Shown: positions 1-64,000 of the stretch, in pieces
Layout of the letters: every line of letters begins with the position of its first letter
Numbering within the stretch: the stretch's first letter is position 1
Virus record (IMG/VR): IMGVR_UViG_3300025141_012665
Location: 1-64,000 of that record
Direction: 5' to 3' (one strand)
DNA from: a virus
Length of the DNA stretch: 64,000 bases
Notes under the pieces: model-generated
What the model saw: the letters and a program-made list of their open reading frames with translations, nothing else
Databases searched by the model: none
Told to the model about the DNA's origin: nothing
Made by a program: the position numbers and the translations under genes

Positions 1-250
1 CGACGAGCCTTGCGGCATATTCTTCAAGAATCTTGTCTCTCGCTAACAACTCTTGTTCGTGAATGTCGCTCATCCTATCTATCTGCTCTTGGTGGCTTTC
101 CTTTGCTGTCTCAAATGTGTCGACGAGCGACGAGTAGTCTCCCCTCATCTTAGCGAAGACGATGATAGCCAATAAAATAATGAGCAACACTTTCCAGTGT
201 TTCTTCACAAAGGAAAGTGTTGCGGTCGCTAGTTTAGCGTAATCGATCAT
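1..250 (-). CDS. Spanin-like membrane-anchored protein (partial, runs off the left edge)
   Basis: The reading frame opens with ATG at 248-250 and stays open to the window edge (83 codons visible). The protein starts MIDYAKLATATLSFVKKHWK, followed by one hydrophobic segment at about residues 22-34 (LLIILLAIIVFAK). A charged, helix-forming stretch rich in E, Q, K and R follows. One N-terminal membrane anchor followed by a probable periplasmic coiled coil is the layout of inner-membrane spanins (Rz type), which disrupt the outer membrane at lysis. Its start overlaps the stop of the holin-like gene by one base (TAATG), so the two are translationally coupled and form a plausible lysis cassette. 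The call rests on topology and context only; a different small membrane protein is possible because the C-terminus is not visible. Confidence 0.55.
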   Translation of the reverse strand, partial: MIDYAKLATATLSFVKKHWKVLLIILLAIIVFAKMRGDYSSLVDTFETAKESHQEQIDRMSDIHEQELLARDKILEEYAARLV

Positions 251-441
251 TAGGCAGCCTTATATTTAATAACTGCGTCAATGAATCCCTGTGAACCAAT
301 GTAAATGGCGCTCAGGATTACAAAGTCGGAGCTAGTAACTGTGCCGGCGAATGTAAAGCCAGCGGCGGTAAGCCAGACAAGCAACTTGCGTGAAATTGCC
401 TTCTCTAGTAGTTTATCAATTTTTCCTTTTATCATAGACAT
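250..441 (-). CDS. Small holin-like membrane protein (63 aa)
   Basis: This 63-residue protein has a basic amphipathic N-terminus (MSMIKGKIDKLLEKAISRK) and two hydrophobic segments, about residues 21-34 and 40-58, joined by a short polar turn (VTSSD). The pattern 'SRKLLVWL...' followed by 'AIYIGSQGFIDAVIKY' resembles short phage holin-like proteins. A holin would open the inner membrane at the timed end of infection. A strong ribosome site (GGAGG at 446-450, five bases before ATG) marks the start. It follows the fused nuclease gene after a 27-bp gap and is coupled to the spanin-like gene, which supports a lysis role. No endolysin gene is visible next to it; that may lie beyond the window edge. 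It could instead be another two-TM phage membrane protein. Confidence 0.55.
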   Translation of the reverse strand: MSMIKGKIDKLLEKAISRKLLVWLTAAGFTFAGTVTSSDFVILSAIYIGSQGFIDAVIKYKAA

Positions 442-461
442 TTTTCCTCCAATCTATAGTA

Positions 462-469
462 TAAATAGT
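462..469 (-). promoter_or_regulatory. ACTATTTA motif upstream of holin-like gene (candidate late promoter element)
   Basis: The coding strand reads ACTATTTATACTATAG here, ending 20 nt before the holin-like ATG and just ahead of its GGAGG. The same ACTATTTA octamer lies 19-36 nt upstream of four other starts (5127, 9989, 16406, 31143). On the opposite strand it reads TATAAATAGT, close to the T4 late consensus but pointing the wrong way. Its promoter role is inferred from position only. Confidence 0.4.
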
Positions 470-3400
470 TATTGATTCACGAAAGCGCACCCATCAACTC
501 TGGAAATGTCTATGGTCATATCGACTACATCTTTCAGCGAATCGAGGTGCGAAATAAGTAAAACTGTTTTAAAATAGCCCTTTATCATGTCCAATAATTC
601 TGTAAAGGACTGCAAGTGTTCTTCGTCAAGAGCCGTGCCTGGCTCGTCAAGGATCATAATGTCACTTGTAGGCAAGCTGGAAACGGAGAGTAAGGCGAGC
701 CGGATAGCCATGGCTGCCATTGTCTTCTCCGAACCAGATGCCATTTCAAGTGGGCGGGGATCGAAAGCGGGGTGCTTGATGTTGATGTTCAGTCGGTTGC
801 CGTCTTCCTCAAACATCACCTCAAATGATGTGAGGTTCGCTAGCACCTTTGAGATGCTCTCGTTGATGACTGGCAACTTCCGTTTGATGACATCATAAGC
901 GATTCCGTTGGGGTGCATGCATCGCATGTAGAGATCGTAAGCTGAGAACTGCTTTTGCAAGTCAAGGTATTCGTCCCTCTTCTCAATAGCATTTGCGACT
1001 TTCTGTTCGAGGGAGCCAACGGCGCGGTTTAGCTTTGAAGCCTTGGTTTCACATTTCGTCATCTTCTTAGATGCTTCAGATAGCTCATAGTTCGCTGCGC
1101 CTTTCTGTGCGATAAGATCCTCAAGGTTTTCTATTGCCTCTTTGTTCTCTTCGTACTCTTCCACTTTCTCCGCAAGCTCTCTCGCTTCTGCTTCCGCTGT
1201 AAGAATGAGGCTGTTGTTAGTTGCGACTCGGAGTTTAAAAGAAGAGTTGTCTTTTTCAGCAAAACCTTTTTTTCTGGTTATCTTTTCGTTTCTGGATAAT
1301 AGTTCTTCTACTTCTTCAGGGTTTAGCTCTTCCTTTTTGTCTTCTAGCTCTCCGATTTCTTTGAGCAGGGCAGCAGACTCTTCCTTGTCGCTAGGCAGTT
1401 GTGCTTTGGCTGCATAGGCATCTTTGATGAACTTACAGGCTTGGAAATTCGTTCCACAAGGTATGTCATCAAGTGTCGCGACTTGTCGCTCTTTGTCGCG
1501 AACTGTTCTCTGTTTATTGTTCTCTTTAATGGAAGCAGCGGAGATCGAGCCGTCAAGCTCTTCTATCTTCTCTTGTCTCGCCTCAACCTCTTTAATGTCA
1601 ATGCTCTTAAGATAGTCGCCTGCCTTCTTGATGAAAGTTTTGTTTTCTTCTATCTTCTTTGCGATGTTTTTGTTTTGCTCGTTGAGTCCTTCTATTTGTT
1701 TTTGTTTGTCTTCCAGTTCCGCCTTTACTGCTACGATATCGATTATCTCTGCTGGGATGGATTCTATTTTACCTGTAAGCTCTTGTAGGAACTTGCCTGC
1801 CGCATTAACTTCGTCTGCGTATTTCTTACATAGCTCCTGTTGTGTCTCAAGATCTTCTATAGACTCTGCCAACTCTTCTTCAGCAGCATTAATATCTGAT
1901 ATGAAGTCTCTGCCTTCAAGTCGTCGCAAGGCTCCCTTCATGTCGGCAGCATCTTCTTTTGCGAGCTTGAACTTCTTCTCAAAGATTTCCAAGTCAAGGA
2001 ACTTTGCGAGAATCTCTTTTCGTCTCGTTGAGCCTTCACGGATGAACGATAAGCTGTCTAGCTGGCTGGAAACGCTTGTGAGCAGGAAGTCATCGAGTGT
2101 CCCGAAAATCTTCCTGATGTTCTTGTCTGTATCGTTACGAGTGAGCCCGTTTAACTCTGTCTTTTCGCCAGTGTGTTCATCTACCTTGTAGAAGTCAAGG
2201 TTCGTCTTCGCCTCTGTGCTCACCTCACCTTTCAGTCGGCGAGTGTATTTCTCCAAAGTTCTGTTGACGAAATAGCGGTTGCTGCCTATTGATAGGCAGG
2301 CAGTGCCTGATGCACCATCTTTAGTCTGGTTGATGACATTGACATTCTTTCGCTCGTTCTTTGATGTTGAGTTGAACATCGTGCAAAGCAAAGCATCAAC
2401 TGCCGATGACTTGCCTGAATAGTTCTTGCCGAAGATGCCTACAGTTCCTTCGAGCTTTTCGAAGTCGATGCGGTTGCCCTCGCCATAGTTGAACAGGTTG
2501 TCCCACTCTAACGACTCAAGCTTCCACTTGATGTTTCGGGAAACCTCTTCGCTCTCTTCTGCTGCTTTTGTGTATCGCAGGTTGAGATCCAAAACCTCTT
2601 TCATCAGTTTATCGTCTGTCTGGTAGTCTTTCAAGTATTCGCGGATAAGCTCCTCTTGGATGGCAGGATCGCGTAGATCCTCTTTTTGGAGAGTGTCTGT
2701 AATCTCCTCAACATTGCCTCGCTCTCCTGCTGCTCGGTTTAGGAACACGATGCTCTCTGGCTTGAAGCGATGCTTTGCGATGTCTACCGCTTTCTTCATC
2801 ACATCTAGCGAAAGGTTGTTCTTAGAAACCAAGCGAAGGCGAGCACCGACGGGAGCTTTCAAGCCGCGAGGCATCCTGCCTTTTGGTGTTAGCTCAATAG
2901 TGACGAACGGACGAGGGTTGTGGATTGCGATGTGTTCGCAAGTAAAGTTTTCTTTGTCTTGGATATCCCACAGAAGGAAGCCCTTATCATTGCTCTCGGC
3001 AAAGTTCTGTTGGACTGTGGATCCTGGATAGCGAACCTTGCCGATGTCTCCGTCAAGGATCTGGTTCGTCTTGTGAATGTCGCCGAGCAAGGCATAGTCA
3101 AAGTTCTTGAAGATGTCTATGTGGTGATCGCCGTGAGTCATAACCCAGCCAGTGTCGGTTACAACACCTGCGACTGAGCCGTGGTAAAGTGCGATGTTTA
3201 TCTTGTCTGGGTTGGATGGTGCCACCCAGTTCTCTTCATCAAACACAGACAACACATTGAAAGTGATGTCGTCGCTAAATGAGACTTCTCCTGCATTCTT
3301 GATGAGATGTAAATCTGGATGGTTAAGTGCGCTAGCGATAGGCGTAACGGCATCTTGGCGGTGAGCATTCTTTAGGTTGCCATCGTGGTTGCCTAAAATG

Positions 3401-3660
3401 ATGTAGACAGGTGCGATGTCGGCAAGGTTCTTTAAGAACGATGTCGCCAAGTCAAAATACTCTGGTGATAGTTGAGTTTTTGTGTGAGCCAAGTCGCCGC
3501 AGTGGACGATACAATCAGGCTTCTCATTTCTCAACCTCTCATAGATCTGATCGAATACTGCTCGATACTCTCTATGATACTTATAGTTGCGGATATGGGT
3601 GTCCGCTATGTGTGCTATCCTCAAAAAGAACCCCCGTGGCTTAAGCCACTCTTCATTCAC
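469..3660 (-). CDS. Fused Mre11-Rad50 (SbcD-SbcC / gp47-gp46-like) nuclease-ATPase
   Basis: One 1063-residue protein carries both halves of the Mre11-Rad50 DNA-end-processing complex. The N-terminal Mre11/SbcD phosphoesterase shows its metal motifs in order: DTH (20-22), GD (55-56), GNHD (90-93), H160 and GDIH (193-196). The Rad50/SbcC ATPase follows: Walker A at about 410-418 (FGKNYSGKS), long coiled coils, a hook-like cysteine pair C735/C742, signature ASGSEK (974-979), Walker B IMILDE (1001-1006) and the H-loop His1038. In T4, gp46 and gp47 are separate proteins acting in recombination-dependent replication and host DNA breakdown; here they form one chain. The cysteine spacing (CGTNFQAC) differs from the usual CxxC hook. 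Start: the ATG lies only 4 nt from a strong -10 box (3665-3670), so the mRNA would be leaderless. An in-frame TTG at 3622-3624, six bases after GGGGG and matching the usual family start (LRIAHIADTH), is a serious alternative. Confidence 0.93.
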   Translation of the reverse strand: MNEEWLKPRGFFLRIAHIADTHIRNYKYHREYRAVFDQIYERLRNEKPDCIVHCGDLAHTKTQLSPEYFDLATSFLKNLADIAPVYIILGNHDGNLKNAHRQDAVTPIASALNHPDLHLIKNAGEVSFSDDITFNVLSVFDEENWVAPSNPDKINIALYHGSVAGVVTDTGWVMTHGDHHIDIFKNFDYALLGDIHKTNQILDGDIGKVRYPGSTVQQNFAESNDKGFLLWDIQDKENFTCEHIAIHNPRPFVTIELTPKGRMPRGLKAPVGARLRLVSKNNLSLDVMKKAVDIAKHRFKPESIVFLNRAAGERGNVEEITDTLQKEDLRDPAIQEELIREYLKDYQTDDKLMKEVLDLNLRYTKAAEESEEVSRNIKWKLESLEWDNLFNYGEGNRIDFEKLEGTVGIFGKNYSGKSSAVDALLCTMFNSTSKNERKNVNVINQTKDGASGTACLSIGSNRYFVNRTLEKYTRRLKGEVSTEAKTNLDFYKVDEHTGEKTELNGLTRNDTDKNIRKIFGTLDDFLLTSVSSQLDSLSFIREGSTRRKEILAKFLDLEIFEKKFKLAKEDAADMKGALRRLEGRDFISDINAAEEELAESIEDLETQQELCKKYADEVNAAGKFLQELTGKIESIPAEIIDIVAVKAELEDKQKQIEGLNEQNKNIAKKIEENKTFIKKAGDYLKSIDIKEVEARQEKIEELDGSISAASIKENNKQRTVRDKERQVATLDDIPCGTNFQACKFIKDAYAAKAQLPSDKEESAALLKEIGELEDKKEELNPEEVEELLSRNEKITRKKGFAEKDNSSFKLRVATNNSLILTAEAEARELAEKVEEYEENKEAIENLEDLIAQKGAANYELSEASKKMTKCETKASKLNRAVGSLEQKVANAIEKRDEYLDLQKQFSAYDLYMRCMHPNGIAYDVIKRKLPVINESISKVLANLTSFEVMFEEDGNRLNINIKHPAFDPRPLEMASGSEKTMAAMAIRLALLSVSSLPTSDIMILDEPGTALDEEHLQSFTELLDMIKGYFKTVLLISHLDSLKDVVDMTIDISRVDGCAFVNQ

Positions 3661-3664
3661 TTAT

Positions 3665-3693
3665 AATATAACACGGAAGGGAGGTGCTGTCAA
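3665..3693 (-). promoter_or_regulatory. Sigma-70-type promoter for the fused nuclease gene
   Basis: On the minus strand, TTGACA (3688-3693) is followed after exactly 17 nt by TATATT (3665-3670), with TG one base before the -10 (extended -10). It fills the 42-bp gap between the 206-aa gene and the nuclease. The same layout recurs five more times in the window. Confidence 0.85.
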
Positions 3694-3702
3694 GCGTTTT
3701 TT

Positions 3703-4323
3703 TTAGCCCACTGGTTGAACTACTACTTTTCCGCTATGTTCGCCGTCCTTCATTCGTTTATTCAAAACAGCTTGTGATGTGATTTGTTGCAACAATGATT
3801 GCAATGTCTGAGTGGGAGGGCTGCCTTGAGTAATCGCGGTCGTAATTCTTTTCTTCATATCTTTAAATACTTCCAGTTCCGGCAGCGAAGGCTTCGTAAT
3901 TTCCTTTCCTTTCGTCTCCAGATCTCTCAGAAACATAGTCAAGTGATCATCTAGGTCAAAATACGATGCTGCTGTGCCGTCTGGATATGTGCCGTCTTCG
4001 ATATTGGCAAACACAGTCACAGCAGCCATCAGGAGTTTTTCAATAACTTGTTCTGCTATCACGCCTCCGGCTGCTCCGGCGACCGCACCAGCACCACCAG
4101 TGGCTGCTCCGACCACGGCGCCGGTTGCAAGGCCAAGAACCTTGGCGGTGACGCCGCCGTACTGTGCTGCTAGCTTTTTTAATTTACCCGGCTCTTTTGA
4201 CATAAAATAATCATGCAATTGGCCTATTGTTTTTATTTCTTTAGGATCGGCCACCAGCGGAGGATCCAGCAATTGCGGAGCCTCGTTAAGATACTCACGC
4301 CAATTTTCGAGGATTAGCTTCAT
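3703..4323 (-). CDS. Glycine-zipper protein with ENWREYL leader (206 aa), possible internal head protein
   Basis: I do not recognise a named family. The N-terminus MKLILENWREYLNE is a short acidic/aromatic leader resembling the capsid-targeting sequences that T4-type phages place on proteins packed inside the head. Residues about 62-105 form an Ala/Gly-rich hydrophobic stretch (e.g. GAVVGAATGGAGAVAGAAGG) with the spacing of a glycine zipper, able to pack in membranes. The remainder is polar and helical. It abuts the 267-aa gene, whose stop codon directly precedes its start, so they are probably co-translated. One reading is an ejected internal protein that inserts into the host membrane; a structural or membrane-stress protein is also possible. 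The function is inferred. Confidence 0.6.
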   Translation of the reverse strand: MKLILENWREYLNEAPQLLDPPLVADPKEIKTIGQLHDYFMSKEPGKLKKLAAQYGGVTAKVLGLATGAVVGAATGGAGAVAGAAGGVIAEQVIEKLLMAAVTVFANIEDGTYPDGTAASYFDLDDHLTMFLRDLETKGKEITKPSLPELEVFKDMKKRITTAITQGSPPTQTLQSLLQQITSQAVLNKRMKDGEHSGKVVVQPVG

Positions 4324-5127
4324 TTACTTGCCCTTAGTTATCAAAGCATCCAGTTCCGCGGCGAAGATTTTGGCGAGCTTTATAACTTTTCCAGTAACGA
4401 TGTCGCCTACTTCGGCAGCACCAACCATCTTCTTCTGTAGATCTCCAACGACCCCCCTTTCTTTGTTCGTAAATCCGCCGGCGCTAGCAGCGCCGACGCC
4501 GGTCGCGATGGTGTCCTTTCGGAACTCACCACCGCCAGTCTTTGTCGTTCCAAATTCTTCTTCGGGCTCTGCGGCGATATCCTCTTCTTCTTTTGAGGCG
4601 ACAGAAACATCTGGTAATTCTTCAGCAAGCCGAATAGTAATCCTAGCCATATAATCTTCGTGCTCCTCGTCAGGGTGTGCCATGTCGCAACACTTGCCGG
4701 GATGGCCCTGCATCTCTTCTAGCATAGGCTCATCGACATCACCTTTGGCGGCCTGCTGGTAGGCAGCGTATCTAGCCTCCCCATCATCTTCATCCCAGAA
4801 TCCGGGCGGGTACTTACCAGTCCAGCCCCTCTTATCGCCTCTAAATCCTGGCTTATCACGCTTATACATCCTGACGATAGCCGGATGTAACGGTTGCCCC
4901 TCTTCCTCCATCTCGCGGGATTCGGCATCACTCCAAGGCATATGCCCTCCAGGGTTGTCGGTGCTGGTGACGGCATGCTTGATGCGATCAAGAAATCCTT
5001 CGTCAAGCTCTCCCTCTTGGATAACTTCGTCAATCGCTGCCTCTTTCGCCTCGTCCTTCTTGCCGTAGCCCCACCTCTCCATAAGAAGTGAGTTGACTCT
5101 ATTTTTGTGATCCTTGGTGTAATCCAT
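4324..5127 (-). CDS. Acidic protein of unknown function with MERWGYGKK-type leader (267 aa)
   Basis: The family is not recognised. The start is well marked: GAGGAG precedes ATG by about eight bases, and the ACTATTTA motif lies 36 nt upstream. The N-terminal region contains LLMERWGYGKKDEAKEA, a short helix-like segment often seen near the front of phage internal or prohead proteins. A Trp/Pro/Gly/Asp-rich middle part follows (about 85-120, 'GFRGDKRGWTGKYPPGFWDE'), then a small Cys/His cluster (GKCCDMAHPDEEH), an acidic linker and a Gly/Ala-rich region. The high acidity and low hydrophobicity suggest a soluble protein. It sits between the primase and the glycine-zipper gene and may work with the latter. 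Confidence 0.6.
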   Translation of the reverse strand: MDYTKDHKNRVNSLLMERWGYGKKDEAKEAAIDEVIQEGELDEGFLDRIKHAVTSTDNPGGHMPWSDAESREMEEEGQPLHPAIVRMYKRDKPGFRGDKRGWTGKYPPGFWDEDDGEARYAAYQQAAKGDVDEPMLEEMQGHPGKCCDMAHPDEEHEDYMARITIRLAEELPDVSVASKEEEDIAAEPEEEFGTTKTGGGEFRKDTIATGVGAASAGGFTNKERGVVGDLQKKMVGAAEVGDIVTGKVIKLAKIFAAELDALITKGK

Positions 5128-5139
5128 TTCGTTTTCTCC

Positions 5140-6069
5140 TCAAATGGCTAATACTTTCTCCAGTAAATAGTCGTCAGTTTCCAAAATAGACGCTTCTTTC
5201 TTTCTCTTCTTGAACTCTGCTTTCGACATTTCTCCAACATCGTCGTATCCTGAGACATCTATTTGATAGACATCAATGCCGAACCTCTTAAATAGGTTTG
5301 TTATTCTGTCTGTCTTCTTCTTTGCATCGGGATCGAGAGCCAAATAGATTTCTTTTTTCTTCGCGACGATCTTTTGGAAGAGCTTTGTGTTCTTGCGAAG
5401 GGTTGAACCGAGAAGAGGAATAGCATTTCCTGCCTTAATAGCATCAAAAACTCCCTCCACGAGAACAACATCTTCCTCCCAATCTACATAAAGGTCGTTA
5501 AAGACGATATTACGGCTCGTAGGGGGGTTTTTGTACTTGGGCCATGCTCTACCATAGGAACGAGCTATGAAGTAACTCACGAACCCGTCAGGGGCAAAGG
5601 AAGGGATGATTATTCTACCCTCGTATTCGCCTGCTGAAGCATACCCTATCTTCCATTTGAGGATGTCTGGCTTGCCGATGCCCCTTTCTCGCAGGTATTG
5701 TCGGGCATTTAGTGCCGCAGTGTCCCGTTTTTTGCTTGTGAGTGAGCAAAATGACTTGGGAAGATCAACTTTTGGGGCAATTTCTTCCTCTTTTTCGGCA
5801 AAAAGTGAGTCAAAATCACTCGTTTCAACACGATTTTCGTACTTTGACCAAGCTAATTTGTCGTCTTGAGAGCCGAATCTGCGCACCAGAAAGCCGATAT
5901 TGCGTCCACTTTTGTCGCAAATCCAGCATTTCCAGTAGTTTTTGTCGATGTTGACGCTTAACTTGAGCTTATTGTGATTACAGAACGGGCAATGGAATAA
6001 GTGTTCGGATCCTGACTTGTAACTGCGCCCAAGAGCATTACGAACTATCTTTAGCTTCTCTGCTTTCAT
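5140..6069 (-). CDS. DNA primase, gp61/DnaG-like (zinc finger plus TOPRIM)
   Basis: This 309-residue protein makes RNA primers for phage DNA replication. A CHC2-type zinc-binding domain is visible at the N-terminus with C27, C30, C48 and C51 (HCPFC ... CWIC). The catalytic part holds the RIIIPSF motif (152-158) and a TOPRIM fold with acidic residue E205 (VVLVEGVFDA) and the DPD triplet 246-248 (LALDPDA). The length and single-protein layout are similar to T4 gp61, which works with the gp41 helicase; no helicase is in the window. It has its own consensus promoter (6089-6117) and a ribosome site AGGGG six bases before ATG. The T4 relationship is by architecture; a general bacterial-type DnaG fragment is less likely. 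Confidence 0.92.
   Translation of the reverse strand: MKAEKLKIVRNALGRSYKSGSEHLFHCPFCNHNKLKLSVNIDKNYWKCWICDKSGRNIGFLVRRFGSQDDKLAWSKYENRVETSDFDSLFAEKEEEIAPKVDLPKSFCSLTSKKRDTAALNARQYLRERGIGKPDILKWKIGYASAGEYEGRIIIPSFAPDGFVSYFIARSYGRAWPKYKNPPTSRNIVFNDLYVDWEEDVVLVEGVFDAIKAGNAIPLLGSTLRKNTKLFQKIVAKKKEIYLALDPDAKKKTDRITNLFKRFGIDVYQIDVSGYDDVGEMSKAEFKKRKKEASILETDDYLLEKVLAI
5164..5171 (-). promoter_or_regulatory. ACTATTTA motif upstream of the 267-aa gene
   Basis: The coding-strand octamer ACTATTTA lies inside the last codons of the primase gene and ends 36 nt before the ATG at 5127, with GAGGAG in between. It belongs to a set of five such sites; promoter function is inferred. Confidence 0.35.
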
Positions 6070-6088
6070 TTATGGCCCCTGTCTATGT

Positions 6089-6117
6089 ATTATAACACGG
6101 CAGAAGAGTTATGTCAA
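6089..6117 (-). promoter_or_regulatory. Consensus sigma-70 promoter for the primase gene
   Basis: On the minus strand, TTGACA (6112-6117) and TATAAT (6089-6094) are both perfect matches, separated by exactly 17 nt, with an extended TGT before the -10. The -35 overlaps the final codons of the resolvase gene. Transcription would start near 6082, giving a leader of about 13 nt that contains AGGGG. Confidence 0.9.
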
Positions 6118-6633
6118 GAGAGAGTTGTATCCTGCCTTGGCTATGACGAGAGAATCTGCTCTGTCGAACTCGTGTGGCTTTGGATTGCCGTGCTTTGTGT
6201 ATTCTATTGAGAAGTCTGGCTCGTTTGCGACAAGATGTTCAATGACGACTTTCTTGGCTTTCATTCCTTTGGGAACTTTGATGCCGCAAGACTTTCTAGC
6301 GGAAGTTGCTGAAAGGTATTCGGGCTGAATGCTCCAGATCCCCCAACAGATCCAACTCACTATTCCGTTAAAGGATGCGAGGGTTGAGAGTGTCTTTGCC
6401 GACGAGAAGCCAGAGCGGAATGTCTGCAAGCTTTTCTCGATGTAGATGTGCTTGATGTCATACTTATACTCGATGTCGAGGAGATAATCCTCTACTTTCT
6501 GTGCTTTGTGGAATAGAGTTGGGAAATGATTTTTATTTCTCGTATCTATTGCTTCGCAGAGAAGGATCTCGCCTTCGTTGTTGATTACTGTGACGCCAGT
6601 TATGCTTGTGGATATGTCTAAACCGAGGATCAT
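6109..6633 (-). CDS. RuvC-like Holliday-junction resolvase
   Basis: This 174-residue protein has the RNase H-like fold of RuvC resolvases, which cut four-way DNA junctions formed during replication and before packaging. Acidic catalytic residues are in the expected order: D6 in ILGLDIS, E66 in IYIEKSL, and D157/D160 in the C-terminal DRADSLVIA motif. The length agrees with bacterial RuvC (about 170 aa). T4 itself uses the unrelated endonuclease VII; RuvC-like enzymes are common in marine T4-like phages. The ATG is fixed, because an in-frame TAG lies three codons upstream and D6 must be retained. A -10 box ends only five bases before it, so the message from that promoter would be leaderless. 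Confidence 0.88.
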   Translation of the reverse strand: MILGLDISTSITGVTVINNEGEILLCEAIDTRNKNHFPTLFHKAQKVEDYLLDIEYKYDIKHIYIEKSLQTFRSGFSSAKTLSTLASFNGIVSWICWGIWSIQPEYLSATSARKSCGIKVPKGMKAKKVVIEHLVANEPDFSIEYTKHGNPKPHEFDRADSLVIAKAGYNSLLT

Positions 6634-6638
6634 ACTAT

Positions 6639-6667
6639 ACTATAACACGATAAAGTTTAGATGTCAA
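6639..6667 (-). promoter_or_regulatory. Sigma-70-type promoter abutting the resolvase start
   Basis: TTGACA (6662-6667) and TATAGT (6639-6644) are 17 nt apart on the minus strand, with an extended TGT. The -35 lies in the last codons of the 405-aa structural gene. Only five bases separate the -10 from the ATG, so transcription should start at or next to the start codon. Confidence 0.82.
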
Positions 6668-7874
6668 GTTTTAACTTAAATGTCAAGTCCCTATTTTCAG
6701 TTTTCTTGACTGGTTTGGCGAGAGAGGCTATGCCGATGAGCTTTTTCTTTTCATCATAGATGCCGATTTTTGTAATGTAAGTGGTCTTAACGAGGCTTCC
6801 AGATGGATCTGCGTAGGATGCGCTGTGAATGTTTTTTATTACATTTTCAGGCTCTACATACGCATAAGAGCCGGTCCGTGCCCTGATTGACTGGCTAGCT
6901 GATACATAAGTTAAATTATTTGAATAATTTAATTCGCCCTTGTTTGCATGAGCAAGCATTGTGACAGTTGGAATTTTATGAGTGCCGGCGAAATCTAGCG
7001 AAAAAGAGGCGGAAGGGTTGATGTCGGCATAACCCGTATATGGTACCATATACGGGTAACCTAGACCAAAATTAAGCCAGCATGCGGGCTGAATGATGTA
7101 TTGACCATCAACATCTTTATCACAAAAGGAGGTCGGTAGAAGGGCCAACCTCGTTGAGCCCGTAAGGATAATGATACCCTCTTTGTAGAGGACAACGCCC
7201 TGTGTTCCGTTGGAGTCTCTGAGCGCTCCATTTCTTCTCGTGTCTTGTAGTTGGGCGGCGATGGTTCCTGTTATATAAAATTTTAGATCAACTGTTCCTT
7301 TTTTGATCTCCGAACCATAAAAGATGGATGGAATCTGAATTATGTTAACTCCGCCTGAATCGTCAACATTATAATGGTCTCCAAGTCTTGCTGCATAACT
7401 AAGAGAGTTTTTGAGGGCGCTGCCGGTGTGGTTAGTCGTTAAGAAATTGTGACTCGCCTGATATCTCTGCCTCGTTATACTTGATGATAGCTGATAGCTG
7501 CCCGTTATGATATCGCCGGCATTATAGTTGTGAATATAGTCCGCCCTCTTAATCCCCTTGAAGGCAATCTTTTGATTCCCTTTGGAGATATATGGGTAGA
7601 TTATTCCCGTATCAGGAACATTCCACGACGATGAGATAGAAGATGACGGGCCGACCACCAATGTCTTGTCGCTGGCCGCGGCACGATCTACATTATACTC
7701 AAACAGGCTAATATGCCCAACAGGGACATTGGTCGCGTTTGCAACAAACGCGCCTGGCTCAGTGGCCTTATTGTTGTAAAATATCCTAGAATCGTTTATA
7801 AAGAAAGAACTGCTGGGGTGTGCTTTTATCTGATTGTAAAAGAGATCACCGTCTCCAAACTTATAGAGAGGCAT
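6657..7874 (-). CDS. Virion structural protein, paralogue of the upstream 391-aa protein (405 aa)
   Basis: The family is not known to me. The composition is typical of a beta-rich fibre or baseplate-appendage protein: Ser/Thr/Gly/Asn-rich, few Cys, no membrane segment. The C-terminal part aligns by eye with the preceding gene's product: TTYITKIGIYDEKKKLIGIASLAKP here against VTYITTIGLYSADNELLAVAKLSEP there, each ending in a short '(L)DY/(L)DI'. A second shared block is VVLYKEGIIILTGS versus LIYYQAGICVLSAS. The two genes are adjacent (11 bp apart), so a tandem duplication is likely. A ribosome site AGGAGG precedes the ATG. It is the last gene of the structural block. Confidence 0.7.
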   Translation of the reverse strand: MPLYKFGDGDLFYNQIKAHPSSSFFINDSRIFYNNKATEPGAFVANATNVPVGHISLFEYNVDRAAASDKTLVVGPSSSISSSWNVPDTGIIYPYISKGNQKIAFKGIKRADYIHNYNAGDIITGSYQLSSSITRQRYQASHNFLTTNHTGSALKNSLSYAARLGDHYNVDDSGGVNIIQIPSIFYGSEIKKGTVDLKFYITGTIAAQLQDTRRNGALRDSNGTQGVVLYKEGIIILTGSTRLALLPTSFCDKDVDGQYIIQPACWLNFGLGYPYMVPYTGYADINPSASFSLDFAGTHKIPTVTMLAHANKGELNYSNNLTYVSASQSIRARTGSYAYVEPENVIKNIHSASYADPSGSLVKTTYITKIGIYDEKKKLIGIASLAKPVKKTENRDLTFKLKLDI

Positions 7875-7885
7875 TCACACACCTC

Positions 7886-9061
7886 CTAATAGTCCAGTCT
7901 GACTCTGAGCGTCAACTCGTTTGTGGGATCCTTTCGCAACGGCTCTGAAAGCTTTGCAACCGCGAGAAGTTCGTTGTCTGCGGAATAGAGGCCGATTGTC
8001 GTGATATAAGTAACGGGAGCGTCGGCAGCGCGAGTTTTTACTCGAAGCTGGCTGGAAGATAGATATGTTGGGTTGCTTGAATAGTTAAAGTCATTATGGC
8101 TAACTCGGCAGAAATAAATAGTTGAGTTTAATTCTGTCGTATTATTATAGGAAATGTTATAGACCCTGTTCCGGAAACCGTCAGCTAATTGCGATATCGT
8201 TGCGCCGGTAGCAGCTAAGAGAAATCCCGTGGTGTCGTTATCAAGCCCCAGGTTAACCACTTTTGGAGATTTAGACGGAGATACGGAGGCGCCCAAGAGA
8301 CCACCATGTGCCGTGGCATTATTAAACAAAGACGCAGAAAGGACACATATGCCGGCCTGATAATAAATCAAGCCGCATGGTGGATTCGATTTTGAATCGC
8401 CCAAAACTTCAGTGGCTAGCCATGGTGCGACCGCTGCATCATCCGTAGATGAAGAGGCGAACAGGACACCATATTCGCCGGCTGGCGAATCTACATGGTA
8501 ACCGCTCGAACCGCTTGTGTCTGTTATTTTTATTCTGTCCGTCATCAGAAGCGGTGTTTGATTAAATGCGGTGTTACCCGAAGCAGCTAGCTCCATCGTA
8601 AACGAACCCTTTTTAATCTCGTCCTTTGAAAGAAGACGAGAAAATGGAACAAAATAACATTCATTCATCTCAGGTTCGCCGGTAGTTGGAAGCTTAAACT
8701 TCTTAATACTTCCTGTATGATCGTACCCAACAAGATACTGAGCCATTTGGTTATAAACATTTATTTTCTTGGCGACTTGCGAATGTCCAGAGGTCGTTCC
8801 GCTAACAGGAGAACTAGAGTGAAACCCAACAGTAACATCGAAGATATGATTTGCCGAGGAGCTTAAATAGGGATAATCATAAGTACTTTCAAACATTCCG
8901 TGGCCAAATGTTTTAATGTTGGCCTCGGATCCCAATGCTGTGGTCTGGGTTGCATTATATGTCCCAGAAACAATCGAACCAGTAATAGGAATTGCCTCGT
9001 GAAGAAGCGTCCTAGTGCTAGCAATGTCGTTGCTTAAAAAGCTTTTATATGTTGTTGCCAT
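7886..9061 (-). CDS. Virion structural protein, paralogue of the downstream 405-aa protein (391 aa)
   Basis: This is a Ser/Thr/Gly/Asn-rich, beta-type protein without a recognisable named domain. It shares its C-terminal module and a central 'GLIYYQAGICVLSAS' block with the next gene, pointing to a duplicated pair of tail or baseplate-appendage proteins. The N-terminal half (FLSNDIASTRTLLHEAIPITGSI...) differs more, as expected if the two proteins attach to different partners. It follows the 303-aa gene after 16 bp and is probably transcribed with it from the ACTATTTA site near 10021. The structural role is inferred from composition and location. Confidence 0.7.
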   Translation of the reverse strand: MATTYKSFLSNDIASTRTLLHEAIPITGSIVSGTYNATQTTALGSEANIKTFGHGMFESTYDYPYLSSSANHIFDVTVGFHSSSPVSGTTSGHSQVAKKINVYNQMAQYLVGYDHTGSIKKFKLPTTGEPEMNECYFVPFSRLLSKDEIKKGSFTMELAASGNTAFNQTPLLMTDRIKITDTSGSSGYHVDSPAGEYGVLFASSSTDDAAVAPWLATEVLGDSKSNPPCGLIYYQAGICVLSASLFNNATAHGGLLGASVSPSKSPKVVNLGLDNDTTGFLLAATGATISQLADGFRNRVYNISYNNTTELNSTIYFCRVSHNDFNYSSNPTYLSSSQLRVKTRAADAPVTYITTIGLYSADNELLAVAKLSEPLRKDPTNELTLRVRLDY

Positions 9062-9077
9062 GTTATAATCCTATCCT

Positions 9078-9989
9078 TTATGATTTCTTAGCAAAGTCGA
9101 CCGGTATATCGATTCGATAACCAGTATTGACACCGATCACTCTAACTGTTGACCTGATTATCTTATGTGATGTCGCAACACTATCTGCATCTGAAAGGTC
9201 TCCAGTTGTCCCAATTGTCGTAAAATAATAATTGCTCGTATTAAGTTCCAATGAAGACTGTATTTTGAATTTCAACAGCGAGCCCCGCGGGCCAGAGATA
9301 GTTTGAGTCGAATCGCTTGAAGTGTCTGTGTTTTCCTCAACAGAGACATCTGTGCCCAAAGAAAGATAGTATGTTGCAATATTATCATCATCGACAAATG
9401 AGATTGAGGCCCGATTTCCGTCGACATCAGTAATGCTGCCCAACCTATTATCTATTTCAATTTGATATTGCGTTTCTACCAAGAGAGGATCCAGAGTTCT
9501 TGCCGGAGATATCGCTGAAGTATCCAGCCCCTGATCAACGCGGATAAAGCCAGTACCACTAGTGCCTGGCGTCTCTCCATAGAGCACTCCCGTCACGGTC
9601 GACAAGTTTGTCTGGGTTGTTTCGTTGACCGCTACAACAAATGCAGCGCGCTCGGAATTTTTAGATGTTTCAGTTGAGCCGCCGCCCTCGTTTAATTTGA
9701 GCATAGGGAGATACAGCAAGTTGTTTCTTGGAATGGAAACTAGCTTAGACTTCATCGATGCTGCATTATCAGTAAACGCTTCCAAGATGGGAGTCTGCAA
9801 TACCTCCAAATCATAATAAGCAGAACCGCTAGCATGATCCTTGTTAAAGTTTGTATAATTAATTTCATCGTCTCCGAGAGCAAATTTGACGATTCTAAAA
9901 CTACCATCTCCTTTTGCCATTCGCATGCGACCTGTATCAGTTAAAACGGCATCCAGTATGATGTCGCCGCTGTTATCTAGAAAAGCCAT
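9078..9989 (-). CDS. Virion structural protein with 'LTDTGR' N-terminal module (303 aa)
   Basis: The N-terminus (MAFLDNSGDIILDAVLTDTG, then RMRMAKG and FALGDDEINY) carries a module also visible in the 346-aa protein of this cluster (VLDIQLTQYGRHLLSKG...FFDEG). I have seen this kind of opening in tail-associated proteins of large marine phages, but I cannot attach a firm domain name. The remainder is a soluble beta-rich protein with DxD/DDD patches (SFVDDDNIATYYLSLGTD). It probably acts as an adaptor or sheath-like component of the tail. A good ribosome site (AAGGAGAG) and an ACTATTTA motif 31 nt upstream mark the start as a transcription-unit head. Confidence 0.7.
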   Translation of the reverse strand: MAFLDNSGDIILDAVLTDTGRMRMAKGDGSFRIVKFALGDDEINYTNFNKDHASGSAYYDLEVLQTPILEAFTDNAASMKSKLVSIPRNNLLYLPMLKLNEGGGSTETSKNSERAAFVVAVNETTQTNLSTVTGVLYGETPGTSGTGFIRVDQGLDTSAISPARTLDPLLVETQYQIEIDNRLGSITDVDGNRASISFVDDDNIATYYLSLGTDVSVEENTDTSSDSTQTISGPRGSLLKFKIQSSLELNTSNYYFTTIGTTGDLSDADSVATSHKIIRSTVRVIGVNTGYRIDIPVDFAKKS

Positions 9990-10020
9990 GTTCTTTTTTC
10001 TCTCCTTGGGGTGCTAGTAA

Positions 10021-10028
10021 TAAATAGT
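10021..10028 (-). promoter_or_regulatory. ACTATTTA motif upstream of the 303-aa structural gene
   Basis: The coding strand reads ACACTATTTATTACTAG in the largest gap of the window, ending 31 nt before ATG 9989, with the ribosome site in between. It sits just downstream of an AT-rich hairpin that follows the 910-aa gene, as expected where one unit ends and the next begins. Confidence 0.4.
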
Positions 10029-10036
10029 GTGTTGAA

Positions 10037-10060
10037 ATAGATTTTTACTTTATAATCTAT
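10037..10060 (-). terminator. AT-rich inverted repeat over the stop of the 910-aa gene (weak terminator candidate)
   Basis: ATAGATT (10037-10043) and AATCTAT (10054-10060) form a 7-bp stem with a 10-nt loop that overlaps the stop codon of the 910-aa gene. The stem has one G:C pair and there is no long T run after it, so termination would be weak. Confidence 0.25.
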
Positions 10061-12789
10061 GAGTCCCATCCGGATGGGCCGTTGCCATTGCCGGAAGAAG
10101 GGCCAGTGCCTGATCCGGAGTTATCAAGTTCAGCTTCTCTCTTTCCCCCAGTCAAAGCTTCCCAGTCGTTGTCGCGATCTTGGTACAGTAGCGGCGGCTC
10201 AGTTGAGGGGGATTGCCCCGATAGAAAGGGGTACTCGGATGATGAATCGGACAAATGTTCTTTAAGATCGGCTGGGGCCGGTCCGAAGGCATTCGGGGTT
10301 TTTTCAGACTTTGTCGCAAAGGCCATGTTCAAATCAATCTTCTTACCAGTATGTTTAGATGTCAGACGAATTTTAAACCTTTTACCAAACAAAGATTCGT
10401 CTTCTAGTCCAAGAACTATGTTTTTCGCAAAAGCATTGCCGCGGCTTCCGTTGCCCTTGATCAAGCCTGAAGCTGATTCGTTTACCATCGCCTGCGTTAT
10501 TTTCGGGGTTATTCTCAATAAGTTTCGGAAAGACTTTGTTTTTGTTCTCGGATTAACAGACTCGATATCAAAGATCTTAACAATCGGATAAGAAACGCCC
10601 CCATCATTATAAAGTTCAATTTCATATATTGGGCTTGGATTCGAAACCTCTTCATGGTCACCAAGAGCGCGGAATATGTAATAAAACTTTTTGTTTGGCT
10701 TTTGTTTTATTATCTTGCCGATTGAGCCGGCAGTTAGTGCCGTTCTTTCGGCAATATCAGTACTCACAGTCATTAATAATTTATTCTTAAAGTCTGTAAT
10801 GTCATTTGGGCGTCGAGCCATTCTATAAACCTCGACGAATGCTATAGCACTTGTTGTGTTATAAGAAATTTCTCCGGTTGGTGAGTTTGTCTGAAGAAGA
10901 TACTGTCTATTGTTTAAATTTTCTCGGTAACTGAATGGGATTGGCTCCTCTAAAGAAGAGCCGATGTTGGAATTAAAGAAGAACATCATCTGATTAGATA
11001 CGCCCTTATAAGAAATAACATTGACCTCCGGTGGGATCGGAGGAGGAGCCAACACCCTTCCTTTTGCAATAAACAGCGGAATTTCAACGAGCTTTATAAT
11101 TGGCTCGACTACCGCGTTCATGGAGCCCCATATCCTTCCATCTCCTCCTAGCCACATGTCTTCGGCCGAGGTCAAGTTTTCATATGAATATCTTGCGCCG
11201 ATGATGGCCCGAAACTCTGTAACGACATATGTGTAATCAACATCAAGCTTAAGCTGCGTATCGATAAATGATAATCTTCTGTTCTCGGCCTGTACGACAT
11301 CTTCGTCTGTCGAATTATATACATAAAATTCTTGTATAGGAGTGCCCGATGTTGATCTGCCCCTATATTTTCTCACTTTATATAGAACAGACTCTGAATA
11401 TGCCGACTCTCCTTTCACAATGTCCTCAAAAGTCCTAGTGTGGACCTGCATAAGATCTGTGAATTTTCCTTGCATAGTTGGAATTCCCAAAGCAGCTATC
11501 CATTTCTTGTTCCACATATCCTGAATTCTTGCTCCTTCCGGAGGGTTGGCCAAGAAAGAGGAAAGATTTTCCGCGCCGCGGACAGCAAGATCTTCCTGAT
11601 TTGTGTGCTCAGTGCTGATAAACATCGATGTTGCCGGCAATTTTGAAGGATTAGTTCCGGCCCAAACAGGGAGATCATACTTCCACCAGTCATTAAGATC
11701 CATAGTTAGGAAATTAACAATAAAGTTTTTCGTCTTGTTTGTATTATCTCCAGTAAGGTAGTCTATCGAATAAGATAAATTTTCTTTTGAAAGCGATTGA
11801 AGTGCGGCAGGCGCGCCGGATCCCTCAACAAAGTCCCTCATGAGGACAGAGGCAAGATCTGTTTCTTGAATTGCGCTGGCTATCTCTGAGTCTCTCCCTA
11901 GCGGCAAATTAATCTCTGCGTGAAATGGAAACAATTCTTTGTTTCCTTCAAACGGGGCAATTGTTTTCAATGGATCTCCAACGACCATTTGTGTTTTAAA
12001 TCTTCTACGCCTTCTCTTTTTTCTTATATTTTTAGCCAATAATTTTGAGGTGGGGGCCCTGAGATTCATCGGACTATCAGGGTTTTCGGGGTCAACATTG
12101 TTGACTTCGTTTTTAAGGTTTGTTACTTGCTCATACAGACTGGGGATCGTAACCACCGTTGCTGCCGGACTGCTTAATACTTTCTCATATGCTCGATCAC
12201 TATAGTTATACTCAAAGGTGACCCCCGCATATTCCGACAAGTCAGAAGAGCCACCAGCGGCATATGCCTCTTCGTGTGCAATCGGCACTCTCATTTTTGT
12301 TGCAAAATCTTCAAAAGTAGTATATCCGCTCGGCGCTTTTACTTGATCATATATTTTACTATAAAGAGAGTTTGCCTCGTCTATGTCCTTTGCTCCCTGA
12401 TCTGACGCGACGGTACCGAAGTAGACCTTTTGTTTAAACTTATAAAAGTCTGGCTGCTCTTGTTGCTCTGATTCTGGTGAAGTTCCCAATGTATCATCTG
12501 ACTGATCTATGCCAGAGAAGGGAGCATCGGAACCAAAATCAGATGGGTCGGCTCCTGATGGGCCCACAGGGGATCCTGCTGGGAGTGTGGTGTCGAGATT
12601 GGATTCAGGAAGAGATATTGGATCCTCGAATGTTAGGGTTATAGTCTTATTCTTCTTCTCGATAAATTGAAAACCAGTTTCCTTAGAATACCAGGAGCCG
12701 AAATTCTCCTTGAATTTGTCCTTGTTCGAAGAATCTGTTTCGTTCTTTAGAAGGCCCTGATTTAATATTGTTACTTTTTTTGAAGACAT
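10057..12789 (-). CDS. Large virion structural protein with an FN3-like region (910 aa)
   Basis: This is a tail or baseplate protein of unknown exact role. The N-terminal 130 residues are acidic and Pro/Ser/Asp-rich, probably disordered. The middle contains a basic patch (KKRRRRRFK). At about residues 590-740 a segment beginning PPPIPPEVNVISYKG and running through 'AFVEVYRMARRP' to 'KFYYIFRALGDHEEVSNPSP' has the look of a fibronectin-type-III beta sandwich. The C-terminus is a low-complexity Gly/Ser/Asn tail. Its start overlaps the stop of the 1205-aa gene by one base (TAATG), so translation is coupled. Marine T4-like phages encode similar large virion proteins, but I cannot name a T4 counterpart. 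Confidence 0.75.
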   Translation of the reverse strand: MSSKKVTILNQGLLKNETDSSNKDKFKENFGSWYSKETGFQFIEKKNKTITLTFEDPISLPESNLDTTLPAGSPVGPSGADPSDFGSDAPFSGIDQSDDTLGTSPESEQQEQPDFYKFKQKVYFGTVASDQGAKDIDEANSLYSKIYDQVKAPSGYTTFEDFATKMRVPIAHEEAYAAGGSSDLSEYAGVTFEYNYSDRAYEKVLSSPAATVVTIPSLYEQVTNLKNEVNNVDPENPDSPMNLRAPTSKLLAKNIRKKRRRRRFKTQMVVGDPLKTIAPFEGNKELFPFHAEINLPLGRDSEIASAIQETDLASVLMRDFVEGSGAPAALQSLSKENLSYSIDYLTGDNTNKTKNFIVNFLTMDLNDWWKYDLPVWAGTNPSKLPATSMFISTEHTNQEDLAVRGAENLSSFLANPPEGARIQDMWNKKWIAALGIPTMQGKFTDLMQVHTRTFEDIVKGESAYSESVLYKVRKYRGRSTSGTPIQEFYVYNSTDEDVVQAENRRLSFIDTQLKLDVDYTYVVTEFRAIIGARYSYENLTSAEDMWLGGDGRIWGSMNAVVEPIIKLVEIPLFIAKGRVLAPPPIPPEVNVISYKGVSNQMMFFFNSNIGSSLEEPIPFSYRENLNNRQYLLQTNSPTGEISYNTTSAIAFVEVYRMARRPNDITDFKNKLLMTVSTDIAERTALTAGSIGKIIKQKPNKKFYYIFRALGDHEEVSNPSPIYEIELYNDGGVSYPIVKIFDIESVNPRTKTKSFRNLLRITPKITQAMVNESASGLIKGNGSRGNAFAKNIVLGLEDESLFGKRFKIRLTSKHTGKKIDLNMAFATKSEKTPNAFGPAPADLKEHLSDSSSEYPFLSGQSPSTEPPLLYQDRDNDWEALTGGKREAELDNSGSGTGPSSGNGNGPSGWDS

Positions 12790-15700
12790 TAGTAAGGATC
12801 TCCCATAACGATAGGCGCAGGCGCGGCCTCTTCAAAAGTTGGATCAAGAAGTTCCAAGGCAGTTTTTCCAATCTTCGCGCTGCTTTTCTGCGGTGCGGTC
12901 GACCCAAAACTTGTACCAAATTTATTCTCAGCTATCGGTTGACCGGCCATTTCTGCGGTGCATGTATATTCCGGCTCGATGGCGGGCGCTATGAGTGCTG
13001 CGGACAATATTAGTCGCAAAGCTTTATATCCTGTGTTGCTAAAATTTTCTTGTGCGGACATAAGATCAATGTATGTTCTTCTGGTGGACCCAGTGAAGGT
13101 ATCAAGTTCTTCATCTTCTGCCGCAGCCTCAGATACGCCCGGTGATATCACAAAAGTTTCATCAAACACTGGAAGATCTAATTTTTTATTGTGTGCAAAT
13201 CTGATTAAATCATTATCGTATGGTCGTTGCCGGCACATCAATACGCGATTATTACTCTTGGCCTCTGATAATATCTTTTGAGTCATCGCCTTGAATTTTG
13301 GCTTTCCTAGAATATATTCCCCCGTTTGTTTGCTCTTTTTAAACCCCATAAAAACCTCTATTTTGTTTATCATCTTAAAGTTGTAATACAGCATTGCCTC
13401 TAGGCGCGGATCTTTCATAGGATCAGCAGAAAAGAACGAATTCATCGGCCTCTTAATAAATGGGCGCCCAGAGAAAAAAAGTACTTTATGTTGATTTGGC
13501 ATCTTGCTCAACAAGCTGGCCACCGTAGCTAGTTCTTCCGGCTTCTTCCTTGACCGTTTACCTGATTTACTAATTTTTCCGGCCATCTTGCGCTTGGACA
13601 AAAGATGCCTCTCTAAAACATTATTTGGATTAGACAAATCAAACGCCCTAATTCCAAGGGTATCATTTGAGGACATTTTAGATCTACCAAACAATTCATT
13701 ACCAGACTGTAGGAAACTACCCACAAGCGCAGAAGTAAACTCAGTAAAATCTCCCATTTCTTCTATATTTTCTTTCTTAAATTGCTCCACAATCACATCG
13801 GCGCCTTCGATGTCGTCAGATATCATACTAGAGTTAATTCCAATAACATCCTCCGCATCTGCAAAGCCTGAATCGCCTTCTTGATCGTCGTCGTCTTCTT
13901 CCTCGGAGTTTATTGATAAACTAAATTCATAATCCTCTGGTGTCGATATTGATGTGGAGAACGACATCAATACTTTTGAATTTATAGTATTAACCTTATT
14001 TTCTTCTATAAGCATCGATCCTGGATCTTCTGGGTCAAGGTTTGTGTGCATATTTTTCATTGCAACCAACTTATCTTTCCCTTTGGCCGCGATACCTGGT
14101 TTGAACGCTAAAATGGTGGACACGATCTGCTCATAATATTTATAAAACCAAAGCATAAGCTGATCAGGGAGCAAAGGAAAAGAGCGTGCCGGACCTAGAT
14201 TGATATAAGCAGGAGTCAGATAAGAACTTCTAACAGTGGCCCACTCAATAGAAGATCCTTTAACTTTTGTAGTTGTAGGCATTTTATTCAAATATTTATC
14301 ATTTTCCTGTCTTATTCTTTTCCTATATTCCTCTACGGACATATGTCGCACACCAACAAATCTGGTTCTCTCTCCTCCCAGAAAGTCATATCCAGTCTCC
14401 TTAAGAATATCACTATCAAAGATTTTTCGGAATCGATGTCTAATATATATCATTGGCTTATCGCTTCTCTTCTGATCGATCTTGCTCTTTTCAGTAAAAT
14501 CAAGCTCGCCGGTCAAGAGACCCTTTTGTCCCAAGATTCTCTTAATCTTGTATTCAAGAGACTGAATTTGATCAATAGTTGTTTCAATTCCTGCTATGGT
14601 GCCGGTGGTTGAATTACACAACCTATAGAGCATTGTTGACAATTGCTCCGCATGCTTGTCCGACATGGTGGTAAGATTAAACAAGCAATCAACATAAGTT
14701 GCGACTGGCTTTACCCATGGAGCAGAAACTATGCTCTGACTTAGAAGTCTGGACCGGTCTGTGGCGCCTGTGGTGAGGACAGACTGTCGAGGCAAAGGAT
14801 ATTTCTTTTCTAGCTGTCTCTGATATGTCTGTTTGAAACCATCAACATTGACATCATAATTAATCGGGAAAGCAGATTCATCGCGATAATTCTCCAGTGC
14901 GTCTCGGGCGGCAACAAGCCTTCCCAACATCTCCTTGGCGAATTCAACAGTTCCGTCTTCCAATTGGAACCTAATGCTATATTGAAAGGCGCCGTCTGTC
15001 CTCAAAGACATGTCATAATCGCTAACAGAAAATGTGCGCACATTTTTGGTGCCGGCTATCTTGAGTTCTCTGATTGCTCCAATTAATTTTGATTCCGTGT
15101 TTAGATCCTCGCTATCTGGATAGGAGCGCCTAGAAGTCAAAGGCAAAGAGCCAGCATGTTCTTCAGCGGAGATTGCAATCAATTCGGTCCTAGTTTCCCA
15201 GTCTACATCTTTTGCGGCTGTTTCGTCCTGTGCCTGTTTAATTCTGTGCCTGAATATTCTTAAGTTTTTGATTTTGCTTTTGGACAAGATATTTAACTTG
15301 GCCTGTTCATCGGCAGTCTCCAACAGTTTCCCAAATTGCGTCTCAAAGCGAACAATCTTCTCAAAATCCATATGAAACATAAAGTTTGAAGCATTCGACG
15401 GAGAACGAGAAAGATAAAGCCCAGACATATACTTTTCTTTTTTACGAATTTTATTTGCTTCCGGAGTCTTGTGCCTCTTCCCCCTTCTCTTATTCTGTTG
15501 CTTCTCTAAAGTATCTGGTCGAAGCTGCAATCTTGCTTCTTTTGCTTTGTCTAGTAAGCGATAGTCGTCGACAATAAAATTTGGTATTATCTTTTGCACT
15601 AGTTGCTCTTGAGGTTGAGATGACGGTGATGCGCCGGAGAAGAACGCGGAGCCATTGTCGGAGTGTATAGGGCCGGCCCAGATTTGCTTTTTTGATGTTG

Positions 15701-16406
15701 TATAGACATAGGAATTATTGCTAACAGAACCATCCTTGATTGCAACTTCTGCCGTTGTGTAGCCTTGTATTTCTGACTTAATCTGTTTTGCATATGCGCT
15801 TCTGGATGCTGCGACATAACCGGCGTCCAACACAGTCATGGTGAATATCGATAAATGATCAGGATAAAGCTCATCGACAGTAAAACTAACAGAATAGGGA
15901 ACAGAGTATATCGTCTTTTTTTTGCCGGCGGTGCCTCTTCTTTGGCTTTTAAGTTCTATAGAGCCAGATTTTTTAAGTGCAATGATTTTTTCTTCAATTT
16001 GGCTGGAGGTCTTGGCTTCACTGAGGGCTAGCGGTCGTACTCCATTCTTAAGAAATTTACGACCAGTGGCCTTATCTTTGCACAATATTACACGAATGTT
16101 CAAGTATCTTAAAAGCTCATCGTTATTAAACCAGAACGGCTGGCCGTCTGTGCCGTAAGCATCCTTGAGGACCAAATCAACGGTGACCGTCATGTTTCTT
16201 GAGCCCTCATATCCTTTTGAGCTTTTTACTCCAGATCTAATCTTCGCCTTTCCATACTGGTTTTTTGTAATGTTGGTTTTTTGTGATTTGTCGTTCGGGT
16301 CTCTCCTGTTCGAACCCACATCCCCCTCAGACAGAGTAATCTTACGAACATACGCCATCGGCAAAGCGTTGTCGAAAATACTAGAAAGATCTACTTTTGC
16401 TGCCAT
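12789..16406 (-). CDS. Large virion structural protein of unknown role (1205 aa)
   Basis: I recognise no domain with confidence. The N-terminal part (about 1-240) is beta-rich and reads like a folded adaptor (MTVTVDLVLKDAYG, VPYSVSFTVDELYPDHLSIF). A highly basic linker follows near 300-330 (KKQNKRRGKRHK), then a long helical/mixed region, an acidic stretch near 830-850 (EEEDDDDQEGD) and another basic patch near 960 (KSGKRSRKKPEE). There is no signal peptide or membrane segment. The position between the 346-aa and 910-aa structural genes, coupling by TAATG to the latter, and an upstream ACTATTTA motif 22 nt before ATG all fit a late baseplate or tail gene. It lacks obvious similarity to T4 gp7-gp12. 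Confidence 0.7.
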   Translation of the reverse strand: MAAKVDLSSIFDNALPMAYVRKITLSEGDVGSNRRDPNDKSQKTNITKNQYGKAKIRSGVKSSKGYEGSRNMTVTVDLVLKDAYGTDGQPFWFNNDELLRYLNIRVILCKDKATGRKFLKNGVRPLALSEAKTSSQIEEKIIALKKSGSIELKSQRRGTAGKKKTIYSVPYSVSFTVDELYPDHLSIFTMTVLDAGYVAASRSAYAKQIKSEIQGYTTAEVAIKDGSVSNNSYVYTTSKKQIWAGPIHSDNGSAFFSGASPSSQPQEQLVQKIIPNFIVDDYRLLDKAKEARLQLRPDTLEKQQNKRRGKRHKTPEANKIRKKEKYMSGLYLSRSPSNASNFMFHMDFEKIVRFETQFGKLLETADEQAKLNILSKSKIKNLRIFRHRIKQAQDETAAKDVDWETRTELIAISAEEHAGSLPLTSRRSYPDSEDLNTESKLIGAIRELKIAGTKNVRTFSVSDYDMSLRTDGAFQYSIRFQLEDGTVEFAKEMLGRLVAARDALENYRDESAFPINYDVNVDGFKQTYQRQLEKKYPLPRQSVLTTGATDRSRLLSQSIVSAPWVKPVATYVDCLFNLTTMSDKHAEQLSTMLYRLCNSTTGTIAGIETTIDQIQSLEYKIKRILGQKGLLTGELDFTEKSKIDQKRSDKPMIYIRHRFRKIFDSDILKETGYDFLGGERTRFVGVRHMSVEEYRKRIRQENDKYLNKMPTTTKVKGSSIEWATVRSSYLTPAYINLGPARSFPLLPDQLMLWFYKYYEQIVSTILAFKPGIAAKGKDKLVAMKNMHTNLDPEDPGSMLIEENKVNTINSKVLMSFSTSISTPEDYEFSLSINSEEEDDDDQEGDSGFADAEDVIGINSSMISDDIEGADVIVEQFKKENIEEMGDFTEFTSALVGSFLQSGNELFGRSKMSSNDTLGIRAFDLSNPNNVLERHLLSKRKMAGKISKSGKRSRKKPEELATVASLLSKMPNQHKVLFFSGRPFIKRPMNSFFSADPMKDPRLEAMLYYNFKMINKIEVFMGFKKSKQTGEYILGKPKFKAMTQKILSEAKSNNRVLMCRQRPYDNDLIRFAHNKKLDLPVFDETFVISPGVSEAAAEDEELDTFTGSTRRTYIDLMSAQENFSNTGYKALRLILSAALIAPAIEPEYTCTAEMAGQPIAENKFGTSFGSTAPQKSSAKIGKTALELLDPTFEEAAPAPIVMGDPY

Positions 16407-16428
16407 GACCTAATTGTTCCTCTTGTTG

Positions 16429-16436
16429 TAAATAGT
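16429..16436 (-). promoter_or_regulatory. ACTATTTA motif upstream of the 1205-aa gene
   Basis: The coding strand reads GTTACTATTTACAAC, ending 22 nt before the ATG at 16406, with AGAGGAA between. It lies in a 46-bp gap after the 346-aa gene and is one of five similarly placed sites. Confidence 0.38.
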
Positions 16437-16452
16437 AACTCGCACATTAATA

Positions 16453-17493
16453 CTAGCAGTCTTCTCCGTCAGCATCGCTACCATAAATATCGATAGTAAG
16501 CACATCTTTTAGATCTGGACAATCAAAATCGATGCCGCAAGGGGAGTAAAAACTTCTCCCTTGTTTCTTCATTCTAGTAATGGAACTACAGATAACATTT
16601 TTTCCTATTTCATCATCGACATCTACATTAAAGTAATATTCTACAAATGACGGATCCTTTTCAATTGTATGTCCCTTTGTGCGGCCAGCTTTCTGCCTAG
16701 CCTCTTTTGGATCCAGTAAGATATTGTTCTCGACCATCTCTATTGGTTTAATGAAGGAAAGAGGAATGAGCACTTCTTCCCCCAGAGAGCCTGTTAGTCC
16801 AGTCATCTCAAACACTTCAACATCAAAGTTTCTATTATCACATGTGGCATTTCCTTCTTCGACCAGCAATAGCATTTCGTCAGCACCAACAACCACAGAG
16901 AGACCATTATTATAAACTTTTTGTGATGAAAGTGCCGGATCCACCCTGAATCTAGTAAAAGAATCTTCTGGGTCAACTACAGCCACCTTATATTCGATTG
17001 AAGCGTCGACTTGAGGAATCTTTAATAACTGATTTGAGTAGGTTGTAGAGCCTGTAGTGATGTTTTTTGTACGCAAAGTACCAGTCATATAGTTGATTGA
17101 ACTGTTAAAAGAATCTCCCTTTAAGCAAGTTAAAGAAAAATAAGGCATCTTTGTCGATCCCAAATCACTAGTCCCAAGTGGCTCTGGAAGGGTGAATAGC
17201 TTCTCGTAAGTGGCTAGTTCTTTTCTATCTTCGATGTCTCCAACGCCATCAAAAAGGAACTCGTCCCTTCCTGTGAAACAATGACGGGGTTTCAGCCATG
17301 GCGTTTCTTCTTGTATTCTGGCCTCAGCGCTGTTTTTGTCCTCGTGCATTCCTGCGTGCTTAAAATCATAGGTGACTCCTTCGTCAAAAAATGCATAATA
17401 AACTGGCTTCATCTTTCCCTTAGATAGGAGATGCCTACCATATTGGGTAAGTTGAATGTCTAAAACTTCTTCTTTTGGATTAAAAAATGTCAT
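16453..17493 (-). CDS. Virion structural protein with 'LTQYGR' N-terminal module (346 aa)
   Basis: The opening MTFFNPKEEVLDIQLTQYGR, then HLLSKGKMKPVYYAFFDEG, matches the pattern of the 303-aa protein (VLTDTGRMRMAKG...). Both share 'LD-x2-LT-x2-GR-x5-G' followed by a short beta segment and an acidic residue. This suggests a common attachment domain used twice in the virion. The remainder is soluble and contains the aromatic/acidic patches of tail proteins. The start overlaps the stop of the 3429-aa gene by one base, so the two are made together. A specific role is not known; an adaptor linking the giant protein to the tail is a reasonable guess. Confidence 0.7.
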   Translation of the reverse strand: MTFFNPKEEVLDIQLTQYGRHLLSKGKMKPVYYAFFDEGVTYDFKHAGMHEDKNSAEARIQEETPWLKPRHCFTGRDEFLFDGVGDIEDRKELATYEKLFTLPEPLGTSDLGSTKMPYFSLTCLKGDSFNSSINYMTGTLRTKNITTGSTTYSNQLLKIPQVDASIEYKVAVVDPEDSFTRFRVDPALSSQKVYNNGLSVVVGADEMLLLVEEGNATCDNRNFDVEVFEMTGLTGSLGEEVLIPLSFIKPIEMVENNILLDPKEARQKAGRTKGHTIEKDPSFVEYYFNVDVDDEIGKNVICSSITRMKKQGRSFYSPCGIDFDCPDLKDVLTIDIYGSDADGEDC

Positions 17494-20400
17494 TATAAGT
17501 TGCCTCCACCGGTGATGCTGTGGCTGGTACCAGTACTGGTGGTTTTCAAGAAATGAGTTCCATGCTCTCTGTCTCTGGCCGTGGGGATTACAGCATTGTT
17601 AATCCAGTTTCCCTGTTGCCGCCAGAGGATAGGTTCCACTTTTTCAGCAATGGCTTCGGGGTATCTAGCATAGAGATATCCGGAGCCGGCGGCGGACAAC
17701 GCTGAGGACACCGCGGCTAGGCCCATGATTAGGACGCCGGCGGCGCCACCGGTCATGATGGCCGCGACGGTACCCCCGATAATGATAAGAATAGAGGAGA
17801 GGAGAGAAGTAAAGCTACCCCAATTGAACTCGTCGACGCCTTCATCGATGGCGAGGTCGTTAGCATAATCATCCCATACGCCGGTGAGGGATTTATTGGA
17901 AGAGGCCATGAAGTTGGCCCACTCTGCGGAGCGCTGTGCTTTCTTGTCTTCGTCTGTGACTAAATTACTGGTGAATGCGCTGATGTTATTGGTGATTCCG
18001 GCGGGGCCTGTACTGAGAATGGATTGGAACTGCGCTGCGCCGGCGGAGGTACCGCCAACTGTGCCTAGTGTCGCGCCAAACCAAGCTTCAGCTTCAGCGT
18101 TCAATTTTGCTTGCACTGCATCTTTGAGCTTCATTTCTTCCACTCCGAACTCAATCTCCGGTTCAAGGCTCGCCATCTCAACAATTGAGCAGAAGTCATA
18201 TGGCCAGTTATAGCTATACTCCGGTATATCTGCATATGCCGAATGTTGGGCGTTGCCCATGGTACCAAAATAGTCTGTCTTTGCTCTTTGTTTCGCTTTA
18301 AACACCATCCATCTCACCTCTGATTTGATCCCAGAGCGCTCTGTAGTGGTAGCTTGTAGGTTAGCAACTGACTTCCAATTCCCCATTAATTCATTTGTAA
18401 ACAGCTCGTGAGAGACTGTTGCTCGCGCCGACTCTGCCTTGACGCCAAGTTTTGGCGGCAAGTTCTGCCAAATGTGCGAGAGATCATCTTTATCAAGTTT
18501 ATGCTCGAACTCAAAGATATACATGGCGATTTTCTTGGCTGTATCGTTTCTAGTGAAATCGAATTTTGGCGGTATAACATATTTTTGCATCTTGATCATC
18601 TGATCTGCTATGGATGGGCCTGGCATTACGCCAGAGTCATCAGGTGGCAGGGTGAAAAACTTTCTCCTTCCTTTTTTAATAATAAACGGTATTGCAACTA
18701 TAGCTTCCCAAATCTTTTTTGATCCTCGCAATTTGCCGAATTTTTTAGGGGCAGTACCAAAGCCACAAACATCGATCAATGAACCCATACTTTGAACCGA
18801 ATAATCCGATCCAAACGCAGAAAAAGATGCTTGGGGCAAATTATACTGATTATAATAAGATATTGTTGAGATGTTTGCCGAGGTGAGATTATCATGGATT
18901 CGCGGGGTTCGATTGTTGGCGCTTATGATGCCAGCAGGATCATGAATCAAGGTTGCGCTTGGATGATTTGCAAGCCAACCATCCGGAATATCAGTAACTT
19001 CAAGAAACACACCTTCGTCGGCTTTTGGAAGGCGACCAAATTGATGCCACATTCCTCTCGGTATGGTGCTGCTAGCATCCAGAGAATCTCGCGGCGTGAA
19101 AGTACCATCTGAAGAAGTAACATGGTTAAAATTAAGCATTGGGGTTTCGAATTTAGACTCGATAGACCAGCGAGTCCCGTCCTGCTTGAAAATGTTCAAA
19201 CTTGCATCGCCTTGCATTGCCCAATTGTTAATATAGCTCCCGCCGGCGGGCCCTATTCCAGCCGCGTTGTACCGGTGATAAGAGCTTGGTATCGCTGAAC
19301 CTAGGTTTCTGCCCAGCTCCTCTTGATCATAGCGCCAATACCTAACAAAAGTTCCATCTCCTGGTGTACCTCCATCTCCAGAGTTGAACACGGCGGCGTT
19401 GGCCAGAGAGAAAATCTCAGTCATTGTTGGCTGGTATGCTGGATATTCGACATCACTTCCAGAGACCATGGCCCATGTGTGCGGCCTGGTCGGGTGGCTG
19501 CTGGAAACAGCAACTAATCCCTTGGAGTAGTGCACTATGTCAATCCATGATTCTCCATCATAATATGGAGGAGTGTGGGAACCGTATATGCCGTTATCAG
19601 AACCAAATTCGAAAATAGATCCACTGGCCCGATACATGCCGGCGTTGTTGGTGGGCATGACTCCGGCAAGGGGCGGACCGAAAGCAGACGGACGGCTGTA
19701 CATTGTAAAATTCTCTCTCGGCGTTGCATTGTTGCTCCCCGCGCCCATGGCTCGCATCTGCGTGGCCTCGTAATCTCCAATTTCGACGACTTCAGGCTCA
19801 TATGCGCTAAACAATGCCGCATTTTGTGGAAGTGGAAATTCTCCCCATGGACCGGTCGGGGGCTTAACAGAGTTCATACTTCGGCGAATCTTGATTCTCA
19901 TACCATATGGTCTGCCGGGCGTTATGGACAACCATTCTGACTCTGGCTTTGATTTAAGCGATGTTGTGGTACCACCTTTCATAAAGAAACTTGTTGTCTC
20001 CGCCAAGAAATTGTGCATCATATATTTATATAAATTGTTGCCCCGGCCGGCCCAGGATGATGTAGCATCCACCCAACAGTAGGGGCTAGGCTCGTCATCG
20101 GCGATATTAACATACGACATATAGCGTTCTGGTTCCAGAAGCGCTTCGAATGGTATTCTCTTATCCCAGCCATGGCCGTGATCGTAGGTTGCAGCTACTG
20201 GCCTAGAGTTACTAGCTATAGCAAATGAAGCAGAATAAAGTTGTTGTTGATATTCGCCGGTTGCGGTGGCGGGATCAGTATAGGCGCTGTTCAGGTCGAA
20301 GATGGGCCGTTTGGCGAATGAGCCGGTCATAATCGGGTAATCAACGGCAATGCCTGATTTGATGGTATTATAAAGGATTCCCGGTGCGAAGAGTGGCGTA

Positions 20401-23400
20401 ACAAATGACCTTAAGGCCGCGGCCTGGGCGCGGTTGGCGCCCGTATATTTAATGTGGCTACCATACGATTTCGAGAATTGTGACGCCATCTGCAAAGTTC
20501 TCTCTGCTGGATAGAACCCATCATATGCGATGAATTTCTTAATTGCCTTGCATTTTATCGTTATAGACCATGGCTCAACAAAGTCCTTGTGGTCGTCTTT
20601 TATGATATCAAAATGTTTAAGGAAGTCTGAATTTGTAAACACTTTATAGAATTTATCTTCTGACTCGTTTTGCGGTATATTAGATCCAGTTGGCGCGCCT
20701 GGTATTTGTAAAGCTATCGGATTCGTCACTGTGAAATCATAATCATTGTTCTTATAGAAACTCATATGCTCGCTTATGCGAAACTCTGGAATGATGGACA
20801 TCGCCTGTCCTTTTGATCTTATCTCGGAAAACCATTCATCATAAGTATCAGCGAATGGGGCCCGGGCCGAGGCGGTGAACGCGCTTGCGGTACCATAAGC
20901 TCTCCCTGCTTTGGTGCCTGCTTCCCATTTCGCCTGTCCTCGGAACATTGAACCTTTATGTAGGCCGAAGTTGTAGTCTGAAATACCAGGGGTTCTCAAG
21001 TGGTTTTGAACTCCAACCATACCCCACCGCGGTATAACTGAGGCTGTTGTTGGCATTATGTGGTATCGAGAGTATAGAGGGCCGCCTCTTAAGAACTTCC
21101 GGCCGCCGCCTTGTCGACTGCCTGAGTGGAACTGCACATTTCGATTTTGCAACTCACCGGGCTTATAGCCCGTTGCAGCATGGCCAACTAACCCACCAGT
21201 GACCGGATATGTCGTCTGCGTCTGTTCTGCAAAAGTTTCATCGGCATCAAGGGCCCAAGCACTCTGTGCAAGGACATAACCCATGGAATTTCTATCCTTC
21301 TTGGTTGCTGCAAGAGTTGTCCTGTCTGTTCTGCTGTCTCTCCAGAAGTTATTCTGATAGCCTGTTCTGCCGCGGACCTTGTTTGTATATGAATTGGCGA
21401 TTGACGGATATACCACCTCTGAATAGTGAACCCTTCTTACTCCAACTACTGGACTGGTTGTGGAGTCCAGTGCGCCGTAAAGATACATTTTCTTTATCTC
21501 ATCATAAGAAGAGAACCCTCTCCTTGCCTTAATTCCAGTCTTTTGGTTGAAATTATTATCATCAAAGTATGTTATGCCGTTTGCATATGTTGATCTGACC
21601 ACAACGGCCTTGATATAATCAGCGCTGACTTCGATAGTGCGCCTCACTCCAGACTTAACCAACAACTGCTGTGTAATTGGTTTACACCTAGAAGTAACAA
21701 CGGACTGAGAAATAAATAGTGATGATGCATATTTGTCCCTAACAGTCATGAGGCCATTTGGAGTGCTTACGGTTTTTTCGACACCCCCAAGTGGAGTGTG
21801 GGTATAGATATTGTTTCTACGATAAAATCTTGCTAGAGCGCCTTCGCCAACCCTAATTTGCTTCCAAGTTGGGTGACCGTATGGGCCGTTGCGGTGGGAG
21901 AGAATAGAATTTAGCGCATATGCATCGTCGCGGAAAGTTTTGTTTGTCGCGGTCCAATAGCCAATTCTTTGTAAGAACGATTCGGGGTTTGATGTTGCCA
22001 GAGCATAGGCGCCCATGTCGGCCCAGTTATAATAATTGTAAGAAGATGCCGGTAAAGCATACCCTAGGGTAAAATCTGAACCCGATATTGGCTCTACTAT
22101 AGATGTATTAAGCCCAACAAAATCAACGGGCGTAAACTCGGCAGGATTAGTAGCTCTCGCATACGGTACCGGCACAGTCCCAACAGCGCTACCTAAGAGA
22201 TTTTCCGCACCCATGGCGCTGGAACTAACAAAGCTCACAGCAGCGACCAATCCCGCGGATGAGGACGCAAGACCATCTTTTGGGAAATAGCCAAGAGATT
22301 CTGGATCACTGCTCAAGACGGACGCATTTATCCAAGTATATTGCCTATCAGATCTTGGAATCATGTGTTGAACATAATAGTTATCATACATAGAGCCAGT
22401 TCCACACGCCGCGGCGTTGCCTCCGAATTGGTCATTTGTATAGACTATTCGCTGAAGTTTATTTGCGTTAACCTTGTGATAGCTCGCAGTGGTATTCAAA
22501 GTATAATATTCAGCCTCTGAAATGAAAGAACCGGAACGAATTCCAAATTGTTCAGATCTCTCGACCAATTGAGACTGCAATGGTTGTCGAATTACAAGAT
22601 TTCTGTAATTTAAATTATTATATGGAGAATATTGTGCAGACGAGAAATCCAAACCAGAGCCGCCGGCTGCATCACCCATGGTAGCTGGATCTCCAGGAGC
22701 AGAAAATCTTTCAACAATAACATGAGGCGTCTTTCTTCTCGTGGGCTTTGTGTAGTCCACCAGATCTGAAAACACCTCTGTTCCGGCGCTAGCGCTACTG
22801 TACCCTTCATTTCTGACGAAATCACTTTTATTAATAGACCGGTCAGAAGTCTGCACAATTTCATAAGTATTTGAATAGTTTCCTAGAATAGCAGAGGCCG
22901 TTGAATACTGTACATTCTTGATATTAACCGGTCGTTTGGCCAGGCCATCACGATGATAACTAGCATACGCCGGCGGGTAATGCATGGAACTTCTGGTTGT
23001 AAAGGTATTTCCGTTATGTACCTCCCATGCTTCTGGGCGGTTGTCGGAAGAAGTTAGTGCAGGGTTTATAGTGGGAGAAATATGCCTATGTTGCTTTCCT
23101 CCAACATGCTCACCAGTAAAGGGGCCCTGCATTGGAGTTTCGTATGATGGACCATAGACATCTGTATGATAGCCTGCGAACTCTACATTGCTAGTGTTGG
23201 ATATGTATCCGGTGGTCGCAGATGAACTGTACAGTACCACTGGAGAGAACACCTCGGCTTTTCCATCTCCTTCAAATTCTCCGCTTATAGAAGAGTTGTC
23301 TGTTGTTGTTTGTTCAAACCTTCTTTTTGTTTCGACAATAGGCTTCCCAGTTTCAGCCGCGGCAATATCCTTAAAGCTACCTTTCGAAACCTTCAAGCTC

Positions 23401-26400
23401 GTAGGGGAGCCCGGTCGGATGATATTGGCCACAAGATCAGGTTTTTGTGATCTTGGAAAGTTATAGCCGCCATGGATAAGTCGATCAGGAGATGATTTAA
23501 TATCCGCAGTAAGCTTAAACGGGGAAGATAGCTGCCTCAAAGAATAAGAGGATCCCTGATATCTGTCTGTTCCCTGCCCGCCAAAGTGCTCTTTACTATA
23601 AGAAGAAGAATTAAAACTCAGTATAATATCGTTAATGGATCCTCTGGCGCTGTTTATCGATGTGGATGTTCCGAAGCGTGCATTGTCCCTACCTGCTCTT
23701 TCTCTCCACCAAAGAGCATTTGTGCCCTGAGCATCACTTACGGGGGCGTGGCCATGTTTCCAGTCATAGGCAAGCTCCCCTATTCCTTTCACGCCCCCCT
23801 CAACCCCCTCAATCGCCGTGGCCGCGGTATTTAGATCGTTGACCATCGGATATTGGTGCCGGTAGCTACTTCTTTCGAAAATGTGGCTCTCAACAACAGT
23901 TCTGATCTCGTCTGCAACATTTGCTGAAGCTGGAACTAGCTGCTGGATCATTACAGACAAAGAATTATCGATCCATTTATAGTAATCGATAAACTTGTCG
24001 AGATCCGGATTGTTCTCGATTTTCTCAAAGAATAGTGCGCGCAACCTGTCTAAGTCTTTGTAGCCGCTGCGATATTTGCTTGTTACTTCGCCAATAAGAT
24101 TATTAAACTCAACAATCGTTCCGAATATATTTAACATCTCCTGAGAGATTATTCCGTACATGCTCTTTTCAAAAGCAAAGAATGTCTGTGAAACTGCGGG
24201 ATCGCTGGGGAAAAGATCGTCGTCCTGCGACAACACATTAACTGCATCATCACTATTAACTACTTCCGGCAGTCTTTGCTTTGAAGATGCGACATAATTC
24301 TTATCAACGACTTTAGCGGAGCTTGTTGTAGAAGGGAAATATCCGCGGCCGGCGTACATATTGGCTATGATGTGCGATAAGTTTCCGTCACTTGGATAAC
24401 GAGATCGAAGAGATACGGATCCTGAACAAGCGTCGTCAACCTCAAACTGACCAAGCGCATCAGAGCCGGTTATTTGTGAGAAGTCCCAGTGCAAGGCCAG
24501 CGTTTCACTCTCTAAGAGTTCATTGTTGTCGACCTTATAATCTGTGGAGTCTGCGGCAAATATGGTATTACGGGCAGGATGAAGAACACCAAAGTTTTCT
24601 GGATCCAGAGAGTGTGCCTTAATTACGGCATCATTAAGATATGTGGCCCAATGGCGCACTGATGATATTTTTACATCTGTATTTGTTGCGATGGCGCCGG
24701 TGAAGTTGGTTCGTGAGGCTCCAGCATAGTATCTCCTATGTCCGGTCAAGAATTTATCATTGAGACCCGATGCAGTTAAGGAAAATTGATTTTTGACTAC
24801 GCCATATTCAGTATTGTATCCGATAAACTCCATTTTAACATCATTGGGGGTACCAGATCCAGTGATGCCCGTAGAATAGGGCCACTTTGCATCTTTGAAT
24901 CTAACTGCGAAGTTCCACTTTTGATTATCATATACATTGCTGTATACACTACTAGTCAGGCTAAATCCCGGAAGCGCGCTTGAGGTTATCTGGAAATATA
25001 CATCTTTTGATTCTTCATGTGTCCGGACAGCGTAAATTTCAAAGTTTTGATCGAGTATAGTGTTGGCCGGCCAATTGAACTTGGATGGATCCGCTGAAGC
25101 CGTGTGGTAGCCGAAGATTGATGCGGACAAAAACGGAGTATAGAAATGGCCAGTGTCTGAAAATTCGAGTTTTCGTGGGAAGATGACCTCCACCTCTGCC
25201 GTGTTTGCAAAGTTGGCGTTTGTTCCGGAAACATAGGTCACATCAGTAGTTTCAGTATTACTAGAAGAATTCTGATATACCGTTCCGCCGAAACGATCAA
25301 GGCTGTTAAAATCGATATAATTTTTTCTTATTGTGCTATTATAATATGTATCATCGAGCTTAAATGTCGTATTGTTGCCGTAAGCATTAAATTTGATAAC
25401 TTCATCCCCAAGCCCATAGCAGTGAATGAGGTTGCGGAACGCTTTTTCAGTTCCTTTTGATTTATAAATAAAGATAAGGTTGTTGTATATGTTCTGATAA
25501 ATTTGATTCTTTACATCATTTATATCAACAGAGTATTCTTTATCATCTTTTCGATTCGCGAAATGCTCAAGGATGCTAGCTTCGACGAATATTTCTGGTG
25601 CATAAAGCCCTTGTGAACTCAACAAGTGATCTGAAAACGGTACCGTTTTCATATGACTGGCTGTTGGATATGAAGCTTCTGCGAATTCTGAAAGGCTCTC
25701 CACCTGTAAATGCAGAGTATCAAAATATGATCCCATAATCTGCGTAATTTTATCTAAGTGGCCGGCGCCGTTAAGTTCCTCATCTTCTTGGATCCACGAA
25801 GGAATAGAATCTTTTATGCTCGCATTGTTCTGATTATCATATACACTGCCGGTTGCAGCAAGCGTATTATAAAGAGATTGAACCTCGTCATGATGCGAGT
25901 ATATAATCGGATCTTCAAATTCTGATGGGGCTGCGGAGGCGGAGATGATGGCCGATCCAGTGTTTCTAGCATTGCTGCTTGGGTACCCAACCCAGTCTCC
26001 ATTTGAAATGCGGCCGGAGTAATCTAAAACAGATCTATCGACTGAGCTTGTGCCCGTAATTCCTTCGTTGAACTTATAATAAACGCCCAATTCGGCGTTC
26101 GCAATGTCCTTGTTTGTTCCGCCGCGAACTTGAGTCCACCAGTTTCTCTGAATATCTCTTTCTGTTCTTTTGCTTTTCCAATAGCGGAACTCGTCAAGAG
26201 AGCCAGAAAACTTACCATATCCAGTCATATTAAGCGCTGCGCTGGTACCATCAAAATAGGAGTTGCCGGAAGGCGCTGTTTGAAGGGCGCCGATATATGC
26301 GATAAGAGAGCCGGTCACTTGACCAAAGGGAACCGTGGTGGTCGTCTGAGAATCTTGTAGGGTCCCGTTTAAGTAAAAATTTGTCTGCAACTGGTTATCG

Positions 26401-27782
26401 GCCGAACTGGACAGGAATGTGAAAGCAACATGGTTCCAAGTATCTTTTAGGGATGCAGTGGTGGTGGTTGATCCTCCAAAAGACATATCCCATACATTCG
26501 AACCAGAAGCGAGATGAACTTTAAACGGATTCTCTGAGTTGCTGCTACCAGACAAGGTTATCAACAATCGTCCATATCCAACGCTCGATGAGGCGGCCCC
26601 ATTCCAGAGATCAAAGACTGCTTCCTCTGCCGGCCGGGCTCGGTGGGCAACGCGTGATGTGGGGGAGATAAAATCTACTGAGGATGAGAAACTATATGGC
26701 TGATATACCGTGTGGGCGGGCACGGCACTGATAGGGGTATTATGCGGAGGCAGAGAGAAGTAATTGAAAATACCATGATTTCCCGCGGGACCATGAGTCG
26801 CCTGTATTAGCTGAACTACATTGCTCATGGCGCTGGGCTGCGATGCGATTATTTTGCCGTTATGGCCGTTCTCGTGATTAATTGCTGTAACAACCTTAGC
26901 AGCTATAGCATTTGCCGACGAATCGCCAGTGATATCGATGCGCACACGACGAGGATTAGTCAAAGTGGTGCCGGTCTGGGATCCGTCTTGATCATCATCA
27001 AATTGATACTGCCTTCCTGTTCCGTCAGAAGACGACATGACAAGATAGTGGCCGTCGTATTCACTGGGCGTGCTGGAGACGATCATGACCGAGCCTCTAG
27101 CTCGTCCATATTGATAATCTCCTTTTTTGATCCAAAATTCTGTTGAAACTCCTTTCGACAAATCAAATTTAAGGTTTGATTCTCGCGTACCCACTCTGCC
27201 CATGGAATCGACACCTTCGAAGCCATAAATATCAGAGTTGTAAATATTGGAATCATCAAATGTCAATGCCAAAGAGCCAGACATGCCACCGGAGGCGGTA
27301 TGTGGGCCGCCGACAACCTTAATGTATTCTAAGTCTGCGGAGGCAGGGGCACCGAACCCTCCGTGAGGACTATCACCAGCACCAGTTAAAGCAGAACCTG
27401 GGCTTGAAATAGTCCCCCACCCATCAGCAGAAAAATTAATATAACCAGTTGTGCGTGGATATTCATTTTCAAACAAATATAAGTCAAGATATGCTGACTT
27501 ATTAAAGAATTCTTGCTTCTCGCGAGCGGTACCATCATAAGGATATTGATTGTATATGCGAGAAATCGCATCCTTATAGTAGGCCTCGGCCGAACCATAA
27601 TGAACAAAGTTGTTTGGATCGCTGAAATCTACAAGAGGAATAAATCGATCTATTCTTTCTCTTTGTTCTTTTATATTTTCTGAAGACTCTAACTCAGGAG
27701 TATTGCGAACAACCTCTTCTTCGAGGCTGGTTTTTGCAATTATTCCTGTTGTCTTTTCACTGAATAAATCTTTTATGCCCAT
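17493..27782 (-). CDS. Giant virion protein with LamG-like lectin fold and C-terminal glycine zipper (3429 aa)
   Basis: At 3429 residues this is the largest protein in the window. A laminin-G/concanavalin-like jelly roll is visible at about residues 170-570: FDDSNIY..., STEFWIKKGDY, then WNHVAFTFLSSS, TNFYLNGTL, and FSGSLDEFRYWKSKRTERDI. It is interrupted by an inserted segment (about 240-340). LamG folds bind glycans, so host-surface recognition is likely. A long, Tyr/Ser/Asn-rich body of unknown fold follows. Near the C-terminus (about 3329-3365) a Gly/Ala hydrophobic segment (SSILIIIGGTVAAIMTGG...) could insert in a membrane. The gene lies just after the gp6-like and 520-aa genes, where T4 has gp7-gp12, so it may combine baseplate and fibre functions. 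A stop-free frame of 10.3 kb argues against sequencing error. Confidence 0.85.
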   Translation of the reverse strand: MGIKDLFSEKTTGIIAKTSLEEEVVRNTPELESSENIKEQRERIDRFIPLVDFSDPNNFVHYGSAEAYYKDAISRIYNQYPYDGTAREKQEFFNKSAYLDLYLFENEYPRTTGYINFSADGWGTISSPGSALTGAGDSPHGGFGAPASADLEYIKVVGGPHTASGGMSGSLALTFDDSNIYNSDIYGFEGVDSMGRVGTRESNLKFDLSKGVSTEFWIKKGDYQYGRARGSVMIVSSTPSEYDGHYLVMSSSDGTGRQYQFDDDQDGSQTGTTLTNPRRVRIDITGDSSANAIAAKVVTAINHENGHNGKIIASQPSAMSNVVQLIQATHGPAGNHGIFNYFSLPPHNTPISAVPAHTVYQPYSFSSSVDFISPTSRVAHRARPAEEAVFDLWNGAASSSVGYGRLLITLSGSSNSENPFKVHLASGSNVWDMSFGGSTTTTASLKDTWNHVAFTFLSSSADNQLQTNFYLNGTLQDSQTTTTVPFGQVTGSLIAYIGALQTAPSGNSYFDGTSAALNMTGYGKFSGSLDEFRYWKSKRTERDIQRNWWTQVRGGTNKDIANAELGVYYKFNEGITGTSSVDRSVLDYSGRISNGDWVGYPSSNARNTGSAIISASAAPSEFEDPIIYSHHDEVQSLYNTLAATGSVYDNQNNASIKDSIPSWIQEDEELNGAGHLDKITQIMGSYFDTLHLQVESLSEFAEASYPTASHMKTVPFSDHLLSSQGLYAPEIFVEASILEHFANRKDDKEYSVDINDVKNQIYQNIYNNLIFIYKSKGTEKAFRNLIHCYGLGDEVIKFNAYGNNTTFKLDDTYYNSTIRKNYIDFNSLDRFGGTVYQNSSSNTETTDVTYVSGTNANFANTAEVEVIFPRKLEFSDTGHFYTPFLSASIFGYHTASADPSKFNWPANTILDQNFEIYAVRTHEESKDVYFQITSSALPGFSLTSSVYSNVYDNQKWNFAVRFKDAKWPYSTGITGSGTPNDVKMEFIGYNTEYGVVKNQFSLTASGLNDKFLTGHRRYYAGASRTNFTGAIATNTDVKISSVRHWATYLNDAVIKAHSLDPENFGVLHPARNTIFAADSTDYKVDNNELLESETLALHWDFSQITGSDALGQFEVDDACSGSVSLRSRYPSDGNLSHIIANMYAGRGYFPSTTSSAKVVDKNYVASSKQRLPEVVNSDDAVNVLSQDDDLFPSDPAVSQTFFAFEKSMYGIISQEMLNIFGTIVEFNNLIGEVTSKYRSGYKDLDRLRALFFEKIENNPDLDKFIDYYKWIDNSLSVMIQQLVPASANVADEIRTVVESHIFERSSYRHQYPMVNDLNTAATAIEGVEGGVKGIGELAYDWKHGHAPVSDAQGTNALWWRERAGRDNARFGTSTSINSARGSINDIILSFNSSSYSKEHFGGQGTDRYQGSSYSLRQLSSPFKLTADIKSSPDRLIHGGYNFPRSQKPDLVANIIRPGSPTSLKVSKGSFKDIAAAETGKPIVETKRRFEQTTTDNSSISGEFEGDGKAEVFSPVVLYSSSATTGYISNTSNVEFAGYHTDVYGPSYETPMQGPFTGEHVGGKQHRHISPTINPALTSSDNRPEAWEVHNGNTFTTRSSMHYPPAYASYHRDGLAKRPVNIKNVQYSTASAILGNYSNTYEIVQTSDRSINKSDFVRNEGYSSASAGTEVFSDLVDYTKPTRRKTPHVIVERFSAPGDPATMGDAAGGSGLDFSSAQYSPYNNLNYRNLVIRQPLQSQLVERSEQFGIRSGSFISEAEYYTLNTTASYHKVNANKLQRIVYTNDQFGGNAAACGTGSMYDNYYVQHMIPRSDRQYTWINASVLSSDPESLGYFPKDGLASSSAGLVAAVSFVSSSAMGAENLLGSAVGTVPVPYARATNPAEFTPVDFVGLNTSIVEPISGSDFTLGYALPASSYNYYNWADMGAYALATSNPESFLQRIGYWTATNKTFRDDAYALNSILSHRNGPYGHPTWKQIRVGEGALARFYRRNNIYTHTPLGGVEKTVSTPNGLMTVRDKYASSLFISQSVVTSRCKPITQQLLVKSGVRRTIEVSADYIKAVVVRSTYANGITYFDDNNFNQKTGIKARRGFSSYDEIKKMYLYGALDSTTSPVVGVRRVHYSEVVYPSIANSYTNKVRGRTGYQNNFWRDSRTDRTTLAATKKDRNSMGYVLAQSAWALDADETFAEQTQTTYPVTGGLVGHAATGYKPGELQNRNVQFHSGSRQGGGRKFLRGGPLYSRYHIMPTTASVIPRWGMVGVQNHLRTPGISDYNFGLHKGSMFRGQAKWEAGTKAGRAYGTASAFTASARAPFADTYDEWFSEIRSKGQAMSIIPEFRISEHMSFYKNNDYDFTVTNPIALQIPGAPTGSNIPQNESEDKFYKVFTNSDFLKHFDIIKDDHKDFVEPWSITIKCKAIKKFIAYDGFYPAERTLQMASQFSKSYGSHIKYTGANRAQAAALRSFVTPLFAPGILYNTIKSGIAVDYPIMTGSFAKRPIFDLNSAYTDPATATGEYQQQLYSASFAIASNSRPVAATYDHGHGWDKRIPFEALLEPERYMSYVNIADDEPSPYCWVDATSSWAGRGNNLYKYMMHNFLAETTSFFMKGGTTTSLKSKPESEWLSITPGRPYGMRIKIRRSMNSVKPPTGPWGEFPLPQNAALFSAYEPEVVEIGDYEATQMRAMGAGSNNATPRENFTMYSRPSAFGPPLAGVMPTNNAGMYRASGSIFEFGSDNGIYGSHTPPYYDGESWIDIVHYSKGLVAVSSSHPTRPHTWAMVSGSDVEYPAYQPTMTEIFSLANAAVFNSGDGGTPGDGTFVRYWRYDQEELGRNLGSAIPSSYHRYNAAGIGPAGGSYINNWAMQGDASLNIFKQDGTRWSIESKFETPMLNFNHVTSSDGTFTPRDSLDASSTIPRGMWHQFGRLPKADEGVFLEVTDIPDGWLANHPSATLIHDPAGIISANNRTPRIHDNLTSANISTISYYNQYNLPQASFSAFGSDYSVQSMGSLIDVCGFGTAPKKFGKLRGSKKIWEAIVAIPFIIKKGRRKFFTLPPDDSGVMPGPSIADQMIKMQKYVIPPKFDFTRNDTAKKIAMYIFEFEHKLDKDDLSHIWQNLPPKLGVKAESARATVSHELFTNELMGNWKSVANLQATTTERSGIKSEVRWMVFKAKQRAKTDYFGTMGNAQHSAYADIPEYSYNWPYDFCSIVEMASLEPEIEFGVEEMKLKDAVQAKLNAEAEAWFGATLGTVGGTSAGAAQFQSILSTGPAGITNNISAFTSNLVTDEDKKAQRSAEWANFMASSNKSLTGVWDDYANDLAIDEGVDEFNWGSFTSLLSSILIIIGGTVAAIMTGGAAGVLIMGLAAVSSALSAAGSGYLYARYPEAIAEKVEPILWRQQGNWINNAVIPTARDREHGTHFLKTTSTGTSHSITGGGNL

Positions 27783-27784
27783 CT

Positions 27785-29347
27785 TTAACTCTGCCTCGAT
27801 TCGACCCTAAACTTAAATGTTTCTGGTTGTTCGACCCAAGATCCGACAGAGTTGTTATAATAAGCAAATTTTATTCCGTACATATAACCAGGCTCTAGCA
27901 TGTTCATGCCTAAGTCAAAGTAACTTCCAGATACATCAAAAGACATTTGAGTATGTCGGAGGCTTCCCGTCCCATATGGAATAATTTTCAAATCATCTGC
28001 GACTCTGTGAATTTCATACGAACCACTCTCAACTATATTGGTTTCTGCTTGCGCGACTGCCTTAGTATAAATAGTTGGGCTCCAATCTTTTTGGCGAGTG
28101 TAAACTCTGAAGCGCGCTGTTTCGTCATCGCGGTATACGGTTTTCAAATTTGTAATACTGGAAACATATTCTGTTGATGGCGCCATTGATGAGACGCTGA
28201 TACTTTTTGGCTTTATCGAGCCAGTATGGTAACGAGTTGCGGCCGTTGTCGAGTCAGAAACTGTATCGGCAGATTTAAACCATACATCATAGAGCGTACT
28301 AAGAGGAGTCGATGCAGCGGTGAGAGCAAGGCTGGCCGTATAGATGCCCGTTGAAACATAGCCTCCCGTAACAACTGTATTCGCCGCTGTACGGACGCTA
28401 GATCCATCAGAAACCAAAATAAGTGCTGATCCGCTTGGCGCGGAATCGCCGGCATTACCAGAAAAGAAGCTTACACAGATATTGCCCGTACCGACAGCGG
28501 GAATATTTCTCAATTGTCCTCGAAAATAATTATACAGATAAAGCGTGTTCATGTTATCCTCTGCCGTAGCAAGAGAACTACTATAATAGAAATTTCCTCT
28601 ATCGTCTTTTTTCGAAGAATCCCATCGAGCCTCAATACATGGTCGCTTAAAGAAAAACTCGGTACCTCTCCCAAAGAACTTCTTAGTGTAATAGGATCGT
28701 TTAGCTGACTCATAAGTGTTTGATATAAATACGCCCACACCCTCGTCATTTTTAGATCCTAAATTTACGGCTGCTTTTGAATTAGCAGACGAGCTTACCC
28801 ACTGCTCAACAAGGGTAGTGATATCAAGTTCAATATCCTCAACGCCGACAGGGAAAGATGCGGTGAAGGAAGAAGTTGTATCAACATAATAATCTCCACC
28901 CTCTTTTGTCCAGGTTGTAATGCCAGCAGACGATGTTAGACGATTAATCCAGTTTGAGCTTCCCTTATCTTTGTATGCGTCCATATCTAGTCCAGAGCCT
29001 TCTTTCCAGTGACCATTAACAGCAGAAACATCCATTGTAAAATCCTTTGGAAGGGTTTGGCTATGAGGAGTATTAAACATTCTCAGATAGAAACTAACGC
29101 TACCGCTGACTGGAATTTTCCCGTCTGTTCTATCTTGTTTTATAGAGTTCGCTGATGCAGTAACATCAAACTTAAGCAATGCGCGGGATTTTTCAGCAGA
29201 AGATGAGTTTGCCTGTCCATATATTGAAAACACTTCCAGAATATCAGAGGCGCCCATATTAGAACCCGTCGCCCTTGTGGATAAATTCTCCTCAAAGGCG
29301 TTAGTTATTGTATTATCAGATTTTGCAAAATATCTTTTAATGGCCAT
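27785..29347 (-). CDS. Virion protein with DNRLRE-like beta domain (520 aa)
   Basis: The N-terminal 200 residues carry a pattern seen in DNRLRE-type beta-sandwich domains of surface proteins: 'SRALLKFDVTAS', 'VSFYLRMFNTP', 'VSAVNGHWKEGSG', and 'VEDIELDITTLVEQWV'. The rest is Ser/Thr-rich beta structure with a 'SYFDLGMNMLEPGYMYGIKFAYY' segment near the end. No membrane segment is seen. Its ATG overlaps the gp6-like stop codon (TAATG) and it is followed by the giant LamG protein after two bases. It probably docks onto the baseplate wedge or links fibre to wedge. The domain assignment is by eye; the structural role is inferred from the neighbours. Confidence 0.65.
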   Translation of the reverse strand: MAIKRYFAKSDNTITNAFEENLSTRATGSNMGASDILEVFSIYGQANSSSAEKSRALLKFDVTASANSIKQDRTDGKIPVSGSVSFYLRMFNTPHSQTLPKDFTMDVSAVNGHWKEGSGLDMDAYKDKGSSNWINRLTSSAGITTWTKEGGDYYVDTTSSFTASFPVGVEDIELDITTLVEQWVSSSANSKAAVNLGSKNDEGVGVFISNTYESAKRSYYTKKFFGRGTEFFFKRPCIEARWDSSKKDDRGNFYYSSSLATAEDNMNTLYLYNYFRGQLRNIPAVGTGNICVSFFSGNAGDSAPSGSALILVSDGSSVRTAANTVVTGGYVSTGIYTASLALTAASTPLSTLYDVWFKSADTVSDSTTAATRYHTGSIKPKSISVSSMAPSTEYVSSITNLKTVYRDDETARFRVYTRQKDWSPTIYTKAVAQAETNIVESGSYEIHRVADDLKIIPYGTGSLRHTQMSFDVSGSYFDLGMNMLEPGYMYGIKFAYYNNSVGSWVEQPETFKFRVESRQS

Positions 29348-31143
29348 TATTTAACAGTTCCCTGTATATCTACTTTAGGATATTTTATTTCGAAAGCAAC
29401 ATTATCTGGACAAGAAAGATATCTGCCGTCCGTTGACATAAAATTATCAATACTTAAGCCTGTTTGGGCGTATTTGCCCCCACTCTTATTGACTATCTTC
29501 GCGCTTAGAGCGTCAGCAACTCCCGGTACCCTATTCAATATTTTATAAACTTCTGTTAGATAAAATCGTTCACCAAGGTACATCTCCCTTGCTAAGTCCG
29601 TTCTAAGCCTTTCTGTGCATGCAGACAAAACATCATATTTGTTGACGGAGACATCAGACAGCACTGTAAACTCTATCCCTATATTAACAACCTTAGCATC
29701 TAAAATATCTATCGTATCGTTAACCATCCTATATCTATTTAGCCATTCTTTTAAGTTTTGTTTGAGGGCGGAATTCGCAGTTGCCAATCGGCCGGTGGTG
29801 TTCTCTGCGAGAACATACATATTTAAATTCCTCTTCAAGGAATCTTGATCTCTTACCACACGGCATCGCTTTAAGGCGCCGAGTGAGGCCGGCATCGCAT
29901 AGGCCAACGCCTCGTAGTCAGAAGCCGTAACTGCCCTGTTTTGAGTTGGGAAGAAATTCAATGTTTCTCTCCTGATATCTTCCAAAGTTGGAGTAGAAAC
30001 AGAGCCGTTAATCGGCTCCTCATTAGAGCATTCCAGAGAACCAATAACATCTCTGGCGGTTGGGGTATTTTGTAAAGAAGGATCGTTGAATTCAACAATG
30101 GCGTTCGACACTAAATTTACGGCGCTAACGGCCGCATTTGAATCAATGCCGGCATTTCTACGATAAAAAACTCTTAGCGTGGTGTTGGCCGGCCCAACTC
30201 CGAGCTTGTCTGTGCCCATCAGGTCAGATGGGTCAAACGCTGAGTCTGTTACATAACTCTTAGCATGGCGCTTTAATATCACTGTTGATGGTTCGGCTAC
30301 AGTGGGAGAAGAGATTTCTGAATCTGATCCTTGGCCAAATTGCAGCCATGTTGCGCCTCCGCCGCGTTCAACCGTAAACCTTCTTGGTACAGAAAATGGT
30401 CTGAGCAAAGAAGGGGCGTTGTCTCTGGTGTTCGCATCCCTGTTCGGCACAGACTTATACACTACATCGTGTGTTAAGTATTCTACTTCAAAATACTCAT
30501 TGCCGTCAGCATCTAGTACCTGTAATATCTCTGCTACATGGGAGACATTAATAGGAACTTTTCTGAACTTTTCAAAGTTTCCTATGGTAATATCTTCTAT
30601 ACCAAAAATCCCAGAAACAACAGGCCCCTTTGCTTTGACTGCGTATTGGGTGGGAAGACCAGTAGTAGGATCGGTTCGGGAAGCTACAACATAGTTTCCG
30701 GGATTATCAAATCTAACATCTTCTGTGAGAATGTAGGTTGAGGCGCCGGCGCCTGAAACTGTTGAATTCTTTTTAAGAATGGGAAAATATCGGCTGTCGG
30801 GGCCTAGGCCAGAGGTGTTTGCGGGTATTAGCGCATAAAATGTGACCTCGCCAACAGTTGTGGCGGCGCCTTGATATTTATATCCATGCTCCTTTGCGAT
30901 TCGAATTATGTTGTCTCGTTCGGTTGCGCTATCAAGAAATGACTCATTGGCTTGATAGTCTACATAGAAAGATAACATGTCCCCAACATAAGCAACAGTG
31001 TCCAGCATCAAAGAACCGAAAGAAGCTTCGCTAAAATCCTTAAATGTATCTGGGTAATATCTTTTTGCGTAGTCTACGAGATCGTTTCTTATGGTCTCGA
31101 AATCTCTACTCGTGTATTTAACTGGTACCTTTCTTCTGGCCAT
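29347..31143 (-). CDS. gp6: Baseplate wedge protein, gp6/J-like
   Basis: This 598-residue protein corresponds to T4 gp6, the wedge component that forms the inner ring of the contractile-tail baseplate. The N-terminus is diagnostic in style: 'YTSRDFETIRNDLVDYAKRY' and 'SLMLDTVAYVGDMLSFYVDY' followed by 'ERDNIIRIAKEHGYK'. A central 'LNFFPTQNRAVTASDYEALA' segment is typical of the baseplate J family, and the C-terminal part has the expected alpha/beta 'LRTDLAREMYLGERFYLTEV' region. It follows the gp25-like gene as in T4 (25 then 6). GGAGAG precedes the ATG. The combination of order and motifs makes the assignment firm. Confidence 0.9.
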   Translation of the reverse strand: MARRKVPVKYTSRDFETIRNDLVDYAKRYYPDTFKDFSEASFGSLMLDTVAYVGDMLSFYVDYQANESFLDSATERDNIIRIAKEHGYKYQGAATTVGEVTFYALIPANTSGLGPDSRYFPILKKNSTVSGAGASTYILTEDVRFDNPGNYVVASRTDPTTGLPTQYAVKAKGPVVSGIFGIEDITIGNFEKFRKVPINVSHVAEILQVLDADGNEYFEVEYLTHDVVYKSVPNRDANTRDNAPSLLRPFSVPRRFTVERGGGATWLQFGQGSDSEISSPTVAEPSTVILKRHAKSYVTDSAFDPSDLMGTDKLGVGPANTTLRVFYRRNAGIDSNAAVSAVNLVSNAIVEFNDPSLQNTPTARDVIGSLECSNEEPINGSVSTPTLEDIRRETLNFFPTQNRAVTASDYEALAYAMPASLGALKRCRVVRDQDSLKRNLNMYVLAENTTGRLATANSALKQNLKEWLNRYRMVNDTIDILDAKVVNIGIEFTVLSDVSVNKYDVLSACTERLRTDLAREMYLGERFYLTEVYKILNRVPGVADALSAKIVNKSGGKYAQTGLSIDNFMSTDGRYLSCPDNVAFEIKYPKVDIQGTVK

Positions 31144-31162
31144 ATGATCTCTCCATCTTTAG

Positions 31163-31170
31163 TAAATAGT
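31163..31170 (-). promoter_or_regulatory. ACTATTTA motif upstream of the gp6-like gene
   Basis: The coding strand reads ATACTATTTACTAAAG, ending 19 nt before the ATG at 31143, with GGAGAG in between. It lies in the 46-bp gap between the gp25-like and gp6-like genes. Confidence 0.38.
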
Positions 31171-31189
31171 ATTTGACATTTATTATTTC

Positions 31190-31567
31190 TTATACAGAAA
31201 TGGGAAATATAAATTCATCCACAACCTTTATCGATGGTATGGAATACTTGATTCTCAAATTGATCATGTTGTCGTCTCCGAATTCTAATACCTGCAAATC
31301 TTGAAGAGATATATATGGAAGATATTTGCTCACCTGTGTTCGCACGGAAGACAATATCAAGACATTAGTTGAGGGGTTAAGAGGTTCGAACAAGTATGAT
31401 CGAATCCCAACCCCGAAACTTGGCGCCATGACCCTTTCTCCTGGCGAAGTTAAAATGATCATCTTTAAGTTCTGGCGCGCAACATCTGATAATTTATCAT
31501 GTAATGCATAAGCACCATCTCTCGTGCTGATCGCCAACGGCAATACTATAGATAATCCTCCTGCCAT
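31190..31567 (-). CDS. gp25: Baseplate wedge protein, gp25/gpW-like
   Basis: This 125-residue protein matches the gp25-like family, which joins the wedge to the first sheath ring and nucleates sheath assembly. Visible family features include 'LKMIILTSPGERVMAPSFGVGI' followed by 'RSYLFEPLNP' and the C-terminal 'INLRIKYSIPS' strand; the ExR signature (E43-x-R45 in PGERVM) is present. The length agrees with T4 gp25 (132 aa). A ribosome site AGGAGAC precedes the ATG. The genes around it (gp6-like downstream, hub proteins upstream) agree with the assignment. Confidence 0.9.
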   Translation of the reverse strand: MAGGLSIVLPLAISTRDGAYALHDKLSDVARQNLKMIILTSPGERVMAPSFGVGIRSYLFEPLNPSTNVLILSSVRTQVSKYLPYISLQDLQVLEFGDDNMINLRIKYSIPSIKVVDEFIFPISV

Positions 31568-31579
31568 TTTCTTGTCTCC

Positions 31580-34500
31580 TTATTTACAGTTGTCGCCGTC
31601 CATGTTAAACGGACTATTTTTGATTCTCTTTCCTCTTTGCCACCAACGCAAGCCGTCTTCGAAATTAAGTTTTGGTTTAAGCAATTCAGCAAACGACAGG
31701 GCTGCGGCCTTGGATGAGGTCTCAGAACTATATTCCGCTTGGGTTGTCTCGTACAGAGCATTAAGTGCGTTCTTGGCCGCCTCTCTTGAGTTGCTGAAAA
31801 CCTGTTCATCAGCCCTCTCCCAGCCACTAAAGCTGCTCCAAAAGTTGCCTCCTCTATTTTCCCACATATCGCCGCCCTGATCAGGCCAGCCTTCATTACC
31901 TAGCGAATCGTAAAAACCTTGCATACAATAAATAGTTAACAAAGACAAAAATCTATGGAACGGAAAAACATACCTAAACAACGATTTATACTCTGCGCTC
32001 TTTATCAATTCCGGAATTAGACAATATACATCATATGATTCTGGATCGAAAGAGGAAAATTCCTGATCTGGTATTTCTAATTCTGCGGACGCGATGGGGA
32101 TCAAGAACCTAGATCCTTCAGGACTAGCTAATTCATATGCCTTTTCTCTCATCCTCGCCTCTTTATCTATCGTTGAAATTATTGGCCGGAATGTATTGCT
32201 CTCATCTGCTTCTGGTAAATAACACAAACGCAACCCAAATCTCCAAGCCGGCATGGGGAGGTCGTGTTCGTGATCGTCGGACTCTTTTACTTTCCAATTT
32301 ATTATCCTATGTACATGACAATCAAGGCCGTCTTTATCCTCACATACCCTAAAAGCAAATCCATTTCCTTTCTCGTCTACCTCATATTCGTGGGTGTGCC
32401 CGCTATCGAGTGTCGTCTCCCCAGTTATAGGAGTTTTTCCAAAAAATTCAGATATCTTCCCGGTGACTCCCTGAGATTTTATTCTCTGAACATATGTCTT
32501 CCAGTCTGACATGTTAACTATATCATAAAGATTTTCTGACCTATTAGCTACTTCGGCGGGGACAGACTCCTGATCAATTATTCGAACATATTTCTCCAAG
32601 ACGAATGGCCACTCACTCATACCACCATAAGCAGTTTCAAAACTAGAGGCCAAGTCTGTTAATCCTGATGATTGTAACTCTGAAATTGCTTCGGAAACAG
32701 AAGTGTGTTGGCCGGATGGTATATTATATTTATTAGCTTTTGTCGGATCAGATGTTACATCAAGTGGCCCATCTCCATTCACGGCGCCGCGGATCCAGGC
32801 AGGGCTCAACAAGAAAAGATGATCTATATTCTTTATAGGTGGATACAGTTTCGAATTGAACATGTTGCCAACAATAGGTATTTCCTCTCTAACCATTCTT
32901 TTTACAAATACCAACGCGGAGTCTATTGTCTCATCTATCATTAGCTCAAAGGCATACTCCTTCGCCTTCTCTGCTGCTCCTTTAGAGAAATCTGACGATC
33001 CTGCGCCTATTCCGCCAAATTTTGCGGTAGCCGTGTTATCGAACATGTTCGCCATAAAAGATTGATGTTTTATTGCCGAGAAAGAAAGAGCCGCTAGATC
33101 ACCATCATTTTTCTCATAAAATTCGGCAATTTTTGTTTTTATTGTGTTATATGCTCTTTTCTCTTCGGAATTAAAATCCTTTTCAGGATCTAAAATTTTA
33201 GAATCAACCTTTTTAGATACAACATTAAATGCCTGCTCAATGAATCTGTAGTAATAATCATCATCATTTGTCTTATCGTTCCACCATAACCATTTAGAAA
33301 CCCCATCGGGCTCTAATCCCCTCTTTATTCTCTCAACAATAAACTCAACAATTCCAGACTCAATATTGTCTTTGTTAAACTCAAATTGAGAAATTATAGG
33401 AACTGCTCTCATAAATGCTTCTGTGATATAAACTCTAGTGGCTGCGCGTAGAACGCTATCAATATTTGCTATTGTAGAATTTTCAAATATTTTATCATAT
33501 GGCGCCTCTTGCGTACACAACGGATCCTGTGAAAATCTCTCGTCTTGTTCCAGTTTCGATGTTAGCTGAGAAGCTTTTTGCTCAAGGTCGCCGAGAGTAA
33601 AGAGAGGGCCACGCGCAGGGTCACACCCATCTGGACTAGGGACAAATGCTTCTGCAATCTCTTTCCAGCCGGTATATTTAGGAGGTGCGACATAAAAAGG
33701 AGGAGGTACCAGATCCGGGAAGAGCCTTCCTAGTGGGCCGCCGTATGTTTCATTGTCAAGGAATATAATTTCTGGCCCGTCTTGATTGTATCCATATGAA
33801 AAACCTGTTGCAATGTTAGCCATAACAGGATCACTAGGGACATCATCAGATACAATATTTGAAACATCCGGCTCTAAAAAGCCGGCTTCATCTGCGTCAG
33901 AATCGTCAATATCTATATTGGGGTTTGCAAATGAGCGCCCTGTTGATATCCTATTTGCGAGTCTCCTAAAAAATCCAGAAGTGATATCATCAAACTTTTT
34001 GCCGGATCCGGAAGTAGAAAAATATGCCCTGACGGAATCAGCAGCCAGAGCGGCAGATGTCTCGCTCTTATTACTGGAAGCGTCGATTATTGATTTAGAA
34101 ATCATACGATAGAAAACTTCAGCTTGCCACGAATCATTAACATGATTGCTCATTGGAAGTTCATTGATGTATCGTCTTGTGTCTTTGTCTAAGTTCGCCT
34201 CCACTTTAAAGCTGTAGTCCGTCCAAGAATAAGCTTTTCCTGTAATGATTGGTTCTGAGAATTGTCCTTCTGCATATTCATCTTCTTCTGGCGGGCTGGC
34301 CGTTGTGACCTTAATCCGAATAGTGTAGTCATTTCTTTTGCCGATAAACCCATCTTTGTCGGGGAGATTGTAATCATAAGCAAGATTAAAACTAAATGTA
34401 GGTTCGCCCTCATCGTTGGTGTCGTGCGACGAATAGCTCAAAGATAAATCCGGAGTCATAATGTCGGGCACATCTATTAGCTTCCAGTCGTCGGCAGGGT

Positions 34501-37500
34501 AGTGGTCTACAAAAATTTTCCCCTCTGTGCCTGCTAGTTCTTGTGAGGAATCAGACCAACCGGTTGGTTTTACTTGTTGGACTGAGTATACCGCGGAGTG
34601 GCCCATTCCAAGAAATTCGGTGCCGCAACAATCTATTTCGCCACCAGTTAATAAGATTTCAAGCCAATATACAGATGCCGGGACTTCATAGTCTTCCACT
34701 TCTTCCCAATTGTGTCGAATGCCTTTTTCAAAAACCCTTGCAGAGTAGCAAGCTTTCCGTAGCATTCCGGCAAGTTCCGCGGAATCAGATGTAGCATTGA
34801 CGCTATCTATTCCGTGCTCCTTAATAAACGCTGAAACATATTTTTGTCTTGCTTCTATTCTTTCGGCGTTTATGGCTTCTTTCTCTTCGACATCGGCCTT
34901 GGCTTCGGCCAAAGAAGAATATCCAGAGGGTATAATCGCGGTTTTAAGCTCAGGATTCATTGATCTAAATTTCTTGGCCATCCATGCTCCGACTGTCGGA
35001 GGAAAACCTCCTTGCGCGCCGGCGCCCAAATTTATGATCCAGCTCTGGGTGCCTGCATCTTGCCCAGATAATGTATTCCCAAATTGATCGACAGAGCCGC
35101 CGCCATCTGGATTTTTGATAGAGTCATCACAGTTCCACCCAAAAATTCCCATTTGGCGAGCAAGGGGTGCTCCAAACCATCTAACCTTGGTGTTGTGTGA
35201 TGTCCAACGCCGGCCTTCAGTATCAGCCAAGATATTGTTAAGAACTCCATCTGAATCCATTAAATCTTTGATTACCCCTGTTTCTATAGGGGAAAGCAAT
35301 AATGCGGAAACTGAAGAATTCGCTTGGCCATCGACTGGGCCCGGGTTGTTGGGATAAAAACCATCGACTGGGCATTCTGCGGAAGATTGGATGGGAGGGA
35401 AGTCAGCAAGGGGTCCGTTCTCCATAAGGTTAATGAGATCCTGCAAGTCTTGAATCGACTTATCTTTTAATTTATCAAGCTCTTCTCGGCACTCTTTCTT
35501 GCTGAGTCCCTTCTTGGACAGAAGGCCACATTTTATATCCTCTATCCTAGCATATGTTCCAGGGGGACACGGGGAAACTGGAAGATCCGGAATATATCTC
35601 TCGAAGGCGTTGGCGGGGACAAATATATTGAGAGATCTGAAGAATTGCGCAATTGCAGCAGGATCTGAAAAGAGATCACGGATGCACTCGGAGGTGGAAA
35701 TTCTGGCCGTTTCCGTCGCCAAAGCAAGAGTTTCAGGGGTTGCATTTCCTTGTAATAGCTGCATAACTTGTTCTTGGGTCAGCATCAAAGATATGTCGTC
35801 TATATATTCTCCCATCTCTCCATTTGAAAGCGAAGCCAGACAATCAGAGTCTGGCCCTCCTAGTGCGCCAAAGAAATTTTTCAAAGACGCGTTGAGTTGA
35901 TCGGCAGAGGCGTCTGGACATAGATTTTCTAACAACAGGTTTCTAAAATGATCGCTGCCGTCATATAGGTCAGCTAAGTTTGCCCCAAGCATTTTAAGGG
36001 CATCGCATGCGGCGGTTAACAAGGAATTTATAAGGCCCCTAAGCATTGCAACAACAATGGCTACAACTGCTTTTTTCATGGCTATTTTGACGGCGTTCCA
36101 AAGCTGCTTGTGCAGATTGAAGTCACTGAGTCTCCATCTGTCCGCCAAGTGCGGCATGGTGATATCAAACACTTTGCCTCCAGCGATTTGACACATATCA
36201 AATTCAAGCGTATTCAAGAAACTATCAAGCTGTGGATCGAAAGTCCATGGAGGTGGCAACTTACAAGGAATAGTTTTGAAAAATTGCCCAATTATTCCAC
36301 CACCAGGCGCTTTTGATATCATTCCAAAGAGAACATCGACACCGACAGCATCCAAAAGAAGGTTCCTGTATGCATCAAAAACCTCTTTTTGAACATCGCC
36401 CATGGCTTCTCCATAGGTCCCTCCGGCGCCGGCTGAACCCTCTCCGAAAGAGAAGTCGTCCGTCTCAGGTGAATAAGCTATTCCCCAGAACTTTTCATCT
36501 CCCTCTAGGGCACTGGCTGGATCTGCCGGTGAGTACTTTAGATCATATAGTGCGTCTTCATATTCTTTTTCTAGAATCTTCAGGGCGGCGACTTTGTATT
36601 CATCCGACATCTCTTGGGCTTCGAGGTCAGCTTTTTTGGCCTCATAGTCTGTATGTATGGTTACTTGAGATGTTGTATATTCGGCCGCGGCCTCCTCTGC
36701 GCTGGCTTCCTGTGCAGCATCTGCCTCTTCTCCTGCTCCAGTTTCGCCAGCCATGATGGCCTCATATGCTTCACTGGTCGTCATACCGGGTGAATTATAA
36801 GATCCTATCTGGTAAGCCATTGTATCCCATGGCGGAGGGAGATTTGCATACTTTTCATCGGACAGGGCCTGAATTCGATCTTTATCTTCTTGTGGTAGGC
36901 CGGCGATAACACCCTGCAAAACATAATCATTGGCCTCTAGGAGCCACGCTTCAACGGTAGCCTTCATAAAAGACTCCTGATCCATTCCCTGCATAAGGCA
37001 GTCGAGAGCCTTCATTATTAAGGCAATCCAGCCACAATAGCCCAATCTAGACATCAAAGTATCCCAGATGGTGCCCATGGTTTCATCATCTGACTTCTTT
37101 TTCTTTAGGATCGATTCCAGATATATGAACACTGAGTCTAAATAAGGATCTCCTTTTCCTATCTCAGATTTGGCGTCTTCCCATGTTTTGGATAGATCTT
37201 CGTCCAATTGGTCTCCGAGTTTAAAATCTTTTTCCTCCATCTGTTCCTGCGTTAAACACAAGTTTTCTGCTAGCCCACCGAGTATTGCGTCAGGCAAGGC
37301 TGAAAGTTCAGCCCCCAGTGCCTCCATCATGGCTCCGATAACGCCTTCTTCGTCAAGAAGAGAATCTGCTAAACAAGCGCCAAGCGATGGATCGTTAAAT
37401 AAATTTAAGTTATCTGAATCATAGGACACCTGCAACATTGGATATGTATACTTTAATACAAATTCTAGCCATGGGACGGGCTCACCAGCAGTCAGATCCT

Positions 37501-38869
37501 TGTCCATATCCGGGAGGGAGCCAACATAGTAAAGACTACGAGATGCCTTGAATGGACTCTTGCCGATCAATTTACGGAAAAACCCCTTGCCCTCTTCATC
37601 TTCGTTGCTGAATATTATCTCTGGACATCCTGGCTTATTGAAGATCATCTGTTTTAATCTTATTTTCGGATTTGTAACTGTGGTCGGATCTTCTGTTGGT
37701 TCAAATTTAAAAGTTATCTTCTCCAGATCTGTCATCGACAACCCGGTTGCTTCATCAATTATTTCCATAACATTGTCGCGGAAGTGCAGCAGCATCTCGG
37801 CTTCGAACTCAAGATCTAATATGGCAGACTTGTTTCCGTCAATTGTTTTAAGCATCCCCCCTTCCAGATTTCTCCACTTTTCTAGCTGTTTTTGATATAA
37901 CCTAAATCCGCCGGCGTAAAGGTATAAACCCAAAAATGAGTCTCCGGCGGCTCTCTTGAACATGGGCTCAAAATCTTCTCCAGTAAAAGTAACCTCATAA
38001 TCAGTTTCAAATGGAGTATCCGGATCCGTAACGAGCTTTGCCGGCACCCTTGACCACGCTTCGGCGTCGATACATACAGCAATCTTTGTTCGGCCCTTAA
38101 TCTGGATTGGTACCGTATATCTGATCTCTGTATAATCAAGCAACTCCTCAACTACATCTCTCTGTTCTGCTCTCAAAACATAGCCTGGTACCGGATCCGG
38201 AATGGCGATTGCGGCTCCTATGCCGACAATGGCGCCGATTGTTGCTCCAATGACTGCGCCAACGGGAGTGGCGGCGGATCCTATCGCCGCACCGGTGGCA
38301 GCGCCGGCGCCGGCGGCACTGAGTATGAGATTCGCTTCGGTTTCGGTATCTGTTTTATACCCTTCTTCTTCATAATAGTACACCACAGCAACATCAGACT
38401 TGCCATGGTATTCTAGAAGATTTCTTATTCCTATCCTCTTAATGTCTTCCTGTTTTTTAGTTGGGTTCTTTAATTCAGAAATTTTTGGGCCGCCGCGGTT
38501 CGGCGGGGCAACTTCTAACATATAACAATATGTACAAGTCTTTCCGTCAAAATAAGTATTACCAGGAGTCATGAGAGTATAATCTGGAACATAAGCGTTT
38601 GGATTTGGACGACAAACTGGACATTCCACAGGCTCTGCGCCATTAATTGATATCGGATCACACTCTAAAAATCTAAATGCCTCAACCTGAGAATCGAGAT
38701 CTCCGGTGGCGCCAGAAATAGACTTGGCCTTTGGGGGGCCTGAAGCTTTAGGTAGCTTGTCTTTTCTTTTCTTTCTTTTTGCTGCGCCGGGTCCGGCTGA
38801 AAAAGCTCTCTGATCTTGAGCGAAGGAATCTAAGCTGGTCTTGTTCTGTATATTTTTTATTTTAGGCAT
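31580..38869 (-). CDS. Giant baseplate/tail protein with zinc ribbon, glycine zipper and HxH metal site (2429 aa)
   Basis: The family is not recognised as a whole. The visible parts are: a basic N-terminus (KRKKRKDK); a zinc-ribbon-like pair of CxxC motifs (C83/C86 and C112/C115); a glycine-zipper hydrophobic stretch (about 181-224, GAATGAAIGSAATPVGAVIG); and long helical regions. Another hydrophobic helix block sits near 1000 (KKAVVAIVVAMLRGLINSLL). Near the C-terminus three His-x-His motifs occur at 2158-2160, 2185-2187 and 2200-2202, reminiscent of the metal-binding HxH motifs in tail fibre and spike tips. The gene lies between the hub protein genes and gp25, so it may be a central hub or spike component that meets the host membrane. 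Functions are inferred from these features; it does not look like a tape-measure protein. Confidence 0.75.
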   Translation of the reverse strand: MPKIKNIQNKTSLDSFAQDQRAFSAGPGAAKRKKRKDKLPKASGPPKAKSISGATGDLDSQVEAFRFLECDPISINGAEPVECPVCRPNPNAYVPDYTLMTPGNTYFDGKTCTYCYMLEVAPPNRGGPKISELKNPTKKQEDIKRIGIRNLLEYHGKSDVAVVYYYEEEGYKTDTETEANLILSAAGAGAATGAAIGSAATPVGAVIGATIGAIVGIGAAIAIPDPVPGYVLRAEQRDVVEELLDYTEIRYTVPIQIKGRTKIAVCIDAEAWSRVPAKLVTDPDTPFETDYEVTFTGEDFEPMFKRAAGDSFLGLYLYAGGFRLYQKQLEKWRNLEGGMLKTIDGNKSAILDLEFEAEMLLHFRDNVMEIIDEATGLSMTDLEKITFKFEPTEDPTTVTNPKIRLKQMIFNKPGCPEIIFSNEDEEGKGFFRKLIGKSPFKASRSLYYVGSLPDMDKDLTAGEPVPWLEFVLKYTYPMLQVSYDSDNLNLFNDPSLGACLADSLLDEEGVIGAMMEALGAELSALPDAILGGLAENLCLTQEQMEEKDFKLGDQLDEDLSKTWEDAKSEIGKGDPYLDSVFIYLESILKKKKSDDETMGTIWDTLMSRLGYCGWIALIMKALDCLMQGMDQESFMKATVEAWLLEANDYVLQGVIAGLPQEDKDRIQALSDEKYANLPPPWDTMAYQIGSYNSPGMTTSEAYEAIMAGETGAGEEADAAQEASAEEAAAEYTTSQVTIHTDYEAKKADLEAQEMSDEYKVAALKILEKEYEDALYDLKYSPADPASALEGDEKFWGIAYSPETDDFSFGEGSAGAGGTYGEAMGDVQKEVFDAYRNLLLDAVGVDVLFGMISKAPGGGIIGQFFKTIPCKLPPPWTFDPQLDSFLNTLEFDMCQIAGGKVFDITMPHLADRWRLSDFNLHKQLWNAVKIAMKKAVVAIVVAMLRGLINSLLTAACDALKMLGANLADLYDGSDHFRNLLLENLCPDASADQLNASLKNFFGALGGPDSDCLASLSNGEMGEYIDDISLMLTQEQVMQLLQGNATPETLALATETARISTSECIRDLFSDPAAIAQFFRSLNIFVPANAFERYIPDLPVSPCPPGTYARIEDIKCGLLSKKGLSKKECREELDKLKDKSIQDLQDLINLMENGPLADFPPIQSSAECPVDGFYPNNPGPVDGQANSSVSALLLSPIETGVIKDLMDSDGVLNNILADTEGRRWTSHNTKVRWFGAPLARQMGIFGWNCDDSIKNPDGGGSVDQFGNTLSGQDAGTQSWIINLGAGAQGGFPPTVGAWMAKKFRSMNPELKTAIIPSGYSSLAEAKADVEEKEAINAERIEARQKYVSAFIKEHGIDSVNATSDSAELAGMLRKACYSARVFEKGIRHNWEEVEDYEVPASVYWLEILLTGGEIDCCGTEFLGMGHSAVYSVQQVKPTGWSDSSQELAGTEGKIFVDHYPADDWKLIDVPDIMTPDLSLSYSSHDTNDEGEPTFSFNLAYDYNLPDKDGFIGKRNDYTIRIKVTTASPPEEDEYAEGQFSEPIITGKAYSWTDYSFKVEANLDKDTRRYINELPMSNHVNDSWQAEVFYRMISKSIIDASSNKSETSAALAADSVRAYFSTSGSGKKFDDITSGFFRRLANRISTGRSFANPNIDIDDSDADEAGFLEPDVSNIVSDDVPSDPVMANIATGFSYGYNQDGPEIIFLDNETYGGPLGRLFPDLVPPPFYVAPPKYTGWKEIAEAFVPSPDGCDPARGPLFTLGDLEQKASQLTSKLEQDERFSQDPLCTQEAPYDKIFENSTIANIDSVLRAATRVYITEAFMRAVPIISQFEFNKDNIESGIVEFIVERIKRGLEPDGVSKWLWWNDKTNDDDYYYRFIEQAFNVVSKKVDSKILDPEKDFNSEEKRAYNTIKTKIAEFYEKNDGDLAALSFSAIKHQSFMANMFDNTATAKFGGIGAGSSDFSKGAAEKAKEYAFELMIDETIDSALVFVKRMVREEIPIVGNMFNSKLYPPIKNIDHLFLLSPAWIRGAVNGDGPLDVTSDPTKANKYNIPSGQHTSVSEAISELQSSGLTDLASSFETAYGGMSEWPFVLEKYVRIIDQESVPAEVANRSENLYDIVNMSDWKTYVQRIKSQGVTGKISEFFGKTPITGETTLDSGHTHEYEVDEKGNGFAFRVCEDKDGLDCHVHRIINWKVKESDDHEHDLPMPAWRFGLRLCYLPEADESNTFRPIISTIDKEARMREKAYELASPEGSRFLIPIASAELEIPDQEFSSFDPESYDVYCLIPELIKSAEYKSLFRYVFPFHRFLSLLTIYCMQGFYDSLGNEGWPDQGGDMWENRGGNFWSSFSGWERADEQVFSNSREAAKNALNALYETTQAEYSSETSSKAAALSFAELLKPKLNFEDGLRWWQRGKRIKNSPFNMDGDNCK

Positions 38870-38871
38870 TT

Positions 38872-40332
38872 CTAATTTGTCCTATTATAACGGCTATTGA
38901 TATACACAGGGCTGGCGCCTGGCATCAGATAAGTACGATTGATCCACCCTAGTCGCTTTTCGTGTATACTTAGTGCGCCGATGACGCCCGTATTTATTAA
39001 TACACTGTTTGTCTGTACTGCCCCAATGGCGGCCGGATTCAAAGAAGACACGACGAGGGCGCCCCAATTACCGACACCAAGATATGGATTTGTACAAAGT
39101 ACAGTGTTGATAGTCGCTTGTCTGAGAGCCAACTCTTTAACTATGTTATTTAGGGACCCCAAAGAATCAAGTATCTTTGATAGGGACTCTGCAAGATTGT
39201 TTCCTTTTGGGATTGGCTGCAAATACATCTGGGTAGGTTCCAATACATCGTCCCCACTCCAGGCGGCCGGGAAGTCTCTATTTCCAGCTATCAAGTCGAT
39301 GCCATATGTAATGCCGATGTCTCCGTATAGAGATGTTTTTTGTTGTGGTCCGCCACCTGTAACTATTTTTATACCCTTATTGGCCATGATCCTTACTGAG
39401 TCTGCCTTTATTCCTATGGCCGAATCCGTCATGGACCTGCCGACAAAACCCCTGCATATTCCAAAGTAGTCATCGATGTCTGCTCTCTGTGATATGTAAA
39501 TTCGAGCCGCGTCACCGGGCATGCCCGTATTCATGCTACCAAAATTCTTTTCAACCGCCATCTCGTGGTTCGGGCCATGGCCCTGAAGACCAACAACAAG
39601 ATCTATGGCGCCGGCTCTGGTGTGCCCCTTTCCTCCATATCCCGAAGTTGGGCTAGCCGATCTATCTCTGCCTACAATGATCCAAGCGTTGTTGGGTGCG
39701 CGGCCGCCCTTGGTGTAGTTTAATATTTCTTCACTTGTATACTCTAGCGGTTTGTTGGGTGTGCCTGTACCCGGAATCTTCCTATTATATGCCGGTACCG
39801 ATTCCGAAAGAACACCATTGTTCTTTCCTTTTTGTATATGTTCCGCTCTTTGTAGCGCCTCAAGGAGTTCGGGCGCCGCACCATCAAAAGGGCTTATAGA
39901 TTTTTTCGTCCAGTTTTTGAAGTCGTTGAGTAACTCTTCCGGCGTTTCTGATTCAGCATCTTTCTGTTCTGCGTCCCATCCGTCATCTAAATCTTCCTCC
40001 TCTCTAACATCTGCGATATCTAGCGGTTCTTCATATCCTGGCGGAGTTCCATCGGTTGCGTTTGGCGTATCCGGCTCGACTTGATCTTCGCCGGGAATGA
40101 TGACCATCCCAGCATTGTCGCCGGAGGCTGAAGAACCTCCAGATGCAGTTGGAGACACATCATCTTTTTCTGCGTTTGGATCGTACTCTCCTGGCCCCCA
40201 CTTTGTCTGTGTTGCCTTGTCTCCCGTAAGAGCAAGGGACGACTCATATAGGCTTCTCGCGGTCTCAATATCGACCTGAAGGGTCTGCGCGAACTCTTTT
40301 AGTCCTTTTTCATCATAGTATATATCGCCCAT
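38872..40332 (-). CDS. Baseplate hub-associated structural protein (486 aa)
   Basis: The N-terminal 130 residues are acidic and disordered (Asp/Glu/Gly/Ser-rich, GGSSASGDNAGMVIIPGEDQ). The folded part starts with 'NAWIIVGRDRSASPTSGYGG' and continues with 'TRAGAIDLVVGLQGHG', 'AARIYISQRADIDDYFGI', 'GIGIKADSVRIMANKGIKIV'. Repeated beta strands of this last kind are typical of a trimeric spike or beta-helix. I recall the 'GAIDLVVG...AARIYISQ...DIDDYF' pattern from virion proteins of marine T4-like phages, adjacent to the hub. It follows the NlpC/P60 hub gene after 20 bp. A role as the central spike or spike cap is likely but not proved. Confidence 0.7.
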   Translation of the reverse strand: MGDIYYDEKGLKEFAQTLQVDIETARSLYESSLALTGDKATQTKWGPGEYDPNAEKDDVSPTASGGSSASGDNAGMVIIPGEDQVEPDTPNATDGTPPGYEEPLDIADVREEEDLDDGWDAEQKDAESETPEELLNDFKNWTKKSISPFDGAAPELLEALQRAEHIQKGKNNGVLSESVPAYNRKIPGTGTPNKPLEYTSEEILNYTKGGRAPNNAWIIVGRDRSASPTSGYGGKGHTRAGAIDLVVGLQGHGPNHEMAVEKNFGSMNTGMPGDAARIYISQRADIDDYFGICRGFVGRSMTDSAIGIKADSVRIMANKGIKIVTGGGPQQKTSLYGDIGITYGIDLIAGNRDFPAAWSGDDVLEPTQMYLQPIPKGNNLAESLSKILDSLGSLNNIVKELALRQATINTVLCTNPYLGVGNWGALVVSSLNPAAIGAVQTNSVLINTGVIGALSIHEKRLGWINRTYLMPGASPVYINSRYNRTN

Positions 40333-40352
40333 TTTTTAAACCTTTATTGTCC

Positions 40353-42083
40353 TTATACTTCGTCAGGGGTGGTCGGAATACTCGTACTGGCCTGTGCCTC
40401 AGCACTTATTTGAGCTGCCGACTTATAGCTAGGATCCACAGCGACCCGGTCCGCTTCGGGCCAAGCAACAACCCACCCAGACTCTTCATATCTTGCTATC
40501 GCCTCTGCTTTAGTCAAATCCTTGCCAAGTGGTGGCGGGGTCGGGAGAGCATCTTCGTCAGCCTCCGGGCAATCTGATCGGCCTTCCATTCTAAACCTTA
40601 CAAATTCATAATTATCCCAGCCGGCTGGATTTACAGACATTATAGATACCCTGCCGGAACTCCGATGCGCTCCTAAGATTTTCATACCTTTTCCGTCCCA
40701 TGGTGACCAAACTATAGAAGCGTGGCCCTGGGAGTCTGGATCGGGGTATTTATTAGTATGATAAGTATATCCAAGAAAATCACCTGGCTTGGCGTCTTTA
40801 TAGTTATGGACTCTGTACCCGCAGTCGAAGTGCAAAAAGATCTCCTCCAAGTTGCCGGTCGATGAGCCCACGGATGGATGAAAAAACTCCCCGCCACCCC
40901 ACCTGTTGAACATGGCCGCAACGAGAATCTTTTTTTCTAGTTCTCCAGTTTCTTTGTTTTTTTTGAAGCCGGCATCGCCAGCGGCGCCGGTTGAAGTTCC
41001 ATCATACGAGAAAACCGGGCTTGTGAATACATTGAACCCCAAATCTGCAAAAACTTGTTGCGTAAAAGTGGTGCAAACCAACCCATCGGATTTCTTTTTT
41101 GTCGCGGTGCCTGGGATTGGATCTCCCTTCTTCGCGTAATCGTCCGGGTCCTTGCCTTCGGGGACCGGCTCGTCCTTGGCGTATGTCTTCCTCGATCTCA
41201 AGACCTCGGCGTCGTCTATATAATCTGTCCCCCAATACTTCAGTGCGAGTTTAAGGACATCGTTGCCAGAACATATATCTTTGAGTTGTTCCGGTATCGG
41301 ACCAATGGGAGTTACCGGTACATCCTCCATGGCTGCCTCCTCCATAATTTCCTTGATACTGGGATCCTCGGCGGCCCACTCTGGCATCTTTCGTGGTCGT
41401 CCTCCGTTGAGAACCTCCACAACCGATCCGGGAGAGTCACCGAAAACCTGACGCGGATTCTCAAATTTAAACTTAATTAAAGAGCCGGGGACAAGAGAGA
41501 ATTTATCCTCCCAATCTGTTATCAGTGGGAGCCTTCTTATGTATTCTTCTCTTTTTATGGGATTGGGTTCGGCTAGCGGATTTCCGAAGTTCTGGTGGAT
41601 CGCAGGCGCCATTACTCTATAGCCCTTGTGCTGTCCTATCTGCTTGGGCGGCTGATGTGTGAGATAATCTGGGTGGGAGAAAACGGGGGTCTCCTCTATG
41701 GCGCACACTATTCCAAATTGAACTGCGCGTCCATCGATGGATTGTGGTTTAAGGTTTTTTTTAAATATTTCGCCGATGACTTCCATAGTATTGTGCGTGA
41801 AGTCAAATTCTGTAAGTGTCGGATTGTCCGGATCAAAAAACTCAGCGCCGAACTCCGGATCGTAAGATAGTTCACTGGGATATCCCAATGTAGAGTTTGC
41901 AGCGTTATTGAGCATGCCGATCATTGCGGCGCGGGCTTTGTTCGTATCGTTATTGTTGTCTTCAATGAAAGTTTCATACCGGCTGGCTGGATTGTCGACT
42001 TCAATGGGAAGTCTATCATCATAGTCAAAATGTCTAGTTCTACTAGAAGGTTCGTCTTTATCTTTCTTGTTCCACCACGCCAT
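40353..42083 (-). CDS. Baseplate hub protein with NlpC/P60-type peptidoglycan peptidase
   Basis: This plays the part of T4 gp5 (hub plus lysozyme) but with a different enzyme. The N-terminal half has an OB-like strand region (IVCAIEETPVFSH ... VPGSLIKFKFENPRQVFGD). The C-terminal half resembles NlpC/P60 cysteine peptidases: catalytic Cys at about 337 in SDGLVCTTFTQQVF, 'KPGDFLGYTY', then the His at about 454 in GHASIVW. Such a domain would cut peptidoglycan stem peptides during injection. The longest frame begins at 42137, but I choose ATG 42083: it has GAGGGGG nine bases upstream, lies just after the previous stop, and gives the sensible start MAWWNKKDKDEP; the extra 18 residues are hydrophobic and overlap the 97-aa gene. 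Product: 576 aa. Confidence 0.78.
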   Translation of the reverse strand: MAWWNKKDKDEPSSRTRHFDYDDRLPIEVDNPASRYETFIEDNNNDTNKARAAMIGMLNNAANSTLGYPSELSYDPEFGAEFFDPDNPTLTEFDFTHNTMEVIGEIFKKNLKPQSIDGRAVQFGIVCAIEETPVFSHPDYLTHQPPKQIGQHKGYRVMAPAIHQNFGNPLAEPNPIKREEYIRRLPLITDWEDKFSLVPGSLIKFKFENPRQVFGDSPGSVVEVLNGGRPRKMPEWAAEDPSIKEIMEEAAMEDVPVTPIGPIPEQLKDICSGNDVLKLALKYWGTDYIDDAEVLRSRKTYAKDEPVPEGKDPDDYAKKGDPIPGTATKKKSDGLVCTTFTQQVFADLGFNVFTSPVFSYDGTSTGAAGDAGFKKNKETGELEKKILVAAMFNRWGGGEFFHPSVGSSTGNLEEIFLHFDCGYRVHNYKDAKPGDFLGYTYHTNKYPDPDSQGHASIVWSPWDGKGMKILGAHRSSGRVSIMSVNPAGWDNYEFVRFRMEGRSDCPEADEDALPTPPPLGKDLTKAEAIARYEESGWVVAWPEADRVAVDPSYKSAAQISAEAQASTSIPTTPDEV

Positions 42084-42087
42084 AAAT

Positions 42088-42381
42088 TTATTCCCCCTCT
42101 TTGTCTTGCAGCATATCAAAAATATCAGCCTTATCATCTTCTGATAATCCTTCTGATAATCCTGCTTGTTGCTTCTGGATAAGGGAAGATACTTTTACTA
42201 GCTGCTCGTTTGATCTCTGAAGTGTCTCCACATACTTGGCCGCGGTCTGGCCAACGAACTTGTGATTCTCTTCGTTCTTGCCAATATAGCGGATCACATC
42301 ATCAAGAAGCTCTCTGGTGACCTCACGGTCATCCTGAATGTTCTTGATTGCTTTTCCAAGGTAGTGGTCTAAGTCTTTCAT
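42088..42381 (-). CDS. Small helical protein between gp55 and the hub gene (97 aa)
   Basis: I do not recognise a family. The sequence (MKDLDHYLGKAIKNIQDDRE ... SLIQKQQAGLSEGLSEDDKA) predicts almost entirely alpha-helix with heptad-like spacing and an acidic C-terminus (DIFDMLQDKEGE). There is no Cys and no membrane segment. The start overlaps the gp55 stop by four bases (ATGA) and the stop is four bases before the hub ATG, so it is made between these two. A small helical assembly factor or chaperone for the hub, or a regulator paired with gp55, would both fit; the sequence does not distinguish them. Confidence 0.65.
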   Translation of the reverse strand: MKDLDHYLGKAIKNIQDDREVTRELLDDVIRYIGKNEENHKFVGQTAAKYVETLQRSNEQLVKVSSLIQKQQAGLSEGLSEDDKADIFDMLQDKEGE

Positions 42382-43121
42382 AAGTCGCCTTTATCCCAGT
42401 TGCATCGGAAAACTCTATACTTGGCCCTCATACTGTTTAGGCTGTTAACAACCTGTTTTGTATTAAGTCCAGTAATTTCCCTCATATATAAGTAAATAGC
42501 TTTCTTATTGAAAATTTCGATATTATCAGCCTCATCAAAAAGCATCCGGATGGCGTTAAGAACCTTTTCTTCGTTGGGCTTCATATCTTCGTGCTCCCAA
42601 GAGTCTATTTCTTCGCGAAGCAGGCCTAAGAATTCTTTTGTTTCTCGATTTTTATCATAAGGGTTTGTGGTCGATATGTGTTTAAGTTCTAGTTCTTTTG
42701 ATAGTACCGAAAGCTCAACCTCCGTTCTTCTCTTTTTGCTTCTCTTTTTTGTCTGATGGATAAACCAGTTTTTAGTAATAACACTAAAATAAGAAAAAGC
42801 CTTAGACCCTCTGTTGGGATCGTATTTACTAAGAATAGTTATGAGCCATATTTTGCACTCATCTCTAAGCGCATCAATATTTGGAAGAGTAGTAAATTTA
42901 TAAGTAAACACTATCTTATCAACCATCTCGCCAAAAGCCGGCTCTATATATTTTACATACAGTTCTGTTCTTTCTTTTATACTTTCAGTCTTAACATATT
43001 GTATAATTGCATCCTCATGAACCTGAGTAAAATACAGTCTTTTTGTTCGTTTTCTGCGTTTCTTCTTGGGCGGTGTCGGTAGCTTCACCACCTTCGCTTT
43101 GTCGCTCGTAGTCATAAACAT
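42378..43121 (-). CDS. gp55: T4 gp55-like late sigma factor
   Basis: This 247-residue protein resembles the gp55 family, the divergent sigma factor that lets host RNA polymerase read phage late promoters with the sliding clamp and gp33. Characteristic segments include 'IEPAFGEMVDKIVFTYKFTT' with 'LPNIDALRDECKIWLITIL', and 'GSKAFSYFSVITKNWFIHQT', which corresponds to sigma region 2 (core binding and -10 recognition). The C-terminal part (MREITGLNTKQVVNSLNSMR) may be the remnant of DNA- or clamp-contacting helices. The basic N-terminus is KKKRRKRTKR. A ribosome site GAGGAG precedes the ATG. Its first 107 bases overlap the 3' end of the 140-aa gene in another frame. It implies a late class of promoters in this phage; no gp33 or gp45 is in the window. 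Confidence 0.85.
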   Translation of the reverse strand: MFMTTSDKAKVVKLPTPPKKKRRKRTKRLYFTQVHEDAIIQYVKTESIKERTELYVKYIEPAFGEMVDKIVFTYKFTTLPNIDALRDECKIWLITILSKYDPNRGSKAFSYFSVITKNWFIHQTKKRSKKRRTEVELSVLSKELELKHISTTNPYDKNRETKEFLGLLREEIDSWEHEDMKPNEEKVLNAIRMLFDEADNIEIFNKKAIYLYMREITGLNTKQVVNSLNSMRAKYRVFRCNWDKGDL

Positions 43122-43437
43122 CTATCTCCTCTAAATTTTCTTCTTCATCTTCGTCCAAAAGCGTGTAGATTTCTTCGAAATCAACAAGAGTTTCAGAATA
43201 TTGTCCGACATGTCGAATTAAACTACCGAGAGTTTCATCTCCGTAGAATGCCTCCAGTTCATGTACAGATTCCAAGTGATCGCGGAAAGAGATAGTCTCA
43301 TCCACGAGAACACCAAGGTTTTCTGAAACGAAATGGAGGCGAGATACAAGATTTCTTAAATACCAAACAAAGAATACATTAAGTAGTAATGAGACAATCA
43401 ATGCCCCACCTAGCACCAATAACACTACTAGGTTCAT
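43015..43437 (-). CDS. One-TM membrane protein of marine T4-like phages (140 aa)
   Basis: One hydrophobic N-terminal helix (about 3-27, VVLLVLGGALIVSLLLNVFFVW) anchors the protein; the rest is an acidic cytoplasmic or periplasmic part. The stretch 'FRDHLESVHELEAFYGDETL' followed by 'DFEEIYTLL' recalls a conserved uncharacterised protein next to gp55 and the zinc-ribbon gene in marine T4-like phages. The C-terminus is Glu/Thr/Lys-rich and overlaps gp55 by 107 bases, an unusually long overlap for this compact genome. The start overlaps the zinc-ribbon stop by four bases (ATGA). The function is unknown. Confidence 0.72.
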   Translation of the reverse strand: MNLVVLLVLGGALIVSLLLNVFFVWYLRNLVSRLHFVSENLGVLVDETISFRDHLESVHELEAFYGDETLGSLIRHVGQYSETLVDFEEIYTLLDEDEEENLEEIDVYDYERQSEGGEATDTAQEETQKTNKKTVFYSGS

Positions 43438-43691
43438 CTGTCAAGCTCCTCTTTCATTTTTTTCTTCTCTTCTTTTACTTCTTTTTTTACATCGCGGATA
43501 AACTCTTTCACAAGCTCACCAGTTTTCTTCTCTGACGATGCTTTGCTTTTGGTAGAGTAAGCCACTGACGGAACCCTAAACAGAGAACCATCGGCGGTGC
43601 ACTCGTCACAGTTTCGAAGCTTCATGAACATTCCATGAACGGCTTCGAAAGCATGATCGCATTCTTTGCATTTGTAAGCGTACTTAGGCAC
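43434..43691 (-). CDS. FmdB-like small zinc-ribbon protein (85 aa)
   Basis: The N-terminus MPKYAYKCKECDHAFEAVHG and the later CDEC form two Cys pairs (C8/C11 and C28/C31) in the layout of FmdB/CxxC-CxxC small zinc-ribbon proteins. The C-terminal 35 residues are a strongly charged Lys/Glu helix. Such proteins are common in marine T4-like phages and in bacteria; they are described as putative regulators, but the phage role is not known. It abuts the 64-aa gene and overlaps the 140-aa gene by four bases, so the three form a tightly coupled group ahead of gp55, with a possible link to transcription control. Confidence 0.8.
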   Translation of the reverse strand: MPKYAYKCKECDHAFEAVHGMFMKLRNCDECTADGSLFRVPSVAYSTKSKASSEKKTGELVKEFIRDVKKEVKEEKKKMKEELDR

Positions 43692-43886
43692 TTACTCCTC
43701 TTCCTCTTCTTCGTCACCATGGCCAAGCTTAACTAGCGGAGGGTTCATTACCACTAATCCTTCTTCGGACAACCTAAACTTAAAGGCCTTAAGTACCGGG
43801 ACGATATCGCTTTGCTCTAATAGTGACTTTTGTAGAGCCATCATTAGTGCGCCTAGCGCTTGGTCAGATAATTGCATTTCATTCAT
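43692..43886 (-). CDS. Conserved small phage protein (64 aa)
   Basis: A 64-residue soluble protein reading '[20 protein letters not shown]', then '[19 protein letters not shown]', and ending in a run of Glu. It recalls short conserved proteins found beside the zinc-ribbon and gp55 genes of marine T4-like phages, and I know no function for them. Its start overlaps the stop of the GMD gene by four bases (ATGA), so the sugar cluster runs directly into the core phage genes without an intervening terminator. Confidence 0.7.
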
Positions 43887-44860
43887 CTTATTTCTCCTTT
43901 AATCTTTTTAAGATCTGATTCATACATCATTTTAGCTAATTCTTCAAATCCCACTTTTGGGATCCAATTAAGTTTTCTTCTTGCTTTGGATGGGTCACCC
44001 AACAAAAGCGGCACTTCATGGGGCCTAAATAGCCTCTCATCGATTTCTACATGCTTTTCTGTGTCCAGACCCGCATGTTCGAAAACAGCCTCTAAAAAGG
44101 CCCTTACAGAGTGCGTTCTGCCGGTTGCGACAACATAGTCATCTGGTTCATCCTGCTGGAGCATTAGCCACATCATTTCGACATAATCCCCAGCGAAGCC
44201 CCAATCTCGCTTTGAGTCGAGGTAGCCAAGATATAACTTTTCTTGAATGCCTAGTTTTATTCTTGCTGCTGCTAATGTAATTTTTCTTGTAACGAAAGTC
44301 TCGCCTCTTCGCGGTGACTCATGGTTAAATAGGATGCCCGAAGAGACATGCATGCCGTAGCTCTCGCGATAGTTGCGGACTAGATTGTGGGCGAATACTT
44401 TTGCGCAAGCATAAGGCGAGGCCGGCATTAATGCAGTATTCTCGTTTTGTGGGTGCTCTGGGTTGTCTCCGAACATCTCTGACGAGGATGCTTGATAAAT
44501 GCGAGCATCCGGGACTATGTGTCGTGCCGCCTCTAGAAGGCGAAGTGTGCCCATAGCGATACCATCAACGGTTGATTCTGGGACTTCGAAGGATACACGG
44601 ACATGGGACTGTGCTGCCAGATTATAGATTTCGTCTGGCTTGTATTCCTGTAGAAGTCTCCATATACAACCTGCATCGTTTAGTTCGAAATAACGCATTT
44701 CAAAATCTTCATGGTAGTATACATCATCTATTCTTTCCGTGCAGACTGTTGAAGATCTTCTTTTGAGCCCAACAACCTTGTATCCCTTTTCTAACAAAAA
44801 CTCTGCAAGATATGAGCCGTCCTGCCCGGTGATTCCCGTTATTAGTGCCGTCTTATTCAT
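43883..44860 (-). CDS. gmd: GDP-mannose 4,6-dehydratase (first copy)
   Basis: The enzyme turns GDP-D-mannose into GDP-4-keto-6-deoxymannose, the precursor of GDP-L-fucose and related sugars. The NADP-binding loop TGITGQDG (8-15) is typical of GMD, as are '[13 protein letters not shown]' (80-92), 'QASSSEMFG' (123-131), the catalytic YxxxK (Y150-K154) and '[10 protein letters not shown]', '[19 protein letters not shown]'. The length, 325 aa, is a little shorter than bacterial GMD (about 340-370). It is coupled to the upstream sulfotransferase by a 4-base overlap. With the fucose synthase 0.6 kb away it forms a GDP-fucose unit. A second, more distant copy lies at 57417-58406. Confidence 0.93.
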
Positions 44861-45480
44861 TCGCTCTCGCCCTCTTTGGTCAACAACTCTTCATAGAATG
44901 ATATGTCTCTCTCGTAAATTCTTTCTATGATTTGTCTCACTCTAGTATTTTTCTCTAAAAATTCAATATATTGTTTTTTAATGTCGTCTCTTTTTCTATT
45001 ATGTTTGTTGTTGACTTTAATTCCAAATGCTTCTTCAAGCGCACAATTGACATTATTCATGAGCCATATTTCATCAACATGGATCCTATCATCTTTTGAG
45101 TCAGAAATATAAAATAATTGAGGCTCCACATGGGCATCATAAAACTCTTTCTTTATTTCTTTTATAAATTCCAAAAATCTCTGAGGCTCTTGCTTAATGT
45201 AATAGAACTCTTTTTCCAATGTCTTTGGGCAGTCGTGAGTTCTTATCAGTATTTCCAAATATGCGCTGCAAAATCTATCTATAGGTTCCCGCGCTATACA
45301 GATAACCTTATTTTTTTGCAGAATTTCAGGATTTTCTATAAAATTATCAGCTTTATAAGCGATGCTGCTGGATTCCAATTCTCTTCTGAAAGTTGTGCTA
45401 GCATTTTTAGGAATGGGAATGAAGCAAATTTTCTGCTTTTCGCAAACATACGAAAGACCTTTTGCATGGTTATAAGCCAA
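44857..45480 (-). CDS. Sulfotransferase, family-2 type (207 aa)
   Basis: It transfers sulfate from PAPS to a sugar hydroxyl. The 5'-phosphosulfate loop is clear: [17 protein letters not shown] (residues 18-34, core PKNASTT), as is the 3'-phosphate site [16 protein letters not shown] (61-76, RxPxxRxxSxY). The rest is compact and soluble, close to the carbohydrate sulfotransferases of bacteria and phages. The start codon is TTG (45478-45480) with AGAGG seven bases upstream, immediately after the fucose synthase stop. A strong sigma-70 promoter (45509-45537) lies just ahead. The acceptor is unknown; a fucosyl or mannosyl residue made by the neighbouring genes is likely. Confidence 0.82.
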
Positions 45481-46401
45481 TTATACGCCTCTTATATTAG
45501 GATAATTTAATATAACCCATTTGTAAGTTTTTGTCAAGGCCTTTCTCAAATCTGTGTAATTTTCTTGTCTCCAGCCAAGCTCGATGAGTCTAGAATTATC
45601 TGATGGTTTCCTGTGTTGCCCCGTTGGTTTCGATGTGTCCCAAAGTACTTTCCCATCAAAACCTATTATCTCCGCGATCATCTCGGCGACTTCTTTAATC
45701 GAATATTCTCGTGTATTTCCAACATTTATTGGATAGGACTCATCATAATGCTCTAACAAGAATATCAAGATGTCAGCCAAATCCTTTGAATAGGTGAACT
45801 CTCTAAGCGGAGAGCCATCGCCCCACAAGACAACATTTTCATTGTTTAGCTTCGCTTCGTGCATCTTTCTCATGATTGCCGGGATAACATGCGAATCTTC
45901 AAGATCAAAGTTGTCGTGTTCTCCAAAAAGATTATTAGGAATTGCCGTTGTAAAGTTGCAACCATATTGATCACCATAGGCCCTAGACTGAATATCCAGC
46001 ATTCTTTTAGCATATGCATATGCATAGTTACTATCATGAGGAGGTCCATTGTGAATCTGATCTTCAGTCAGTGGATAAATGGCTCTGTCTGGGTATACGC
46101 ATGTGCTCAACAAAGATATTACTTTTTTGGTGCCGACAGTGTGCGCAGCAGAAAGCACATTAGTGTTTATCTGAATATTTTCTAAGTAGAAGTCCGCCAA
46201 GTAATTAGAATTCGCGGCGATGCCACCAACTCTTGCCGCAAGGTGAATCACTTGATCGGGCTTGATATCCTTGAACATATTTTGTACACTATCAGCATTT
46301 CTCAAATCACAGTCTTTAGATGAAATATAATATGCGTCCGGAAGAGATGTTCTCATGGCGCGCCCAACCATCCCTGTGCCTCCAGTGACCAGAATGATCA
46401 T
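45481..46401 (-). CDS. fcl: GDP-L-fucose synthase (3,5-epimerase/4-reductase)
   Basis: The enzyme converts GDP-4-keto-6-deoxymannose to GDP-L-fucose. Its NADP loop is TGGTGMVG (6-13), and 'AARVGGIAANSNYLADFY', 'STCVYP' and YAYAK (Y128-K132) are all typical of WcaG/Fcl. Cys101 (STCVYP) and His171 (LEDSHVIPA) match the positions of the two acid/base residues of the E. coli enzyme. The length of 306 aa is normal. It is coupled to the sulfotransferase upstream by four bases (ATGA). It completes the GDP-fucose route with GMD; GDP-mannose itself must come from the host or from genes outside the window. Confidence 0.93.
   Translation of the reverse strand: MIILVTGGTGMVGRAMRTSLPDAYYISSKDCDLRNADSVQNMFKDIKPDQVIHLAARVGGIAANSNYLADFYLENIQINTNVLSAAHTVGTKKVISLLSTCVYPDRAIYPLTEDQIHNGPPHDSNYAYAYAKRMLDIQSRAYGDQYGCNFTTAIPNNLFGEHDNFDLEDSHVIPAIMRKMHEAKLNNENVVLWGDGSPLREFTYSKDLADILIFLLEHYDESYPINVGNTREYSIKEVAEMIAEIIGFDGKVLWDTSKPTGQHRKPSDNSRLIELGWRQENYTDLRKALTKTYKWVILNYPNIRGV
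45509..45537 (-). promoter_or_regulatory. Sigma-70-type promoter inside the fucose synthase 3' end
   Basis: TTGACA (45532-45537) and TATATT (45509-45514) lie exactly 17 nt apart on the minus strand. The site is inside the last codons of fcl and would drive the sulfotransferase (TTG 45480) and GMD. It shares the spacing and -35 of the promoters near 3680 and 6100. Confidence 0.78.
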
Positions 46402-47102
46402 TCTACCCTCTCATATATACCTAAATATTTCTCATAAAGCTTCGGCCCTACTGTTTTCTTTATCAGAAACCTCATGTTGTCTATCTCATGTTTATTTAAG
46501 TCTTTGGAGTGATACCCAACATCACTATGATTACGATTTGAAGATAGCGCAAGCGAAGAAAAAGCGGCAGAAGGCGCGAGGCCCCTATAGGCATCAAGGC
46601 ACCGCTCTCTATGATAAGCTATATTCTGCATTAGATTGTCTAAATTATCATACATATGTTCCTTAGAAGGAATTTGTCCAGACAAACTATCTGATATGCT
46701 ATCGACGAACTCGATAAGCGACTCTAGCGTTCTTCTTGGGTATTGCACAAATTCCTCATAATAGACTACATGCCCGGGCTTTGAATCGCATAGCCTTTCA
46801 TGCAAAACTATCAGTTCCGCATACATTTTTAAGTTCTTATCCATCCAGACATTATCAGCCAATGAGGGCCGGGTTTTTGCATGGCTGCGAATACACTCAT
46901 TATAGTCTCTTAATAAAATAATATGATTATAGTCGTCTTTGGGCGCGGCGTGGAGGCCGTAATCGGCCACCTCATGCATGTGAAACAGCAAACCATCAGT
47001 GGCGCCAGTATTCCAAAATGCCTCTCTAGATTCAGCCTGTCGTTTGGATATATACTCAAAACAATACCTCAACCAGTTGCTTCCGCTGCGAGGATAGGAC
47101 AA
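46398..47102 (-). CDS. Sulfotransferase (second, 234 aa; true start probably upstream)
   Basis: The N-terminus carries the sulfotransferase phosphosulfate loop SYPRSGSNWLRY, and 'HIILLRDYNECIRSHA' has the layout of the 3'-phosphate-binding segment. A conserved 'GHVVYYEEF' follows in the usual place. The called start is TTG (47100-47102), but it lacks a ribosome site and would begin right at the loop without its first beta strand. The open frame continues upstream to 47144 and reads 'HPIASNIYLLSYPRSGSNW', which supplies the expected strand, yet there is no ATG, GTG or other TTG there. An ATA or ATC start beside AGAGAAG, coupled to the upstream stop, is the most likely solution. It overlaps fcl by four bases. 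Confidence 0.8.
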   Translation of the reverse strand: MSYPRSGSNWLRYCFEYISKRQAESREAFWNTGATDGLLFHMHEVADYGLHAAPKDDYNHIILLRDYNECIRSHAKTRPSLADNVWMDKNLKMYAELIVLHERLCDSKPGHVVYYEEFVQYPRRTLESLIEFVDSISDSLSGQIPSKEHMYDNLDNLMQNIAYHRERCLDAYRGLAPSAAFSSLALSSNRNHSDVGYHSKDLNKHEIDNMRFLIKKTVGPKLYEKYLGIYERVE

Positions 47103-47134
47103 TAAATATATGTTACTGGCGATGGGATGTGTTA

Positions 47135-47452
47135 TTATTCTTCTCTAAAAAAATCATCTGCGTTAATGTTCTTGTCGTCTATGAACAAGTCATAGTTTGG
47201 CTTTCCAAATTTCAACTCATGATATCTGACGCCCCATTCGGAAAACTGCTTCTCCGTCACCTCTCTCCAATCTATACCAGTTGTAGTCCCTCTTGCTGTC
47301 CAATAAACAATTGTGTGGCCGTCTTTATATAATTCATTGATTTTACTAATATTTTTCATAATTGGAATTCCTTTCGCATACTTCCGGGGTGCGGATGGAT
47401 TTGAATCTTCATGCTCACAAATGGTTTCATCAATGTCTATGTATATAATCAT
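47135..47452 (-). CDS. HAD-like phosphatase (105 aa)
   Basis: The protein opens with the HAD nucleophile motif IDIDETI (D6-x-D8-x-T10). A Thr/Ser-type motif II is in 'HTIVYWTARGTTTG', and acidic residues are in 'YDLFIDDKNI', giving the minimal cap-less HAD fold of about 100 residues. Such small phosphatases are frequent in polysaccharide clusters, where they are thought to remove phosphate from a sugar or nucleotide intermediate. It lies seven bases after the radical-SAM gene. The gene at 60783-61139 encodes a second member of the same group. Confidence 0.75.
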   Translation of the reverse strand: MIIYIDIDETICEHEDSNPSAPRKYAKGIPIMKNISKINELYKDGHTIVYWTARGTTTGIDWREVTEKQFSEWGVRYHELKFGKPNYDLFIDDKNINADDFFREE

Positions 47453-47459
47453 GCTTTTT

Positions 47460-49052
47460 TCAAGGGGCCGGCGGTTTTGATAATGCAGCAGTTTTTTTCT
47501 TTGCTAGTCTTCTCTTTTTTGAAGCTTCGCGCTTGGCCTCTTTGTAGCCATCGTATATATTCGCCAGACTATTGATGACGCCATCCCTTTTTGTCTCTTT
47601 AGTTTCATCTATTCTGCTGGCTGTACAATCGTCGATTTTCATGTCTGCTTTCTCATCAACAAGATCGGTAAATTTATAAAATATGTCAACCAGTTCCTGA
47701 TTATCAATTGTCGGAAGATTAATGACTGAATTTTGTCTCATTGTTATATTCTTGGCCATTCCTTTAAATCCGGGCTTGTCCCAGGTATCAATCCATCCCA
47801 TATCTTTTGCAACTTGATGCACAGGAGTGCCAATATAGGGTGCGACAAAATTGAGGTCAAAACTATCTGGACCTAATTCTTTCATAAACTCAATGCTTTC
47901 AAATATGTCCTCGACAGTCTCGCCAGGAAACCCTATCATTACATTAGCTGTTGTTCGGATTCCGTAGTCATGTATTAAGTTAACCCTTTCGAGAATATCA
48001 ACATTTCTCGTACTCTTTTTTAATATATTCTTTCTGAGGCTCTCACTACCTGTTTCGATGCCCAGTCCGATGCCGGCGCAGTTGGTCTCCTTCATTACCT
48101 TTATTCTTTCTTCATTAATGCTTGAAATTGTTGAGTTAATCCAATATGGGAGACCCACTTCACTGGACCATTTATCTGAGAATTCTTCGAGCCTTTCTCT
48201 CGGCATTGCAAGAAAATTATCATCAGCAAAAAATATAAGGTCGAAATTATGCTTATCATTCAGAGCCTTTATCTCGGCAATGGTGTTATCAATCGTCTTA
48301 AACCTCTTGTACTTTCCTGCATCTTTAAAAATATCTTGATATATAACATTTACACAATAAGAACATCGAAGCATGCACCCTCTCGAAGTTTCGAAAGGGC
48401 CGGCACGACGATTGACACCATCATATGGTTTTACATAATGTTTTTCATCCCAGATATCAAAATTTTGTATAGGCAGGGTATTCATATCAAGGAGAGGCCG
48501 GATCGGATTTGACTTGATACGGCCGCCTTTTGTGTACCATAAATTAGGAATATTATCTACTGGCTCTCCTTTGCCATATATCTCACAGAAATCCTTTATT
48601 GCGCCCTCTCCTTCCCCTTGGATTATATAATCTATATTCGGATTTGCCATGAGAATATGAGGCGCCACTGTCGGCGTTGTTCCGCCACAAAGAATAGGAG
48701 CAGATGTATAAAATGTTTTTATATAACCCATCAACTCATCTGCAAATTCATAATTGTCTTCGACAATACTTAAGCAAATCAGATCTGGTTGGAACCTCAT
48801 TATTCTTTCTTTTAATAATTCTCTAATCTCTTTTGTACCAAAGCCATCAGTATATAAGTGAGACAAGTCAGTTGGCGTGCAGAGGCCGGCCTTGTTTCGA
48901 ACATCATTATCTTTATTTCCTGTCGACATAAATGTCGTATCAAACAACTCCATGTCGTGGCCTTCATCCATCAAGATGGTGGAAATAATGGCCAGACCAG
49001 TAGGTATTCTACCATAGCCCTCTATATTTGGATATATAACAAAAACTTTCAT
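47460..49052 (-). CDS. B12-binding radical SAM enzyme (530 aa)
   Basis: The N-terminal domain (MKVFVIYPNIEGYGRIPTGL to about residue 160) has the outline of a cobalamin-binding domain, with 'LICLSIVED' and 'LCGGTTPTVAPHIL'. The radical SAM domain starts with CxxxCxxC (C226, C230, C233 in RGCMLRCSYC) and continues with 'FFADDNFLAM', 'GIGLGIETGSE', 'MIGFPGETVEDIFES', typical of the B12-radical-SAM group. Members methylate unreactive carbons or rearrange carbon skeletons. In this cluster it may C-methylate or otherwise alter a sugar. The C-terminal 80 residues are Lys-rich and may be disordered. It is coupled to neighbouring sugar genes (NeuB stop one base ahead). The substrate is not visible. 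Confidence 0.88.
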   Translation of the reverse strand: MKVFVIYPNIEGYGRIPTGLAIISTILMDEGHDMELFDTTFMSTGNKDNDVRNKAGLCTPTDLSHLYTDGFGTKEIRELLKERIMRFQPDLICLSIVEDNYEFADELMGYIKTFYTSAPILCGGTTPTVAPHILMANPNIDYIIQGEGEGAIKDFCEIYGKGEPVDNIPNLWYTKGGRIKSNPIRPLLDMNTLPIQNFDIWDEKHYVKPYDGVNRRAGPFETSRGCMLRCSYCVNVIYQDIFKDAGKYKRFKTIDNTIAEIKALNDKHNFDLIFFADDNFLAMPRERLEEFSDKWSSEVGLPYWINSTISSINEERIKVMKETNCAGIGLGIETGSESLRKNILKKSTRNVDILERVNLIHDYGIRTTANVMIGFPGETVEDIFESIEFMKELGPDSFDLNFVAPYIGTPVHQVAKDMGWIDTWDKPGFKGMAKNITMRQNSVINLPTIDNQELVDIFYKFTDLVDEKADMKIDDCTASRIDETKETKRDGVINSLANIYDGYKEAKREASKKRRLAKKKTAALSKPPAP

Positions 49053-49053
49053 T

Positions 49054-49908
49054 TTAAACTTTCCTCCTGAGTTTCTTTCTGATGGGTGCCTCTGATTGGG
49101 TCACAATCTTGTTGGCGTCACCCATCATCACATTAATTCTATCACACCTCTTTCTCAACATATGCATGGCGTGAACCTCTAAGCTAGCAGATTGATCTGT
49201 TCCCCACATATCATGAGATAGAGTTATGTGTCTTTCTATAACTTGGGCCCCTAGCGCCACTGCAACCACTGTTGGTTGCAGATCGCTTTCGTGGCCAGAG
49301 TACCCAACTACACACCCATATCTTTCCTTAATCATTGGAATCAGATTTAAGTTTAACTCTTCAAGAGGAGTTGGATAGCTTGAGTTCGTATGCATCAATA
49401 CAGGCTTGTGATGTCCTTGCAATAATAGATCTACGGCATGATCGACCTCTTCCAGAGTCGACATTCCAGTCGAAGCGATGACCGGAACCCCAGATTTAAC
49501 TACCTCTTTCAGCAACTCATCGTCCGTCAACATGGCTGAGGGGATCTTTATAAACGGAGACCCTCTTTCCAATAGGAAATTTAGGCTATCGATATCCCAC
49601 GCAGACGCAGACCAATCAATAGGTTTCTCTGATGCATATTCGGAAATATATTTATAATCGGGGCCGGAGAGTTCTATCCTGTGTTTATACTCTATGTATG
49701 TCATCTCGCCCCACGGAGTCTTTCTCATGATTCCTTTCTGGTGTTCTGGTACACAGACATCCGGGTTTCTTTTTTGAAATTTAGCGCAGTCCCATCCACA
49801 CGCGTGCACGGCATCCATCAGCTTCTTGGCCACCTGCAAATCTCCGTTATGATTGATCCCAATTTCTCCTATAAAATAGGGGACTTTTAAGTTCTCAAAA
49901 TCTACCAT
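49054..49908 (-). CDS. neuB: NeuB-family nonulosonate synthase lacking the SAF domain
   Basis: NeuB-type enzymes condense phosphoenolpyruvate with a hexosamine-type sugar to give sialic, legionaminic or pseudaminic acid. The barrel motifs are clear: GEIGINHNGD near residues 14-23, 'CAKFQKR', 'FIKIPSAML', 'VIASTGMS', 'MHTNSSYPTP', 'GYSGHE', 'IERHIT'. The usual C-terminal antifreeze-like SAF domain (about 60 residues) is absent: the protein ends at 284 aa where that domain should begin, so it is a barrel-only form. Start: ATG 49908 has GGAGG nine bases ahead; an upstream ATG at 49917 sits against that site and is less likely. It follows the SDR gene and an aminotransferase, as in nonulosonate clusters. 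Confidence 0.85.
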   Translation of the reverse strand: MVDFENLKVPYFIGEIGINHNGDLQVAKKLMDAVHACGWDCAKFQKRNPDVCVPEHQKGIMRKTPWGEMTYIEYKHRIELSGPDYKYISEYASEKPIDWSASAWDIDSLNFLLERGSPFIKIPSAMLTDDELLKEVVKSGVPVIASTGMSTLEEVDHAVDLLLQGHHKPVLMHTNSSYPTPLEELNLNLIPMIKERYGCVVGYSGHESDLQPTVVAVALGAQVIERHITLSHDMWGTDQSASLEVHAMHMLRKRCDRINVMMGDANKIVTQSEAPIRKKLRRKV

Positions 49909-50579
49909 GAGGTCCATCCTCCATCTATCTTAAATTCGGCGCCCGTGGCATACGAAGACTTGTCTGATATAAGATATTCAACTATTCCATTTATTTCTTC
50001 TGCTTTCATCATTCTTCCGATAGGAGTATAGAAGGAATATTTATCTTTAAATTCTGACGATTGGTTGTGTCCTACTCCGCCTGGCACTATGGTATTTACT
50101 CTAATATTTGGCGCCAGATGGGTTGCCAAGTGTTTTGAAAGCATCAATACGCCGGCTTTTGATACGCTATATCCTATATGTTTTTCACCATTATAAATAT
50201 TCTTGTTGGGCGACACAATACCATATGTAGAAGAAAAGTTAACTATACTGCCGCCTTTCGTATTGTATCTCGCAAACTCTCTACAAACAGAAAAGAGAGA
50301 AACTAAATTAACTTTCATATATAATTCAAAAGATTCTAGGCTTATATCCATTAGCGTTGCTTCAGAATTTCCACCTTCTATGTGATGATTCAATGCAAAC
50401 AAGTTAATCAGTGCATCCGCAGGATTATATCTAAAAAATTCCCCAACAAACTCCTCGTTCGTCAAATCGTGGCCCAATTGTAAATCACAGCGAATAATTT
50501 CATTCCCAGCCGACTCCAAGTATCTTGCAATCTCTGTACCTATTAATCCCTCTGAGCCTGTGATGATTATCTTTTTCAT
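49902..50579 (-). CDS. Short-chain dehydrogenase/reductase near NeuB (PtmA-like)
   Basis: This is a classical SDR of 225 residues: nucleotide-binding GSEGLIG (8-14), Ser of the active site in 'NFSSTYG', and Y-x3-K in GYSVSKAG (catalytic Tyr and Lys), with 'IRVNTIVPGG' following. SDRs of this group are found next to NeuB and aminotransferase genes in legionaminic-acid and flagellin-glycan clusters (PtmA). It could reduce a keto-sugar or act on the nonulosonic acid. It overlaps the DegT gene by four bases upstream and the NeuB gene by seven downstream. The substrate is inferred only from the neighbours. Confidence 0.85.
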   Translation of the reverse strand: MKKIIITGSEGLIGTEIARYLESAGNEIIRCDLQLGHDLTNEEFVGEFFRYNPADALINLFALNHHIEGGNSEATLMDISLESFELYMKVNLVSLFSVCREFARYNTKGGSIVNFSSTYGIVSPNKNIYNGEKHIGYSVSKAGVLMLSKHLATHLAPNIRVNTIVPGGVGHNQSSEFKDKYSFYTPIGRMMKAEEINGIVEYLISDKSSYATGAEFKIDGGWTSW

Positions 50580-51802
50580 GGTGTCGTCTTGTTTTTGAAA
50601 TTTAATATTGTCTTTCGCAGAGCCTCTGCTTTGACCTTTGCCAAGCTCAGGTCGCGATAGTTATTCTTAAACTGCATTATCTTTGATTGAACTTCTTCGG
50701 CGATTGGGCATATGCCCTTCTCATATCTGATTTTTTCATAGATGCTCGGATTAACCTTTACAAAATTTCTTTCAGACATAACGGGCTCAAGGTATGGAAC
50801 GCTCCATGCTGCATAAATTCCATCTCCACCGTTCTTTATATATTCTTTTCGAAACTCTTGCCAGCTAACTCCTATTGACTTTTCTCCTTCGTACTTTACA
50901 GCAAAAGTCCAACAAGAATTAGTTCTATCGTCTCCGGTTTTCTGAGGTCTCAGATAATCACATCCTGTTTCCGTTATAACATTCGAGAACAACTTCGAGG
51001 CTTTAACTCGAAGCTGTATCAGGTTTTCAAGATTTTCAAGTTGCGCGGAGGCAATGGCAGCGCTGAATTCTGACATCCTATAATTCCAGCCGATCTCGTC
51101 ATGTCTCTTATATTCAGGATCCTGAAAGTCATCAAGATTAAGTTTTGTTCTGCCTGTGGTGGCGGTTGAATTTTTAAATCCATGATTGCTTATTTTTCTT
51201 GCAATTGCCGCGTAATGCTCATTGTTTGTAGTAATGGCGCCGCCTTCACCGCAAGACATATGTTTAGAATTTTCAAAACTATAGCTTGCCAGCGCGCCGA
51301 ATGTCCCGACTAGTCTTCCCCTATATTCACTCATGAAACATTCGGCATTGTCTTCGATTACAGGAATATTATGCTCATTTGCTATTTCCATAATTTCGTC
51401 CATATCACACGGCAAACCATATAGGGGCACCACTATGATTGCCTTTGTCTTGGAAGTTATTTTTCTTTTCAAATCTGCCGGATCAATATTAAATGTCTCT
51501 GGATCTATGTCAGCATATACAGGTATGGCGCCTGCATGTATTGTAGCGCTCGTGTCCATTATTACAGTAAGTGCGGGGGATATAACCTCATCTCCGGGCT
51601 TCACCCCGACTGCTACCAATGCCGCATGCAGAGTTGATGTTCCGGAATTCATAGTAACTGCATACTCTGATCTAAACTTTTTACAAATTGATTCCTCTAG
51701 AAGCTGATTCCAGGTACCAGAAGTAGAAGACCAGTGCTCAGACTCTAGTACTTTCTTTAAATATTCAAGCTCGTTTCCAAAGTATTTGGGGGGATTTTTC
51801 AT
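50576..51802 (-). CDS. PLP-dependent sugar aminotransferase, DegT/DnrJ/EryC1/StrS family
   Basis: This 408-residue enzyme transfers an amino group to a keto-sugar. Family marks are 'NSGTSTLHAALVAVG', 'VISPALTVIMDTSATI', 'VIEDNAECF' and the PLP lysine at about K180 in SFENSKHMSCGEGG, which is followed by 'EIGWNYRMSEFSAAIA'. The longest frame begins at 51835, but ATG 51802 has AAGGAG about five bases upstream and overlaps the methyltransferase stop by just four bases, so I prefer it. In its place before the SDR and NeuB genes it probably supplies the amino-sugar needed for a nonulosonic acid. A normal-length family member, unlike the short copy at 58403-58993. Confidence 0.9.
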   Translation of the reverse strand: MKNPPKYFGNELEYLKKVLESEHWSSTSGTWNQLLEESICKKFRSEYAVTMNSGTSTLHAALVAVGVKPGDEVISPALTVIMDTSATIHAGAIPVYADIDPETFNIDPADLKRKITSKTKAIIVVPLYGLPCDMDEIMEIANEHNIPVIEDNAECFMSEYRGRLVGTFGALASYSFENSKHMSCGEGGAITTNNEHYAAIARKISNHGFKNSTATTGRTKLNLDDFQDPEYKRHDEIGWNYRMSEFSAAIASAQLENLENLIQLRVKASKLFSNVITETGCDYLRPQKTGDDRTNSCWTFAVKYEGEKSIGVSWQEFRKEYIKNGGDGIYAAWSVPYLEPVMSERNFVKVNPSIYEKIRYEKGICPIAEEVQSKIMQFKNNYRDLSLAKVKAEALRKTILNFKNKTTP

Positions 51803-52542
51803 GCCGACTCCTTTTCGAAATACAAAAAGCCCCAAGGAAGATGCAACACATCCGTAAACATCAGTCTCTTGTTAGAGTCGCTTTGTATTGTGTATGTGCC
51901 CCTACCATCATGAACATTGGAGAGATCAATATCAATTTCAAATTTTCTCTTAAACTTTATATGAAATCCATACCGGGATGCAATATGTTCCATTTTCTTG
52001 ATCGAGTGTATATTATACGGATATGCCTTATTGTAGCGTTCATCTCGAATTGTTATGTCATATTCAAGCGCCCTATTGGTAAAAAGAGAAAACATAAAGA
52101 CCCCCTTCTTTGCGTTTTGAAAACACTTCTCACAAAAACTTTCGCCTTTATCAAAATCTAAAAAAGAAAGCACCTGTGTTGAGCCGACTATATCATATTT
52201 TTCATTAAGATCTAAAACATTTAAATGTTTAAATGTCGTATTTTTTACTTCAAAATGACTATGTGCTTTTCTTGCTTCCTCTAAGTAATGCTTATTTATA
52301 TCAATGCCCACAAAACTGAAAGATGGATACTGATTGGCCAAGTACATAAGGTTGGCGCCGGCGGAGCACCCTACATCAAGGACACTTAAGCTTAGATTTT
52401 TTTCATCACCCAAAGATTCATCCAAACAATCAATAATAAATTTAGTGCTTCGATACATTTCATTATATTGGCGAGCATTGTAGAGATCCATCCCCTTGCA
52501 TTGGGATCCCCACACAGCATTTGAGCCTCTAATCATGTCCAT
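51799..52542 (-). CDS. SAM-dependent class I methyltransferase (247 aa)
   Basis: A Rossmann-type methyltransferase: motif I is 'SVLDVGCSAGANLMYLA', followed by 'FVGIDINKHYLEEARK' and 'EKYDIVGSTQVLSFLD' for motifs II and IV. The N-terminus (MDMIRGSNAVWGSQCKGMDL) resembles sugar-modifying methyltransferases in polysaccharide clusters. It probably O- or N-methylates an activated sugar or the finished glycan. AGAGG lies six bases before ATG. It overlaps the cytidylyltransferase gene by 14 bases and the aminotransferase by four, so it belongs to the same operon. The substrate is unknown. Confidence 0.87.
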   Translation of the reverse strand: MDMIRGSNAVWGSQCKGMDLYNARQYNEMYRSTKFIIDCLDESLGDEKNLSLSVLDVGCSAGANLMYLANQYPSFSFVGIDINKHYLEEARKAHSHFEVKNTTFKHLNVLDLNEKYDIVGSTQVLSFLDFDKGESFCEKCFQNAKKGVFMFSLFTNRALEYDITIRDERYNKAYPYNIHSIKKMEHIASRYGFHIKFKRKFEIDIDLSNVHDGRGTYTIQSDSNKRLMFTDVLHLPWGFLYFEKESA

Positions 52543-53302
52543 TTTTCGCCTCTTTAAGTTTAAGCTCGGTTTTGGAAATTTGATTATTTTTCCACCTTTC
52601 TTCTAGATAAAAATTAATATTAACCAATTCTTTGTTTTTGTCTAAGAATGTCAATATGTCTCGTGTATCAAATGCAGGGAGATCTATTTGTTCGACAACC
52701 TTTGAGAAGAAGTTAAAATCATCTTTATAGTCTAGTGTCATACGAATATCACTTCTCCGATAGGCGGCAGGAATATTTTTAAGCAAAGAAAGCTCAAACA
52801 ACCCGGTCTCTGTAAAATATACATACATCATTTCGGTGTCGTTGGTATCTTTTATTTCGCACACCTTTCTTAGTGCAGTGGTTTTTATACCATATGTAAA
52901 TGAACCACACACCACTTCATTACTGTGTATGAAATCGCATTGTTCATCATCAAACTGCTTAAACGCCACATCCATTAATTCATGGGAACAAAACAGATCA
53001 TCGCCATCAGCAGTTACAAAAAACTCTATATTATAACGATCACATGTGTCGAGCCAGCGCTGTAGCTTGTCTTCTTCGCTTCCCCTAAAAAAAGCAATAT
53101 TATTATTTGTTGCTATTTCGCACAACATATCATCCTCTGTCAATTTAGTCGTGCATAAAATGATCATATCGGCTAAATTAGATTTTTTGGCTTGATCGAT
53201 AACATACTCAATGGTGTGCTTTCCTTTAATCTTTTTATAGGACTTATTGGGCAACCTAGAAGAGTTGCTTCTAACTGTTATTAAAATTGCTTTTTTGCCC
53301 AC
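52529..53302 (-). CDS. SpsF/NeuA-like cytidylyltransferase (257 aa)
   Basis: Proteins of this group activate sugars or acids as CMP/NDP derivatives. The N-terminus 'ILITVRSNSSRLPNKSYKKI' is the expected nucleotide-binding start (R-x3-SRLPxK), and 'FFVTADGDDLFCS' contains the DxDD metal motif. The length agrees with SpsF-type cytidylyltransferases rather than with longer NeuA proteins. Together with the NeuB-family gene downstream it may make a CMP-nonulosonic acid. Start is GTG (53300-53302), served by a perfect sigma-70 promoter at 53327-53355. It overlaps the methyltransferase start by 14 bases. Confidence 0.82.
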   Translation of the reverse strand: MGKKAILITVRSNSSRLPNKSYKKIKGKHTIEYVIDQAKKSNLADMIILCTTKLTEDDMLCEIATNNNIAFFRGSEEDKLQRWLDTCDRYNIEFFVTADGDDLFCSHELMDVAFKQFDDEQCDFIHSNEVVCGSFTYGIKTTALRKVCEIKDTNDTEMMYVYFTETGLFELSLLKNIPAAYRRSDIRMTLDYKDDFNFFSKVVEQIDLPAFDTRDILTFLDKNKELVNINFYLEERWKNNQISKTELKLKEAKNGHD

Positions 53303-53326
53303 TTGAACTCACTTTGAATATTAATT

Positions 53327-53355
53327 ATTATAACCTATTTTGCATCAACTGTCAA
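53327..53355 (-). promoter_or_regulatory. Consensus sigma-70 promoter for the cytidylyltransferase gene
   Basis: Minus strand: TTGACA (53350-53355), exactly 17 nt, TATAAT (53327-53332), both perfect matches. The -35 lies in the final codons of the DUF115-like gene and the -10 just after its stop, making this the best-placed promoter of the sugar cluster. The leader to the GTG start is about 20 nt. Confidence 0.88.
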
Positions 53356-54198
53356 ATTATAAGGCAGATTATTCTTCTTAAAAGATAGATTATGTACCCG
53401 CACCCCTCGCGAGGAAGCAAGGGTGCACAAGTATTTTAAGTCTCCCAAAATCTGGACTCTTTCTCGTGGATCATCTAAAGCGTCCATCGGTTTAAACTTC
53501 CCATCAATCCTTCCTTCACCCATAGTGGCTTCACCCACCATGAAGCGTTCATCATTATATCCAGCATGGGTCATGCCCGTAGCCTGTAGCGACTTATTGT
53601 ATGACAAATCAAAACCAGTAACGCTAATGGGGTTACACCCCAGCCACAAAGCAAAGGCAATCATATGATTTGTTACAGTATTGCAACGAGAATAAGTCTT
53701 TCGCAATCCATGGTCTTGTGCTAATAAATTTTGAAATATCTGGTGTTCCCAGAGCCATGGATAGACCATGTTCATCTTTTCGTCTTCCCTTGCAATCTCT
53801 AAAAGATCTGAGAACTCGTGCAGTCTTGGTATCGTAACAAATGTTCTTATGTTTTTTTCCAGACATATCTTAAATGGCTCTTTGAGATCTTTAATATTGT
53901 TTGCTGCGCACCAGAAGTCTGGCTTAAAATCATCAAAGAAATTAATTTTATGAAACCAATTACATGTAATTTTTAAATGTGATTTATATTTTTCTTTATC
54001 AATATCTAAAAGGCTCGGGCCATGGCCCATTACCAAAGCCGGCTTGTTCAAGAAGCTGTCTTTTAGGTCACAAATCTTATCGAATCCCTCAAGCAAGTCC
54101 TTCTTAAAATTTTTCTTATCTTCGTCTCCCAGTATCTGCGCATTAGGCAGCCTAGTTGAATTATAGTTAGTGGCTGTATATTCTCTCAAATCTATCAT
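53335..54198 (-). CDS. DUF115/MptE-like protein of glycan clusters (287 aa)
   Basis: The core has the 'PALVMGHGPSLLDIDKEKY' loop (GxGPSL) that opens DUF115/6-hydroxymethylpterin-pyrophosphokinase-like domains, followed by 'FWCAANNIKDL' and, later, 'CNPISVTGFDLSYN' and 'LKYLCTLASSRGV'. Related proteins occur beside flagellin and surface-glycan genes (Maf-like), where they are proposed to transfer nonulosonic acids. Its place before the cytidylyltransferase and NeuB agrees with that. Start: ATG 54198 (MIDLREYTATNY) with GGTGA upstream, four bases after the previous stop; the longer frame from 54255 overlaps the dehydratase by 53 bases and is less likely. Confidence 0.72.
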   Translation of the reverse strand: MIDLREYTATNYNSTRLPNAQILGDEDKKNFKKDLLEGFDKICDLKDSFLNKPALVMGHGPSLLDIDKEKYKSHLKITCNWFHKINFFDDFKPDFWCAANNIKDLKEPFKICLEKNIRTFVTIPRLHEFSDLLEIAREDEKMNMVYPWLWEHQIFQNLLAQDHGLRKTYSRCNTVTNHMIAFALWLGCNPISVTGFDLSYNKSLQATGMTHAGYNDERFMVGEATMGEGRIDGKFKPMDALDDPRERVQILGDLKYLCTLASSRGVRVHNLSFKKNNLPYNLTVDAK

Positions 54199-54202
54199 AT
54201 TT

Positions 54203-55153
54203 TCACCAAATAAAGTTTTGTTTGTAGTGTTTAACGATGTTGACAATTTCTTCATTAAACTTCTTTTTAGGCTCCCAACCTAGGCTCCGGAGCTTTCTAT
54301 CGTTTAGTGCGTATCGGACATCTTGCCCTTCGCGGTAGGCATTAAAATCAACATATTGCTCCCAGTTGTCGTCTGTTCCAAAATATGCCTTAATAATCTT
54401 CCTCACGGTTTCAGAATTCGGCTGCTCAAAGCCGCCGGCAACATTATAGATTTCATTAACATTACCAGACTCAATAACAGTCAAAACCGCTTCGGCTGTA
54501 TCGTCTGCATGCAACCAATTGCGAATTGGCTTTCCTTCGTCATGAAGTTTAATCTTCTTTCCTCTAGTAAGGTTTTTCACGGCAAGTGGTATAAGTTTTT
54601 CTGGATATTGTCCTATTCCATAATTATTTGTTGGTCTTAACATAATATATTCAACACCATAAGTTCGTGACCATGCATTGATCAGCATATCGCCGGCCGC
54701 TTTTGCTGCGGAATATGGGTTACTTGGCTTCAAGACATCGGCCTCTGAGTGTGCTCCAATCTCGATATCGCCATAAACCTCGTCGGTACTAATATGAATC
54801 AAAATTGGTTTATCATTAATGTTGGTAGGCTTATGCCTTATTAAATCCAGAAGGTTTTTTACACCCAGTATGTTGCTGTTGATGAAGTCGCCGCTGTTTA
54901 TTATACTATTCCCAACATGAGATTCTGCCGCGAAATTAACAATGTAATCGCAGTCATATAAGTGTTCAATGTCTTTAATATCTATCTTTTTAAAACAAAA
55001 ATTTGGATAGGCCTGAAACTCTTCTAACAAGGAAATGTCTGCTGCATATGTACACTTATCTACGCCATAAACTTTCCAACCTCGCTCCAAGCATTTTCTC
55101 GTAAAATAAGAACCTATGAAGCCTAGGCATCCCGTAACATAAACCAATTTCAT
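54203..55153 (-). CDS. rmlB: NDP-glucose 4,6-dehydratase, RmlB-like
   Basis: A short-chain dehydratase of 316 residues that makes a 4-keto-6-deoxy sugar from an NDP-hexose. The NAD loop is 'VTGCLGFIGSYF', the signature 'HISTDEVYGDIEIG' holds the Thr/Asp/Glu catalytic triad, and YSAAK carries Tyr and Lys; 'RPTNNYGIGQYPEKLIPLAV' is also typical. The opening (VDKCTYAADISLLEE) resembles dTDP-glucose dehydratases more than CDP-glucose dehydratase (RfbG), so the nucleotide is uncertain. It is coupled to RfbH by four bases (ATGA); the two could act in sequence to a 3,6-dideoxy-4-ketosugar. Slightly shorter than RmlB (about 350 aa). Confidence 0.88.
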   Translation of the reverse strand: MKLVYVTGCLGFIGSYFTRKCLERGWKVYGVDKCTYAADISLLEEFQAYPNFCFKKIDIKDIEHLYDCDYIVNFAAESHVGNSIINSGDFINSNILGVKNLLDLIRHKPTNINDKPILIHISTDEVYGDIEIGAHSEADVLKPSNPYSAAKAAGDMLINAWSRTYGVEYIMLRPTNNYGIGQYPEKLIPLAVKNLTRGKKIKLHDEGKPIRNWLHADDTAEAVLTVIESGNVNEIYNVAGGFEQPNSETVRKIIKAYFGTDDNWEQYVDFNAYREGQDVRYALNDRKLRSLGWEPKKKFNEEIVNIVKHYKQNFIW

Positions 55154-56481
55154 TTATTTCTCCTAAAGAAATCGTCAACTACTTTTTTAACATAGTCAAG
55201 CTTCTCCTCTGTTAGGCCGGCAAAAGTACCTAGAAAGAAGGAATTCGAAGCCGATAAACTAGCTATTGGAAATGCCTTTTTTAGATCTCCATATTCCCCG
55301 GCCAAATGATGGTAAGCAGGGTGAGCAAGAATATTTCCTGAAAAATAAGAACGAGTCTGGATTCGATTATTCTCCAAATGCGACACAATGTCCTGACGGG
55401 TAAAGTAAGCAGACTCTTTAATTGTAAGTAAATATGCAAACCAGCACGGATCAGATTTTTCTGTTGGCTCCGGAAGGTGAAAGTGTTCCTTGTATGGTCT
55501 AAATATTTCTTGCAATATTTCAAAATTTCTTCGTCGGGCTGCATCCAGATCTGGAAGCTTGCATAATTGTTCTAACCCTATAGCCGCTTGTAATTCCAAA
55601 GGTTTAAGATTGTAGCCTATTTCATCGTAAACATAGCGGTGATCATAAATTGCATCTGGCAAGCCCGGCAGCCAGTTTCTAAACCTATTTCCGCACGCAG
55701 TGGAAGACACTGTGCATGTTGTTTTTGCCGAATTGCAATAACATGCTCGGCCCCAATCACGAATGCTGGATATGGCTTTTCGAGCCGCAGGGTCATCAGT
55801 TGCAACAAACCCACCTTCTCCCATAGTCATGTGGTGTGCGGGATAAAAGGAGCATGTCGAGATGTGCCCAAATGATCCAAGCTTCTTTCCATCATAATAA
55901 GAGCCGAGTGCGTCACAAGAGTCCTCGATAAAGATAAGGTCATATTCTCGCACAATAGACATTAATCTTTCCATGTCTGGCGGGTTCCCAAAAACATGAG
56001 CAAACATAATTCCTCGAATACTTGGATCCTTTTTTAGCTCTTCTTCTACTTGGTCTAAATCTAAATTTAAATCTGGGAGCGTAACATCAACGAAGACAGG
56101 CTCGAATCCATTTTGAATAATTGGATTGAGGGTGGTGGGAAAACACGACACGGGGGTGATTATTTTAGATCCCTCCGGAAAGTTAAATGCATTCTTAGAT
56201 CGTAGAGAGGAGACAGCAAGAAGGTTAGCAGAACTTCCAGAATTTGTTAAAGAGCCGCGTTTCTTTCCAAGATAAGATGGAAATGCCTTCTCAAATTCGC
56301 GGGCTTTGTCGCCGAACACTAGCCAACTATCCAACAAGGATTCAACTGCTGCACAATATTCGTTCTCGTCAAAGATATGTCCAGAGTATGAAACCCAGTC
56401 TTTGTCCGGATTCCAGGCAATATCATTCTTTTTTTTCGCATATTGCTTCACTAGCTTCAAAATATCTTGTAGCTCACTCAT
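55150..56481 (-). CDS. rfbH: RfbH/E1-type PMP and [2Fe-2S]-dependent 3-dehydratase
   Basis: Homologue of CDP-4-keto-6-deoxy-D-glucose-3-dehydrase (E1), which removes the C3 hydroxyl in 3,6-dideoxyhexose synthesis. It has the DegT fold, but the PLP lysine is replaced by histidine (H217 in FYPAHHMTMGEGG), the hallmark of E1. The iron-sulfur cysteines are visible: C189 (EDSC), then C247, C249 and C256, giving C-x57-C-x1-C-x6-C; the E1 motif is C-x57-C-x1-C-x7-C. E1 normally needs the reductase E3 for electrons; no E3-like gene is in the window, although a two-[4Fe-4S] protein lies 5 kb upstream in the same operon. Full length (443 aa). Confidence 0.9.
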   Translation of the reverse strand: MSELQDILKLVKQYAKKKNDIAWNPDKDWVSYSGHIFDENEYCAAVESLLDSWLVFGDKAREFEKAFPSYLGKKRGSLTNSGSSANLLAVSSLRSKNAFNFPEGSKIITPVSCFPTTLNPIIQNGFEPVFVDVTLPDLNLDLDQVEEELKKDPSIRGIMFAHVFGNPPDMERLMSIVREYDLIFIEDSCDALGSYYDGKKLGSFGHISTCSFYPAHHMTMGEGGFVATDDPAARKAISSIRDWGRACYCNSAKTTCTVSSTACGNRFRNWLPGLPDAIYDHRYVYDEIGYNLKPLELQAAIGLEQLCKLPDLDAARRRNFEILQEIFRPYKEHFHLPEPTEKSDPCWFAYLLTIKESAYFTRQDIVSHLENNRIQTRSYFSGNILAHPAYHHLAGEYGDLKKAFPIASLSASNSFFLGTFAGLTEEKLDYVKKVVDDFFRRNK

Positions 56482-57424
56482 CTTTTAAATAATCCCACTC
56501 GTAGCTGTTTCTGTGTGCTGACCATGGTATATTGGTGTCCTTATACTTTTCTAGAATCTCTTCTCTTTTTTCCGGTATCACATAATCAGAATGCGCGTGA
56601 AATCCCCATTTTTCATGAAATAATTTATGCGCTTCTTCCGAAAATCTTAATTCAAGGCGCCGGCGAAAAGTATTCTTTGGATTCGGATGTGTCAAAATCA
56701 CCGAAGGAACCCAAATATTTATAAGATTATTTTTAAGGGATTCTAGTGCCCAATCTTCGTCGATGAGCATGGTATATGGCCCAAAATACGCACATTGGCC
56801 AATTTTCTTCATTGCTTCGGAGCTTACTACCATAAAATCCCATGGGCCATGGCACCTAACAGCGCGATCTGGAAAGTCCATTAGGTGTTTATTTTCGTTC
56901 GTTAATCGAGCGCCTTTGCTAAAATTGTGGCATTCATACACAAAGGGAAAATTTTTCATGTCGGAATGGAAGCCATTTCCAAAAGAATTTGGCATAGGGC
57001 CCTTGGGTAAGTTATAATAATTATTATTGGTGTACACTATCCAGCCAACTTCTTCTTCGCGACCCTCTATCTCCTCTAGTGTCTTACCAAAAAAATTAGG
57101 AGTGTGCATTATGATATCATCATGAGAAATGAGAACATACTTTGTTGTATCCCTATACCTTTCAAAAAACTCGTTGTAATCAGTTGCCCACGAATCTTTA
57201 GTGTATACCACTTCCAGCAACGAGCCATCCTTAATAAATTGCTTTAAATTTTGATCGCTAAATATTTGCTTTACAAAGGTCTCGATCTTTGGATCGTCAA
57301 CAACAATGTAAAACTTATAATCAAAATCTCCTATATTTTTTGCAATTGAATAAATTGTTTCAATTAGATTTGTCTTAAAAACATTAGGGCCGGCCGAGGC
57401 GATAAATACAGTGAGATCAGTCAT
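56474..57424 (-). CDS. GT-A-type glycosyltransferase (316 aa)
   Basis: A soluble, probably GT2-like enzyme. The N-terminus 'LTVFIASAGPNVFKTNLIET' and 'YKFYIVVDDPKIETF' give the nucleotide-binding fold; 'YVLISHDDIIMHTPNFFG' holds a DD metal motif in the expected spot, and 'GPYTMLIDEDWALESLKNN' a conserved acidic ED-W site. It would transfer an activated sugar to a growing glycan. There is no membrane segment. It overlaps the GMD gene by eight bases and RfbH by eight, so it is inside the operon. It is the only clear glycosyltransferase in the window, so other transfer steps must rely on genes outside it or on the host. Confidence 0.78.
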   Translation of the reverse strand: MTDLTVFIASAGPNVFKTNLIETIYSIAKNIGDFDYKFYIVVDDPKIETFVKQIFSDQNLKQFIKDGSLLEVVYTKDSWATDYNEFFERYRDTTKYVLISHDDIIMHTPNFFGKTLEEIEGREEEVGWIVYTNNNYYNLPKGPMPNSFGNGFHSDMKNFPFVYECHNFSKGARLTNENKHLMDFPDRAVRCHGPWDFMVVSSEAMKKIGQCAYFGPYTMLIDEDWALESLKNNLINIWVPSVILTHPNPKNTFRRRLELRFSEEAHKLFHEKWGFHAHSDYVIPEKREEILEKYKDTNIPWSAHRNSYEWDYLKDE

Positions 57425-58406
57425 CCACTCCCTCTTTGTTCAGCTTTAGCATCCAACTATCGATCATGTCGTCCATTAAAGTTTCGAAGGTAAACTCAGG
57501 CTGCCATCCAAGAACTTCGCGGGTTCTGGTAGAATCTCCTTTCAAATATTTCAACTCTTCGGGCCTCATATATATCGGGTTCTGTGTTACATGATTTCTA
57601 TAGTCCATACCCAGTTTTTCAAAAACATATTTACATAAATCTCGTACCGAGTTGGTTTCCCCTGTGGCTACTATCCACTCATCAGGGGTTTTATGGTTTA
57701 TAATCATATGCATTGCTTTAACATAATCCCTGGAGTGTCCCCAGTCCCTATAGGAATCTAAATTTCCCAATTCAAGCTTGTCTCGTATGCCCATCTTGAT
57801 TTCAACTGCGGCTTTCACTACTTTGTTGGTTACAAAATTTGTGCCGCGGCGAGGTGATTCATGATTAAATAAAACACCATTGCAAGCATGTAAACTGTAG
57901 GCATGCCTGTAGTGTCTTACTAGATTGAAAGCCAAAAGTTTAGCACACCCATATGGGCTAACTGGCTTCATGGGCGTCGACAGTCGCTGGGCGCCGTCGT
58001 CGTCTACTGAGTTCCCGAACATTTCTGAGGAACTGGCTTGGTAGAATTTGGCTTTCGGCGCGAACAACCTATAAGCCTCAAGAAGATTCAACACCGCCAT
58101 GCCATTTGTCTGAATAGTGAACGCCGGCATATCGAAACTGATCCGGACATGGCTCATGGCGGCTAGATTATATATTTCATCTGGCTGTACATCTAGCATA
58201 ATTTTAGTCAATGAGGTATTGTCCAGCATATCACCATAGTATGTGTGAATTTTATCACCTAAGTGAGCTATTCTACTGTCTTGGTTCTCTGCTACAGAGG
58301 ACCTTCGTATGATCCCGTGAACTTCATATCCCTGCTCTAGCAAATATTCCGCCAAATAACTTCCATCTTGTCCGCTAATGCCGCTAATTAATGCTCTCTT
58401 TTTCAT
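57417..58406 (-). CDS. gmd: GDP-mannose 4,6-dehydratase (second copy)
   Basis: Another full GMD (329 aa): SGISGQDG nucleotide loop (8-15), 'NLAAMSHVRISFDMP', '[11 protein letters not shown]', Y152-x3-K156, '[10 protein letters not shown]', 'NLDSYRDWGHSRDYVKAMH'. It differs clearly from the copy at 43883-44860 (for example SGISGQDG against [18 protein letters not shown] against [10 protein letters not shown]). The two are unlikely to be a recent duplication; they may have arrived with different sugar blocks. It is coupled by 4-8 base overlaps to its neighbours. Product: GDP-4-keto-6-deoxymannose. Confidence 0.93.
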   Translation of the reverse strand: MKKRALISGISGQDGSYLAEYLLEQGYEVHGIIRRSSVAENQDSRIAHLGDKIHTYYGDMLDNTSLTKIMLDVQPDEIYNLAAMSHVRISFDMPAFTIQTNGMAVLNLLEAYRLFAPKAKFYQASSSEMFGNSVDDDGAQRLSTPMKPVSPYGCAKLLAFNLVRHYRHAYSLHACNGVLFNHESPRRGTNFVTNKVVKAAVEIKMGIRDKLELGNLDSYRDWGHSRDYVKAMHMIINHKTPDEWIVATGETNSVRDLCKYVFEKLGMDYRNHVTQNPIYMRPEELKYLKGDSTRTREVLGWQPEFTFETLMDDMIDSWMLKLNKEGVDD

Positions 58407-58993
58407 TTAAAAATCTCCATCTGTGTTAAATCTGGCCAATCTGATATCACCCACTGCCTGGGGCTATTCTCGATTGCATCTCCAAGCTTTTGAAGGCCAA
58501 GCTGGGCTATCTCTGGCGTCATATAATAATGATACCCTATTGTATCGATATTTTGTCCTCTCCACGGCGCATCAGGCCGGCGACCATCATAGGACATTTT
58601 TTTTAAAAGCATTGCAGCCTCTTTGTTATCGGTAAGAATCATGCCGCCTCTGCCTAAGCTCAAATGCTTTCTGAATTGGAAACTCAAGCACATAAATGTG
58701 TCTGGTATATATGAATTCTTTCTCCACAATACCGCAGCATCTATAATATTTGTGCCCCCCAAATAATAAAAATCGGTCCAATCCTCATTGCGCCATTCTA
58801 AATCAATATTTAATTTATGCGCTAAAAAGGGTACCGATATATATGTGCGTTTCGGGACGCTGTACCGCTCTACTTGTTGAAGTCGCAGACACAACTCAAT
58901 AGCATGAGTGCAGCAATCCACAGCAACGGCATAGGGAGAGCCAAAAAAGCTAGCTACGCTGGCTTCAAACTTCTCTATTGCTTCAAAGCTCAT
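58403..58993 (-). CDS. Shortened DegT-like aminotransferase-family protein (196 aa)
   Basis: The DegT fold is recognisable: 'FEASVASFFGSPYAVAVDCC' for the N-terminal part, 'YISVPFLAHKLNIDLEWRNE', 'IIDAAVLWRKNSYIPDT' and the PLP-lysine region 'SFQFRKHLSLGRGGMILTDN' with lysine K109. 'YHYYMTPEIAQLGLQKLGDA' matches the 'GxNxxM-x3-AAxGLxQL' segment. Normal family members are 370-430 residues; here the middle is compact and the C-terminal domain is missing. All expected active-site landmarks of the N-terminal domain remain, so this may be a functional mini form rather than decay. It overlaps the methyltransferase and GMD genes by four bases each, which argues against a pseudogene. The role is uncertain. 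Confidence 0.72.
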   Translation of the reverse strand: MSFEAIEKFEASVASFFGSPYAVAVDCCTHAIELCLRLQQVERYSVPKRTYISVPFLAHKLNIDLEWRNEDWTDFYYLGGTNIIDAAVLWRKNSYIPDTFMCLSFQFRKHLSLGRGGMILTDNKEAAMLLKKMSYDGRRPDAPWRGQNIDTIGYHYYMTPEIAQLGLQKLGDAIENSPRQWVISDWPDLTQMEIFK

Positions 58994-59526
58994 TTAACAC
59001 ACTCTACATTCAAACTGATAAGTGTTCCTTTTTCTTTATCCATGTGAGGAATATAAGCCTGTGAATGATCATCACAATGTGCATGATCTGTTTTGCGCCA
59101 GTCATATAGCCTTATATCACGAAAACCACACTGCGTCAGCAGAGTACTTAAGCTTTTATAGTCGTATGAGGTCTTGTGATATATTATTTTATCTTCCATC
59201 TTCATCTTCCCGTACAATGGACCTAGCAGGTTTTCCAGCTTTATAATCTTTTCGGTATATAATCTGGCCATGGATTCGAAGTCCGGCACTGCTACCCTTA
59301 GCGTGCCTCCCTTTTTTAAGACTCTGCGCCACTCTTCTAACACTCCTGTTATTTCTGTTCGATCAAAATATTCTATTACATGAGAAGAATAAATTAAATC
59401 AACAGTGTTATCAGCAAAATCTAACGCGGTTATGGATTTGTAATCCAAATGGTCATAGTCTCCGCCATCGATATGAACCCACGAAGGGCCAAAATTTCTC
59501 CAGCCGCATGCCATATTTATTTTCAC
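58990..59526 (-). CDS. SAM-dependent methyltransferase, small COG4627-like type (178 aa)
   Basis: A short class I methyltransferase: 'KINMACGWRNFGPSWVHIDG' is the motif-I loop with the glycine pattern seen in this group, followed by 'LIYSSHVIEYFDRTEITGVL' and 'EEWRRVLKKGGTLRVAVPDF', typical of these small enzymes in polysaccharide clusters. It is 16 bases after the cupin gene and overlaps the next gene by four. It probably methylates a sugar or amino-sugar. The substrate is not visible. Confidence 0.82.
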   Translation of the reverse strand: MKINMACGWRNFGPSWVHIDGGDYDHLDYKSITALDFADNTVDLIYSSHVIEYFDRTEITGVLEEWRRVLKKGGTLRVAVPDFESMARLYTEKIIKLENLLGPLYGKMKMEDKIIYHKTSYDYKSLSTLLTQCGFRDIRLYDWRKTDHAHCDDHSQAYIPHMDKEKGTLISLNVECVK

Positions 59527-59542
59527 AATCCATATCCCATTC

Positions 59543-59956
59543 TTAAATTTCTTCCTTGTCTACATCGCGGCCATAATAGGGCCCAGTCTTATATTCATAC
59601 ACTGCTGTTCCTTCTTCCATAGAAAGATAGTTGTGACCACCCCTAAATGTAATAGAAATGTCGCCAGGGTTTAAAACCACTTCTTCTATTATTGCGTCAT
59701 CAATATCGTACAGTGTGGCTTTAATTTGGCCACTTATTACCGCCCACGATTCCTGACAAATGTCCGATGTTCTTATTTGGGTCTTATGTTTGTGCGGTAT
59801 GAATGTCTTTCCTTCCGGCATTTCGAAACACGCAACTTGCAAATACTGCTCTGGTGCGCAGATATCCACTCTTTTTTGCGTAATATCTTCTCTTCTGTTG
59901 ATTATATGTAACAACAAATCTTTATCAACTCTAGAATAAATTTCTCTCACCGGCAC
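59543..59956 (-). CDS. Cupin-fold sugar-modifying protein (137 aa)
   Basis: A single cupin barrel: the first conserved part is 'FIPHKHKTQIRTSD' with two His, then 'ESWAVISGQIKATLYD', and the second part contains 'ITFRGGHNYLSMEEGTAVYE' with one His and a Glu, so a metal site could form. Small cupins of this type occur next to sugar-nucleotide genes, where they are thought to epimerise or isomerise a ketosugar or to act as WbuC-like proteins. It overlaps the NAD-epimerase gene by ten bases. A promoter (60071-60099) inside that gene would feed it. Confidence 0.75.
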   Translation of the reverse strand: MPVREIYSRVDKDLLLHIINRREDITQKRVDICAPEQYLQVACFEMPEGKTFIPHKHKTQIRTSDICQESWAVISGQIKATLYDIDDAIIEEVVLNPGDISITFRGGHNYLSMEEGTAVYEYKTGPYYGRDVDKEEI

Positions 59957-60801
59957 TCCAGGTCTTTAATCATTTGTTCGATGCCCTTGTTTAGTCCATC
60001 AGTTTTTATGCCCAAACTAAGAAATCTTCGCGGGTCACCGCTATAAGACAGGGCTTTACTTCTTTCCTTTAATATAACACCATTCGAAGCGCCTGTCAAG
60101 TTTAAAATTAGATAAGCTATATCTGATAAGTTAACCTTATTCTTATAACAAAGATTTAGATCCTTATACAAACAGCGATCTGGATTCTTTATTAAGAAGT
60201 CGACTGTTTTTAGGACATCCCCAATCGAAATAAAGTCCATTTCCATATCTTTATGTATGAGGATCGGCAGACCCTCCATCAGCCTGTTAATAGAGTTCTT
60301 CACAAACCTAGATGACAGCTCATGAGGCCCGAAACAACCGAAAAGCCTTAAATTTATAATATTGTTATGTTTATTTATTTCTCTAGTAATTAAATTCTTA
60401 GACTGGCCATAATAATCAGACGGCCACCTATTGTAGATCTCGTCCTCTCTCATGTTTTCAATTTGTCTACTTCTATCAAATTCTGCTCCGGAACCAAAAT
60501 TTATCATCAACTTATATTGCCCTGAATGGCGGGAGAGGTTTCGGAACATTAACATATTATCAATAAAATCATCAAGCGTGTCCGGATTTTCTCGACGACC
60601 CCCCTTTACGGCCGTATGTAAAACAATATCGATATTATTGTTAAGAAAGAATTCTTCTACGGCTTTCTCGCTTGTAACATCTAATTGTTGTCTTCCAAGC
60701 GAATATACTTTATGTTCCCCGCCGGAATAATGTTCTTTAAAGTGCTTCCCCAAGAAGCCATTGGCGCCGGTGATCAAAATGTTCAAAGCTTTTGTTTCCA
60801 A
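59947..60801 (-). CDS. NAD-dependent epimerase/reductase (284 aa)
   Basis: An extended SDR with the loop 'ILITGANGFLGKHF' (9-22), 'VLHTAVKGGRRENPD', and the later 'YYGQSKNLI' carrying YxxxK. The C-terminal half has 'LRLFGCFGPHELSSRF', in the place of the RLFN segment of sugar epimerases. It probably reduces or epimerises a ketosugar (RmlD/WcaG-like role). It overlaps the HAD gene by 19 bases upstream and the cupin by ten downstream. An internal sigma-70 promoter is embedded in its 3' half. In a branched-sugar pathway it could be the final 4-keto-reductase. Confidence 0.85.
   Translation of the reverse strand: METKALNILITGANGFLGKHFKEHYSGGEHKVYSLGRQQLDVTSEKAVEEFFLNNNIDIVLHTAVKGGRRENPDTLDDFIDNMLMFRNLSRHSGQYKLMINFGSGAEFDRSRQIENMREDEIYNRWPSDYYGQSKNLITREINKHNNIINLRLFGCFGPHELSSRFVKNSINRLMEGLPILIHKDMEMDFISIGDVLKTVDFLIKNPDRCLYKDLNLCYKNKVNLSDIAYLILNLTGASNGVILKERSKALSYSGDPRRFLSLGIKTDGLNKGIEQMIKDLECR
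60071..60099 (-). promoter_or_regulatory. Sigma-70-type promoter inside the epimerase gene
   Basis: TTGACA (60094-60099) and TATATT (60071-60076) are exactly 17 nt apart on the minus strand, with an extended TGT. It lies wholly inside the epimerase coding sequence, about 110 bases before the cupin ATG, and would drive the cupin and following genes. Being inside a gene, it may be a chance match, but the layout is the same as the five other sites. Confidence 0.65.
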
Positions 60802-61139
60802 CTAGAGACATTCAAGGCCTTATCATCTAGATATATGTCCGCCACAGGCTTTGGGCTTGGGCCGGACTTTTTTATAAATTCTGGGATGTTCTCGTTGATC
60901 GCATCGAATTCCAATCCTTTTTCTTTACACCAATTCACCGCATCAGTTAAACATGGATAATCTTTATTGTCTCCTCTGCAAGTATATAATATTAATTTAT
61001 GGCCATCTACTCTAAGCTCTTTAAGTCTATCCATTAATTCAATCTGATCTTCTGTTTGTTTTCCAATCCCTGGAAAAGCATATTCACACAGAGTACCATC
61101 GAAATCTACCGCGATAGTTAATCTCTTTTTATTCATCAC
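60783..61139 (-). CDS. HAD-like phosphatase (118 aa)
   Basis: Nucleophile motif VDFDGTL (D12, D14), then 'HKLILYTCRGDN' for motif II and 'ADIYLDDKALN' for the acidic motif III: the compact cap-less HAD fold. It resembles small phosphatases such as the BT0820 type found in sugar clusters and may remove a phosphate from an intermediate. Similar in kind to the 105-aa gene at 47135-47452. The start overlaps the end of the LdpA-like gene by 11 bases. Confidence 0.8.
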   Translation of the reverse strand: MMNKKRLTIAVDFDGTLCEYAFPGIGKQTEDQIELMDRLKELRVDGHKLILYTCRGDNKDYPCLTDAVNWCKEKGLEFDAINENIPEFIKKSGPSPKPVADIYLDDKALNVSSWKQKL

Positions 61140-62268
61140 TAAACTCTCTTATATTTATGTCTACTAATTCTTTTGCCGCCAAGTAGGCCAAGCGTATCTT
61201 TGTTTTATTGCTCCAAAAATCCAAGCTCTCTGTATGTTTTTCAACCACTTTTCTTGCGTATGTTCCCACGGCGACACCGTTGCAGCGCACTCCAGTCTTA
61301 TTTGCAAGTTCCTTAGTTAACTGATTCGTTCCACCTGATAAAATTATATACACATTTTTATTATGACCATGAGATCGATATTTCAATTTTCCTCTTTTAT
61401 CTCTTTTCATATTAAACCTTTTATTAACTACATCGGCACAGGCAACCGCCTGTAGGGTCGTATTTAGATCACCTTCCCCACCACTCATTGGATAGCCATC
61501 AGCCTGAATTGCGAACCGGTTGCCGGATATTTTTCTTACGCGTTCGATTCTCTTCTCTAGGTTCAGATTTCCTAAATTAAGTCGATCTAAGCACATGAAA
61601 TTCATATTATGTGGGTTAATTTCATTTATTAACGACCACTCCCTCATAGTAATATCATCATCCTGAACGCTAGCATGCAATTCAAACATCTCTGCGCCAG
61701 CAGCAAGACATTCTGGAAGCAACTCCCGAAGTTCGAACTCACTATTTCTGTAAGAAATGATATCACTTTTTGGACATATATTGCTGCATTTTCCGCACCC
61801 GATACATAGCTCCTTAGTCACTATCTCTTTAGACTGGTCTTGCAACTCGAAGGTGGCGCCAAGCTTCTTAAATGCTTCTAAATTATCTTTGATGTGAAAA
61901 TCATAAGGTATGGCATCAGTGGGGCACACAGGAGCACACAGGCCACAAGAAATACACTTAAAAGGATCTATATAAGATTTTCTAACATGGTGGTCGCCCG
62001 GCATGCCGAGACTAACCATTATATAAGGCCTCTCCTTCGGTGGGGCATCAAACTCCTCTAATAGCTCAAAAGCCCTATCTACCCCCTCTGTGGCTGCGGT
62101 GATGACATCCAAATTTGCCGACACATCCAATATTTTTGCGCCTGCTAGCGTATATACTAGCGCAAGACTACGAACCATAGACGCATCTTCGTTTCCGGCG
62201 CCACAGATCATTTTAAAGCACTTCTCTTCATTCAGTAAGCGCTGAATATCTTGTAGCCTGTCGCTCAA
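61129..62268 (-). CDS. Two-[4Fe-4S] protein resembling cyanobacterial LdpA
   Basis: Two ferredoxin-type clusters are visible: C105-x2-C108-x2-C111-x3-C115-P and C155-x2-C158-x2-C161-x3-C165-P. Outside them the sequence recalls the light-dependent-period protein LdpA of cyanobacteria: 'FKMICGAGNEDASMVRSLAL', 'VYTLAGAKILDVSANLDVI', 'RPYIMVSLG', 'AIQADGYPMSGGEGD' (253-267), 'YIILSGGTNQLTKELA' and 'GVAVGTYARKVV'. LdpA is described as a redox-sensing iron-sulfur protein that tunes the circadian clock; the function of a phage copy is unknown. Here it overlaps the aldolase by four bases, inside the sugar operon, so electron donation to a sugar enzyme such as RfbH, or redox sensing, are the main ideas. 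The LdpA similarity is from memory and needs a profile search; a ferredoxin/barrel protein of another family is possible. Confidence 0.7.
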   Translation of the reverse strand: MSDRLQDIQRLLNEEKCFKMICGAGNEDASMVRSLALVYTLAGAKILDVSANLDVITAATEGVDRAFELLEEFDAPPKERPYIMVSLGMPGDHHVRKSYIDPFKCISCGLCAPVCPTDAIPYDFHIKDNLEAFKKLGATFELQDQSKEIVTKELCIGCGKCSNICPKSDIISYRNSEFELRELLPECLAAGAEMFELHASVQDDDITMREWSLINEINPHNMNFMCLDRLNLGNLNLEKRIERVRKISGNRFAIQADGYPMSGGEGDLNTTLQAVACADVVNKRFNMKRDKRGKLKYRSHGHNKNVYIILSGGTNQLTKELANKTGVRCNGVAVGTYARKVVEKHTESLDFWSNKTKIRLAYLAAKELVDINIREFSDE

Positions 62269-63089
62269 CCGATTCTACCTTTTAAAGTGTTCGCTCTCTC
62301 TAAATAGGAATTACCTACACTAGTATAATTCAGAGCCTTAAAGTTTAGCCAATCGATTTCGAAAGTCAGAACAGATTTAATGGTATTATGAAGGTCGCCA
62401 ATATTCGAATCATTTAACCCAACAACAACATTCCTTGTTTCGATCTTATCAAGAAGATTCTTGTCGTACAAATGTTTTATAAAATCAATACTGCTGGACG
62501 AAATATTCCCGCCCATGGTCGTCTTTAAATTTTTATTTTTAGCCCTCGTCAGAATATCCTCTACTATACGGCTTATTTTTTCGCTGTCGGCATGAGATTT
62601 GTCTAATCCATAAGATTTTGTCAAATCAGAACGGCCGACAATAATTCCGTCTAATTTCTCTGCGTGTACAGAATTTAAAATACTATCCAGATTATCATAT
62701 GAATTACGGCTCTCACACAGGAAATATAATTCAATATCTCCTATAAATGTTGTTGCATCAATAAACTTTCTCAAAGCAAAATCCGTCTCAATCATGGGCG
62801 CCACTATAGAGTTGATTCCCATGCTAACACAATTATTTATATCTGTAATTGCCTCGCAGCCACCAATTTTAATATACATCATCAATCCACACATTTCAGT
62901 TATTCTTCTCATTGTTATAACATCATCTAATATGGCGCCTTCGTCTTCAAAGGACTGCTTTATTCCAACAACATTGCTTTCCGTGCTGAGAATCGAAAGC
63001 TTATTGGCTAGTGCCTGTGCTGTTTGCTTCTCTAGATCGTCATAGTCGTACCTTTTTCCTTGCCACGCTCCTGTTATCTTCTTGTCCAT
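62265..63089 (-). CDS. HpcH/HpaI-type aldolase (274 aa)
   Basis: A TIM-barrel of the HpcH/HpaI-CitE group, which makes or breaks C-C bonds using pyruvate- or acetyl-type donors. Family marks are 'MYIKIGGCEAITDINNCVSM', 'INSIVAPMIETDFALRKFID', 'YFLCESRNSYDNLDSIL' and 'KLDGIIVGRSDLTKSYG', with an Arg-Ser-Asp-Leu near the metal site. The start follows the TPP gene after three bases and the stop overlaps the LdpA-like start by four (ATGA), so the three are made together. In a sugar operon it could add carbons to a sugar; the substrate is unknown. Confidence 0.78.
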   Translation of the reverse strand: MDKKITGAWQGKRYDYDDLEKQTAQALANKLSILSTESNVVGIKQSFEDEGAILDDVITMRRITEMCGLMMYIKIGGCEAITDINNCVSMGINSIVAPMIETDFALRKFIDATTFIGDIELYFLCESRNSYDNLDSILNSVHAEKLDGIIVGRSDLTKSYGLDKSHADSEKISRIVEDILTRAKNKNLKTTMGGNISSSSIDFIKHLYDKNLLDKIETRNVVVGLNDSNIGDLHNTIKSVLTFEIDWLNFKALNYTSVGNSYLERANTLKGRIG

Positions 63090-63092
63090 TTT

Positions 63093-64000
63093 TTAAATCC
63101 TCCTCTTAGTAGTGTGTGTATCAATGATCATTTCTTTCTCGAATTCCTCCTTTGAGAGAAAAGGCGACATGTTCTCTAAAGGTTGAGATGTCAGACTACC
63201 ATCTTCTTCTTGTCTAGATGCGGCCGTTGGGAATATTTTTTCTTCAGGGGGGCAAATAATCTCGCACATACATTGACCACTGGAGTTTATAATTTTAGGC
63301 AACAAATTCTCAAGCTCTCGCATGTTGGTTATCTTATAAAACTTTATCCCATATGCAGCAGCGATCTTTTCACATTCAGGAAATGAAATTCCGGATTCCG
63401 GATCGACACCAGAGAACCTATTATCAAAATACTTAATTTGAGTATTTCTTATCGATAAATATCCACCGTTGTTGAGAATAAAAATTTTAATAGGCATCTT
63501 GTTGTGGACTATTGTTTGAAGTTCCTGTATGTTGAACTGAAACGAACCCTCGCCAGTGATGGCTAACATATTTACATCCGGATCGGCTAAATGTGCACCT
63601 ATCGATGCGGGTATGGCGAAACCCATTTCTCCTTGGGCTGCCGGCAATATAAGTCGATTATCTGTCATCGACTGAGCCATTACATAATAAGCAGATCCGG
63701 CATCCGCAACAACGGCAGCATCTTGACCCTTAGTTTCTTCTGAAAGCTTTTTCGAGAAAGAATACATGTTTAGTTTATCCATATCTGGCCTATCAAACAC
63801 TGGCCAGATTTTCTTCCAGTGGGCGGCCTTATTTAGCCAATAATTTGAAGTCTCGTAATCAATGGACATATTTTCCAATATGAATTGTTTGGCATCCATT
63901 TCTATAATGGAATCAATTTTTATTGTATCCTTAAGGTGCTCACCACCATCAATATCTACAGCAATCTTTTTGGCTTCTCTGGCGAAAAGATCATATCTGA
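63093..64000 (-). CDS. Acetolactate-synthase-like TPP enzyme (C-terminal part; continues past the window)
   Basis: The visible 301 codons form the middle and the TPP-binding domain of an IlvB/acetolactate-synthase-family enzyme. The frame has no stop through 64000 and the last visible codons read AREAKKIAVDIDGGEH, a typical middle-domain segment, so the ATG at 63897-63899 is internal and the gene begins beyond the window. The TPP motif is 'ITGEGSFQFNIQELQTIV' ending in 'ILNNGGY' (a GDG-x26-NN-type site, with GEG for GDG). 'LPAAQGEMGFAIPASIG' is also typical. TPP enzymes of this family add two-carbon units; YerE does this to a 3,6-dideoxy-4-ketosugar in yersiniose synthesis. RfbH, the enzyme that makes such a ketosugar, is in the same operon. 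Confidence 0.88.
   Translation of the reverse strand, partial: RYDLFAREAKKIAVDIDGGEHLKDTIKIDSIIEMDAKQFILENMSIDYETSNYWLNKAAHWKKIWPVFDRPDMDKLNMYSFSKKLSEETKGQDAAVVADAGSAYYVMAQSMTDNRLILPAAQGEMGFAIPASIGAHLADPDVNMLAITGEGSFQFNIQELQTIVHNKMPIKIFILNNGGYLSIRNTQIKYFDNRFSGVDPESGISFPECEKIAAAYGIKFYKITNMRELENLLPKIINSSGQCMCEIICPPEEKIFPTAASRQEEDGSLTSQPLENMSPFLSKEEFEKEMIIDTHTTKRRI

What the first reader, a model, noticed from the sequence alone, without database searches (positions are those of the whole stretch)
54203..64000. Possible branched-chain 3,6-dideoxysugar pathway in a phage: TPP enzyme + aldolase + Fe-S protein + RfbH + 4,6-dehydratase
The operon holds a 4,6-dehydratase, an E1/RfbH 3-dehydratase with the His-for-Lys change and the C-x57-C-x1-C cysteines, and an acetolactate-synthase-like TPP enzyme. 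In bacteria this set makes yersiniose: E1 produces the 3,6-dideoxy-4-ketosugar, YerE (TPP) adds two carbons from pyruvate, and a reductase finishes. An aldolase, a reductase-like epimerase and a two-[4Fe-4S] protein complete the group. A phage making its own branched sugar, perhaps for virion, host-surface or DNA modification, would be new to me. The E3 reductase and the nucleotidyltransferase are missing from the window.
Basis: partly seen in the sequence, partly recalled or inferred. Interest (0 to 1): 0.82.

Follow-up and report, generated by a model that had tools for sequence, protein, structure and literature searches.

The report
Phage cassette for a branched sugar
This virus of bacteria, and dozens of uncultured relatives, carry a set of genes that looks able to build an unusual sugar in which an extra carbon chain is welded onto an oxygen-poor sugar ring, chemistry known until now from bacteria, and what the virus uses it for can now be tested.

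Summary
The window lies in a 74.6-kb phage fragment. Beyond 64000 the thiamine (ThDP) enzyme is complete (587 aa); no nucleotidyltransferase or E3 follows. It is not acetolactate synthase: it falls in the clade of YerE-like JanthE (AU test against ALS p about 1e-45; the ALS acceptor Arg and Trp are replaced). RfbH has the E1 histidine and all four Fe-S cysteines. The dehydratase is RmlB-like (dTDP), not CDP-type. The core (RmlB-like, RfbH, JanthE-like, aldolase, SDR) recurs in dozens of IMG/VR contigs, several with T4-type capsid and terminase genes. No INPHARED phage (50,697 records) has the aldolase, a full LdpA-like match or a close relative of the ThDP enzyme. Bacterial JanthE-type loci pair the enzyme with an aldolase or NeuB-like synthase in 14 of 14 cases, but use RfbF-RfbG (CDP). 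So a branched 3,6-dideoxysugar is supported; 'yersiniose' is not: the partner enzymes point to a donor longer than pyruvate. The Fe-S protein is LdpA-like, follows the aldolase, and often occurs without RfbH, so it is probably not RfbH's donor. The phage loci nearly lack multi-span membrane genes, hinting at a cytoplasmic acceptor such as a virion protein; unproven.

The parts
63093..64000 (-). YerE/JanthE-like ThDP enzyme (C-terminal part; gene continues to record position 64856, 587 aa)
   Evidence: Pfam TPP N/M/C; best PDB hit JanthE 8rph 376.6 bits vs ALS 244; tree and AU test
62265..63089 (-). Divergent HpcH/HpaI-type pyruvate aldolase (ALD), proposed maker of the alpha-keto acid donor
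   Evidence: PF03328 E 7e-8; AF2 model pLDDT 89 matches HpaI/HpcH class II pyruvate aldolases, TM about 0.57; likely metal ligands E126 and D155 invariant
61129..62268 (-). LdpA-like protein, TIM-barrel-like fold with an inserted 2x[4Fe-4S] ferredoxin domain; function unknown
   Evidence: NCBIfam CircClkLdpA 141 bits (cut-off 450), PF25160, PF12617; eight ferredoxin Cys invariant in 19 homologues; fold
60783..61139 (-). Small HAD-type phosphatase, linked to the ALD-LdpA pair
   Evidence: DxDGT motif; phrog_1238; found with LdpA in 22 of 22 loci
59947..60801 (-). SDR reductase/epimerase with YxxxK, proposed to reduce the branch ketone (YerF-like role)
   Evidence: PF01370; an SDR accompanies the TPP gene in most viral loci
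55150..56481 (-). RfbH/E1-type NDP-4-keto-6-deoxyhexose 3-dehydratase (PMP + [2Fe-2S])
   Evidence: NF011936 468.9 bits; PDB 3bcx 323 bits; H216, C189, C247, C249, C263 invariant
54203..55153 (-). RmlB-like dTDP-glucose 4,6-dehydratase
   Evidence: TIGR01181 301 bits (cut-off 365) vs CDP-type TIGR02622 80 bits; all 10 PDB hits below 1e-30 are dTDP-glucose 4,6-dehydratases
57417..58406 (-). GMD-like dehydratase; probably another sugar's pathway
   Evidence: PF16363; gmd 372.6 bits, cut-off 415
58403..58993 (-). Short (196 aa) DegT-fold protein; probably pairs with the GMD-like gene
   Evidence: PF01041; co-occurs with GMD and cupin in L069/L070
59543..59956 (-). WbuC-like cupin, outside the core cassette
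   Evidence: TIGR04366 36.5 bits, cut-off 42
43883..53302 (-). Rest of the glycan island: GMD, two sulfotransferase-like genes, epimerase, radical SAM/B12, NeuB, SDR, DegT, methyltransferase, cytidylyltransferase

Best explanation
The phage carries a bacterial-type pathway for a nucleotide-linked, C4-branched 3,6-dideoxyhexose. Proposed steps: (1) the RmlB-like enzyme turns a nucleotide-glucose, most likely host dTDP-glucose, into the 4-keto-6-deoxy sugar; (2) RfbH, with PMP and its [2Fe-2S] cluster, removes the C3 hydroxyl, with electrons probably from a host reductase; (3) the HpcH/HpaI-type aldolase, perhaps with the LdpA-like and HAD proteins, makes an alpha-keto acid; (4) the JanthE-like ThDP enzyme decarboxylates that keto acid and joins the acyl unit to the C4 ketone, giving a tertiary alcohol with a branch; (5) the SDR reduces the branch ketone. 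Glycosyltransferases in the same island then attach the sugar, plausibly to a cytoplasmic acceptor such as a virion protein, or to a host glycan exported by host machinery. Shown here: gene identities, active-site residues, phylogeny, recurrence of the cassette and its carriage by phages. Inferred from families: the reactions. Weakly inferred: donor identity, nucleotide, acceptor.
For: ThDP enzyme lies in the JanthE/YerE clade, ALS excluded. RfbH residues complete. In TPP-seeded viral loci RfbH or its in-place substitute is found in 23 of 26 and RmlB-like in 21 of 26 (my count). The substitute is a His-type E1 homologue without Fe-S cysteines, seen in 8 loci, which should keep the 3-deoxygenation chemistry. 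Alpha-keto-acid-making enzymes of three families (HpcH/HpaI, NeuB, DAHP/KDO8P-synthase type) lie 1 to 3 genes from TPP; in bacteria 14 of 14 JanthE-type loci have one, while two YerE-type loci have none. The YerE-like ErwE prefers 4-hydroxy-2-oxo acids, the products such aldolases make (PMC12247030). Viral carriage: gp23 and/or terminase in several cassette records; SbcC, primase, baseplate wedge, sigma and PhoH on the window's own record.
Against: No nucleotidyltransferase, E3 or ferredoxin reductase on the record (the fragment is incomplete). ALD lacks the usual HpaI catalytic His motif, so its exact reaction is uncertain. Nine of 26 TPP-seeded viral loci show no recognised keto-acid enzyme nearby; some are cut or diverged. 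No product, activity or expression is known.
Confidence: 0.75

Rival explanations
1. True yersiniose pathway: pyruvate is the donor, a two-carbon unit is added, CDP chemistry; the aldolase belongs to another pathway.
For: RfbH and a YerE-like enzyme are present; JanthE accepts pyruvate.
Against: The aldolase/NeuB/DAHPS slot is tied to JanthE-type enzymes in viruses and bacteria and absent from the two YerE-type loci seen; dehydratase is dTDP-type, RfbF/RfbG absent; window enzyme is in the JanthE, not the YerE, branch.
Confidence: 0.15
2. The ThDP enzyme is an acetolactate synthase-type auxiliary metabolic gene boosting host branched-chain amino acids, and its place beside sugar genes is incidental.
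For: NCBIfam hits are ALS models; a virome paper lists viral ilvB as an AMG (PMC8226683).
Against: All ALS model scores are far below cut-off; ALS Arg and Trp replaced, AU p 9.5e-46; linkage to RmlB/RfbH across dozens of contigs.
Confidence: 0.03
3. The LdpA-like Fe-S protein is the dedicated electron donor for RfbH and stands in for E3.
For: Two [4Fe-4S] sites, same operon, no E3 on the record.
Against: LdpA-like gene found with ALD in 21 and HAD in 22 of 22 loci but with RfbH in only 11; 26 RfbH loci lack it; 10 LdpA/ALD records have no RfbH and no TPP, though they are fragments. L006 has a flavin reductase beside it.
Confidence: 0.2
4. The sugar is placed on the host surface (LPS or capsule), as suggested for the LPS genes of cyanophages such as P-SSM2 (from memory), to change the cell surface or block superinfection.
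For: Homologous bacterial clusters serve LPS (PMC12247030); the island has several glycosyltransferases.
Against: No flippase, polymerase or other multi-span membrane gene in the island; 0.23 vs 7.8 such ORFs per 100 kb in bacterial cassette loci (crude predictor); but host exporters could serve.
Confidence: 0.35

Closest known systems
JanthE and bacterial JanthE-type loci (RfbF-RfbG-RfbH-ThDP-aldolase/NeuB-SDR)
   Same: ThDP enzyme of the same clade, RfbH, neighbouring aldolase or NeuB-like gene, SDR; no 342-aa E3-like gene nearby
   Different: Phages use an RmlB-like dehydratase and lack RfbF/RfbG; in the window's lineage ALD-LdpA-HAD is added; almost no membrane export genes; carried on phage genomes
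Yersiniose A pathway (DdhABCD + YerE + YerF)
   Same: 4,6-dehydration, RfbH/E1 3-deoxygenation, YerE-like ThDP carboligation, SDR reduction
   Different: CDP enzymes and E3 absent; ThDP enzyme in a different branch; an aldolase nearby instead of plain pyruvate use
Erwiniose (ErwE) and caryophyllose (MMAR_2332) pathways
   Same: YerE-like enzymes that prefer hydroxylated alpha-keto acids (PMC12247030)
   Different: Bacterial; not compared by sequence here
LPS-like gene islands of T4-like cyanophages; RfbH in Synechococcus phages
   Same: Phage-borne sugar genes; RfbH homologues at about 38% identity
   Different: No JanthE-like ThDP enzyme, ALD or full LdpA-like gene found in any INPHARED record
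LdpA of cyanobacteria
   Same: Domain architecture, 141 bits to the LdpA model
   Different: Far below the equivalog cut-off of 450; sugar-gene context; no clock role implied

Membership tests
YerE-like ThDP ligases (JanthE type) | Falls with JanthE/YerE and apart from ALS in a tree | tested here: met
YerE-like ThDP ligases (JanthE type) | Catalytic Glu and ThDP motif present | tested here: met
   E47; GEG...NN instead of GDG (JanthE itself has CDG)
YerE-like ThDP ligases (JanthE type) | Joins a decarboxylated keto acid to a ketone | not testable with these tools
   needs an assay
Acetolactate synthase | Acceptor Arg (DDR) and Trp (QW) positions | tested here: not met
   P and T in the window protein; R and W (or Q) in ALS
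Acetolactate synthase | Score above equivalog cut-off | tested here: not met
   346.8 vs 976 and 345.8 vs 538
RfbH/E1 3-dehydratase | His in place of PLP Lys and C-x57-C-x1-C...C cluster ligands | tested here: met
RfbH/E1 3-dehydratase | Score above RfbH equivalog cut-off | tested here: met
   468.9 vs 423
Yersiniose pathway | CDP-glucose synthesis genes (RfbF, RfbG) | tested here: not met
   absent from the record and from viral cassette loci except bacteria-like L063
Yersiniose pathway | E3/DdhD reductase | tested here: not met
   none on the record or in viral cassette loci; a different flavin reductase in L006; records are fragments
dTDP-glucose 4,6-dehydratase (RmlB) | Closest to dTDP enzymes rather than CDP ones | tested here: met
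   301 vs 80 bits; PDB hits; below the RmlB equivalog cut-off of 365
HpcH/HpaI pyruvate aldolase | Fold and metal-binding Glu/Asp | tested here: met
HpcH/HpaI pyruvate aldolase | Catalytic Asp-His dyad and pyruvate-binding Arg | tested here: inconclusive
   by eye the region reads SFEDEG and the Arg site Lys; no structure-based alignment made
LdpA | Score above LdpA equivalog cut-off | tested here: not met
   141 vs 450

The most novel reading that the evidence does not exclude
Phages make a fused double sugar: a dTDP-linked 3,6-dideoxyhexose whose C4 carries a carbon-carbon-bonded chain taken from a second, aldolase- or NeuB/KDO-synthase-made 2-keto-3-deoxy acid, and use it to decorate their own virions.
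Probability: 0.2. Interest if true: 0.88.

Novelty: new variant of a known kind. Interest (0 to 1): 0.7.

Why it matters
Enzymologists of YerE-like ligases have said that viruses might hold surprising relatives (PMC12247030); here is a large, diverse viral set with a defined gene context. It reassigns at least this kind of viral 'ilvB' from amino-acid metabolism to branched-sugar synthesis. It proposes what the puzzling sugar islands of T4-like phages make, and gives a minimal set of about five soluble enzymes whose product can be assayed directly. One large marine AMG survey excluded contigs with LPS islands on purpose (PMC11360552), so the class has been easy to overlook.

Tried and rejected
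ALS reading of the TPP enzyme: rejected by tree, AU test and residues. LdpA-like protein as RfbH-specific donor: disfavoured by co-occurrence. Search for nucleotidyltransferases in 34 cassette-type records: 5 with hits, and none RfbF-like beside a viral cassette except bacteria-like L063. Structure search of the LdpA-like model: generic TIM-barrel matches only, no functional clue. Plasmid and INPHARED tblastn with the TPP enzyme: only about 22-33% identical hits, the annotated ones nearly all ALS-type, many apparently host DNA in phage records. Literature search for phage plus yersiniose or LdpA: nothing relevant in the titles listed. Note on bias: loci L040-L084 were fetched with the aldolase, so only the TPP-seeded viral loci and the bacterial loci count as tests of the aldolase link.
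Full report
What is there. The window is positions 1-64000 of a 74,646-base linear IMG/VR record. I took the remaining 10.6 kb. The block from about 43.9 to 70.8 kb, all on the minus strand with many genes overlapping by a few bases, is a sugar-gene island. It is flanked by a late-sigma-like gene and phage structural genes on one side and an exonuclease and PhoH on the other; SbcC, primase and a T4-type baseplate wedge are on the same record. This is a phage, and an incomplete one: the terminase and gp23 models used did not match it.

The ThDP enzyme is complete at record position 63093-64856. RfbH passes the curated RfbH cut-off and keeps the E1 histidine and four cluster cysteines, which never vary in 29 viral homologues. 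The dehydratase at 54203 is RmlB-like: the dTDP model gives 301 bits and the CDP model 80, and all ten solved-structure hits below 1e-30 are dTDP enzymes. The 'aldolase' is a divergent HpcH/HpaI protein; its predicted structure (mean pLDDT 89) matches HpaI-type class II pyruvate aldolases and it keeps the apparent metal ligands, though not the usual catalytic His region. The Fe-S protein is LdpA-like, a TIM-barrel-like protein with an inserted two-cluster ferredoxin domain.

ThDP enzyme. Against solved structures it scores 377 bits to JanthE, a YerE-like ligase, and about 244 to acetolactate synthases. A profile of 30 viral relatives gives JanthE 675, 5ahk 481 (which I recall to be YerE of Pseudomonas protegens) and ALS at most 427. 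In a maximum-likelihood tree the window enzyme sits with five other viral sequences (100/100) inside the JanthE-containing clade. Forcing it in with ALS is rejected, AU p 9.5e-46, and the ALS acceptor residues Arg and Trp are Pro and Thr.

The cassette recurs. Scanning IMG/VR with the ThDP enzyme and the aldolase returned dozens of contigs. Among TPP-seeded, non-duplicate viral loci, 21 of 26 have the RmlB-like gene and 23 of 26 have RfbH or a substitute (my count). The substitute is striking: in eight loci, including the near relative L040, RfbH is replaced by a roughly 380-aa E1 homologue that keeps the histidine but has lost the Fe-S cysteines. Replacing one 3-dehydratase by another supports the 3-deoxygenation step. 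Several cassette records also carry T4-type gp23 and/or terminase: L013, L038 (210 kb), L076, L079 (167 kb), L083 (328 kb), L084.

The donor. In 17 of the 26 TPP-seeded viral loci a gene for an alpha-keto-acid-making enzyme lies next to or near the ThDP gene, and the slot is filled by three different families: HpcH/HpaI, NeuB, and DAHP/KDO8P-synthase type (loci fetched with the aldolase are excluded from this count). In bacteria, 9 of 9 Bacteroidota and 5 of 5 Chloroflexota JanthE-type loci have an HpaI-like or NeuB-like neighbour, whereas two Bacteroidota YerE-type loci have none and carry an E3-like gene instead. Since ErwE, a characterised YerE-like enzyme, prefers 4-hydroxy-2-oxo acids (PMC12247030), I infer that the neighbour makes the donor and that the branch is longer than yersiniose's two carbons. 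This is inference, not a measurement.

Nucleotide and electrons. The bacterial JanthE-type loci with enough flanking sequence use RfbF and RfbG (CDP-glucose). The viral ones do not, apart from L063, which groups with bacteria. No sugar nucleotidyltransferase was found even in cassette records of 142 to 210 kb, so I infer that host dTDP-glucose is the starting point. No E3 is on the record; the JanthE-type bacterial loci also lack the 342-aa E3-like gene seen in YerE-type loci. The LdpA-like gene is found with ALD (21 of 22) and HAD (22 of 22) but with RfbH in only 11; 26 RfbH loci lack it, and ten LdpA/ALD-type records contain neither a full RfbH nor the ThDP enzyme. So it probably serves the aldolase branch rather than RfbH.

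What the phage uses it for. The island has glycosyltransferases and an MptE-like protein but no multi-span membrane protein by a simple hydropathy scan. Over 46 viral loci there were 2 such ORFs in 876 kb, against 10 in 128 kb of bacterial cassette loci. That fits a cytoplasmic acceptor such as a virion protein, or a sugar handed to host exporters; I cannot decide between them.

Novelty. No INPHARED record has the aldolase or an LdpA-like full-length match, and TPP hits there are at most about 32% identical, the annotated ones nearly all ALS-type. RfbH homologues at 37-39% do occur in a few deposited phages. Viral 'ilvB' has been listed as an auxiliary metabolic gene together with rfbG, gmd and fcl (PMC8226683), without a branched-sugar reading in the passages I read. 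I therefore call it a new variant of a known kind: bacterial-type chemistry, rebuilt around an RmlB-type dehydratase and widespread in uncultured phages.

Noticed in passing
L011:16962-20037; L076; L084: GMD + ColD-type 3-dehydratase (HH...IEGG) + Fcl/ColC-like genes together: a probable GDP-colitose pathway on the same phage contigs.
   Followed up: partly
L011:4686-5834, L040:12390-13550 and six others: E1 homologues of about 380 aa with the catalytic His but without Fe-S cysteines (motif SHxITAGG), replacing RfbH; possibly an Fe-S-free 3-dehydratase class.
   Followed up: partly
L041, L043, L045, L051, L052, L055, L057, L059: ALD-LdpA-HAD gene trio in phage contigs without RfbH or TPP; function unexplained.
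   Followed up: partly
window 49054-54255: NeuB, SDR, DegT (Lys type), methyltransferase, cytidylyltransferase and MptE-like gene: looks like a second, nonulosonic-acid-type pathway with a Maf-like transferase.
   Followed up: partly
window 44857-45480 and 46398-47102: Two sulfotransferase-like genes (the second by its SYPRSGSNWL motif only), suggesting sulfated glycans.
   Followed up: no
window 58403-58993: A DegT-fold protein of only 196 aa with the Lys position kept (FRKHLSLGRGG); also in L069/L070 beside GMD.
   Followed up: no
L006:893-2970 (also L012, parts in L045, L047): Shikimate-dehydrogenase N-domain gene, an unassigned 324-aa protein and a HAD gene travelling together in phage contigs.
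   Followed up: no
L074, L080, L083 and others, between aldolase and TPP: AroB (3-dehydroquinate synthase)-like (by eye) and SDR genes, sometimes on the opposite strand; also in bacterial loci L111-L116.
   Followed up: no
INPHARED records such as OR847010, OR848815: Short 'phage' records matching bacterial acetolactate synthase, probably host DNA contamination.
   Followed up: no
window 17493-27782 and 31580-38869: Very large proteins of 3429 and 2429 aa in the structural region, not studied.
   Followed up: no
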